Positions 1-36,691 of a stretch of 36,691 nt of DNA are shown piece by piece. A program made the translations under genes and the position numbers. Under the pieces are notes generated by a model. The model searched no databases. It saw only the letters and a list, made by a program, of their open reading frames with translations, and was not told the origin of the DNA. The DNA lies in NCBI GenBank assembly GCA_017417465.1, contig JAFPZD010000165.1, positions 1-36,691 on the forward strand, written 5' to 3'. Source of the DNA: Prevotella sp. (GTDB taxonomy: Bacteria; Bacteroidota; Bacteroidia; Bacteroidales; Bacteroidaceae). Every line of letters begins with the position of its first letter. Position 1 is the stretch's first letter.

Positions 1-207
1 GGGGTCGCGCATCACCTTCTGCTGTCCCACCTTTGGACGCAGGAAAACGCCCTGAATGCTGTCCCATCGGATGCCGTCACGGCTATAGATGAACCGCAAT
101 CCTTCGGTGGCCGGCTCATGAAACGAAGTGCTGACATAGATATCCTTAGCCTTGACGGATGAGAGACCACAGGCGAGAAAGGCAAGTAGCAGTAATTGTT
201 TAATCAT
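1..207 (-). CDS. GH43-like secreted glycosidase, N-terminal part only
   Basis: The first 69 residues of a minus-strand gene that runs off the left edge. It opens with a short Lys and a hydrophobic run (about residues 4-20) that reads as a signal peptide. Then come a strand with YVSTSF, a segment with YSRDGIRW, and the ending KVMRDP. The order 'FTG/TSF ... YS.DG..W ... KP.VG ... MRDP' is what I associate with five-bladed propeller GH43 arabinan/xylan-type enzymes, where the last Asp belongs to the active-site region. It is divergent from the GH2 gene, with a promoter for each in the gap, which suits a side-chain glycosidase of the same locus. The family call depends on the fragment only; another propeller glycosidase (GH32/GH62-like) is possible. 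Confidence 0.55.
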   Translation of the reverse strand, partial: MIKQLLLLAFLACGLSSVKAKDIYVSTSFHEPATEGLRFIYSRDGIRWDSIQGVFLRPKVGQQKVMRDP

Positions 208-231
208 CGACAGAAAGAATCAAATTTGGTG

Positions 232-239
232 CAAAGTTA
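232..239 (-). promoter_or_regulatory. Bacteroidetes -7 box for the GH43-like gene
   Basis: Read on the minus strand this is TAACTTTG, followed by GC, a good match to the TAnnTTTG -7 element. It ends 24 bases before the ATG at 207. No clear TTTG -33 box is visible. Confidence 0.5.
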
Positions 240-290
240 ATGCTTTTTTCTTAAATACGAACCTTTTCTACGCTTTTTTTACCCATTTAT

Positions 291-321
291 TTTTATTTGT
301 CGGCTTTTTATGCTAACTTTG
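291..321 (+). promoter_or_regulatory. Promoter of the GH2 gene
   Basis: TAACTTTG at 314-321 is a good -7 box. The -33 side is a T-rich stretch; the exact TTTG at 296-299 is closer (14 bases) than the usual 19-21, while TTTT at 291-294 has the right spacing. The start codon is 26 bases past the -7 box. Confidence 0.55.
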
Positions 322-347
322 CACGCGATAACTAATCACCAACCCCG

Positions 348-2939
348 ATGAGAAAAGCAGCAATGGCCATCTTCGTGGCCCTTTTGACAACTATTACAGT
401 GACAGCACAGCAGACGTCGGTCGCAGGACTCTTCCCCTTGGAAGGCAGTGGCCGCGTGGTCTACAACTTCAATGCCGGATGGCGATTCCTGCTCGGCGAT
501 GCTGATGGTGCAGCCAGCACAGCCTACGATGACACGGCCTGGGAAGATGTGTGTGCCCCCCATGCCGTACTGCTGGAGCCCTCGGAGGCCAGCGGCGGCC
601 GTAACTACCAAGGTGTCTGCTGGTACAGGAAGACCTTTATCGTCCCTACCGATATGACAGGCAAACTGATTACCGTTCACTTCGAGGCTGTTATGGGCAA
701 GCAGTGGGTCTATGTCAACGGGCGTCAGGTCAAGGTGCATCAGGGTGGCTACCTGCCCATCACCGTCGATCTCTCGGCAGAGGGTGTGCAGGCTGGCGAC
801 ACCTGCCTCATCGCCATGAAGGTTGACAACAGCGATGACAAGAGCTACCCGCCGGGCAAGCCGCAGGCGCAACTCGACTTTGCCTATCATGGTGGCATGT
901 ACCGCGACGTGTGGCTCATTGGCTGCTCGCCCGTCCATATCACCGATGCCATTGAACGCGGACAAGTGGCTGGTGGCGGTGTATTCCTGCACTATGACAA
1001 CATCACCGAGAAAAGTGCTGACGTGTACATCGACGTAGTGCTTGCCAACACCACACCCGCCCGAAAGGTGGCCCTCGCCGCCACCATCAAGGACGCTGAA
1101 GGCCGCGTAGTGAAAGTCCTCAAACAAACGAAGTCAGTGGTCGAGTATTCTCTTTTCGCCCTTCACTTCACACTCCCGCAGCCCCGCCTTTGGTCACCCG
1201 AGACACCATATCTGTACAGCGTAGAGTTACGAGTCCTGAACGGCAAGCAGTGTCTCGACGGCGGCATCGTCCGCATGGGCATTCGCAAAGCTGAGTTCCG
1301 CGGGCGCGACGGTTTCTGGCTCAATGGCAAACCGTATCACCAGCTGGTAGGCGGCAACCGTCACCAGGACTTCGCCTACGTGGGCAATGCCCTGCCTAAC
1401 TCACAGCAGTGGCGTGATGCCCTGAGACTGAAGGATGCGGGCATGGACATCGTCCGTGCAGCACACTATCCGCAGGACCCGTCGTTCATGGACGCTTGCG
1501 ATGAAATGGGCATTTTTGTGATTGTTCCAACGCCAGGATGGCAGTTCTGGAACAAAGATCCGCAGTGGGCAGAGATGGTGCATCAGAACACCCGCGACAT
1601 CGTTCGTCGCGACCGCAACCACCCCTCCGTTCTCATGTGGGAGCCCATCCTCAACGAGACGCGCTACCCCGAGGACTTTGCCTTGAAAGCTTTGCAGGTC
1701 ACCCGTGAGGAGTATCCATGGCCGGGACGCCCGGTAGCTGCCGCCGACCTGAACTCTGCCGGCGTGAAGGACAACTACGACGTGCTCTATGACTGGGCAT
1801 ACAACATCGCTAATGGGAAGTACGATGTCGACAAATGTATCTTCACCCGCGAGTGGGGCGAGTACGTCGACGACTGGTATGCCCACAACGCCATCAACCG
1901 CGCAGCCCGTGGCTGGGGTGAGCACGCCATGCTGGCCGCCGCCCTCTCGCTAGCCGACACCTACGGGATGATGTACCACGGACAACGGCAGTTTATAGGC
2001 GGTTGCCAGTGGCACCCCTTCGACCACCAGCGCGGCTATCATCCCGACGCCTACCTCGGTGGTATCTACGACGCTTTCCGACAGAAGAAATATGCCTTTG
2101 AGATGTTCAGGGCACAGTCCGCTGACGAGCCGATGGTTTACATCGCCCACGAGATGATGCCATCGTCGCCTACCGACGTCGTGGTGTTCAGCAACTGCGA
2201 CAGCGTGCGTCTGACAGCCCTCAACGGATGGAAGACAGCGACACTCCCCGTCGTCCATAATCCCGAAGAGCAACCGCATGCACCCGTAGTGTTCACCGGT
2301 TTCTGGGATTTCTGGCAGGCTCGCAGCATTAGCTACACCAAGCGCAACTGGCAAGGCGTCACCTTCGTTGCCGAAGGCATCAAGGACGGCAAGGTTGTCT
2401 GCACTGAGACTAAGATGCCATCGCGGCGTAGCACGAAACTGCGCCTCACTTCCGATGAAATGGGCAAAAAATTGATTGCCGACGGCTCAGACTTCGTTGT
2501 TGTCGTTGCGGAAGTAACCGACGACAATGGCAACGTCAGGCGCCTGGCTCGCGAGCATGTCACCTTTACGGTCGAAGGCGAAGGAGCCATTATCGGCGAT
2601 GAACGCATCGCGGCCAATCCACGCCAAGTGGAATGGGGCAGCGCTCCTGTGCTGGTCCGTAGCACCTGTCGTCCGGGCTCCATCCACATCATCGCACGAC
2701 CGACGTTTGAGGGTATCCATGCGCCCTCTGCCGATACGCTCGTCATTGAGAGTGTGCCCTGTGAGCTACCTCTTTGTAATAGCCTCACATCCTCACAGGC
2801 TATAGGGGGAAGCACCGCCATCCAAGGGAAGCATGCTTCCACGCCACTCACCAACAGGCAAAACGCAGAGGGTACGCCCGACCGCCGCAAAATGCTTGAA
2901 GAGGTGGAGCGCCAGCAGCAAGACTTTGGAATCGATTAG
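348..2939 (+). CDS. Glycoside hydrolase family 2 enzyme (beta-galactosidase/glucuronidase type), secreted
   Basis: A protein of 863 residues with a signal peptide (about 1-20, ending TAQ). The layout is that of GH2: a jelly-roll sugar-binding domain (about 35-190, with GVCWYRKTF and QWVYVNGRQV), an Ig-like domain (about 195-315), a TIM barrel (about 320-600), and C-terminal Ig-like domains. The likely acid/base is Glu437 in the HPSVLMWEP..NE motif, and the likely nucleophile lies in FTREWGEY (Glu502; Glu505 is nearby). The acid/base motif carries an EPIL variation in place of the usual WSIGNE, so the substrate is not readable; beta-galactoside or beta-glucuronide are the usual ones. The far C-terminus (about 805-835) looks like an inserted hairpin sequence (TAGCCT..AGGCTA, then GGAAGCATGCTTCC). 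It has its own promoter and lies divergent to the GH43-like gene. Confidence 0.85.
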   Translation: MRKAAMAIFVALLTTITVTAQQTSVAGLFPLEGSGRVVYNFNAGWRFLLGDADGAASTAYDDTAWEDVCAPHAVLLEPSEASGGRNYQGVCWYRKTFIVPTDMTGKLITVHFEAVMGKQWVYVNGRQVKVHQGGYLPITVDLSAEGVQAGDTCLIAMKVDNSDDKSYPPGKPQAQLDFAYHGGMYRDVWLIGCSPVHITDAIERGQVAGGGVFLHYDNITEKSADVYIDVVLANTTPARKVALAATIKDAEGRVVKVLKQTKSVVEYSLFALHFTLPQPRLWSPETPYLYSVELRVLNGKQCLDGGIVRMGIRKAEFRGRDGFWLNGKPYHQLVGGNRHQDFAYVGNALPNSQQWRDALRLKDAGMDIVRAAHYPQDPSFMDACDEMGIFVIVPTPGWQFWNKDPQWAEMVHQNTRDIVRRDRNHPSVLMWEPILNETRYPEDFALKALQVTREEYPWPGRPVAAADLNSAGVKDNYDVLYDWAYNIANGKYDVDKCIFTREWGEYVDDWYAHNAINRAARGWGEHAMLAAALSLADTYGMMYHGQRQFIGGCQWHPFDHQRGYHPDAYLGGIYDAFRQKKYAFEMFRAQSADEPMVYIAHEMMPSSPTDVVVFSNCDSVRLTALNGWKTATLPVVHNPEEQPHAPVVFTGFWDFWQARSISYTKRNWQGVTFVAEGIKDGKVVCTETKMPSRRSTKLRLTSDEMGKKLIADGSDFVVVVAEVTDDNGNVRRLAREHVTFTVEGEGAIIGDERIAANPRQVEWGSAPVLVRSTCRPGSIHIIARPTFEGIHAPSADTLVIESVPCELPLCNSLTSSQAIGGSTAIQGKHASTPLTNRQNAEGTPDRRKMLEEVERQQQDFGID

Positions 2940-2993
2940 TGTCTGTGGAAGACTGTCATTCATCCCTCCTACATTTTTTGCAAAACGGGCTCA

Positions 2994-3110
2994 TAACGTC
3001 ACTTTTTAGTGATATAAAGCTGAAAAACAAGCGGTTAAGAGGTGACGTTAGATGGTTATAACGTCACTCTAACGTCACCTTTCATCACACTAACGTCACT
3101 CTAACGTCAC
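2994..3110 (+). repeat. TAACGTCAC multi-copy sites, partly helically phased
   Basis: TAACGTCAC occurs at 2994, 3059, 3070, 3091 and 3102, with an inverted copy at 3042-3050. The last four are spaced 11, 21 and 11 bases, so they fall on the same face of the helix. This could be a cluster of binding sites or a decayed tandem repeat. No gene starts nearby. Confidence 0.75.
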
Positions 3111-3146
3111 TTTTGACAATTTAACCATATTGCTTCCACATTCTAT

Positions 3147-3314
3147 TCAGTTTCCTCGGAAGAAATTCAGTTCCCTCGGAAGAAATTCAGTTTCCTCGGA
3201 AGAAACTTGGAGTTTCCTCGGAAGAAGCTTGGAGTTTCCTCGGAAGAAGCTAAGAGTTCCCTCGGAGGGAACTGGTTATTCCCTCGGAGGGAACTGCTAG
3301 TTTCCTCTGAAGAC
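3147..3314. repeat. Tandem array, 8 units of 20-22 bp with CCTCGG core
   Basis: The core CCTCGG (last unit CCTCTG) lies at 3154, 3174, 3194, 3216, 3238, 3260, 3282 and 3304, that is steps of 20, 20, then 22 five times. Each unit is a small palindrome such as TTCCTCGGAA or TTCCCTCGGAGGGAA. The linkers drift (TTCAG, CTTGGAG, CTAAGAG, CTGGTTA). A 66-codon reading frame runs through it, but it is only the translation of the repeat. Confidence 0.9.
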
Positions 3315-3468
3315 GTTGGTTGTTTTAATCCTTCACTTTTGGCGTATATGTCTGTGTATCAGGAGAATGTGGTGAAGGGTCCGTTTCGTGTGTCCTGCCC
3401 TTGGTGAATAAGTGGCTTCTGGGTAGTTGACAAGGGCTCGTTGCTATCATTATTTCTGTTCTTAACTG

Positions 3469-3521
3469 AAAAACATCCTGCATACCCTGCGCAGGGTATG
3501 CAGGGTATGCAGGATGTTTTT
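3469..3521. terminator. Long hairpin with A/T flanks, arms built of 9-nt units
   Basis: The 22-base left arm (3469-3490, starting AAAAACATCCTGCATA) pairs perfectly with 3500-3521, which ends in five T. The 9-base loop is itself an extra GCAGGGTAT unit. It has the form of a bidirectional terminator and shares its outer sequence with the two hairpins after susD. Confidence 0.8.
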
Positions 3522-3529
3522 CGTTTTAT

Positions 3530-3602
3530 TATCGGGTTTCGCGTTTTTATTCTCGGGTTTTATGACTTTATTCTCGGGTTTTACGAGTTTATTCTCGGGA
3601 AT
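3530..3602. repeat. Tandem array, 4 units of exactly 21 bp (TTTATTCTCGGGTTTTA)
   Basis: CGGG falls at 3533, 3554, 3575 and 3596, a strict 21-base period. The unit is T-rich with an ATTCTCGGG core. It starts directly after the hairpin. Confidence 0.85.
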
Positions 3603-3604
3603 TA

Positions 3605-3718
3605 AACTCGTAAGTCATAGGTTTACGACCCGTAAATGGAATACTTACGACTTGTAAATGGCATACTTATGACTCGTAAATGGCATACTTATGACCCGTA
3701 AATGGCATACTTACGACA
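3605..3718. repeat. Tandem array, 4+ units of 22 bp (CTTAYGACYCGTAAATGGCATA)
   Basis: GTAAATGG occurs at 3632, 3654, 3676 and 3698, a strict 22-base period, with a partial unit on each side. It abuts the 21-bp array but has an unrelated unit. Confidence 0.85.
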
Positions 3719-3725
3719 TGCTATA

Positions 3726-3996
3726 GAGCAGAAATAAGGCAATGATATAGCAGTTGACCTATTTGTACACTTTCCTTCACGTTTCTAAGGCAACCGATGC
3801 CAGGCATCGGCTGTGCCCTCAATGGCGAGTAAACACGCGGTTGGGTTGACCGAAGGAACCCTTCACCAGAAGTGGCTTGCAATGAGCCTGTTACATCCGA
3901 TGTGAATGGTTTTGCATCTTTCCGATCTTATCCCCCTCCTAAAGGAGGAGTTCTTCGCAGAGCGAAGCGGCAAAGCCAAGCTAGGGGAGGTCTGTT
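3726..3996. repeat. Dispersed intergenic repeats (two kinds)
   Basis: The first part, 3726-3812, resembles 30231-30330: both have GGCAATGAT.TAGCAG.TGAC.TATTT and, after a gap, AACCGATGCC..CATCG. The second part, about 3934-3996, is a GC-rich palindromic element with CCCCCTCCTAAAGGAGGAG, a middle section, and AGGGGAGG. Related C-run/G-run elements sit inside several genes of this window. Confidence 0.6.
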
Positions 3997-4236
3997 ACGG
4001 ATATTGTTTCTAATGACCGATTTTGGTTAAAAACTTTTTAGTAGAGGAGACATTCACAGGCTATGGGACTTCGGCTTAGTAAAAAGCCATTAGCAAGTTC
4101 TGCACAGCCAATGCGCCACTCTACTCGCGTGTATGCATCGAAGACAGAAATACCTATTTAATATTTATACACGGAAGGAATTGAGCGATTTCGGCTCTTT
4201 TTCGTTAATAATTTGTAAATAAACGCCTCAAAAAAG
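3997..4236. other. Gene-free stretch ahead of the susC-operon promoter
   Basis: Both strands show only short, stop-rich frames. I see no RNA gene or further repeat here. Confidence 0.6.
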
Positions 4237-4265
4237 TTTGCTTCTGCAAAAAATACGTACCTTTG
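4237..4265 (+). promoter_or_regulatory. Promoter of the secreted-protein/susCD unit
   Basis: TTTG at 4237-4240 and TACCTTTG at 4258-4265, 17 bases apart. An in-frame ATG at 4238 lies inside this promoter, so translation must begin later, at 4328. Confidence 0.8.
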
Positions 4266-4327
4266 CCCCAAATTGGACGAAAGCTTTTACAAACTATTTA
4301 CTAACAAAAATAAAAGAAAGGATTATT

Positions 4328-5512
4328 ATGAAGAAAATCTTTACGCTGATGGCACTCGCCGGTCTCACCATGAATGTGAGTGCTCAAACCGAAAGTTACA
4401 AATCAATCGTTTTTGACGGTGACACACCTGCACTCGCACCCGAGTTTGCTGCTGTCGTCGACGAGAACAACGTGGCTACTAACGTCGGTACGACAGGTCG
4501 CTCAGTCGTCACCTTTGGAACCCCAAACATGTCAGTAGAGGCCGTGGGCAGCGCCACGCCGACTGATGTAGAGCCTGGTGAGGAGATCAATGCCGAGCTG
4601 CACCTCTTCGAGCCTGCCGCCATCACGATGGGCGACATCACTTGGAAGAACGGTAACAACAAGCTCGACATCAACGACGCCGAGCAGACAAAGCTTTACT
4701 TCGTCATGGGTCAGGGCAATGCTTACGAGGAAATCCTTGCCGAGGAGATCTACACCGATGACGAGCCGACTGGCAGATACCGTCCCTACTACACTTATAC
4801 GGACTACCTCAACGGTGACACAGGCCTGCCCAAGTATGGCCTGTACTACAAGTTCACACCCACTCTGGCAGGCACGCTGAAGGTGCAGGTCTGGGTGAAC
4901 AAGGGTAACCGTAACACCGTCGTCGTCAAGGGCAGCACGGGGGTCGCCATGACCTATGGTGAGGACTACTGGGCCGAGGGCTATGTCAACGGTAAGCGTG
5001 CCAACTACGACACGCCCGCCATTGACCCCGAGACTGGTGAACCCAAGCTCGACAACCAAGGCAACCCCATCTACGAGCAGTACCAGATCTTCTTCAACCG
5101 TGAGCAGATTGACTCTATTCACAACGACTACTGCTACGGCAACTACTACAAGCTGCTGCGCGAGAACGAGGAAGAGCCCGGCAAGCATTCAGAGGACAAA
5201 GTGGCTGAGGAGAAGGCCAAGGGCGACCAGATGGCTATCGACCGCCGCTTCGTGATTTCTACTGGTAACCAGGCTTTCTGGGGCTGGATCACCATTCCCG
5301 TTGAGGCTGGCGAGAGCTACTACGTGTTCCAGCTGTCATCACAGTTAGGCTTCGGTGGCTACGACTTCACCTTCGATGGTTCCGAGGGCATCAGCGAGCT
5401 GAGCTCGCCCGTGGCCCGTCGTGAGACGACGTTCAACCTTGCTGGCCAGCGCGTCGGCGACGATGTGAGCGGCATTGTGGTACGTAACGGCAAGAAGGTG
5501 ATTCGCCGATAA
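4328..5512 (+). CDS. Secreted protein of unknown function with a Prevotella-type C-terminal tail
   Basis: A protein of 394 residues starting at 4328, where an AAAGGA-like ribosome site and a clean signal peptide (MKKIFTLMALAGL, ending SAQ) agree; the promoter excludes the upstream ATG. The mature part is acidic and rich in Tyr, Thr and Gly, with no catalytic motif I recognise. A segment reading LAGTLKVQVWVNKG and another near GESYYVFQLSSQLGFGGYDFTF suggest beta-sandwich folding. The last 25 residues (FNLAGQRV..GIVVRNGKKV) match the short C-terminal tail common on secreted Prevotella proteins, related in look to type IX sorting tails. It is the first gene of the SusCD unit, so a glycan-binding or surface role is an inference. 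Confidence 0.7.
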   Translation: MKKIFTLMALAGLTMNVSAQTESYKSIVFDGDTPALAPEFAAVVDENNVATNVGTTGRSVVTFGTPNMSVEAVGSATPTDVEPGEEINAELHLFEPAAITMGDITWKNGNNKLDINDAEQTKLYFVMGQGNAYEEILAEEIYTDDEPTGRYRPYYTYTDYLNGDTGLPKYGLYYKFTPTLAGTLKVQVWVNKGNRNTVVVKGSTGVAMTYGEDYWAEGYVNGKRANYDTPAIDPETGEPKLDNQGNPIYEQYQIFFNREQIDSIHNDYCYGNYYKLLRENEEEPGKHSEDKVAEEKAKGDQMAIDRRFVISTGNQAFWGWITIPVEAGESYYVFQLSSQLGFGGYDFTFDGSEGISELSSPVARRETTFNLAGQRVGDDVSGIVVRNGKKVIRR

Positions 5513-5536
5513 TGATGACTCACCACCGACTATAGG

Positions 5537-5584
5537 GCAAGAGAGACTGGCAGGCGTGCTGAGGCTGTCGGTTTCTCTTGCTTT
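5537..5584 (+). terminator. Hairpin between the secreted protein and the lipoprotein gene
   Basis: GCAAGAGA (5537-5544) pairs with TCTCTTGC (5574-5581), followed by TTTC. The T-run is short, so this may be a partial terminator that lowers expression of the following genes, which have no visible promoter of their own. Confidence 0.45.
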
Positions 5585-5623
5585 CGTTCATAACCGACAT
5601 TCATCAACCTAAAACAAACACTT

Positions 5624-7087
5624 ATGAGCAAACAACCAATTCTTACCGGCAAGGCGCTCAGCGCCTTTGCAGCGCTGCTGGCCGCCACGGGGATGCTGGC
5701 CTCGTGCGCCCAGGACGGTTACGATGACGACGAGCGCTTCGAGAGCAGCGTGAAGGGCACGACACTGTCGTCGCCCGCCGCTGACGCCATCACCGTGACG
5801 GCGAGTGCCGACGGCAAGACGCAGACCATCACGTGGCCCGTGGTGAAGGGCGCCGGCGGCTACCTCTTCTCGTTCTACGACGAGAGCAACGAGGCGGAGC
5901 CCATCGTCAAGGACTCGCTTGTCGACGGCTGTTCGGTCACCGTTCCCCGCGAGGAGGACATGAACTACCGCATCGACCTGCGCACCCTTGGCAACGCTAA
6001 GATGAACAACAGCGAGGCGAGCGCCGCCACGCAGAAGTCGTTCTCGACGTTCACCGCCTCCTACGCAGTCATTCCCGACGGCACCGACCTGTGCCAGTAC
6101 TTCCAGGACAACCCCGTGCCCGAGACGGGCGAGGCCGTCTACTACGACCTGGAGCCCTCCGGCCAGTACCTGCTGCCGTCGAAGCTCGACTTCGGTGCCC
6201 GCTACGTCGTGCTCCGCACCACGAGCAAGACCGACTACGCCACCATCACTTACGGCGAGACGGGCAGCATTGAATACTGCGGCGGCCTGACGCTGAAATA
6301 CCTGAACCTTGACTGCGCCCTCTCGTCGAAGCCCACGCTGGCCTTCAGTGCCACGCCCCCCGAGGAGATTCTCGACGCCGACCATAACAACCACCACCAG
6401 ATTGTCGACCCGACGGCCATCATGAACTGCAACATCAGCGGCGTGAAGGGCATGTTCCTGTTCGACAACAAGGTGAAGTACTGCCTCAAGACGTTTGTCA
6501 TGGAGAACTGCCTGGTACACCTTGAGTCGGTGGGCATGACGAACAACTCCATCTTCTACATCTACGACGGCGGCGGGTTCATCAACGACTTCACCATGCG
6601 CAACAGCACCGTGTGGAACACCGGCGAGAGCGACTTCAAGTACCTGGTGCGCTACAACAACTCCGGCCGCTGCGACCGTGCCGGCTATGCCACCAACTCC
6701 ATCAACTTCTTAAGCTGCACCATGTACAACCTCTGCAAGGAGGGCCAGATGTGCAACCACGGCGGCTACGACGGCCGTGCCACGTCGAACTACGACGTCG
6801 AGAACTGCATCTTCGTCGACTGCGGCAACGCCCAGGTGCCCCGCCGCATCATCGGCCGCCGCGGCGGCGGTGAGATCATCTTCGCCCGCAACACCTACTG
6901 GTTCGACGGTGCCCCCGAGAAGGAGGGTGCCCCCGATGCCGTCGAGGGTGCCAAGAGCGAGTACGACGACAGCCACACGGCCCTGCAGACCGACCCCGCC
7001 TTCGTCGATGCCGCCAGCGGCAACTTCAAGGCCACGGGTGCCGAGCAGGTGGCCTTCCGCACCGGCGACCCCCGCTGGCTCGACTAA
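5624..7087 (+). CDS. DUF4957/DUF5123-like beta-helix surface lipoprotein
   Basis: A protein of 487 residues. The signal peptide ends in LASC with the lipid cysteine at residue 28, followed by AQDGYDDDE, an acidic stretch that in Bacteroidetes favours export to the cell surface. After a fibronectin-III-like domain (about 45-140, with TITWPVVKGAGGYLFSF) comes a long region with parallel-beta-helix character (about 170-470): short strands, many Asn/Cys turns (MNCNISGVKG, MENCLVHL, FLSCTMYNL, VENCIFVDC) and the closing PAFVDAASGNFKATG typical of the DUF5123 group. These proteins accompany SusCD pairs in pectin-type loci and may bind glycan or be lyase-like; no activity can be read here. The gene is very GC-rich, like the next two. 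Confidence 0.75.
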   Translation: MSKQPILTGKALSAFAALLAATGMLASCAQDGYDDDERFESSVKGTTLSSPAADAITVTASADGKTQTITWPVVKGAGGYLFSFYDESNEAEPIVKDSLVDGCSVTVPREEDMNYRIDLRTLGNAKMNNSEASAATQKSFSTFTASYAVIPDGTDLCQYFQDNPVPETGEAVYYDLEPSGQYLLPSKLDFGARYVVLRTTSKTDYATITYGETGSIEYCGGLTLKYLNLDCALSSKPTLAFSATPPEEILDADHNNHHQIVDPTAIMNCNISGVKGMFLFDNKVKYCLKTFVMENCLVHLESVGMTNNSIFYIYDGGGFINDFTMRNSTVWNTGESDFKYLVRYNNSGRCDRAGYATNSINFLSCTMYNLCKEGQMCNHGGYDGRATSNYDVENCIFVDCGNAQVPRRIIGRRGGGEIIFARNTYWFDGAPEKEGAPDAVEGAKSEYDDSHTALQTDPAFVDAASGNFKATGAEQVAFRTGDPRWLD

Positions 7088-7186
7088 CCGACAGCCCCGT
7101 CGCCAGGCGGGCGGCAACGCGCAGCGTAGGCCGCGGCAGGCCCGGTCCGGGAAACATATTAACCTCAATCAGAATTAGGACAACGT

Positions 7187-10100
7187 ATGAGACATAACAT
7201 CAGCAAACACATAGCGCTGCTGGGCATGGGCCTCTGCCTGAGCCTGACGGCGACAGCACAGGAGCAGACGGTGAGGGGCCAGGTCGTCGACGAGCTTGGC
7301 GAGCCCGTCATCGGCGCTTCGGTGACCCTTGCCGGCGACAAGTCGAAGGGCACCATTACCGACCTTGACGGTAACTACCAGCTCAGCGTTCCCAAGGACG
7401 CCAAGGTGACCGTCACCTACATTGGCTACCTGCCGCAGACGGTGAAGCCCGGCGGCGTGGTGAAGCTCGCCGAGGACAAGCAGTCGCTCGACGAGGTGGT
7501 CGTCGTGGGTTACGGCTCACAGAAGAAGGCCCACCTCACCGGCTCGGTGGTCACCGTGCCGATGGACGAGATTCAGGACCTGGCCAGCGGAAGCCTCGCC
7601 TCGACGCTCAGCGGCCTGGTGCCCGGCCTGTCGGTCAGCGGCGGCAACGCCCGTCCGGGCGAGAATGCCCGCCTTCAGATCCGCGACGTGGGCGCCCTCG
7701 ACGACGTCGGCTCGTCTGCCCAGCAGCCCCTGTTCGTCATCGACGGCTACATCTATCCTAACGACATCAAGGTCGGCAACTCGTTCCAGAATCTTGGTGC
7801 CGAGGCCTTCAACAACCTCGACCCGTCGGAGGTCGAGAGCATCACCGTCCTGAAAGACGCCTCCGCCGCCGTCTACGGCTCGCGTGCCGCCAACGGCGTC
7901 ATCCTCGTCACCACGAAGAAGGGCAAGGTGGGCGCGCCGAGCATCAGTTACGGCGGCACCTTCGGTTTCACCGACGAGGTGGCCCGTCCGAAGATGCTCT
8001 CGTCGTGGCAGTACGGCCGCCTCTACAACGCCATCGCCGGTGCCGACCCCACCAACACCAGCCTCAACCACACCACCGCCCTGTTCCAGGCCGACGAGCT
8101 TGAGGCCATGCGCGGCCTGGACTACGACCTGCTCGACAAGTACTGGGAGACAGGCACGAAGATGAAGCACAGCATCAACGTCAGCGGTGCCACCGACAAG
8201 GTGAGCTACTTCGCCGGCGGCTCCTACTTCGACCAGGAGGGCAACCTCGGCAAGCTCGACTACGACCGCTGGAACTACCGTGCCGGTGTTGACGTGAAGG
8301 TGAGCCAGTGGCTCTCGGCCAACCTCACCGTCAGCGGCGACTACGGCAAGAAGAACACGCCGCTGCTGAAGGTCGGCGGTTCGAACGGCGAGAAGGACTA
8401 CAACCTGCTGCTTACCCGTCCCCGCTACATGCCTGAGTACGTCGACGACTACGCCCTCGTCTCCTATGGCGTGAGCAACACGCAGCGCAACCAGAACCAG
8501 AACTATGCCTTCGACGTGCTGCAGAACAACGGCGACTTCAACCGCAACATGTCGTCGAACACGTCGATCAACGCCGGCCTGAACTACGACTTCGGATGGA
8601 GCAAGGTGCTGAAAGGCCTGAAGATCGGCTTCACCTACTCGAAGAGCATCAACACGACGAAGACCAACCAGTACGGCTCGAACTTCACGCTCTACCAGAT
8701 GGTGAACCGCTACGGCTCGGGCAGCCACCTCTACACGCCGACCAGCGGCGACCGTCAGGACTTCGACTACCTGGCCGAGAGCAACTTCCTGCCGCTGTCG
8801 CTCAACAACGGCAACATGCTCTACCGCACGATGACGCGTAACGACAACTACCAGATGAACTTCACCGCCCAGTATGCGCGCACCTTCGGACAGCACGACC
8901 TCAGCGCCCTGTTCTCCATCGAGCGCTCAGAGCAGGAGGCCGAATACCTGCAGGGCGAACGCGAGCAGCCCTACCCCTTCACCACGTGGCAGTACAACTC
9001 GGCCACCGGTGAGCTGACCACCGTGTTCACACGCTCTGAGAGCGCCTCGTTCTCCTACATCGGCCGTCTGAACTACGCCTTCATGAACCGCTACCTGCTG
9101 GAGTTCCTCTTCCGTGCCGACGCCTCGACGAAGTTCGGGCCGGGCCACCGCTGGGGCTACTTCCCCTCGGTCTCCGGCGGCTGGGTCGTCAGCGAGGAAG
9201 AGTGGTTCCGCAACAACAACAGCCTCAGCTGGATTGACTTCCTGAAGCTCCGCGCCAGCTGGGGTCTCACCGGCCGCGACAACCTGGCCCCCTGGCAGTG
9301 GATGCAGATCTACGCCCAGGATGCCAACGGCGGCGTCATCTTCGGCACGGGCACTGGCAACGACTCTAGCAACCGCATCACCATCAACAAGAACAACTCG
9401 GCCGTGAACAGCGAGGCCCACTGGGACAAGTCGTACAAGATGAACGTCGGCCTCGACTTCCAGGTGCTGCGCAAGCGTCTGGCCTTCACCTTCGAGTACT
9501 ACTACGAGAAAAACCGCGAGATGCTGATGAACCTCAGCCAGGAGGTCCCCGGCACCGTCGGCACACAGTCGGCCTCCATCAACCTGGGCAAGATGAACAA
9601 CTGGGGATGGGAGCTCAGCGTCACCTGGCGCGACAAGATCGGCAAGGACCTCTCCTACCACGTCGGCGTCAACACGGGGATGAGCGACAACAAGGTGCTG
9701 CTCATGGACTGGACCACCGACCCGAAGGAGATCTACCGCAGCATCCAGTACGGCTCGCGCACCGACCTGGGACTCTGGGGCATGCAGTGCATCGGCATGT
9801 TCCGCTCCTTCCAGGACATCGAAGAATACTTCGACACCTACATGCGCCAGGCCGACGGCACCTACGGCACCTACATGGGTCTGACCAAGGACAAGGTGCG
9901 CCCCGGCATGCTCATCTATAAGGACGTGCGCGGTGCCTATAACCAGGAGACAGGCACCTACGACGGCCCCGACGGCATCGTCGACCGCGACAACGACCAG
10001 GTGCAGCTGGGCAAGCGCAGCAACATCTACGGCTTCACCGTCAACATGGGCGGCTCGTGGAAGGGCCTCGGACTGACGGCCCAGCTGGGCGCATCGTGGG

Positions 10101-10543
10101 GTGGCTACATGACGCTGCCCTCGCAGGCCCTGAGCGTTCCCTCGACGTCGAACATCGAGTTCTACAACATGCCCTCCTTCTGGGACCCCGACAATGTCTA
10201 TGTCTATCAGGACGTCGTCGACGGACGCGGCTACACCACCGTGCCCATGAACCGCGACGCCTACTACCCCAACCCCAGCTACGGCATCAACTCCATCGCC
10301 TCGAGCTTCTGGCGCGTCAGCGCTGCCCGCGTGGCCCTGAACCGCCTGACGCTGTCGTACACCGTCCCGTCGAAGACGTTTAAGAAGATTGGCATCAAGA
10401 GCTGCCGCGTGAACGTCACCGGACAGAACCTCATCAACTTCTACAATCCCTATCCCGACCACTTCACCAGCCCCATGGCCGGCAGCTACGGTGCCTATCC
10501 CAACCTGCGCAGCTGGACGGCCGGCGTGAACCTGTCGTTCTAA
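7187..10543 (+). CDS. susC: SusC/RagA-family TonB-dependent outer-membrane transporter
   Basis: A protein of 1118 residues, normal for SusC. It has a signal peptide (about 1-24), a carboxypeptidase-D regulatory-like domain (about 27-100, with VRGQVVDELGEPVIGASV), a TonB-box-like DEVVVVGYG starting at residue 102, a plug domain (with FVIDGY and the SusC signature YGSRAANGVILVTTKKG), and a long beta-barrel that ends in aromatic Phe. It imports oligosaccharides across the outer membrane with the SusD partner just downstream (gap 42 bases). No promoter is visible in the 99-base gap before it, so it is probably co-transcribed with the lipoprotein. The specific glycan cannot be read; the neighbouring pectate lyase suggests pectin fragments. 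Confidence 0.95.
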   Translation: MRHNISKHIALLGMGLCLSLTATAQEQTVRGQVVDELGEPVIGASVTLAGDKSKGTITDLDGNYQLSVPKDAKVTVTYIGYLPQTVKPGGVVKLAEDKQSLDEVVVVGYGSQKKAHLTGSVVTVPMDEIQDLASGSLASTLSGLVPGLSVSGGNARPGENARLQIRDVGALDDVGSSAQQPLFVIDGYIYPNDIKVGNSFQNLGAEAFNNLDPSEVESITVLKDASAAVYGSRAANGVILVTTKKGKVGAPSISYGGTFGFTDEVARPKMLSSWQYGRLYNAIAGADPTNTSLNHTTALFQADELEAMRGLDYDLLDKYWETGTKMKHSINVSGATDKVSYFAGGSYFDQEGNLGKLDYDRWNYRAGVDVKVSQWLSANLTVSGDYGKKNTPLLKVGGSNGEKDYNLLLTRPRYMPEYVDDYALVSYGVSNTQRNQNQNYAFDVLQNNGDFNRNMSSNTSINAGLNYDFGWSKVLKGLKIGFTYSKSINTTKTNQYGSNFTLYQMVNRYGSGSHLYTPTSGDRQDFDYLAESNFLPLSLNNGNMLYRTMTRNDNYQMNFTAQYARTFGQHDLSALFSIERSEQEAEYLQGEREQPYPFTTWQYNSATGELTTVFTRSESASFSYIGRLNYAFMNRYLLEFLFRADASTKFGPGHRWGYFPSVSGGWVVSEEEWFRNNNSLSWIDFLKLRASWGLTGRDNLAPWQWMQIYAQDANGGVIFGTGTGNDSSNRITINKNNSAVNSEAHWDKSYKMNVGLDFQVLRKRLAFTFEYYYEKNREMLMNLSQEVPGTVGTQSASINLGKMNNWGWELSVTWRDKIGKDLSYHVGVNTGMSDNKVLLMDWTTDPKEIYRSIQYGSRTDLGLWGMQCIGMFRSFQDIEEYFDTYMRQADGTYGTYMGLTKDKVRPGMLIYKDVRGAYNQETGTYDGPDGIVDRDNDQVQLGKRSNIYGFTVNMGGSWKGLGLTAQLGASWGGYMTLPSQALSVPSTSNIEFYNMPSFWDPDNVYVYQDVVDGRGYTTVPMNRDAYYPNPSYGINSIASSFWRVSAARVALNRLTLSYTVPSKTFKKIGIKSCRVNVTGQNLINFYNPYPDHFTSPMAGSYGAYPNLRSWTAGVNLSF

Positions 10544-10585
10544 GAGAATTGATAACTGACAACTGATTATCGAAAACCAAGAATT

Positions 10586-12931
10586 ATGATTACCAAGAGC
10601 ATACGATCTTTTCTCGCCGACGGCCTGCTGTGCTGCGGCATCGCTGCGGCCCTCACGGCCTGCTCAGACGACTTCCTGGCCGAGAAACGCAACTATGACA
10701 ACGTCAACGCCGACATCTACGACTACGTGGAGGGTTGCGAGGGACGCCTGAACGACATCTACGCCTGGTGCCTGCCCACCGTGGGCGACGTCACCGGCAC
10801 CATCAACCGCAACTTCCCCGTCTCGATGGGCAATGCCGACCTCTGCGCACGTGCCACCGAGGAGTATGCGGGCTTCAGCGACTTCGTCAACCCCGAAATC
10901 GAGCTGTCGTCGATGAGCGGCACCAACGGCGTGCCCGACTTCTTCACCGGCCAGACGCAGAACATCCAGGCATCGGTCTACGGCCGCATCCGCAACATCA
11001 ACGACTGCATCAACGGCATCGAGGGCAGCTCGCTGCCCGCCGAGCAGAAAGAGCCGTTGCTGGGACAGGCCTACTTCTTCCGCGCCTGGGCCTACTTCAA
11101 CCTCTTCCGCTGGTACGGAGGCGTGCCTCTCGTCACCGAGGTGCTCGAACCCGTCGAGGGCAACTACACGCCGCGCTCGTCGGCACGTGCCACCATGCAG
11201 TTCATCCTCGCCGACCTCGACCGCGCCGCACGCTTGCTGGCCGAAAACACCATGGGCGGCGGATGGAACGGCAGCAACTGGGGCCGCGTCACCACCGGTA
11301 CGGCCCTCGCCCTGAAGGGCCGCGTGCTGCTCTGGTGGGCCAGCCCCCTGTTCAACCGTGCCAACGACCAGGCCCGCTGGGCCACCGCCTACCAGCTGAT
11401 GAAGCAGGAGCTCGACAGCATCAATGCCTGCGGCTACGGCCTCTTCGCCACCGGCAGCAACGTCAACGGCAGCGACTTCGCCCTGCAGTTCCTCCAGGCC
11501 GGCCAGAACCCCGAGGCCGTCTTCGTCACCTTATATAATAATATAGAGGGCGACGGCCTCGACAACCAGCGCAACAACCGCTGGGAGCGCGACATCCGCC
11601 CGGCCAACACCGGCGGCGGCGGCAAGGGTGCCGGCCTGATGCTCATCCAGCAGTTCCCCATGGCCGACGGGCGTATTCCCGCCGGAATGGGCACCTACAC
11701 GAAGCTCGAGACGTCGCAGTATGCCTACGACGCCGAGGCGCCCTTCATGGACCGCGACCCCCGCTTCTACCGCACCTTCGCCTTCCCCGGCTTCCGCTGG
11801 GCCTACAACGGCAACGCCAGCCAGGCCAACCCCAACAACCCCAGCGACGGCAAGAACTACGTGCTCTGGAACTACGTGTGGTACACAGAGCTCAGCGAGG
11901 CCGGCGACCCTACCAACGGCAAATCCTACGGCGCCGACAACCTGCTCACCAGCAAGACCAACATCTACGTGCGCAAGAAGAGCGACGACCTCGACGTCAA
12001 CGCCTCGCCGCTCTATCAGTACGTGGCGCTCGACAGCAAGGGCTCGGCACCCTTCTACTCGGCAGCACCCCTCATCGAGCTGCGCTACGCCGAGGTGCTG
12101 CTCAACGTGGCTGAGGCCGCCTGCATGGCCGGCGACATGAGCTACGCCGTAGAGCAGCTCAAGCGCATACGCGCCCGCGCCGGCTACACCGCCGAGAACA
12201 ACTTCGGGCTGCAGGCCAACCTCGTCAGCGACCAGGCCGCCTGCATGTCGGCCATCCTCTACGAGCGGCAGATAGAGTTTGCCTACGAGGGCAAGCGCTT
12301 CGACGACCTGCGCCGCTGGATGCTCTTCGACGGCGGCTCACAGCTGCCCGACGGCGCACCCTCCACCTGGCAGCTCACCGGCTGGGGCGGCAACACCTGC
12401 ACGTGGCTCGGCTTCAAGCCCCTGAACGGCCAGCGCCGCGAGAGCATCGAGTTCCGCACTGCCGACAAGTTCGGCGTCGGCGGCACCACCTACGAGAGCG
12501 ACCCCATCATTGCCTACTACAAGACGTCGGTCACCGACAGCCTGAAAGCCCTGGTGAAGGAGCGACATGCCGACGACCCCAAGTGGACGACCGACTCTAT
12601 CAACAAGTTCATCGCCGCCACCTACGACCTCACCGCTGAGACCGTCAGGCGCTACCGCTCGCTGTCGGTCAACTTCAAGGAGGCCGACATCGTCACCCAG
12701 CTGCAGGCCCTCAAGGCCTGGTATCAGGACAACCTCGTGGTCACCGAGAAACGGGGCGACGGCTACGACTCGCAGAAGAACCTGCTCTACATGAACTACC
12801 GCCCGAAGTACTACATACTCGGACTGTCGTCAGGGGCACAAAGTTCCAACAAGGCCATCCCGCAGACCATCGGGTGGCAGGACTACAACAACGGCGGAGC
12901 CAACGGCACGTTCGACCCACTGGCCGACTGA
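10586..12931 (+). CDS. susD: SusD/RagB-family glycan-binding lipoprotein, unusually long
   Basis: A protein of 781 residues with the lipobox LTAC (lipid Cys26) followed by SDDFLAEKR, the usual SusD start. TPR-like helical pairs follow (QAYFFRAWAYFNLFRWYGGVPLVTE; LAEVLLNVAEAACMAG as seen near ELRYAEVLLN), then the C-terminal signature YERQIEFAYEGKRFDDLRRW. It captures oligosaccharide at the cell surface and acts as the lid of the SusC barrel. Most SusD proteins are 500-650 residues, so there is about 150 residues of extra sequence, mainly after the DLRRW motif (about 590-740). An AT-only patch at 11531-11545 (five codons rare in this GC-rich gene) stands out. Confidence 0.93.
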   Translation: MITKSIRSFLADGLLCCGIAAALTACSDDFLAEKRNYDNVNADIYDYVEGCEGRLNDIYAWCLPTVGDVTGTINRNFPVSMGNADLCARATEEYAGFSDFVNPEIELSSMSGTNGVPDFFTGQTQNIQASVYGRIRNINDCINGIEGSSLPAEQKEPLLGQAYFFRAWAYFNLFRWYGGVPLVTEVLEPVEGNYTPRSSARATMQFILADLDRAARLLAENTMGGGWNGSNWGRVTTGTALALKGRVLLWWASPLFNRANDQARWATAYQLMKQELDSINACGYGLFATGSNVNGSDFALQFLQAGQNPEAVFVTLYNNIEGDGLDNQRNNRWERDIRPANTGGGGKGAGLMLIQQFPMADGRIPAGMGTYTKLETSQYAYDAEAPFMDRDPRFYRTFAFPGFRWAYNGNASQANPNNPSDGKNYVLWNYVWYTELSEAGDPTNGKSYGADNLLTSKTNIYVRKKSDDLDVNASPLYQYVALDSKGSAPFYSAAPLIELRYAEVLLNVAEAACMAGDMSYAVEQLKRIRARAGYTAENNFGLQANLVSDQAACMSAILYERQIEFAYEGKRFDDLRRWMLFDGGSQLPDGAPSTWQLTGWGGNTCTWLGFKPLNGQRRESIEFRTADKFGVGGTTYESDPIIAYYKTSVTDSLKALVKERHADDPKWTTDSINKFIAATYDLTAETVRRYRSLSVNFKEADIVTQLQALKAWYQDNLVVTEKRGDGYDSQKNLLYMNYRPKYYILGLSSGAQSSNKAIPQTIGWQDYNNGGANGTFDPLAD

Positions 12932-12948
12932 GACGCCCCGGATTAACC

Positions 12949-13016
12949 AAAAAACATCCTGCATATCCTGCATATCCTGCACGTGCAGGGTATGCAGGAT
13001 ATGCAGGATGTTTTTT
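12949..13016. terminator. 34-bp-arm hairpin with no loop, after susD
   Basis: Left arm 12949-12982 and right arm 12983-13016 are reverse complements with one difference (a G-U pair in RNA). The arms start with A6 CATCCT and end with a T7 run, so it can terminate transcription in both directions. Inside the arm the 9-mer CATATCCTG is repeated. Confidence 0.9.
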
Positions 13017-13051
13017 TCTTTACTCAACTTCCGCATGTATTCGAATTAACC

Positions 13052-13129
13052 AAAAAACATCCTACACTTCCTACACTTCCTACACCTAAATTTAAGTGTA
13101 GGAAGTGTAGGAAGTGTAGGATGTTTTTT
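13052..13129. terminator. Second 34-bp-arm hairpin, same frame, different 9-nt unit
   Basis: Arms 13052-13085 and 13096-13129 are perfectly complementary, with a 10-base loop. The outer part A6 CATCCT is the same as in the preceding hairpin, but the repeated unit is CACTTCCTA. It lies 35 bases after the previous one; two strong terminators in tandem would fully isolate susCD from the pectate lyase gene. Confidence 0.9.
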
Positions 13130-13138
13130 GTGTTATTG

Positions 13139-13262
13139 TCAGTAACTCCGAAGTTACTCTCAGTATCTCCGAAGTTACTCTCAGTATCTTCGAAGTTACT
13201 GTCAGTATCTCCGAAGTTACTGTCAGTATCTCCGAAGTTACTGTCGGTATCTCCGAAGTAGG
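13139..13262. repeat. Tandem array, 6 units of exactly 21 bp (CAGTATCTCCGAAGTTACTGT)
   Basis: The CCGAAG (once TCGAAG) core is at 13148, 13169, 13190, 13211, 13232 and 13253, a strict 21-base period. Units differ at one to three positions. The flanks of the core (GTAACT..AGTTAC) are complementary, so each unit is a short palindrome. Confidence 0.9.
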
Positions 13263-13326
13263 CTGTCCAATTTGTTGTACCCGACTTTTAATATCTGCGT
13301 AGCCGATGCCGTAGGCATCAGACAAT

Positions 13327-13471
13327 GGTAGCCAGCCATTTTAATGGCTGGTAATAGGGACGGTATGGTGGGCGTGCCGTAGGTACGCGACGACAGTGGG
13401 TAGGCGTCGCGTACCTAAAGGCACGCTTCCCATCTGCCGTTTTGTACCAGCCGTTAAAACGGCTGGCTACC
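13327..13471. mobile_element. 145-bp element made of concentric inverted repeats (MITE-like)
   Basis: The outer arms 13327-13353 and 13445-13471 are inverted copies of a 27-mer (GGTAGCCAGCC...), differing at two positions. Inside, 13382-13392 and 13405-13415 are an 11-bp perfect inverted repeat with the same centre (near 13399), and the pieces between also pair loosely (GGGCGTGCC with GGCACGCTT). Each outer arm is itself a small hairpin. It encodes nothing convincing. A diverged relative is at about 30378-30470. Confidence 0.65.
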
Positions 13472-13617
13472 GTTGTCATGCCCCTACGGGGCTTTTCCCG
13501 GCGGCTGGCTACCGCTATCATTTTGGGTACAACAAAAGGACACCCTATCTCCGTTGGTTACAGTCAGTATCTCGGCTGGTTCTTTTTCGTTTAAGAAAGT
13601 GAAAAAACGCGAAACAT

Positions 13618-13648
13618 TTTGTAGAGTGCAGAAAAAAGTGTATCTTTG
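13618..13648 (+). promoter_or_regulatory. Promoter of the pectate lyase and probably the following operon
   Basis: TTTG at 13618-13621, 19 bases, then TATCTTTG at 13641-13648, an ideal match. It overlaps the in-frame ATG at 13646, which fixes the real start of the lyase at 13691. Confidence 0.85.
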
Positions 13649-13690
13649 CAGCTGATACGCAAAACAACTAATCTATACACCCAAAACGAC

Positions 13691-15463
13691 ATGAAGAAGT
13701 ACCTACCGTTATTGGCCGTCGTACTATTGACGGCATTGCCCGTTAGAGCACAATATCCGCAGATGACCGACGAGGCAGCAAAACTGATTGCCGACCTTAC
13801 CAAGCAGTGGGCAGCACACAGCGACTCCGCGTGGGAAGCGGCGTTCCCCATCATTGTGAAAGAAGCCAAGGAGGGGCGTCCCTTCGTACCCTGGGCCTCA
13901 CGCCCTTACGACCTGCGGCAGGCCAAGATTCCCGCCTTCCCAGGTGCTGAGGGTGGCGGCATGTTCACTTTTGGCGGCCGTGGCGGCAAGGTGCTCACCG
14001 TGAGCAACCTCAACGACTCTGGTCCAGGCTCGTTCCGCTGGGCCTGTGAGCAGGGTGGCGCCCGTATTGTGGTGTTCAACGTCTCAGGCATCATCCGCCT
14101 AAAATCGCCCATCAACGTGCGCGCTCCTTATATTACCATTGCTGGGCAGACAGCACCTGGCGACGGCGTCATCATTGCCGGTGAGTCGTTTCAGGTCGAC
14201 ACCCACGACGTCATCGTGCGCCACATGCGCTTCCGCCGAGGCGAGACGCTGGTGTGGCACCGTGAGGACTCCTTCGGTGGCAACCCCGTGGGCAACATTA
14301 TGATCGACCACTGCTCGTGCGAGTGGGGACTCGACGAGAACATCTCCTTCTATCGCCACATGTTCGACCTGCACGACGGCAAGGACAAGCGCAAGACGCC
14401 AACGGTGAACGTCACCATCCAAAACACCATCTCGGCAAAGGCGCTCGACACATGGAACCACTCTTTCGGCTCGACCATCGGCGGTGAGAACACCACCTTT
14501 ATGCGCAATCTATGGGCCGACAACACAGGGCGTAACCCAAGCATTGGCTGGGGCGGCGTCTTCAACTTCATCAACAACGTCGTCTACAACTGGGTACACC
14601 GTACGGCCGACGGCGGCGAGTACTCCACAATGTCGAACTTCATCAACAACTACTACAAGCCAGGACCGCTCACTCCGAAAGACACGCCAGTGGGACACCG
14701 CATCGTGAAGAGCGAGAGCCGCTCAGAGGGGCTCTTCCCCTTCAAGCAGTTCGGACGCGTGCATGCCACGGGTAACATCATGGAGGGCTTCCCAGAGATT
14801 ACACGCGACAACTGGAAGGGTGGTGTGCAGACCGCCGACAAGGACGGCGAAATGGACGAGACGGAGCTGACGCTGATGCGTTCCGACGAGCCGTTCGAGA
14901 TGCCTTTCGTCAGCATCATGGGGGCTGAGCAAGCCTTCAACTGGGTGCTGCAGAACGTAGGGGCCACGGTGCCCTGCCGCGACATCGTCGACGAGCGTAT
15001 CTGCGAGGAAGTGCGCACGGGCGTAGCCTACTACGTGAAAGACTACGAGAAAGAGCTGGCCAAGATTGAGAAGAAGACGGGCGTGAAGCAGAATCCCTAC
15101 GGCGACATGTGGGGCCTTAGTCCCAAGAGCCAGAACGAAGAGGGCTTCTTCAAATACCGCCGTCTTGGCAACGACAGCTACAAGCAGGGCATCATCACCG
15201 ACCCGCGCCAGATGGGCGGCTATCCCGACTACCGCGACTGGCAGCCCTACCAGGACACTGATCTCGACGGCATGCCCGATGCGTGGGAACTGGCTAACGG
15301 TCTGAACCCCAACGACCCTGCCGATGCCAACGGCGACCTGAACGGCGACGGCTACACGAACATCGAGAAATATATCAACGCCATTCCCACCACCTCGAAA
15401 GTGGATTGGCGCAACCTGAACAACAACTACGACACGCTGGCTGGAAAAGGCCGACTGATGTAG
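13691..15463 (+). CDS. Secreted pectate lyase, polysaccharide lyase family 1 type
   Basis: A protein of 590 residues. The signal peptide (MKKYLPLLAVVLLTALPVRAQ) supports the start at 13691. The body is a right-handed beta-helix: PGAEGGGMFTFGGRGGKVLTVSNLNDSG is the typical PL1 opening, DHCSCEWGLDENIS (206-219) matches the Ca-binding/active-site strand, and RNP at Arg281 followed by the NNVVYNW strand matches the catalytic-Arg region. The C-terminal part has two calcium-loop-like repeats (DTDLDGMPDAWE at 522-533 and NGDLNGDGYTN). PL1 cleaves polygalacturonate by beta-elimination, giving unsaturated oligogalacturonides. The family normally acts outside the cytoplasm. It comes 91 bases before the transketolase genes, with no new promoter seen between. 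Confidence 0.88.
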   Translation: MKKYLPLLAVVLLTALPVRAQYPQMTDEAAKLIADLTKQWAAHSDSAWEAAFPIIVKEAKEGRPFVPWASRPYDLRQAKIPAFPGAEGGGMFTFGGRGGKVLTVSNLNDSGPGSFRWACEQGGARIVVFNVSGIIRLKSPINVRAPYITIAGQTAPGDGVIIAGESFQVDTHDVIVRHMRFRRGETLVWHREDSFGGNPVGNIMIDHCSCEWGLDENISFYRHMFDLHDGKDKRKTPTVNVTIQNTISAKALDTWNHSFGSTIGGENTTFMRNLWADNTGRNPSIGWGGVFNFINNVVYNWVHRTADGGEYSTMSNFINNYYKPGPLTPKDTPVGHRIVKSESRSEGLFPFKQFGRVHATGNIMEGFPEITRDNWKGGVQTADKDGEMDETELTLMRSDEPFEMPFVSIMGAEQAFNWVLQNVGATVPCRDIVDERICEEVRTGVAYYVKDYEKELAKIEKKTGVKQNPYGDMWGLSPKSQNEEGFFKYRRLGNDSYKQGIITDPRQMGGYPDYRDWQPYQDTDLDGMPDAWELANGLNPNDPADANGDLNGDGYTNIEKYINAIPTTSKVDWRNLNNNYDTLAGKGRLM

Positions 15464-15490
15464 CCCTCTAACCGCCCTCCGTTCAGTATG

Positions 15491-15507
15491 CCGCGTTGTT
15501 AACGCGG
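15491..15507. other. Short hairpin in the lyase-transketolase gap
   Basis: CCGCGTT and AACGCGG flank a 3-base loop. There is no T-run after it, so it is probably an RNA-stability or processing element and not a terminator. Confidence 0.4.
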
Positions 15508-15554
15508 CCTAATAGTGAAATCACATAATAGTGAAATTGTAAAACAGTTAAATA

Positions 15555-16418
15555 ATGAAGCTCTCAGAACTTGAATTATTAGCCGAACAGCGACGCAAAC
15601 GGCTGGTGGAAGTGGTCTATCGCGCAAAAGCTGGTCACATCGGCGGTGACTTGTCGTGCCTGAACGTGCTGACAGCACTTTACTTCCACGTCATGCAAGG
15701 CATCGACCCACAAGGAAATCCCCCACTCCGAGGAGGTCGGGAGGGAGCTCCAGAGCGCGACCGCTTCGTACTGTCGAAAGGTCACTGCGTAGAGGCGCTC
15801 TACGTGACGCTTGAGGCCCGTGGCTTCCTGAAGTCGGAAGTGCTCGACACTTTAGGACAGTTTGGATCGGTGCTCAGCGGGCACCCCACCATCGAGGTGC
15901 CAGGCATCGAGGTAAACAGTGGTGCCTTGGGCCATGGCCTACCCATTGGTGTGGGCATGGCTCTGGCCGCCAAGATGGACCAGAAGCCCTACCGTACCTA
16001 CGTCCTGATGGGCGACGGTGAGCAGGGTGAGGGCAGCATCTACGAGGCTGCCATGGCTGCCAACCGCTACCATTTAGACAATCTCGTGGCCATCATCGAC
16101 CGTAACCATCTGCAAATCAGCGGCAACACTGAGGATGTAATGCCCATCGACAGCATCCACGACCGCTGGTCAGCCTTCGGATGGGAGGTCACCACGATGA
16201 ACGGCGACGATATGGGGAGCATCATCAGCACCTTCGACGCCATCGACTACCAAAGCGGCAAGCCCCACCTGCTGGTCAGCGAGACAACAAAAGGCCGCGG
16301 CGTCAGCTTCATGGAAGGCATCGCCAAGTGGCACCACGGCGTACTCAACGAGGAACAGTGCAAGGCTGCCATCGCTGAGATCGAAGAGAGAATAAAAGCA
16401 CTGGAATCGTCGTTATAG
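15555..16418 (+). CDS. Transketolase-like, N-terminal (TPP diphosphate-binding) subunit
   Basis: A protein of 287 residues that covers only the N-terminal third of a transketolase. It has SKGHCVEALY with His77, the GHGLPIGVGMA segment, and the TPP/Mg motif GDG (153-155) followed about 30 residues later by DRNHLQ. The C-terminal half is encoded by the next gene, so the enzyme is a two-subunit transketolase. Known split forms include ordinary transketolase, apulose-4-phosphate transketolase (AptA/AptB) and the sulfo-sugar transketolase. The kinase two genes on favours the apulose type, as an inference. Residues about 55-66 (PPLRGGREG) come from a CCCCC...GGAGGGAG element that looks inserted into the loop before the RDRFVLSKGH motif. 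Confidence 0.88.
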   Translation: MKLSELELLAEQRRKRLVEVVYRAKAGHIGGDLSCLNVLTALYFHVMQGIDPQGNPPLRGGREGAPERDRFVLSKGHCVEALYVTLEARGFLKSEVLDTLGQFGSVLSGHPTIEVPGIEVNSGALGHGLPIGVGMALAAKMDQKPYRTYVLMGDGEQGEGSIYEAAMAANRYHLDNLVAIIDRNHLQISGNTEDVMPIDSIHDRWSAFGWEVTTMNGDDMGSIISTFDAIDYQSGKPHLLVSETTKGRGVSFMEGIAKWHHGVLNEEQCKAAIAEIEERIKALESSL

Positions 16419-16508
16419 TTATAACGAAATAATGTGATAACGAACCACCGTTAGAACGTAAGACCATTATAACGCCATAACGAAAACAAAAAAGAAAAAA
16501 GAAAGAAC

Positions 16509-17444
16509 ATGATTGCATGCAGAAAGCAGTTCACCGACACGCTCTTGGAACTGGCGCGTGAAGATAAAGATATCATTGCCGTGACCACCGACGCACGTGG
16601 CTCTGTCACCCTTGGCGATTTTTCTACAGCCCTGCCCCAGCAATTCGTCGAGTGTGGCATCGCTGAACAGGACGCCGTGGGCATCTCAGCTGGTCTGGCC
16701 CATTCGGGCAAGAAAGTGTTCTGTTGCGGACCAGCCTGCTTCTACGTAGCTCGCGCCTTGGAGCAGGTAAAAGTCGATCTGGCCTACTCAGAGAACCCTG
16801 TCACCATTCTGGGGGTCAGCGGCGGCGTGGCCTATGGAGCCCTTGGCGCCACACACCACTCGTTACACGACATTGCAGCCCTGCGCACCTTCCCTGGCAT
16901 GACGATATGCCTGCCCAGCGACTGGCATGTGACGAAGAAATTGGTAAAGTTCCTCGTCGACTACGACAAGCCCTGCTACGTTCGTGTGGGGCGTGCCGCC
17001 GTGCCCGATGTCTATTCCGACGATGACTTCACGTTCGAAGTGGGAAAGGCCATCACCGTCGTCGATGGAACCGACCTGACCATCGTGGCCACAGGCGAGA
17101 CCGTATGGCATGCCTGGCAGGCCGCCTTGCAACTGAAGGAGCAAGGCATTGCAGCCCGCGTGCTCGACTGCTCATGGCTGAAGCCCTTCGACGAGGAGGC
17201 CATCCGTCGTGCCGCCCGTGAGACAGGGCGCATCATTACTGTCGAGGAGCACAGCCGCTTTGGTGGCCTCGGCGCCATGGTCTGTGAAGTGCTCAGCGAG
17301 CAGCCCGTGCCCGTCCGCATCATTGGCATCCCCGATGAGAATGTCGTCCACGGCACCAACGCCGAAATATTCCACCACTACGGTATGGATGCCGAGGGCA
17401 TCGTCCGTGCAACGCTCTCCTTCCTTGCAACTCCAAACTCCTAA
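16509..17444 (+). CDS. Transketolase-like, C-terminal (pyrimidine-binding) subunit
   Basis: A protein of 311 residues matching the Pyr domain and C-terminal domain of transketolase. ECGIAEQDAVGISAGLA holds the catalytic Glu (Glu53) that activates the thiamine ring; GATHHSLHD supplies a substrate-side His pair; RVGR and the C-terminal Rossmann-like part (DLTIVATGE, WLKPFDEE, EEHSRFGGLG) follow. It forms the active site with the product of the preceding gene (gap 90 bases, containing several ATAACG repeats). It would move a two-carbon ketol unit between sugar phosphates in the cytoplasm. 1-deoxyxylulose-5-phosphate synthase is excluded by the split and the neighbours, but not strictly by motif. 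Confidence 0.88.
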   Translation: MIACRKQFTDTLLELAREDKDIIAVTTDARGSVTLGDFSTALPQQFVECGIAEQDAVGISAGLAHSGKKVFCCGPACFYVARALEQVKVDLAYSENPVTILGVSGGVAYGALGATHHSLHDIAALRTFPGMTICLPSDWHVTKKLVKFLVDYDKPCYVRVGRAAVPDVYSDDDFTFEVGKAITVVDGTDLTIVATGETVWHAWQAALQLKEQGIAARVLDCSWLKPFDEEAIRRAARETGRIITVEEHSRFGGLGAMVCEVLSEQPVPVRIIGIPDENVVHGTNAEIFHHYGMDAEGIVRATLSFLATPNS

Positions 17445-17470
17445 TTCCTAACTCACTCCTACCCTACCCC

Positions 17471-18994
17471 ATGAACTACATCATCGCTATTGACCAGAGC
17501 ACATCGGCCACGAAGGCCATGCTGTTCGATGAGCAGTGCCACCTATTGGCACGTGCCGACAAGGAGCATCGGCAGTACTACCCTCAGACTGGTTGGGTGG
17601 AGCACGACGCTGAGGAAATCTTTAATAACATGGTGGAGGTCATCCGCCAAGTGGTTGCCCATACTTCGTCCCCCAAAGGGAATACCATAGACAGTGCCGC
17701 CTCAAACTCTTCTGAAGCCGTAGGGGGCGCTTTCTCGCTCTGTATCACCAACCAGCGGGAAACGGTCGTGGTGTGGAACCGCCACACAGGGAAGCCCATC
17801 TCACGGGCTGTCGTTTGGCAGGACACACGTGGCAAGGACATCTGCAACCAACTGCGTGTCGACGGTCAAGGACCCTTAGTGCTGGAGCGTGCTGGCTTGC
17901 TCATCGATCCGAACTTTTCCGCACCAGGTGTTAAATGGCTGCTCGACAACATCGAGGGCGCACGAGAGGCCGCCGCGAGTGGTGACCTGCTGATGGGCAC
18001 CATCGACACATGGCTCGTCTGGAAGCTCACGGGAGGCCGTGTGCACGCCACCGACACCACCAACGCCTCGCGCACCATGCTGTTCAACATCCACACCCTG
18101 CAGTGGGACGACGACCTGCTGCGTCTCTTCGACATACCACGCTCCATGATGCCTGAGGTGAAAGCCTGCGATGCCATCTATGGCGAGACCACCGTCGAAG
18201 GGCTCTTCGCTGAGCCCATCACGATAGCCGGCATGCTGGGCGACTCGCACGGCGCTCTCGTCGGGCAGATGTGCTTCGACGAAGGTATGGGCAAGGTAAC
18301 CTACGGCACGGGCAGCAGCGTGATGGTGAACATCGGCGAAAAACCACTGCCGGCTCCTGACGGACTGGTAACCAGCGTGGGCTTCTCAGCCTTCGGCAAG
18401 ACATGGTACGGCTACGAGGGAAACATCTACAGCACGGGCGCCACCCTGAAATGGATTGCTGACCAGCTGCAGCTGGTAGGCCATCCGAAGGAGATGGAGG
18501 CGCTGGCCACCAGCGTCGCCGACAACGGCGGCGTCTACATCGTGCCAGCATTCTCTGGGCTGGGTGCCCCATGGTGGCAGAGTGGCGTGAAGGGAGCCGT
18601 TTTCGGACTGACCTTCGCCACCACGAAAGCCCACTTTTTGCGCGCAGCCTTGGAGTCGATTGCCTATCAGATAAAAGACCTTGTGGATGTGATGGCGCGT
18701 GCCACAGGAGCACCGTTGAAGGAAATTGCCGCCGACGGTGGGCCTACGAAGAACCGTTTCCTCATGCAGTTCCAGGCCGACATGCTGAGCACGCCCGTGG
18801 TCTGTACCGAGGTCGAAGATGCCTCAGCCTTTGGCGCCGTGCTGATGAACGGTTTCGCCCGTGGCCTATGGCAGACGTTCGACGAGGTGGCGCCCCTGCG
18901 TAAGGTGACACAGGTCATTCAGCCCCAATCGCGCCCTGACGTTACCACCCTCTATGACGGCTGGCGACGCGCCGTGGAACAACTCATCCGATAA
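17471..18994 (+). CDS. FGGY-family sugar kinase, glycerol-kinase-like branch (possible apulose kinase)
   Basis: A protein of 507 residues, full length for FGGY kinases. It starts YIIAIDQSTSATKAMLF (phosphate loop 1), has GWVEHDAEEI, TNQRETVVVW, the WQDTRGKD motif, GTIDTWLVWKLTGG, the phosphate loop YGTGSS, and the C-terminal ATP site AADGGPTKNRFLMQ. It resembles glycerol kinase overall, but differs where GlpK has GDQQAALFGQ (here GDSHGALVGQ), so the substrate is probably not glycerol. Next to a split transketolase the best fit is D-apulose kinase (AplK type); a ketose kinase of another kind is possible. Residues about 67-87 (SSPKGNTIDSAASNSSEAVGG) are extra relative to GlpK and derive from a CCCCC..GGGGG element. 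It is 26 bases after the transketolase. Confidence 0.85.
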   Translation: MNYIIAIDQSTSATKAMLFDEQCHLLARADKEHRQYYPQTGWVEHDAEEIFNNMVEVIRQVVAHTSSPKGNTIDSAASNSSEAVGGAFSLCITNQRETVVVWNRHTGKPISRAVVWQDTRGKDICNQLRVDGQGPLVLERAGLLIDPNFSAPGVKWLLDNIEGAREAAASGDLLMGTIDTWLVWKLTGGRVHATDTTNASRTMLFNIHTLQWDDDLLRLFDIPRSMMPEVKACDAIYGETTVEGLFAEPITIAGMLGDSHGALVGQMCFDEGMGKVTYGTGSSVMVNIGEKPLPAPDGLVTSVGFSAFGKTWYGYEGNIYSTGATLKWIADQLQLVGHPKEMEALATSVADNGGVYIVPAFSGLGAPWWQSGVKGAVFGLTFATTKAHFLRAALESIAYQIKDLVDVMARATGAPLKEIAADGGPTKNRFLMQFQADMLSTPVVCTEVEDASAFGAVLMNGFARGLWQTFDEVAPLRKVTQVIQPQSRPDVTTLYDGWRRAVEQLIR

Positions 18995-19006
18995 CGATAT
19001 ATAAGC

Positions 19007-19663
19007 ATGATCAAAGTATTCTGCGTACACACCGCCATGGCTCTTGTGGAGCCACTGACAAAGATTTTCAGGGAGTACCTGCCCGAAGTGAAGGTGAACC
19101 ATATTGCTGACGACTCGCTGATTCAGGAAGTCATCGCCAACGGTGAGGTGACGCCAGCCGTGCGCCGACGTCTGTTGTCCTACTACAACGGGGCGGCCGA
19201 TGGTGGAGCCGACGTGGTGTTCAACACCTGCTCCAGTGTGGGCGACGTGGCCGACTACGGCAACCAGTATGCCCGCATCCCCGTGTTCCGCATCGACCAG
19301 CCGATGGCAGCACTGGCCGTAAGCAGCTACCAGCGCATCGGCGTCATCTCAACACTGCCGACCACCCTAGCCCCCACCTGCCGCCTGCTACGCAACGAAG
19401 CGGCCAAAGCAGGACGCGACGTCTCACTGGTGGAGGGCTTGGCCGACGGTGCCTTTGCCGCAGGACAGAGTGGCGACGGCGAAACCCACGACCGCCTCAT
19501 CGCTGAGGCAGCACAGCGCATCGCCTCACAGGTCGACATGTTCGTGCTGGCTCAAGGGTCGATGGCTCGCATGGAGCAGCGACTCAGCGAGCTGACGGGC
19601 AAGCCAGTGCTCTCCAGTCCCATACTGGGCGTAAAAGGTCTTCGCAAGTTCCTCGGCCTATGA
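19007..19663 (+). CDS. Asp/Glu/hydantoin-racemase-fold protein with one catalytic Cys replaced
   Basis: A protein of 218 residues with the two-domain fold of the Asp/Glu racemase superfamily (also maleate isomerase and arylmalonate decarboxylase). The first catalytic Cys is present (Cys75 in FNTCSSVGD). The position of the second Cys, normally in a VLGCTH-like motif, reads LAQGSMARM with Ser185. Two cysteines are needed for racemisation by the usual two-base mechanism, so this protein may be a single-Cys isomerase or decarboxylase. It begins 12 bases after the kinase and its stop overlaps the start of the transporter gene (ATGA), so the three are translated together. A role on the same sugar acid is inferred; none is known to me. 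Confidence 0.75.
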   Translation: MIKVFCVHTAMALVEPLTKIFREYLPEVKVNHIADDSLIQEVIANGEVTPAVRRRLLSYYNGAADGGADVVFNTCSSVGDVADYGNQYARIPVFRIDQPMAALAVSSYQRIGVISTLPTTLAPTCRLLRNEAAKAGRDVSLVEGLADGAFAAGQSGDGETHDRLIAEAAQRIASQVDMFVLAQGSMARMEQRLSELTGKPVLSSPILGVKGLRKFLGL

Positions 19664-20901
19664 GCAAGGAGCCCTCGACCTCAGGTCACACGCTACCAAA
19701 GAGACGCAAGAACGTCATACTGACCATGCTCGTGCTGTTGGGCATGGTCACTTTCCTCGACCGTATCAACATCAGCGTGGCAGGATCGAGCATCATGCAC
19801 GACCTGCAGTTGTCGCCAGCACAGTGGGGCTGGGTGCAGAGTGCGTTCATTCTCTCCTATGGTCTGATGCAGATACCGATGGGATGGCTTGGCGACCGCT
19901 TCGGCCATCGCGGCGTGCTGGCACTCATCGTACTCTGGTGGTCAGCGTTCACGGCATTCACAGGCATGGCGGGTGGTCTGTTGTCGTTGCTCGTCATCCG
20001 CTTTATGTTTGGCATCGGCGAGGCTGGCTCGTCACCGTGTAGCACGGGCGTCATAAGCCGCTGGTTCGAGAAGGGCGAAGTCGGCAAGGCGCAAGGCTAC
20101 GTCTGGGCAGCCAGCCGTATGGGCGGCGCCCTGACGCCTTTCGTTGTCATCCCCGTCATGGCGTGGCTGGGCTGGCGCGAGGCCTTCTATCTTCTGGGAG
20201 CGCTCGGCGTGGTCTGGGCTATCGTGTGGTATTGGTATTACAGGCCAGCCTCCAAACCAACAGACTCCCCTTCCTCACAACAGAGAGTCAAGGGGGCGTC
20301 CGTTGCCTGGCTTTCTTCAACGCAGTTCTGGCTCATCTGCGCCATGTACTTTTTCTACGCCTTCGGCTCGTGGTTCTTCTTCTCATGGTTCCCCACCTTC
20401 ATGGAGTTGGGACGTGGGTTTAGCAAGAGTGAACTGACATACGCTGTGGCTGTGCCATTTATCATGAGCATGTTGGGCAACATTACAGGCGGTCACCTCA
20501 CCGACCGACTCACAAAGCGCTACGGGCTGAAAGTGGGCCGCAAGGCACTGGGCAGCACCTCGCTGGCCGTGTCAGCCGTGTGCATGTTCTTAGCAGCCTT
20601 CATTCCAGGCAAGATGGCCGTATTCGTGTTCCTCTCGCTCTGCTTCGGCATCTTCGACCTGATGCTACCTTCTGCCTGGGCACTCTGCATAGACTTGGGC
20701 AAGAAGCAAGCGGGCACACTCAGCGGTGCCATGAACACGGCAGGAAACCTCGGCGGATTCTGTTGCGGCATCCTCTTCGGGCAGCTTGTCGAGTCATCTG
20801 GCAACTACAACCTGCCGCTCTACATGATTGCCCTGATGCTCATCATTAGCGCCAGTCTCTTTGCATTCATCAACCCTGAAAAATCCATCGTTAAAAGCTG
20901 A
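19660..20901 (+). CDS. MFS transporter, anion:cation symporter family (hexuronate/sugar-acid type)
   Basis: A protein of 413 residues with about 12 membrane segments. The N-terminal pattern NVILTMLVLLGMVTFLDRINISVA and the loop GWLGDRFGHR are typical of the ACS family (GudP/ExuT-like), which brings in sugar acids with protons. The arginine in FLDRINIS and the acidic/Gly loop fit a carboxylate substrate. It would import the sugar or sugar acid used by the block. The start codon overlaps the stop of the racemase-like gene. The central cytoplasmic loop (about 202-213) carries a CTCCCC..GGGGGCG element. It ends 33 bases from the converging DUF1537 gene. Confidence 0.88.
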   Translation: MSKEPSTSGHTLPKRRKNVILTMLVLLGMVTFLDRINISVAGSSIMHDLQLSPAQWGWVQSAFILSYGLMQIPMGWLGDRFGHRGVLALIVLWWSAFTAFTGMAGGLLSLLVIRFMFGIGEAGSSPCSTGVISRWFEKGEVGKAQGYVWAASRMGGALTPFVVIPVMAWLGWREAFYLLGALGVVWAIVWYWYYRPASKPTDSPSSQQRVKGASVAWLSSTQFWLICAMYFFYAFGSWFFFSWFPTFMELGRGFSKSELTYAVAVPFIMSMLGNITGGHLTDRLTKRYGLKVGRKALGSTSLAVSAVCMFLAAFIPGKMAVFVFLSLCFGIFDLMLPSAWALCIDLGKKQAGTLSGAMNTAGNLGGFCCGILFGQLVESSGNYNLPLYMIALMLIISASLFAFINPEKSIVKS

Positions 20902-20934
20902 AAGAGGGCGTTTCATTATACCCCACCCTATTGT

Positions 20935-22152
20935 CTACACCGCTTTTAACTTCTGGTAAACCGCTCTTAGCGACTCATCATCGCCCACATTACCTGGGAA
21001 GATGACGTAGGGGAAGTCCTTTGTCATGACACAAGGGACATTAGGGATGATTTGTCCCAACACGCGGGCACACTTCACGCCCAGCCCTTTCGTTAGGATA
21101 TCGTGAGAGGTAATGCCACCCTTGGCGACCAGACACGAGGGCACAAAAGGCAACCGACAGACAACGGACACAAGGAAGTCGCTGACCTGCTGCCCAAGAT
21201 GCTGGCGCTGGTCAGCATCGGCCAGACGTAACTCCTGGCGTGAGGTATAGACGACGGGCGTCCTTCGCGCATGCACGTTAGATAATAAGGTGTCTAACGT
21301 CTCAGCCAGCAGTGCCTCAGAGTCGTCGAGGATGCGCTGCACGTCGACCTCCACGCCTGCCGTTCCATCGGCAGAGAGCAGTCGTCCTAACTGCCGTGTG
21401 GTCTTCTGCACATGGGAACCGACAATGAAAAGTGGCAAGTGACTAGTGTCAAGTGCCAACTGGGCAAGGGTGAGAAGGGGCTTGTCTGGAATACCAGCCA
21501 TGGCCTTGGGAAGCGACGAGGAGGAGCGGACGACCACATGCCCGTCAGCGGGAAGCGTCTGGACAAAGCGGAGCAGCTCGTCGTAGCTTTGCGCATCGAC
21601 AATCTCGTAATCATCAGGGTTGGCACCTTTCTCTGCAATGTAGTCACGGAGCACGCTGGTGTGGTAAGCAAAGACGTTGTCGCGGGCAAACTCCGTCTCA
21701 CTGATGGGGACAAGGCGCTCGCCGTCCTTCATGTAATGAACACCGTCAATAGTGAAGCGCCCTGCCTCGATGAAAGCAGGACAGAACGGTGTCTTCGAAG
21801 CCACAGGCAAGCCATGGCGCACCAGACAGTCACGGATGACATCAGTCTCCAGCGGGAAGTGGCCACGCAGGCAACTGTCGCTACGACTCACCAGAATCAA
21901 GCGACAGCCAAAGTCGCGATTCACACGGATGACCATCTCCGTGGCCTCACGCGTCACCGTGGCAGCCTCCTCGCTAGTCATGGCGCGAGTGTTCGTCAGG
22001 ATGTAGAAGAACGGCACATCGTCCTGAAAGGCACTCCGCACGCTCTCCTCGTCCCACTGCGTGATGAGCAGACAGCCATGCACGGTCTGTATGCCTGTCG
22101 GGTCGTCGTCGAGAACGACCATTTTAGTATTTGTCAACTTACGTTTTGCCAT
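20935..22152 (-). CDS. DUF1537 family kinase (four-carbon acid sugar kinase type)
   Basis: A protein of 405 residues. I start it at the ATG at 22152 (MAKRKLTNTK), because the DDDPTG motif then sits about 17 residues in, as usual; ATG codons further up- and downstream are possible. Seen motifs: VVLDDDPTGIQTVHG at the N-terminus, LVSRSDSCLRGHFPLE (substrate loop), and C-terminal VAKGGITSHDILTKGLGVKCARVLGQIIPNVP (nucleotide-binding half). Characterised members phosphorylate 3-oxo-tetronate, D-threonate, D-erythronate or 3-oxo-isoapionate. Family members are normally next to OtnC, PdxA2 or a RuBisCO-like protein; here the neighbour is a BKACE enzyme. It is downstream of the BKACE gene on the same strand, separated by a long hairpin. 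Confidence 0.85.
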   Translation of the reverse strand: MAKRKLTNTKMVVLDDDPTGIQTVHGCLLITQWDEESVRSAFQDDVPFFYILTNTRAMTSEEAATVTREATEMVIRVNRDFGCRLILVSRSDSCLRGHFPLETDVIRDCLVRHGLPVASKTPFCPAFIEAGRFTIDGVHYMKDGERLVPISETEFARDNVFAYHTSVLRDYIAEKGANPDDYEIVDAQSYDELLRFVQTLPADGHVVVRSSSSLPKAMAGIPDKPLLTLAQLALDTSHLPLFIVGSHVQKTTRQLGRLLSADGTAGVEVDVQRILDDSEALLAETLDTLLSNVHARRTPVVYTSRQELRLADADQRQHLGQQVSDFLVSVVCRLPFVPSCLVAKGGITSHDILTKGLGVKCARVLGQIIPNVPCVMTKDFPYVIFPGNVGDDESLRAVYQKLKAV

Positions 22153-22236
22153 TTGGGATAGTACAATTACGCTGCGCAAATAAAATAGTAAATAAGTAAC
22201 TATTCAAATTTAGTTTATACAAATAATCCTTTTTCC

Positions 22237-22309
22237 AACAACGAATTCGACGAATTAAACGAATTGCTGCGCGGTGTAATTCGTTTAATTCGTTTAATTC
22301 GTTGTTTTT
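22237..22309. terminator. 29-bp-arm hairpin made of CGAATTAAA units
   Basis: Arms 22237-22265 and 22278-22306 pair with two adjacent mismatches, loop 12 bases, then a run of T. The 9-mer CGAATTAAA (or its complement) is repeated two to three times in each arm. Read on the minus strand it lies between BKACE and DUF1537, where it would reduce readthrough or protect the BKACE message end. Confidence 0.8.
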
Positions 22310-22337
22310 ATATAACAATTGTGTTCATCTACTTAGA

Positions 22338-22377
22338 AAATAGTAAATAGTAAATAGTAAATAGTCAAATAGTAAAT
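22338..22377. repeat. Heptamer array AAATAGT overlapping the BKACE stop codon
   Basis: AAATAGT is repeated four times at 22338-22365, then a C, and once more at 22367-22373 followed by AAAT. The stop codon of the BKACE gene (complement of TCA at 22365-22367) falls in the array. Confidence 0.8.
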
Positions 22378-23204
22378 GCCTCGATGTGTTGCATTGCCCT
22401 GGCCTCAGCAGGGGTGGCAGGCTCGCACCCCATCATGCGGATCAGTGCGACGAGTCGCTCCACCAGTTCGGCATTGGTATGGGCACGTATCCCCTCAGCA
22501 TAGTAGAAGCTGTCCTCAAAGCCTACGCGGACGGCCGATGCTCCCATGCCAATGGCGCAGGCCAGCATCGAGAAGTCCTTCATCGAGTCGTGGGTAATAC
22601 CCCACGTCGTGCCAGGCTCCATCAGCGAGCAGAGCATCGCCAAGTTACGCCCCGTGGCCGAGAGATTCGACGAGTTGCCAGGCCCCACACAGAAGTTATA
22701 GTGCAACGGACGGTGCAGCACACCCTCGTCGGCCAATCGCGTGGCACACTCCACGTGACTCAGGTCGAAGAGCTCCATCTCTGGCACGGTGTGGGTCTCG
22801 TCGAGCCGTTTCGCCCAGTAGCGCAGGTCGGGCATGGTGTTGATATACACCGTCTCGCCAAAGTTGACGCTGCCCATGTTCAGCGATGCCACCTCCACCT
22901 CAGGCACGTCGAGACTCACGCAACGCTCAGCAAGCGTCAGCGTCGAGAGTCCGCCAGTGCTGCCCTGCACAATCATGTCTGTCTCCTTACGAATCAGTCC
23001 GATGGTCTGACGAAACACGTCCAGCTCAAACGTCGGATTCCCCTGCAGGTCACGTGTGTGCAGGTGCACCTCGCAGGCGCCTGCCTTGTAGCAGTCAATG
23101 GTGTCGCGAGCAATCTCCTCGGGTGTCAGTGGATTCTTTACGTCGGCCGGAATTGGCTTTCCTACGTGGCAGACAGGTGCCACCGTTACGATGATTTTCC
23201 TCAT
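22365..23204 (-). CDS. Beta-keto acid cleavage enzyme (BKACE, DUF849)
   Basis: A protein of 279 residues starting at the ATG at 23204 (MRKIIVTVAPVCH), which lies 56 bases past a clear minus-strand promoter; further upstream frames are not supported. The zinc motif CEVHLHTRD gives His47 and His49, and ASAVRVGFEDS gives Arg226, Glu230 and Asp231, the same numbering as the catalytic set of 3-keto-5-aminohexanoate cleavage enzyme (Kce), so it should be active. BKACE enzymes convert a beta-keto acid plus acetyl-CoA to acetoacetate plus the CoA ester of the shortened acid. The substrate is unknown; next to a DUF1537 kinase it may be a 3-oxo sugar acid or its phosphate. It is divergent from the isomerase-like gene. 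Confidence 0.88.
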   Translation of the reverse strand: MRKIIVTVAPVCHVGKPIPADVKNPLTPEEIARDTIDCYKAGACEVHLHTRDLQGNPTFELDVFRQTIGLIRKETDMIVQGSTGGLSTLTLAERCVSLDVPEVEVASLNMGSVNFGETVYINTMPDLRYWAKRLDETHTVPEMELFDLSHVECATRLADEGVLHRPLHYNFCVGPGNSSNLSATGRNLAMLCSLMEPGTTWGITHDSMKDFSMLACAIGMGASAVRVGFEDSFYYAEGIRAHTNAELVERLVALIRMMGCEPATPAEARAMQHIEAFTI

Positions 23205-23259
23205 GATGCTAAGTGGTAAGTAGTGAGTGTAAGTAGTTCTGGGGACGAAAGCCCGAGTG

Positions 23260-23294
23260 CAAAGGTACAAAGTATTTTTCAATTCGCTGCCAAA
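23260..23294 (-). promoter_or_regulatory. Promoter of the BKACE-DUF1537 unit
   Basis: On the minus strand TACCTTTG (complement of 23260-23267) is followed at 56 bases by the BKACE start. TTTG (complement of CAAA at 23291-23294) is a possible -33 box, 23 bases away. It faces the isomerase promoter, whose -33 box starts 4 bases further. Confidence 0.65.
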
Positions 23295-23297
23295 AAG

Positions 23298-23329
23298 TTT
23301 GTTTTTTTGAGAAAAAAGGCGTACCTTTG
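23298..23329 (+). promoter_or_regulatory. Promoter of the isomerase-like gene
   Basis: TTTG (23298-23301), 20 bases, TACCTTTG (23322-23329): a close match to the Bacteroidetes consensus. The start codon is 39 bases past the -7 box. Confidence 0.8.
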
Positions 23330-23368
23330 CCGAAGAATTACAAATCGCGACACTAAAACACTAAAACA

Positions 23369-24793
23369 ATGAAGAACGGAAAGACTTGTTTCGGCGTGAT
23401 CATTGGTACACGCGCCTATTTTAACTCCGAGCTGGCACGCGACGTACGCCGGCAACTGCTCAAGACGATGGACGACTTGGGCTACGAGTACATCATCCTG
23501 CCTGAAGACGCCACGCCGACGGGTAGCAGTAGCATCGAGACCCGCGAGGACGGCCTGAAGGTCTCTAAGCAGTTCCGCGAGCATCGCGACGAGATCGACG
23601 GCATCGTTGTCTCGCTGCCCAACTTCGGCTTCGAGATTGGCATCATCAATGCCATCAGCGATGCCGACCTCAACGTCCCCGTGCTAGTGCAGGCCTGCGA
23701 CGACGAAAACGACAAAGTTGACCTCGACTCGCGACGCGACGCCTTCTGCGGCAAAATCTCAGTATGCAACAACCTCTACCAGTACGGCATCCCCTTCACC
23801 GACACCACCCTGCACACCTATTCTATATATAGTCCACTGCTGGCACAAGACCTGCAGCGCTTCGCAGCCATCTGCCGCGTGGTCAACGGCCTGCGCCACT
23901 GCCGCATCGGACAGATTGGCACGCGCCCATTGGGGTTCAACACCTGCCGCGCCTCAGAGAAGCTGTTGCAGCGCAGCGGCATCACCGTCGTGCCTGCCGA
24001 CCTGAGCGAGATTCTCTTTGCCGCCCAGAAGGTAAGCGACGACGATCCGAAGCTGGAGGAGATGTGCAGCCGCATACACAACTACGCCAAGGTGCCCGAG
24101 GCCTATCAGGAGAAGCTGCGCCTGCAAGCCAAGTTCGGCGTGGCTGTAGAGAATTGGATCGAAGCCAACGATGTGCAGGCCGTAGGCATACAGTGCTGGG
24201 ACTCGCTCGAGCAGAACTACGGCTGTGCGCCCTGTATCACCATGTCGATGCTGTCAGACAAGCTCATCCCTGCCGCCTGCGAGACCGACCTTGCAGGAGC
24301 CGTCTCAATGTACGCTCTCGCACTGGCCTCAGGTAAGGCACCCGCACTCCTCGATTGGAACAACAATTTCGCCGAAGAGCGCAACAAATGCGTCTGCACC
24401 CACTGTGGCAACTTCCCACGCTCGTTTGTCGGCAACGACGACCTGAAGCTTGGCCCACTCGGCGTCCTCGGCCGTACACTTGGCAAGGTGAACACCTTCG
24501 GCGCTGTCTACGCCAAGGTGAGCGAGGGTCCCTTCACCTTCTTCCGCATCTCCACCGACGACCCACGTGGCTGCATCAAGGCTTACCTTGGCAAGGGCGA
24601 AATCACCAACGATCCCTACGGCATGGACGGGTGTATCGCTGTCACGAAGGTCGACAACCTGCAGCGCCTGATGAAGTACATCTGCAAGAATGGCTTCGAA
24701 CACCACGTTGCTATGTGCCGCACCGACGTGGTCGACATCCTTAACGAGGCCATCGACACCTACCTCGGCTGGAACCTTTACGTACACGAGTAG
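23369..24793 (+). CDS. L-fucose/arabinose-isomerase-like protein (COG2407 group), possible D-apiose isomerase
   Basis: A protein of 474 residues without signal peptide, in the group of fucose-isomerase-related proteins. The likely metal ligands are Glu305 (in ACETDLAGA), Asp329 (in LLDWNNNF) and a C-terminal His pair (His445/446 in FEHHVAM); the Glu-Asp spacing of 24 equals that of FucI (337/361). The N-terminal part (GTRAYFNSELARDVRRQLL) and the IDGIVVSLPNFG strand belong to the Rossmann-like substrate domains. It would convert an aldose to a ketose. With a FGGY kinase and split transketolase in the same block, isomerisation of D-apiose to D-apulose is an attractive guess. I cannot assign the sugar from sequence alone. 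An AT-only patch at 23819-23833 stands out. Confidence 0.7.
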   Translation: MKNGKTCFGVIIGTRAYFNSELARDVRRQLLKTMDDLGYEYIILPEDATPTGSSSIETREDGLKVSKQFREHRDEIDGIVVSLPNFGFEIGIINAISDADLNVPVLVQACDDENDKVDLDSRRDAFCGKISVCNNLYQYGIPFTDTTLHTYSIYSPLLAQDLQRFAAICRVVNGLRHCRIGQIGTRPLGFNTCRASEKLLQRSGITVVPADLSEILFAAQKVSDDDPKLEEMCSRIHNYAKVPEAYQEKLRLQAKFGVAVENWIEANDVQAVGIQCWDSLEQNYGCAPCITMSMLSDKLIPAACETDLAGAVSMYALALASGKAPALLDWNNNFAEERNKCVCTHCGNFPRSFVGNDDLKLGPLGVLGRTLGKVNTFGAVYAKVSEGPFTFFRISTDDPRGCIKAYLGKGEITNDPYGMDGCIAVTKVDNLQRLMKYICKNGFEHHVAMCRTDVVDILNEAIDTYLGWNLYVHE

Positions 24794-24800
24794 AAAGAGT

Positions 24801-24842
24801 GAAGAATGAAGAATGAAGAGTGAAGAGTGAAGAGTGAAGAAT
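24801..24842. repeat. Heptamer array GAAGARY/GAAGAGT
   Basis: Six units of GAAGAAT or GAAGAGT in direct repeat, with a partial one ahead, directly after the isomerase stop. It lies in the 170-base gap before the aldo/keto reductase; such heptamer arrays are prone to slippage. Confidence 0.8.
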
Positions 24843-24965
24843 TTGCTACCGCCGTACCATTAGCGGACTGGACAGTAGCTATTCTCCTTTACTCCTAACC
24901 CCTAACTGTCGGGTGGGCGGCATATTTGCCGCCATTCCCAACTTCTCCCTCCCAACTCCCAAGAT

Positions 24966-25916
24966 ATGCAATACAACGAATTAGGACGTACAGGCTTGCG
25001 CCTGTCAAACCTCGGCTTCGGAGCTTCCTCCCTCGGCGGCGTGTTCCACGGCATCCGCGAGGAGGAAGGCATCGAGGCAGTGTTCACCGCCCTCGAAGGC
25101 GGCATTAACTTCATCGACGTGTCGCCCTACTACGGCCACCTGAAGGCCGAGACCGTGCTGGGCAAGGCCCTGCGCCAAGTTGCTCGCGACCGCTACATCC
25201 TCTCCACAAAGGTGGGACGCTATGGGCAGGACGGCGTGAACACGTGGGACTACTCTGCCGAACGCGTCACGCGTAGCGTCTACGAGAGCATGGAGCGCCT
25301 TGGCGTCGACCACATCGACATCATCAACGTCCACGATGTTGAGTTCCAGGGCGACCGCCCTAGCGGGCTCCAACTCATCGTCGACGAGACGCTCCCCGCA
25401 CTCGTGCGACTGCGCGACGAGGGTGTCGTTGGCCATGTGGGCATCACCGACCTGCAGCCCGAGAATCTCCGATGGGTCATCGAGCACGCAGCACCTGGCA
25501 CCGTCGAGAGTGTCCTGAACTTCTGCCACTACGCCCTGAACGATACCTTGCTGCTCGACCACCTCGACTTCTTCGAACAGCACGGCGTGGGCGTCATCAA
25601 CGCCTCACCTTTCTCCATGGGACTCCTCTCCGACCGTGGCACACCCGACTGGCACCCAGCACCTGCCGCACTGAAAGAGGCTTGCGCACGTGCCGCCGCC
25701 TACTGCCGCGAGCAGGGCTACCCCATCGACAAGCTCGCCATCCAGTTCTCCACCAGCCTCAACCCGCGCATCGCCTCAACCCTCTTCAGCAGTGCCAACC
25801 CCAAGAATGTGCTGAAGAACATTGCCTACGTCAACGAGCCCTGCGACATGCAGCTGGTTCAAAAAGTACAGGAAATCATCGGCACCCAGATGTTCGTCCG
25901 CTGGAAGAACTCATAA
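24966..25916 (+). CDS. Aldo/keto reductase, L-galactose/L-fucose dehydrogenase type
   Basis: A protein of 316 residues, normal for the AKR fold. The catalytic tetrad is complete: Asp51 and Tyr56 in INFIDVSPYYG, Lys82 in STKVGRYG, and His123 in NVHDVEF. The overall pattern (LGFGASSLGGVF, SAERVTRSVYESMERLGVDHIDI, SVLNFCHYALND, INASPFSMGLL) is very close to plant L-galactose dehydrogenase and bacterial D-threo-aldose (L-fucose) dehydrogenases. It would oxidise an aldose to its lactone with NAD(P). L-galactose, L-fucose and apiose all occur in rhamnogalacturonan II, so this may handle one of them. It follows the isomerase by about 170 bases with no clear promoter of its own. Confidence 0.8.
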   Translation: MQYNELGRTGLRLSNLGFGASSLGGVFHGIREEEGIEAVFTALEGGINFIDVSPYYGHLKAETVLGKALRQVARDRYILSTKVGRYGQDGVNTWDYSAERVTRSVYESMERLGVDHIDIINVHDVEFQGDRPSGLQLIVDETLPALVRLRDEGVVGHVGITDLQPENLRWVIEHAAPGTVESVLNFCHYALNDTLLLDHLDFFEQHGVGVINASPFSMGLLSDRGTPDWHPAPAALKEACARAAAYCREQGYPIDKLAIQFSTSLNPRIASTLFSSANPKNVLKNIAYVNEPCDMQLVQKVQEIIGTQMFVRWKNS

Positions 25917-25931
25917 GCCCCCTACCTTTAT

Positions 25932-26756
25932 ATGAAGAAAGAAGAGATATTAGCTTTATTTGAAGAATACGAGCAGGCTGCTTGTGAAGTAAATCAAGTG
26001 GAATGTTGGAGTGCAAGAGACTTGCAGAAACTGCTTGGCTACAGCCTCTGGCAGAATTTTACTAAAGTGATTAACAAGGCCAAAGAGGCATGTGAGAATG
26101 TAGGGCAGGTTATCTCAGACCATTTTATTGACGTCAATAAAATGGTAGAGTTAGGTAGCGGTGCCCAACGTAAGGTTGATGACGTCATGCTTACACGCTA
26201 CGCCTGCTACCTCGTTGCCCAAAACGGCGACCCGCGTAAGCCGCAGATAGCTTTTGCACAGACCTACTTCGCCGTGCAGACGCGTCGTGCTGAACTGATA
26301 GAGCAGCGACTGTTAGAGGTTGAACGTGTGAAAGCCCGTGCCAAATTGCAGGAGACAGAGAAAAAGTTGTCTGGTGTCTTGTATGAACGTGGTGTCAACG
26401 AAAAGAGTTTTGCCGTTATCCGCTCAAAAGGCGACCAAGCACTCTTCCGTCTAAACACAGCTGCATTGAAACAGAAGATGGGAGTGCCGTCGTCCCGTCC
26501 GTTGGCCGACTTCCTGCCCACCATCAGCATCAAGGCCAAGGACTTCGCTGCCGAAATGACCAGTGTCAATGTGCAAACGAAAGACTTGAAAGGCGAAACG
26601 CAGATTACTCAAGAGCATGTTGACAACAACGCCGCCGTTCGCCAAATGCTTGTCCAGCGCGGCATCGTGCCTGAGAACCTACCCCCTGCCGAGGATGTAA
26701 AAAAGGTGGAACGCAGACTGGCAAGTGAAAAGAAGAAAATTTTGAAAGACGGATAG
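25932..26756 (+). CDS. dinD: DinD-like protein (DNA-damage-inducible protein D)
   Basis: A protein of 274 residues matching DinD: the N-terminal part [32 protein letters not shown], the middle [36 protein letters not shown], and [19 protein letters not shown] near the centre. In Escherichia coli DinD is LexA-controlled and interferes with RecA strand exchange. Here it starts only 15 bases after the aldo/keto reductase stop, with no promoter box, and so may ride on a sugar operon. It is less GC-rich than that operon, which suggests separate arrival. A stem-loop terminator follows it. Confidence 0.8.
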
Positions 26757-26777
26757 TAAGTAACTGAATATAACTTT

Positions 26778-26812
26778 AAAGCAGCCGAAAGTGCAATACT
26801 ATCGGCTGCTTT
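26778..26812 (+). terminator. Terminator after dinD
   Basis: AAAGCAGCCGA (26778-26788) pairs perfectly with TCGGCTGCTTT (26802-26812), loop 13 bases, ending in T. It starts 21 bases after the dinD stop. Confidence 0.85.
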
Positions 26813-26837
26813 ATGTGCTATTCACATCAATTTGATT

Positions 26838-27178
26838 TTATCTGACCACAACCTTGCGGACATCACCGTCAGCCTTACGGACGATGCTAATGCCTTTCCG
26901 CCCGCTGCTTAATTTTCGACCCTGCAGGTCATAGGCAGCCTGTCTTAATTGTGAATTTTCAATTATGAATTGCTTGATACCCGTCTCCACTTTGTCGTCT
27001 ATACGGAAGGCAGGACTTATTATCTGCTCCTGCCAATTGCCGCCATGTCCTCTAAACGTATCTTAAGATCGAACCAGCCCTTCTCGCCTTGGCCCTCAAC
27101 ATCCTTCAGTGAGCCTCGATAGAAGTAGCCGAAACCTGGCATGTAGAAGTTCTCGGGAACTTCCTCCACCTCCAACTT
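26838..27178 (-). pseudogene. Frameshifted remnant of a secreted protein with a Prevotella C-terminal tail
   Basis: On the minus strand the stop at 26838 closes a frame that reads, from right to left, QEQIISPAFRIDDKVE, then KQFIIENSQLRQAAYDLQGRKLS, then the tail KGISIVRKADGDVRKVVV, the same type of C-terminal tail as on the 4328-5512 protein. Upstream, near 27058, the frame breaks; the preceding part (FYMPGFGYFYRGSLKDVEGQGEKGWFDLKIR) continues in another frame. The beginning of the gene is lost into the 22-bp array. AATTGTGAATTTTCAATTATGAATT inside it is a common intergenic-type sequence. It is a decayed gene end; no function can be named. Confidence 0.65.
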
Positions 27179-27185
27179 GTTCCGT

Positions 27186-27310
27186 AGACTTCTCCGAGAG
27201 GGCCGGCAGACTTCTCCGAGAGGACCTGCAGACTTCTCCGAGAGGACTACCAGACTTCTCCGAGAGGACCGGCAGACTTCTCCGAGAGGACCGGCAGACT
27301 TCTCCGAGGT
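27186..27310. repeat. Tandem array, 6 units of exactly 22 bp (CTTCTCCGAGAGGACCGGCAGA)
   Basis: CTCCGAG falls at 27192, 27214, 27236, 27258, 27280 and 27302. Units are nearly identical. The core TCTCCGAGA is a palindrome, as in the other arrays. It is fused to the broken end of the remnant at 26838-27178. Confidence 0.9.
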
Positions 27311-27401
27311 TTCATTCAACCGTTTTGTTCTTTTTTCAACCACATATTATAAACTATCATAAATTTTGGGCGCAAAATGAACGAGATTCCTCTAAATTCA
27401 C

Positions 27402-27409
27402 TATCTTTG
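27402..27409 (+). promoter_or_regulatory. -7 box of the D-lactate dehydrogenase-like gene
   Basis: TATCTTTG followed by C, 45 bases ahead of the first ATG. No TTTG box at the correct distance. Confidence 0.5.
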
Positions 27410-27454
27410 CAAAGATATTACGATATTGTTCAAGAATAACCCCAAAAACAGCAG

Positions 27455-28459
27455 ATGACTATGGCTACAAAGATTGCATTTTTCGATGCGAAGAGTTATG
27501 ACCGTGAGACCTTCTCCAAAGTAAACCAGAACTTCGGCTTCGACATTCAGTATTATAAGGAGAGGCTGAGCCTTAACACGGTGTCACTGACTCAGGGAGC
27601 TGATGCCGTCTGCATCTTCGTCAATGCAGAATGTGACTACAGAGTTATCGAGCGCATGGCTGATTATGGGGTGAAACTGATAGCCCTACGTTGTGCGGGT
27701 TTCAACAATGTGGATGTACGTGCTGCCCAGAAACATGGCATCCGCGTGGTTCGTGTTCCTGCCTACTCACCCCATGCCGTTGCTGAGTATGCCGTAACAT
27801 TGATGCTTGCACTTAACCGCAAGGTATATCGTTCAGTCTATCGCACTCGTGAAGGAAACTTCAGACTGGGTGGACTCATGGGCTTCGACATGTATGGAAA
27901 AACTGTTGGACTGATTGGTATGGGAAAGATTGCGAAAGAGTTGATCAAGATTCTGCGGGGCTTTGGGATGAACGTATTGGCATACGACCTTTATCCGGAC
28001 GAAGCCTTTGCCAAGGTGTATCAGGTAAAGATTGTAGGTCTTGACGAACTCTATGAGCAGTCCGACATCATTTCCCTGCATTGTCCGCTGACCGAAGACA
28101 CTAAATTCCTCATCAACAATAACTCCATTACGAAGATGAAGTTTGGAGTGATGATTATCAACACTGGCCGTGGAAAGCTCATCAAGACTGCCGATCTCAT
28201 CGACGGATTGCGTTCTCATCAGGTTGGCTCTGCCGCTCTCGACGTCTACGAGGAAGAGGCCAACTACTTCTATGAGGATCGTTCCGACAAGATGATTGAC
28301 GACGACAAACTGGCTCTGCTGCTGATGATGCCTAACGTCATCGTTACTTCGCACCAGGCATTCTTCACCCGTGAAGCTACGCTTAACATCGCAGTAACTA
28401 CCCTTCAGAATGTCCGCGACTTCATGGATGGCAAAGAACTGGTTAACGAAGTCAAGTAA
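27455..28459 (+). CDS. ldhA: D-2-hydroxyacid dehydrogenase, D-lactate dehydrogenase type
   Basis: A protein of 334 residues. Seen: the NAD loop GLIGMGKIAKEL (about 152-163), Arg239 in NTGRGKLI, Glu266 in ALDVYEEE, and the catalytic His300 in VTSHQAFF, the standard set for D-lactate dehydrogenases. The N-terminal MATKIAFFDAKSYDRETF is as in LdhA. It reduces pyruvate to D-lactate with NADH in the cytoplasm. The start could also be the ATG two codons later (27461). A promoter box precedes it and a hairpin terminator follows, so it is a single-gene unit unrelated to the sugar block. Confidence 0.88.
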   Translation: MTMATKIAFFDAKSYDRETFSKVNQNFGFDIQYYKERLSLNTVSLTQGADAVCIFVNAECDYRVIERMADYGVKLIALRCAGFNNVDVRAAQKHGIRVVRVPAYSPHAVAEYAVTLMLALNRKVYRSVYRTREGNFRLGGLMGFDMYGKTVGLIGMGKIAKELIKILRGFGMNVLAYDLYPDEAFAKVYQVKIVGLDELYEQSDIISLHCPLTEDTKFLINNNSITKMKFGVMIINTGRGKLIKTADLIDGLRSHQVGSAALDVYEEEANYFYEDRSDKMIDDDKLALLLMMPNVIVTSHQAFFTREATLNIAVTTLQNVRDFMDGKELVNEVK

Positions 28460-28468
28460 AAATATGGT

Positions 28469-28519
28469 GCAATGGTAAGCATGGCGTTTAGACTCCGTAT
28501 CTTACTATCATTGCCTTTT
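28469..28519 (+). terminator. Terminator after ldhA
   Basis: GCAATG and GTAAG (28469-28479) pair with CTTAC (28501-28505) and CATTGC (28509-28514) with a three-base bulge, then CTTTTATT. Confidence 0.65.
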
Positions 28520-28876
28520 ATTCTATCAAAGGTTTTATTTCACGTTCAAAGGATCCACGTTCAACAATCCTGTAGTGGGGACGATATGCTTCACGATACT
28601 CTGGTGAATGACTGATAGCATACTTACCAACAGAAAGGACGCTGTCTATATATTGCTTGTCCTCTTGGTAATGGGGAAGGTCAAGTCTCATGTGCTCAAT
28701 TGTACCAATGACCATGTGCACTGCTCCTTCCACGAGTCTACTGAAGGCCTCTTATTAGAATTTGCACTACGAACGAAAACATCAAGCAGCATTCCCTCTG
28801 TGATAACACCCTCTTCGACGGTTCTTATGCTGACACGATAATAGCTGCTGTCTATTATCTCTTGTTGATTATCCAT
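28518..28876 (-). pseudogene. Small gene of unknown function broken by one frameshift
   Basis: On the minus strand a start at 28876 gives MDNQQEIIDSSYYRVSIRTV..MLLDVFVRSANSNKR, then the sense continues one base off as AFSRLVEGAVHMVIGTIEHMRLDLPHYQ to EAYRPHYRIVERGSFEREIKPLIE. Joined, these make about 119 residues, a plausible small, soluble protein. The shift lies near 28745. I do not recognise the family. It could be a genuine one-base deletion, a sequence error, or, less likely, a programmed shift. Confidence 0.5.
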
Positions 28877-29095
28877 CGTTCGCTCTCATCTTTTTATCAT
28901 TTGGGCAGGTTCTACTAAAAAGGGAGCGTGTGCAAAATCTGTGTAAATGTCTTTTTCCACACGCGATTGCACTCTTCAATAAGTATGGCAATGTGCTTCT
29001 TTGATTGGCTGATGTCTTCACTAGGCGCACCAACCCGCCCAGAGGCTTAAAACGTGTTAAAAAGTAGCCCCAAGCCAGAAATATTTGCGAAATGA
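28877..29095. other. Gene-free stretch
   Basis: No convincing frame, repeat or RNA. It joins the small broken gene to the promoter of the membrane protein. Confidence 0.5.
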
Positions 29096-29127
29096 TTTGG
29101 TTTATAAAATAAACTTATTTATCTTTG
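29096..29127 (+). promoter_or_regulatory. Promoter of the membrane protein/regulator pair
   Basis: TTTG (29096-29099), 20 bases, TATCTTTG (29120-29127). A leader of about 100 bases follows before the start codon. Confidence 0.8.
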
Positions 29128-29231
29128 CACCGTGAACCGGACACAATGGCCAAGTTCGTGCCTTCTGCAGGGGTACAGACGAGGCTGGAGAACAAGAAAA
29201 CAAATGTTTAATATCAAACAGAGAATCAACA

Positions 29232-29921
29232 ATGGAAGAAAATAACAACATGACTGCCGAGCGCAGTCTGGAAATCATTACTGCGCAAATAGAGCGCAGT
29301 CGCATAACGGTGTCGAAAGATGCAGGAATGTCACTCTTTATCGCAGGTCTTTGCATCATCGGCGTAGCCTTTGTTACCGTAGTCTGTGCCCTGCTTACCA
29401 ACAACATGGCTTTTCATCTGCTCTACGTATTGATACCTGTATTAGTAATCGGTATAGATCGTTACGTAAAAAGAAACAAGCCAAAGGTGCCTGCCAGTTT
29501 CATAGGCACAATGGTTAATAAGACATGGCAGACATTCGGGATATTCGTTGTTACCTTTTTCGTGCTATCTATTCTTTTCAACCGTCTGATGCTCCACGAT
29601 GCTATGGTGGCAGATAGTATACAAGTGTATTTTCAGAACCGTGTCAACCCTGTTCGTATCATTCTTCTGATGATGGGTATGGCTGTCACGATCAACGGTT
29701 ATACGCTAAAGAGCAAATGGATGGTGTGGTGTGGCATCATTGGCGGTATAGGAGGATTCTTTTGGGAATCTTTCTGCATGACAGAGACTTTACTGGCACG
29801 GAGCAATGTTCCGCTTGAATATTACGGTACTCTCCAAGTCATTGCCCCCAACCTTATGATGGCTGTATTCACCTTCATCGGTCTGACGCTCCCAGGCTGG
29901 ATGCTCTTAAAAAAAGGATAA
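29232..29921 (+). CDS. Integral membrane protein of unknown function
   Basis: A protein of 229 residues. After a soluble N-terminus (ERSLEIITAQIERSR) there are about six hydrophobic segments (about 33-56, 63-80, 100-120, 142-160, 165-184, 204-224). The ending GWMLLKKG puts positive charge at the C-terminus. I see no transport or enzyme motif. It is 4 bases ahead of a winged-helix regulator gene, a pairing often seen in Bacteroidetes, where the regulator is thought to control the membrane partner. No function is assigned. Confidence 0.75.
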   Translation: MEENNNMTAERSLEIITAQIERSRITVSKDAGMSLFIAGLCIIGVAFVTVVCALLTNNMAFHLLYVLIPVLVIGIDRYVKRNKPKVPASFIGTMVNKTWQTFGIFVVTFFVLSILFNRLMLHDAMVADSIQVYFQNRVNPVRIILLMMGMAVTINGYTLKSKWMVWCGIIGGIGGFFWESFCMTETLLARSNVPLEYYGTLQVIAPNLMMAVFTFIGLTLPGWMLLKKG

Positions 29922-29925
29922 GCCT

Positions 29926-30222
29926 ATGACGTTCAAACCATTAGACCCACTGCTGCATTCCGAGCTGCGGCTGGCAGTCATGTCACTGCTCATCAGCACT
30001 GAGGAGGCCGAGTTCCCCTACATCAAGGAGCAGACGGGAGCCACGGCGGGAAACCTGAGTGTGCAGATAGACAAGCTCTCGGCGGCGGGCTACATAGAGG
30101 TGGAGAAGACCTTCAAGGGCAAGAAGCCCTGCACGCTCTGCCGAATCACGCCCACAGGGCTGAAAGCCTTCGAGGAATATGTGGAGGCGCTGAAGAGCTA
30201 CTTAGATATGAGTCTCAGGTAG
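29926..30222 (+). CDS. Winged-helix DNA-binding protein
   Basis: A protein of 98 residues with one winged helix-turn-helix: LHSELRLAVMSLLISTEEAEFPYIKEQTGATAGNLSVQIDKLSAAGYIEVEK, then the wing with KKPCTLCRITPTGLKAFEEYVEAL. This is the short MarR/ArsR-like type (often called winged helix DNA-binding domain, HTH_34). It is in one operon with the membrane protein and probably regulates that operon. The gene is more GC-rich than its partner. Confidence 0.8.
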   Translation: MTFKPLDPLLHSELRLAVMSLLISTEEAEFPYIKEQTGATAGNLSVQIDKLSAAGYIEVEKTFKGKKPCTLCRITPTGLKAFEEYVEALKSYLDMSLR

Positions 30223-30230
30223 AAAGAACT

Positions 30231-30480
30231 GGCAATGATCTAGCAGCTGACTTATTTCGCGCCGTCGTTTACTACCATGTATTACCTTTTCTACACATTA
30301 CTGGAGGTAACCGATGCCAACATCGACTTCAAACCAAAGATGTGTTCAGGTCTACCAATGTAGTAGGTATTAGATTTCAGTAGCCAGCCATACAGCTGCC
30401 CCTTTTAGGTGCTGCGAAATGGCTGGCTTTTTACGGTATGTAGTGACGAGCGTGCCTTTACATACGTGACAAAACACACT
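30231..30480. repeat. Degenerate dispersed repeats
   Basis: 30231-30330 is a copy of the 3726-3812 repeat (GGCAATGATCTAGCAGCTGAC, then GGTAACCGATGCC and CATCG). About 30378-30470 resembles the 145-bp palindromic element at 13327-13471 (TAGCCAGCCAT, ATGGCTGGCT, CGTGCCTTTACATACGTGAC). From 30481 to 30677 I see nothing clear. Confidence 0.55.
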
Positions 30481-30677
30481 CGGAAGCGCATCGTGGATAC
30501 GGAATACAGAATACAGTTTTCTCAAATGTACCCCTCCACACCCTAACTGCGCTAACCCATTTCACCACACAGGAAATGCCCCTTCCTGACCTGAATAATT
30601 ACACTTCGCCGCCTCCGAACCGTCGTTTCCTCCAAATAGAAGTAGTTAGAATCACAGCAACAATGCAACATACAAAC

Positions 30678-30778
30678 TATACCATATTGGGTATAAATCA
30701 AAGAAAAATTGCACTTTTTATACCCGAATTGATATATTATTCACAATAATTGTGTATCTTTGCACCCGTTAAGGTATA
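30678..30778. promoter_or_regulatory. Operator-like TATACC/GGTATA sites around the hipB promoter
   Basis: TATACC at 30678-30683 and GGTATA at 30690-30695 form an inverted repeat with a 6-base spacer; further half-sites are TATACC at 30719-30724 and GGTATA at 30773-30778. They bracket the -7 box TATCTTTG at 30755-30762. HipB of other bacteria binds TATCC-N8-GGATA, so self-repression by the gene below is likely. Confidence 0.65.
30755..30762 (+). promoter_or_regulatory. -7 box of the hipB-like gene
   Basis: TATCTTTG followed by C, 25 bases before the ATG. The -33 side is weak (TTG near 30729). Confidence 0.65.
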
Positions 30779-30787
30779 ATAAGCGTT

Positions 30788-30988
30788 ATGAGTTTATCGG
30801 AACACATTAAACAAAAGCGGAAGAAAAACGGTCTTTCTCAGGTAGAGTTAGCAGAGAGGGCTGGTGTGGGGCTTAGGTTTGTAAGGGATCTAGAACAAGG
30901 TAAGCAGACCCTGAGAATGGATAAGGTCAATGATGTCCTTGCCTTGTTTGGAGAACATCTGGGACCTGTAAAAACTGATATGGCATGA
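30788..30988 (+). CDS. hipB: HipB-like antitoxin, XRE-family regulator
   Basis: A protein of 66 residues holding one helix-turn-helix of the XRE type: IKQKRKKNGLSQVELAERAGVGLRFVRDLEQGKQTLRMDKVNDVLALFG. This short form is typical of HipB antitoxins, which bind HipA and repress their own operon. Its stop overlaps the start of a HipA N-terminus (ATGA), as in normal hipBA operons, but the HipA frame is cut after 29 codons. With the toxin gone it may be a leftover or a free regulator. Confidence 0.8.
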   Translation: MSLSEHIKQKRKKNGLSQVELAERAGVGLRFVRDLEQGKQTLRMDKVNDVLALFGEHLGPVKTDMA

Positions 30989-31074
30989 AACAGGCAGGTA
31001 TCTATCTCAATGACGTCTTCTGTGGCACTCTCACAGAGGATGAAGAGGGTTATCATTTCTGCCAGAGAAAATGA
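30985..31074 (+). pseudogene. hipA: HipA N-terminal fragment
   Basis: A 29-codon frame, MKQAGIYLNDVFCGTLTEDEEGYHF then stop, matches the start of HipA toxins (N-terminal subdomain, usual protein about 300-440 residues across the split and fused forms). The short HipA-N proteins of about 110 residues are also excluded by length. The rest of the toxin is missing. Confidence 0.7.
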
Positions 31075-31136
31075 AGGTTGTCTATTGCACTTTACTTGAC
31101 AAAAGGAATAGCACCTTGGATATCGTGAAATAAAAG

Positions 31137-31175
31137 AACAAGCGATGTAGCCCAAAAGTCACATCGCTTGTTTCT
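31137..31175. terminator. Hairpin after the hipA fragment
   Basis: AACAAGCGATGT (31137-31148) pairs with ACATCGCTTGTT (31161-31172), then TTTCTT. It can serve both strands. Confidence 0.75.
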
Positions 31176-31310
31176 TAGTATTCATCCTCGTTGAAAACTT
31201 GGTTCCCGACGATTATATACTGATTTTTCAATTACTTGCATCAGGAGTTCAACATCGTCGTCCTTGAGGGCGCGGGCGAATGATAGTGCCCATGAAGTGG
31301 CTTATCATGA
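31174..31310 (-). pseudogene. Minus-strand C-terminal remnant, copy 1 of three
   Basis: On the minus strand the sequence reads ALSFARALKDDDVELLMQVIE and, after a one-base slip, GNQVFNEDEY then stop (31174-31200). The ending NQVFNEDEY* is shared by copies at about 34895 and 35911, each just beyond a terminator. It looks like the tail of a repeated gene family, now broken. Function not recognised. Confidence 0.5.
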
Positions 31311-31402
31311 AGAATTGGAAGAACGGCAAGGTGGTCTATGACAAAAGAGAGGATGAAGAACATGACGCCCAAGCAAGTGAGGAGCTTCTTTCAAAAAAGT
31401 AG
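31292..31402 (+). other. Small open frame of uncertain status
   Basis: It reads MKWLIMKNWKNGKVVYDKREDEEHD to a stop at 31400-31402 (36 codons). The composition looks coding, but it may be the tail of a lost gene. It ends about 60 bases before the sigma-factor start. Confidence 0.3.
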
Positions 31403-31461
31403 AGAAATAGTGCAATATTTCTCCATTTTGTGTGTATATTAGAATAGGAAGAAAAATAAAA

Positions 31462-32001
31462 ATGGAGAAAGAAGCATACAGACTCATCGACGACCTGCGG
31501 CGCAGAGAGAGGACAGCCCAAGAGCGGCTGCTCACTTTGTACGGCCAGATGGTTTTCCGCCAAGTGTCGCGCATCGTGACACGACTGGAGGATGCCGAGG
31601 AAGTCTACCAGGATGTGTTTGTCAAGGCGCTCCATAAGATAGACACGTATGATGACCATCAGGCAACGCTCGCCACATGGCTCAGTCGTATAGCCTACAA
31701 TGAGTCGCTCAACTTTGTCCGCGGCAAAAAGCCAAACATCGTCTACATGGACGACCGTGACACAAGCTTCGACACATGGGAGGCTCCCGATGATGCTCCG
31801 CCTGACGAACAGACCATCGAGCAGCTGGAACAGGCCCTGGCGATGCTTCCGCCCCACGAGCAGGCCATCGTGAGCATGTTCTACTACGACAATCAGAGCC
31901 TTGCCGACATTGCATACGTCACAGGCTCCATTCCTTCTACCGTCGGCTCTCAGCTGAGCCGTATCCGCAAGAAACTCTACCGAATCATCAAAACGCTCTG
32001 A
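31462..32001 (+). CDS. ECF-type RNA polymerase sigma factor
   Basis: A protein of 179 residues. Region 2 is seen as YGQMVFRQVSRIVTRLEDAEEVYQDVFVKALHKIDTY with the DAEEVYQDVF core and WLSRIAYNESLNFVRG; region 4 as LPPHEQAIVSMFYYDNQSLADIAYVTGSIPSTVGSQLSRIRKKL. The start is set at 31462, 11 bases after AGGAAG; an in-frame ATG 30 bases upstream gives a less likely basic extension. It is 3 bases ahead of a membrane protein that looks like its anti-sigma factor, the common arrangement. Its targets probably include the two genes that follow. Confidence 0.9.
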   Translation: MEKEAYRLIDDLRRRERTAQERLLTLYGQMVFRQVSRIVTRLEDAEEVYQDVFVKALHKIDTYDDHQATLATWLSRIAYNESLNFVRGKKPNIVYMDDRDTSFDTWEAPDDAPPDEQTIEQLEQALAMLPPHEQAIVSMFYYDNQSLADIAYVTGSIPSTVGSQLSRIRKKLYRIIKTL

Positions 32002-32004
32002 GTA

Positions 32005-33102
32005 ATGAACGACGTAAAAAACGACAAGAACCTGCACGAAGCCGTCAGCCGACGAGAACAACAGCTGCCGGCATTGCCCGATAATCTGAATGAAAGGGTG
32101 ATGAAGAGACTCGTAGAAACCGAAACGGCTCCAAAGCCTCGCCGGCTGTGGCGCTATGCCGACGTAGCCGTCGCTGTCGCCAGTATTGCCCTGCTGGTCG
32201 TGTTTCATTTGGAAAAGCAGCAGAGTCCGAAGGAACCCATCGTGGCACAAGCGATAGAAAAGGAGGCCCCCTCCGAACCTCCCCGAGGGGAGGCTTCCCC
32301 CCTCCCTTTAGAGGGGTCGGGGGAGGCTTCGGGGGAGGAGGTTGAGCAGCCAAAGGAAAAGCCTGTAACGAAAGTCAGCGAGGATGCGCCTCAGTCAACA
32401 GAGCCGACATCGACGGAAGGAGTCAGCCCCCTCCAAGCTCCCCCAAAAGGGGAGGCTCCCCCTCTTTGGGAGGGGGCGGGGGGAGAGGCTGAGCCTTTCT
32501 TCCTTACCTCCACATCCTATATGGTCACGCATAGGAGTTACAGAGACGGCCTCGTCGACATTATTGCTACTGATGATAGCGATAACAACGGTCTGAATCT
32601 GTATTCCGTCAAAGACAAGGGCGAGATGCCTGAGGGATGGACGGAATTAAGGAACTGGAGTAATGGCCAAAATACCCGTCGTAAGCTAACGAAAAAGGAA
32701 AAAACACAGGTTGCAGTAGCTGGTGCCATTGCTGCCCGGCAATGGCATATCGAGATCAGTTCGATGACCACCATGCGCTATGGTTCGCGAACCGTGACCC
32801 CCGATTTCTACTTGGAACTGAGAGGCGATACGTTGCGCAGTTATTTGCCCTATCTGGGACAGGCCCAGGTGTCGCCGACACTCTCCCCGTCGATAGGCTT
32901 GAACTTCGAAGAGCCTGTGCTGAGCTACAATGATAGCAAGCCCAAGTCGAATAAGTACACTCAGATTGACATTGACGTGAGGACCCGTGAGGACTCCTAC
33001 AACTATGTGATTGAAATATACGACAACGGTCAAGCGTATATCCGTGTTCGGTCGATGAACCGCGACCCCATCAGCTTCGATGGCACATTGGAAATCGAAT
33101 AA
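32005..33102 (+). CDS. Probable anti-sigma membrane protein with DUF4251-like C-terminal domain
   Basis: A protein of 365 residues. The N-terminal cytoplasmic part (about 1-50, with LPDNLNERVMKRLVE) is of the short kind found on Bacteroidetes anti-sigma factors. One membrane segment follows (VAVAVASIALLVVF, about 54-68). A long, low-complexity linker (about 75-165) is largely translated palindromic repeat. The periplasmic C-terminal domain (about 230-365, with AARQWHIEISSMTTMRYGSR, LRGDTLRSYLPYLGQA and the closing SFDGTLEI) matches DUF4251 proteins. It presumably holds the sigma factor at the membrane and releases it on a signal sensed outside. The gap to sigma is 3 bases. Confidence 0.75.
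   Translation: MNDVKNDKNLHEAVSRREQQLPALPDNLNERVMKRLVETETAPKPRRLWRYADVAVAVASIALLVVFHLEKQQSPKEPIVAQAIEKEAPSEPPRGEASPLPLEGSGEASGEEVEQPKEKPVTKVSEDAPQSTEPTSTEGVSPLQAPPKGEAPPLWEGAGGEAEPFFLTSTSYMVTHRSYRDGLVDIIATDDSDNNGLNLYSVKDKGEMPEGWTELRNWSNGQNTRRKLTKKEKTQVAVAGAIAARQWHIEISSMTTMRYGSRTVTPDFYLELRGDTLRSYLPYLGQAQVSPTLSPSIGLNFEEPVLSYNDSKPKSNKYTQIDIDVRTREDSYNYVIEIYDNGQAYIRVRSMNRDPISFDGTLEIE
32266..32490. repeat. Two GC-rich palindromic repeats inside the anti-sigma gene
   Basis: 32266-32338 and 32426-32490 are made of CCCCCTCC..., AGGGGAGGCT, CCCTTTAGAGGGG and similar pieces, as in intergenic C-run/G-run palindromes (compare 3934-3996). They are translated in frame as Pro/Gly/Glu-rich linker (for example PPRGEASPLPLEGSGEASG and PPKGEAPPLWEGAGGEAE). 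Confidence 0.8.
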
Positions 33103-33121
33103 CCCAAAAACCAACCGACCT

Positions 33122-34495
33122 ATGAAAAAAATACTTACCATCATTGTGCTGGCACTCATCGCCAATCTCGCCATAGCTCAGAAAAGCATCACCTTCGTGG
33201 TTGACGAGAATCTCGCGCCGATAGAAGAGTCGAATAAATATCTTTTTGATGGCGAGAGGCTAGTCAACTCCATCCTCTACGACGAGAACATTCCCAAAGA
33301 GGCTTACCATATCGTAGCCACCAGCTTTGCCGATGCCCAGTGTATGAAAAGCATGGGCAAGGATGCTTTCTACCGGTGCATCGTGCATGCATATGCTAAC
33401 CACAAGTCAATAACGCTTTCACCCGACATGATTTGGTTGCTCATCAGTCAGGGCTTTGCCCGCTATGTCAATGCACATTCTGAGGAACTGCGTCCGCTGT
33501 TGGTCAGCCATACGGGAAAGATTAACTTGGCCATCGAGACGCAGAAGGATTTATTCTCGGGCGATGCCGACTGGCCTAAGCTGATAGACGACTTTGCCTC
33601 ACAGATAGGTCGCTACACCAAGGACGACATTGCCAAGACCATCACCACCGACTTCTCGACGACCAGCCAAGTGGAGCGCGTCGCCTCGCAAATTACGTTG
33701 ATGGAGAGCGTGAAGTCCTATTTCGAATACATTGTCTATTACGTTGCCTGCGGCATCCCCAGCATCACGCTGGAGGGGACGCCCAGTGACTGGCAGCTCG
33801 TGCTCGAAAAGACCCGGCGGCTGGAGGCTTACGGCCTCGGCCAATGGGCGAAGAGCCTGGAACCGATACTCAAGGAGTTCGTCCGCGCCGCTGAAGGGAA
33901 TCCAAAGCAGAGCTTCTGGCAGAGCATGGTGAAGAAGCACAAAGTAAACAAACTGAAGTACGGGGGATGTAGTTCAGAAAAACCGACTAAGCTTGACGGT
34001 TGGCTGCTGAAATTTTTCCCCGACGAGAACGGACGGACGCTCGACCGCGTGCCCACTACGAAGGACATGCCGTCGGAGCGTGTGCGCGTTGGCTTCAAGT
34101 ACCGCATCTTCGACCCTGAGCAGGGCACCGTCATGAGCGAGACGCCCATGGAACTTTGGGCAGGATTCATCGGTGCCGAGGAGGACACCATCACCAACAG
34201 GCTCACGCCGAAAATAGGCTGGCTGGTGCGGCAGACGGAAAGCGACGACGACGTGCTGAATGACATGAAGAAGAAGAATGACGGTTGGGGTATCGAACTC
34301 CGCGTGAATGAGGTGCCCGAAGTGCTGTCCCGTTTGGAGCACATCAAGCGTCTTAATCTCGTCTTCACCGACGACGTAGTGCTGCCCGACTGGTTCTACA
34401 ACCTACAGATTGACAACCTGAGAATAGAAGGCAAACTGACCGACGATGTGAAAGCTCACATCCTAGAACACTTCCCAAAAGCATCAATCAAGTAA
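33122..34495 (+). CDS. DUF4419-domain protein, secreted
   Basis: A protein of 457 residues. I start it at 33122 because MKKILTIIVLALIANLAIAQ is a clean signal peptide; an in-frame ATG at 33080 lies inside the previous gene. The body matches DUF4419: FYRCIVHAYANHKSITLSPDMIWLLISQGFARYVNAH, then the middle with YFEYIVYYVACGIPSITLEGTPSDWQ, then WLLKFFPD, and GFKYRIFD..ELWAGFIGAEED. DUF4419 proteins occur in bacteria and fungi and have no established function that I know. It is 19 bases after the anti-sigma gene and is likely in the same operon, so it may be an output of the sigma factor. Confidence 0.75.
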   Translation: MKKILTIIVLALIANLAIAQKSITFVVDENLAPIEESNKYLFDGERLVNSILYDENIPKEAYHIVATSFADAQCMKSMGKDAFYRCIVHAYANHKSITLSPDMIWLLISQGFARYVNAHSEELRPLLVSHTGKINLAIETQKDLFSGDADWPKLIDDFASQIGRYTKDDIAKTITTDFSTTSQVERVASQITLMESVKSYFEYIVYYVACGIPSITLEGTPSDWQLVLEKTRRLEAYGLGQWAKSLEPILKEFVRAAEGNPKQSFWQSMVKKHKVNKLKYGGCSSEKPTKLDGWLLKFFPDENGRTLDRVPTTKDMPSERVRVGFKYRIFDPEQGTVMSETPMELWAGFIGAEEDTITNRLTPKIGWLVRQTESDDDVLNDMKKKNDGWGIELRVNEVPEVLSRLEHIKRLNLVFTDDVVLPDWFYNLQIDNLRIEGKLTDDVKAHILEHFPKASIK

Positions 34496-34505
34496 ATGAG
34501 GACAG

Positions 34506-34586
34506 TCCATCCGTGAGGTCGCTCGCGGTTTCAACTTCTACGCCACTCATCCATTCTTCTACGTTATCCGCGAGACCCATTTCTAG
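34506..34586 (+). pseudogene. Serpin C-terminal remnant
   Basis: The frame reads REVARGFNFYATHPFFYVIRETHF then stop. It matches the end of serpins (the conserved 'F.a.HPF.f.I.e' strand just after the reactive loop). A stop lies directly upstream, so only a tail survives. The usual serpin has about 380-420 residues. Confidence 0.55.
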
Positions 34587-34862
34587 ATTGAGTAAAATTC
34601 CGGATGCTTTTTTCAGCACCTTTTCTTGACATCTTCTCCTATTTCACTCCTATACTCCAGAGTAAGCATTGTTTGAGAAACTTGGGTAAATTATAAAAGG
34701 TGGGCACAGCGAGACTGTACACTACAACCTCATCCTTGCTAATGTTTATAAGCGCGGAATACAAAAAGTGGAGTTCACAATATAGAAAATCACCCCTTGA
34801 AGGCACAATTATTGGCATTAGTGATGTTTTCTTGTCGCATTGGCTTGAACGCTTATAAACAG
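34587..34862. other. Gene-free stretch after the serpin tail
   Basis: A 79-codon minus-strand frame (34639-34878) is open, but it starts inside the terminator below and has no ribosome site. I see nothing else. Confidence 0.45.
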
Positions 34863-34892
34863 AAAAAGTGGCATCCATGTGCCACTTTTTTA
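34863..34892. terminator. Hairpin AAAAAGTGGCA / TGCCACTTTTT
   Basis: Arms 34863-34873 and 34880-34890 are perfectly complementary with a 6-base loop and T-run; it works in either direction. Confidence 0.85.
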
Positions 34893-34894
34893 GT

Positions 34895-35050
34895 CTTAAT
34901 ACTCATCCTCGTTGAAAACTTGTTTTCAAGCTCTTTTATATTGACTATCAGCTATTTGAGCCATAATTAACTATTTTTATCCAAATAAACCGCACCATCA
35001 GAGGCGATGTAGAACTATTATAAAGCAAATTGGACAAACAAACCATGAAT
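34895..35050. repeat. Dispersed repeat, copy 2 (with minus-strand NEDEY tail)
   Basis: From TAATACTCATCCTCGTTGAAAACTTG to GGACAAACAAACC it is similar over its length to 35911-36066. On the minus strand it holds two short peptide ends: ASDGAVYLDKNS* and NEDEY*. It shares the first part with 31174-31310. Confidence 0.65.
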
Positions 35051-35082
35051 CGCATAATAATTCATAAAAAGCGATGTGTTTT

Positions 35083-35114
35083 TGCTCTATTTTTCATTAT
35101 TTATTGTACCTTTG
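35083..35114 (+). promoter_or_regulatory. Strong promoter ahead of a structured RNA
   Basis: TTTG (35083-35086), 20 bases, TACCTTTG (35107-35114). The next start codon is 328 bases on, an unusually long leader. Confidence 0.8.
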
Positions 35115-35120
35115 CATTTG

Positions 35121-35352
35121 GATTCCACAGATAAAGCGGTCTCCAAAGACATTATGTGCTAAAAGACATGGCATTCGCTATCTCATTCGAAGACCTCGAA
35201 ATGTAGGAAGTTTCAAGGAATAATAGTCAGAGAATAGATTAAGTGAACGTTCACGCAATAGCGTGGGCGGAACTTATCTGACTATTATGGTACTTTCTAC
35301 AGCCACGAGGGAAAGATAAAGGACGTTCACGCTTCCTTTATGCCCGAATGTC
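35121..35352 (+). ncRNA. Candidate structured RNA (long imperfect hairpin)
   Basis: A chain of nested pairings: GACAT and GGC (35165-35172) with GCC (35342-35344) and ATGTC (35348-35352); TATCT (35179-35183) with AGATA (35314-35318); CCTCG (35194-35198) with CGAGG (35306-35310); TGTAGGAAG (35202-35210) with CTTTCTACA (35293-35301, one G-U); ATAATAGTCAGA (35220-35231) with TCTGACTATTAT (35277-35288); TAAGT (35240-35244) with ACTTA (35272-35276); CACGC (35252-35256) with GCGTG (35261-35265). A side hairpin AAAGGA/TCCTTT (35318-35339) sits on the 3' strand. This single long arm with a side hairpin near its base is reminiscent of 6S RNA, but I cannot confirm that. It may also be a leader of the lipoprotein gene 90 bases on. 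Confidence 0.65.
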
Positions 35353-35442
35353 AGGAAAATTTAACATCAGGTGATGCAAGGTTTTCTGCATTTGCCGTTT
35401 AATAGAATGAAACATTATAGTAAACTTAAACACGCAACAGAA

Positions 35443-35808
35443 ATGAAGAATTTAAAAATCTGGAGACTCGCATTTGTGATGTGCGCTGCCATACTCTCCC
35501 TCGCCTCTTGCGGCAGCGACGATGAAAGTTATTCAATTTATTCTTTTGGTCTTACATCAGCTATAAACGGCAACAATTCCGAGATAGAGACTATTGAATT
35601 TGCATATTCTGATGCCTACAAGATGAACAAAATCAATTTTAATTCACAATTTTTTGCCCCAGGAACTTCAAAAGACTTAATACTCAAATCTTGCAAACAA
35701 GCAGAAAATGCCATTTTCACATCGTCGATAAAATTTGAAGGACGTTATGTGTATGAAGTAAAATCCAAGGATGAAGTTCTATATCAGAAAGTATATGGAA
35801 CCAGATAA
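35443..35808 (+). CDS. Small lipoprotein of unknown function
   Basis: A protein of 121 residues, starting at the ATG at 35443 (MKNLKIWRLAF), where the signal peptide is clean; upstream ATGs give an unlikely basic extension. The lipobox LASC puts lipid on Cys23, followed by GSDDE, favouring surface display. The mature part of about 98 residues has a beta-rich pattern (IETIEFAYSDAYKMNKINF, IFTSSIKFEGRYVYEVKS). No family recognised. The gene is AT-rich compared with region 1. A long hairpin terminator follows. Confidence 0.75.
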   Translation: MKNLKIWRLAFVMCAAILSLASCGSDDESYSIYSFGLTSAINGNNSEIETIEFAYSDAYKMNKINFNSQFFAPGTSKDLILKSCKQAENAIFTSSIKFEGRYVYEVKSKDEVLYQKVYGTR

Positions 35809-35831
35809 CAGAATAAAAATGAAACGATACA

Positions 35832-35897
35832 GATTATAAAACATCAGCGAGACAAGCAAATCTTTATTTGTTTATCTCGCTGATGTTTTATAATCTT
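35832..35897. terminator. 30-bp-arm hairpin terminator
   Basis: Left arm 35832-35861 and right arm 35866-35895 pair over 30 positions with two mismatches and a 4-base loop. It follows the lipoprotein stop by 23 bases. Confidence 0.85.
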
Positions 35898-35910
35898 CTA
35901 GTAGACTCTT

Positions 35911-36066
35911 TGACTAATACTCATCCTCGTTGAAAACTTGGTTTCCGAGGAATCTATCCTGATTTTCAATCACTTGCACTATTCCTAACTATTTTTAGCC
36001 AAATAAACTGCACCATCAGAGGCGATGTGAAGCGATTGCATGGCAAGTTGGACAAACAAACAACAT
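35911..36066. repeat. Dispersed repeat, copy 3
   Basis: Similar to 34895-35050. On the minus strand it reads FVQLAMQSLHIASDGAVYLAKNS* and then VQVIENQDRFLGNQVFNEDEY*, two peptide ends that recur in the other copies. Confidence 0.65.
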
Positions 36067-36079
36067 GCATTACAGTAAA

Positions 36080-36200
36080 TCATTTGGGTAGGAATCTTCC
36101 GAGGTGGTTGGCTATCTCCTGGATAGTCATCTGAAGGTGATGGCGCAGCAGTGACTTGGCTTGGATAACAACGTAGCTGTAGTTGTTATTACATTGTCTG
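36080..36200 (-). pseudogene. AraC-type helix-turn-helix remnant
   Basis: On the minus strand the frame reads NNYSYVVIQAKSLLRHHLQMTIQEIANHLG and then leaves the family (RFLPK, stop at 36080). The pattern 'I..AK.LL......tI.eIA..LG' is the first helix-turn-helix of AraC regulators. The second half and all the N-terminal domain are missing. Its upstream end overlaps the end of the outer-membrane gene below. Confidence 0.55.
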
Positions 36201-36691
36201 TAGTTTTACTCCTATTGACAAGCCGACGATGTCTTTCAGCGGGATGCTGCAGTCCTGGAACTTGGCGCGGATATAGAGGTCGCAGGAACTGACTTCGTAG
36301 AACAGACAGATGCTCTTGGCATACTTGCGGCGGTTGCGGGGGATGTCCCACGTGATGCGTTGGCCGAAGGCTACATTCAGGCGGAACTTGGTGGACATGA
36401 ATTCGTAATAATTGTCGGGATAGCGCCCTGGCTGCGACTTCCAGAACTCGTGGCCATAGACGGTGTTCACGTAGAGGCTGGCAGTGAGCGGGTTCAGTGA
36501 CCAGCCATGCCTCAGGAAATCATCTGATGTATCTTGCGAGGCTGACAGACGCACGTTCCAGGGGATGTAGTTCTCTTTCAAGGTCATCGTCAGTTTGCCA
36601 CGCGTGCTCTGATGCTTAGGGATGTAGCCGAAGAGCAGATTTGTCTCCCAATGCCCGTGGCCATAGCCCCAACCGGCACCCACTGACAACA
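36189..36691 (-). CDS. Outer-membrane beta-barrel-like protein, C-terminal part
   Basis: At least 167 codons of a minus-strand gene cut by the right edge; the first codon in the window is not a real start. The sequence alternates polar and hydrophobic/aromatic residues (WETNLLFGYIPKH, LTMTLKENYIPWNV, TASLYVNTVYGHEFW, KFRLNVAFGQRI, SICLFYEVSSCDLYIRAKF), like barrel strands, and GWGYGHGHWETN suggests a periplasmic turn. Its last strand reads IVGLSIGVKLQTM. No family recognised. The end overlaps the AraC-type remnant. Confidence 0.6.
   Translation of the reverse strand, partial: LSVGAGWGYGHGHWETNLLFGYIPKHQSTRGKLTMTLKENYIPWNVRLSASQDTSDDFLRHGWSLNPLTASLYVNTVYGHEFWKSQPGRYPDNYYEFMSTKFRLNVAFGQRITWDIPRNRRKYAKSICLFYEVSSCDLYIRAKFQDCSIPLKDIVGLSIGVKLQTM

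What the first reader, a model, noticed from the sequence alone, without database searches (positions are those of the whole stretch)
20935..23204. DUF1537 kinase paired with a BKACE (DUF849) enzyme: a pairing I do not know from described pathways
DUF1537 kinases phosphorylate 3-oxo or hydroxy sugar acids and normally feed OtnC, PdxA2 or a RuBisCO-like protein. Here none of these is present, but a BKACE with an intact His47/His49/Arg226/Glu230/Asp231 set is. A 3-oxo sugar acid is itself a beta-keto acid, so acetyl-CoA-dependent cleavage by BKACE could replace decarboxylation. This would be a new way to break a sugar acid.
Basis: partly seen in the sequence, partly recalled or inferred. Interest (0 to 1): 0.8.

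Follow-up and report, generated by a model that had tools for sequence, protein, structure and literature searches.

The report
Sugar-acid gene module with odd BKACE
Rumen and gut relatives of Prevotella carry a compact four-gene set (a transporter, a racemase-like enzyme, a sugar-acid kinase and an unusual member of a carbon-cutting enzyme family) that looks like an undescribed way of breaking down a sugar acid.

Summary
DUF1537 kinase (20935-22152, -) and BKACE (22365-23204, -) are intact and their pairing is conserved: the kinase is in 76 of 80 related loci. Two more genes belong: a racemase-like protein (19007-19663) and an MFS carrier (19660-20901). All four occur in eight different layouts. 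In 201 sampled family genomes, BKACE and racemase are in the same two.

The clade keeps the catalytic residues but lacks the [GA]xGxxQ stretch of 18 of 18 other BKACEs compared. None of 15 module genomes searched has a true thiolase or PF01144 CoA-transferase, though this control is mixed. The kinase groups with 2-oxo-tetronate-kinase-like proteins, and the racemase recurs with DUF1537 plus a RuBisCO-like protein or class II aldolase. I think the BKACE takes their place, most likely as a CoA-free zinc decarboxylase of a phosphorylated oxo acid. Substrate and chemistry are untested. BKACE on a sugar acid is already proposed for deoxyribonate. New variant of a known kind.

The parts
22365..23204 (-). 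divergent BKACE (DUF849, PF05853), 279 aa
   Evidence: Pfam 243.9 bits; H47/H49/R226/E230/D231 in 80/80 aligned clade sequences, [GA]xGxxQ stretch replaced
20935..22152 (-). DUF1537 kinase (PF07005 + PF17042), 405 aa, DDDPTG type, in a clade with kinases of 2-OtnK-like gene context
   Evidence: Pfam; tree
19660..20901 (+). MFS carrier, nearest to the D-galactonate-transporter model, 413 aa
   Evidence: PF07690 191.8 bits; best NCBIfam TIGR00893, 214.7 bits, below its cut-off of 395; in 62 of 80 loci
19007..19663 (+). Asp/Glu-racemase-like protein, 218 aa, with one motif cysteine (C75) and AQGS where a second cysteine would be expected (expectation recalled)
   Evidence: PF01177 57.9 bits; C75 invariant in 23/23 aligned; same two genomes of 201 as BKACE
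23260..23294 (-). Bacteroides-type promoter TTTG-N23-TAccTTTG upstream of the BKACE
   Evidence: pattern search, 5 sites in the window against 0.24 expected; the consensus is recalled
22237..22306 (.). 29-nt inverted repeat (93% complementary) in the 212-bp gap between BKACE and kinase

Best explanation
A self-contained sugar-acid catabolic module. The MFS carrier imports a short sugar acid, probably already an oxo acid (tetronate-sized, e.g. an oxo-tetronate). The racemase-like enzyme epimerises or tautomerises it next to the oxo group. The DUF1537 kinase phosphorylates its terminal hydroxyl. The divergent BKACE uses its Zn site to polarise the 3-oxo group and breaks the C1-C2 bond, i.e. decarboxylates the phosphorylated 3-oxo acid without CoA; for an oxo-tetronate this gives dihydroxyacetone phosphate directly. 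So the BKACE fold does here the job that OtnC, class II aldolase-type 2-OtnC or RuBisCO-like proteins do elsewhere. Shown: the four intact genes, their linkage and co-occurrence, the family memberships, the kept catalytic residues and the changed stretch. Inferred: substrate, order of steps, decarboxylation, independence from CoA.
For: Linkage: kinase in 76/80, MFS 62/80, racemase 54/80, all four 53/80 loci, in eight four-gene layouts. Co-occurrence: BKACE and racemase are in the same 2 of 201 family genomes; racemase in 16 of 17 module genomes and 0 of 19 relatives without the module. Partner swap: racemase + DUF1537 occurs with class II aldolase in Deinococcus and Rhodococcus, and with an OiaX-like RuBisCO-like protein in Rufibacter and 7 of 16 Bacteroidota DUF1537 loci fetched. 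Kinase tree: the window kinase groups with kinases next to LtnD-family dehydrogenase, aldolase or tartrate-dehydrogenase-like genes, 99/96. The three-step threonate route ends in DHAP through a DUF1537 kinase and an F_bP_aldolase-type OtnC (PMC12540250, passages citing Guo 2024). One DUF849 group, G6, is described as 'not BKACE, presenting decarboxylation activity' (PMC4922564, passage), and BsfD is a DUF849 enzyme with divergent, decarboxylating chemistry (PMC12871164, passages). No true thiolase and no PF01144 match over the cut-off in 15 of 15 module genomes searched. [GA]xGxxQ replaced in 80/80 aligned, kept in 18/18 others.
Against: No dehydrogenase belongs to the module, and LtnD-type PF14833 is in only 1 of 15 module genomes, so where the oxo acid comes from is open. 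The catalytic pentad of acetyl-CoA-dependent BKACEs is fully kept. Absence of thiolase is not decisive: 7 of 12 Bacteroidota with other BKACEs also lack one. The column of BsfD's CoA-contacting arginine is Met in 80/80 here but is not Arg in 11 of 18 other BKACEs either, so it does not prove loss of CoA. The stretch differences are partly selected for, because the 80 loci were found with peptide patterns from two of them. In 5 of 9 plasmid racemase contexts looked at, no DUF1537 was annotated nearby (against 40, 41, 46, 101). The BKACE-linked kinases form one group with only 74/100 support. No structure could be predicted.
Confidence: 0.45

Rival explanations
1. One reading: the BKACE uses acetyl-CoA to cleave a (phosphorylated) 3-oxo sugar acid into acetoacetate and a hydroxyacyl- or phosphohydroxyacyl-CoA.
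For: All five canonical catalytic residues kept in 80/80 aligned. BKACE cleavage of 2-deoxy-3-keto-ribonate has genetic evidence in three genera (PMC6365646, passages). Some other Bacteroidota keep BKACEs without a thiolase.
Against: No true thiolase or PF01144 transferase in 15/15 module genomes searched; [GA]xGxxQ replaced; no acyl-CoA-handling gene among the four; a C2 hydroxyl would have to be tolerated at the enolate carbon (inference).
Confidence: 0.2
2. The BKACE fold does other CoA-free Zn chemistry on the phosphorylated acid: hydrolytic C2-C3 cleavage, retro-aldol or isomerisation.
For: The sister modules use either a RuBisCO-like protein or a class II aldolase in that place; cis-epoxysuccinate hydrolase is a sequence relative in the PDB.
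Against: Nothing specific for any of these; decarboxylation has a closer precedent in the family.
Confidence: 0.2
3. The BKACE acts first on a non-phosphorylated beta-keto acid and the DUF1537 kinase phosphorylates the acid set free (glycerate or glycolate), as glycerate kinase does in deoxyribonate catabolism.
For: Glycerate kinase is needed in the deoxyribonate pathway (PMC6365646, passages).
Against: The kinase's relatives sit with dehydrogenase, aldolase or tartrate-dehydrogenase-like genes, as expected for oxo-tetronates; no thioesterase or CoA-transferase among the four genes.
Confidence: 0.1
4. Chance neighbours without a shared pathway.
For: In the window they are 212 bp apart, with an inverted repeat between them.
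Against: Kinase in 76/80 loci, eight gene layouts, matching genome distribution.
Confidence: 0.02

Closest known systems
Three-step L-threonate/D-erythronate pathway (LtnD, 2-OtnK, 2-OtnC; Guo 2024, known here only through passages of PMC12540250)
   Same: DUF1537 kinase in one clade with kinases of that gene context; ends with a C-C-breaking Zn/TIM-barrel enzyme (fold recalled)
   Different: No LtnD-type gene in 14 of 15 module genomes (PF14833); BKACE in place of the F_bP_aldolase protein; extra racemase-like gene
D-apiose/apionate pathways with OiaK and RuBisCO-like OiaX/OiaC (Carter 2018, not held; cited in PMC6302742)
   Same: The same racemase family (41% identity to the Rufibacter one) sits with an OiaK-like kinase and OiaX-like protein in other Bacteroidota
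   Different: The window kinase does not align significantly with that kinase subfamily (E 0.56); BKACE instead of the RuBisCO-like protein; MFS instead of a bile-acid:Na symporter-type carrier
BKACE of oxidative deoxyribose/deoxyribonate catabolism (PMC6365646, passages)
   Same: BKACE proposed to act on a 3-oxo sugar acid
   Different: Has an SDR dehydrogenase; no DUF1537 is mentioned in the passages seen; acetyl-CoA-dependent as proposed. Our clade is 27-39% identical to the 18 other BKACEs compared; the P. simiae protein itself was not compared
BsfD of flavophos synthesis (PMC12871164, passages)
   Same: DUF849 enzyme shown to do divergent, decarboxylating chemistry; Phe at the Tyr145 position
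   Different: Uses acetyl-CoA as acetyl donor on a phosphonate; Phe in that column is common (16 of 18 others)

Membership tests
BKACE / DUF849 (PF05853) | profile match over the curated cut-off | tested here: met
   243.9 bits, cut-off 24.8
BKACE / DUF849 (PF05853) | Zn ligands and catalytic residues H47, H49, E230, R226, D231 | tested here: met
   80/80 aligned clade sequences, 18/18 others; the roles of the residues are recalled
BKACE / DUF849 (PF05853) | [GA]xGxxQ stretch before the R-x-G-x-E-D motif (noticed here, not a published criterion) | tested here: not met
   third-position G and the Q in 18/18 others (first position G in 15, A in 3); clade has H/N, S/Q/A and D, 80/80; the loci were picked partly by this stretch
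BKACE / DUF849 (PF05853) | acetyl-CoA-dependent cleavage to acetoacetate | not testable with these tools
   needs enzyme assays; thiolase/PF01144 transferase absent in 15/15 genomes searched
[quoted passage not shown]
   229.9 bits, cut-off 382
[quoted passage not shown]
   136 and 117.2 bits, cut-offs 25 and 28.3
2-OtnK pathway (LtnD + 2-OtnK + 2-OtnC) | kinase in the same clade as LtnD/aldolase-linked kinases | tested here: met
   99/96 for the clade of 18 kinases; calling that clade 2-OtnK-like rests on gene context, no characterised 2-OtnK was in the tree
2-OtnK pathway (LtnD + 2-OtnK + 2-OtnC) | LtnD-type dehydrogenase in the genome | tested here: not met
   PF14833 in 1 of 15 module genomes and 0 of 16 relatives; not in the window's own genome
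OiaK/OiaX isoapionate module | OiaK-type kinase and RuBisCO-like protein | tested here: not met
   window kinase has no NF042436 hit at 0.001 and does not group with OiaK-like kinases
PdxA2-linked D-threonate kinase (DtnK) | equivalog score and PdxA next door | tested here: not met
   53.2 bits, cut-off 450; no PdxA among the scanned neighbours; the genome's other DUF1537 is PdxA-paired

The most novel reading that the evidence does not exclude
A whole DUF849 subfamily, carried by some eighty or more rumen and gut Bacteroidales genomes, has become a CoA-free zinc decarboxylase (or other C-C lyase) of phosphorylated oxo sugar acids. It displaced RuBisCO-like proteins and aldolase-type OtnC in a kinase/racemase pathway whose substrate is a plant-derived oxo acid not yet described as a nutrient.
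Probability: 0.4. Interest if true: 0.72.

Novelty: new variant of a known kind. Interest (0 to 1): 0.6.

Why it matters
If true, it adds another solution to the C-C-breaking step of DUF1537 sugar-acid pathways and a new reaction for the BKACE fold, and gives a function to genes of common rumen bacteria that would otherwise carry the general label '3-keto-5-aminohexanoate cleavage protein' (the label seen for other BKACEs), i.e. lysine fermentation. The racemase-like protein, shared with RuBisCO-like-protein modules, gives a handle on an unassigned step there too. Records of named strains carry it (Palleniella muris NM73_A23, P. intestinalis PINT, Hoylesella loescheii An865), so it can be tested.

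Tried and rejected
Tyr145 to Phe as a sign of changed chemistry, suggested by PMC12871164: dropped, because 16 of 18 other BKACEs compared also have Phe in that column, including the Fusobacterium vincentii one, whose neighbouring ORF sizes look like a lysine-fermentation cluster (that reading of the cluster is recalled). The column was placed through the alignment to 2y7d with a numbering offset of 6 that I inferred.

Loss of the CoA-contacting Arg/Lys of BsfD as proof of CoA independence: weakened, because only 7 of 18 other BKACEs have Arg and 6 of 18 Lys in the aligned columns. These columns were placed through the alignment to PDB 9zsc, which I take to be BsfD; the call does not say so.

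Neighbouring genes outside the module as clues to the substrate: 20 proteins from six loci scanned (L062 7, L032 2, L048 1, L019 3, L081 3, L094 4); 16 had hits, mostly housekeeping or surface functions. No lead.

PDB relatives by phmmer: none for the kinase and only a chance-level hit for the racemase. Structure prediction: not available. Papers not held: Zhang 2016, Guo 2024, Carter 2018.

None of this moved the odds.
Full report
What is there. The window (G000:C34 of a 4.4-Mb, 278-contig assembly, 90.8% complete, 5.53% contamination) has on its minus strand a BKACE (22365-23204) and a DUF1537 kinase (20935-22152), both intact and over their Pfam cut-offs. The gap between them is 212 bp and holds a 29-nt inverted repeat. 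The BKACE has its own Bacteroides-type promoter pattern, divergent from one before the fucose-isomerase-like gene (the consensus is recalled). It is the only BKACE match in the genome. The genome's other DUF1537 lies beside a PdxA-like gene on another contig.

Is the pairing real? In 201 sampled genomes of the same family (own genome included), searched by Pfam profile and so without bias to motifs, BKACE was in 2 and DUF1537 in 5. Both BKACE genomes have the pair side by side. In 345 sampled Bacteroidota genomes BKACE was in 16 and PF17042 in 17; only G000 and G403 have both, and in G403 they are on different contigs. So the pairing belongs to this BKACE clade, not to BKACEs in general. A scan of the genome collection found 103 relatives of this BKACE, of which the best 80 were kept; all 80 were examined, the other 23 were not seen. 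The kinase is in the locus in 76. In the genomes of the other four, one search found a kinase on another contig for L028 and L077, a 52-residue piece at a contig edge for L056, and none for L088, whose contig stops about 100 bases after the BKACE. Of 56 same-strand pairs measured, 51 have 23-137 nt between the BKACE stop and the kinase's DDDPTG codons. G122 and L084 are probably the same contig (both 81,374 bases), and L028 and L045 come from one assembly, so not all loci are independent. Two of the 80 records carry Lachnospiraceae or Bacillota labels (L043, L065), possibly misbinned.

Two more genes belong. Clustering of the neighbours showed an MFS carrier in 62 and a 218-aa Asp/Glu-racemase-like protein in 54 of 80 loci, all four genes in 53. 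There are eight four-gene layouts. The commonest is BKACE-kinase with MFS and racemase convergent (33, the window counted); others are BKACE-MFS-kinase (15, of which 8 have the racemase too, in either direction), racemase-MFS-BKACE-kinase (4), BKACE-racemase-MFS with the kinase reversed (4), racemase-MFS-kinase-BKACE (2). Of the 26 loci without a racemase, I searched 15 genomes; 14 carry it elsewhere. In all, 16 of 17 module genomes have it against 0 of 19 relatives without the module, and in the 201 it is in exactly the two BKACE genomes. Reshuffling with retention, plus matching distribution, is strong evidence for one pathway. The other genes scanned around are mostly housekeeping or surface functions, so the module looks autonomous. 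In the window and six loci (L017, L018, L020, L021, L028, L038) it sits inside a cluster of split transketolase, glycerol-kinase-like FGGY kinase and fucose-isomerase-like genes.

What the kinase is. NCBIfam gives no equivalog (best 53.2 bits against a cut-off of 450). In a tree of 31 DUF1537 proteins it falls, with 99/96 support, among 18 kinases (9 of them BKACE-linked). The neighbours of the other nine are an LtnD-family dehydrogenase and/or a class II aldolase (Arthrobacter, Rhodococcus, Deinococcus, three Bacilli), or a tartrate-dehydrogenase-like Iso_dh with a PF04199 cyclase (Bacteroidota; L140, L141, L145 scanned by Pfam for the dehydrogenase, L141 also for the cyclase; L150 placed by ORF sizes only). 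The clade is apart from PdxA-linked and RuBisCO-like-protein-linked kinases. The BKACE-linked kinases group together with only 74/100, and one very long branch (PDXA_Rhodococcus) was flagged. LtnD plus a DUF1537 kinase plus an F_bP_aldolase-type OtnC is the three-step threonate route ending in DHAP (passages of PMC12540250 citing Guo 2024). No characterised 2-OtnK was in my tree, so '2-OtnK-like' rests on context.

What the racemase tells. Proteins 40-45% identical to it stand beside DUF1537 plus class II aldolase in Deinococcus taeanensis and Rhodococcus antarcticus, and in a module RuBisCO-like protein - DUF1537 - racemase - bile-acid:Na-symporter-type carrier in Rufibacter and 7 of the 16 DUF1537 loci fetched from Bacteroidota. 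The Rufibacter RuBisCO-like protein and kinase score 508.8 and 441.9 bits on OiaX and OiaK (both cut-offs 700). A Natronosalvus plasmid has DUF1537, RuBisCO-like protein, SDR and the racemase together. Against this, 5 of the 9 plasmid racemase contexts looked at had no annotated DUF1537 within 5 kb (one of them has an aldolase next door), and two of the other four had been picked for their kinase. So where racemase and kinase stand together, the C-C-breaking enzyme is exchanged, and the BKACE occupies that place. C75 is kept in 23 of 23, and the later motif reads AQGS, AQAS or AQVS. I infer an epimerase or keto-tautomerase acting next to the oxo group.

What the BKACE is. H47, H49, R226, E230 and D231 are in all 80 aligned clade sequences (window plus 79 of 80 loci; L024 dropped by a length filter). 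Against 18 other BKACEs (27-39% identical; 12 Bacteroidota, 6 plasmid-borne) the clade differs in an N-terminal Cys-His (79 of 80, absent in 18), the stretch around HDSMKDF where 18 of 18 others have [GA]xGxxQ, an SSN loop (N180 in 80/80, in none of 18) and R133 (80/80 against 2 of 18). Caveat: the 80 loci were found with peptides from two of these stretches. A phosphate site in the GxGxSSN loop is a guess.

Against acetyl-CoA. In 15 module genomes searched, the best thiolase-family match is 32.2 bits, with frame sizes of the FabF/FabH kind (my reading), and no PF01144 match passes the cut-off; one reaches 21.2 of 23 bits. The control is mixed: of 12 Bacteroidota with other BKACEs, 5 have thiolases at 297-339 bits and 7, all of one family, do not. 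For another chemistry: one DUF849 group, G6, is summarised as 'not BKACE, presenting decarboxylation activity' (passage of PMC4922564 on its reference 1, which I take to be Bastard 2014), and BsfD does acetyl transfer followed by decarboxylation (passages of PMC12871164). Price et al. propose BKACE cleavage of 2-deoxy-3-keto-ribonate, with genetic but, as they say, no direct evidence for the cleavage (passages of PMC6365646).

Most likely working. MFS uptake of an oxo acid; epimerisation or tautomerisation; terminal phosphorylation; Zn-assisted decarboxylation by the BKACE. A tetronate is favoured by the kinase clade and because its product, DHAP, would need no further gene. 3-oxo-isoapionate is the alternative, favoured by the sister OiaK/OiaX-like module and by the pectin-type surroundings of the window. 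The weak point is the missing dehydrogenase: PF14833 is in 1 of 15 module genomes.

In print? Searches showed no description of a DUF1537-BKACE pair, judged from the listings (20 of 45 hits listed, 20 of 40, 20 of 21) and passages of seven papers. The one paper holding both DUF names treats them separately (passages of PMC10971088). The library lacks most subscription journals.

Noticed in passing
window 348-15463: Polysaccharide-utilisation locus with GH2, DUF4992/DUF4957/DUF5123 protein, SusC-like/SusD pair and a protein weakly like pectate lyase PelZ (136.3 bits, cut-off 840): pectin-type by my reading.
   Followed up: no
window 15555-18994 and 23369-25916: Split transketolase, GlpK-like FGGY kinase, fucose-isomerase-like protein and aldo/keto reductase surround the module; resembles an apulose-type route (recalled). 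All but the aldo/keto reductase are shared with six other loci.
   Followed up: partly
window 22237-22306: 29-nt inverted repeat between BKACE and kinase; a 17-nt unit of it (up to 2 mismatches) occurs four times in the window, all here, none expected by chance.
   Followed up: partly
L142, L144, L146-L149, L151, L138: RuBisCO-like protein - DUF1537 - racemase - bile-acid:Na-symporter-type module in Bacteroidota; the Rufibacter (L138) proteins are OiaX/OiaK-like but well below the equivalog cut-offs: function probably not settled.
   Followed up: partly
L140, L141, L145: DUF1537 with tartrate-dehydrogenase-like Iso_dh, MFS and GFO/IDH/MocA oxidoreductase, and a PF04199 cyclase scanned in L141: another pairing that I do not know; in L140 the kinase is split into two ORFs.
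   Followed up: partly
L032 12934-13947, L048 13061-13714: A URO-D-family protein and a Met_synt_B12-domain protein (clusters C54, C55) lie between kinase and MFS in some loci: perhaps corrinoid-dependent methyl transfer.
   Followed up: no
L156 2968-3825, L157 2968-3822: Halobacterial BKACEs beside an SDR dehydrogenase and sugar ABC transporter genes: possibly another sugar-acid BKACE.
   Followed up: no
alignment: The statement in PMC12871164 that all BKACE sequences have the catalytic Tyr does not fit: 16 of 18 BKACEs compared here have Phe in the aligned column.
   Followed up: partly
L097-L103, L105 (family f17 genomes): BKACEs in genomes of one Bacteroidota family of which 7 of 8 have no true thiolase: fate of acetoacetate there unclear.
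   Followed up: no
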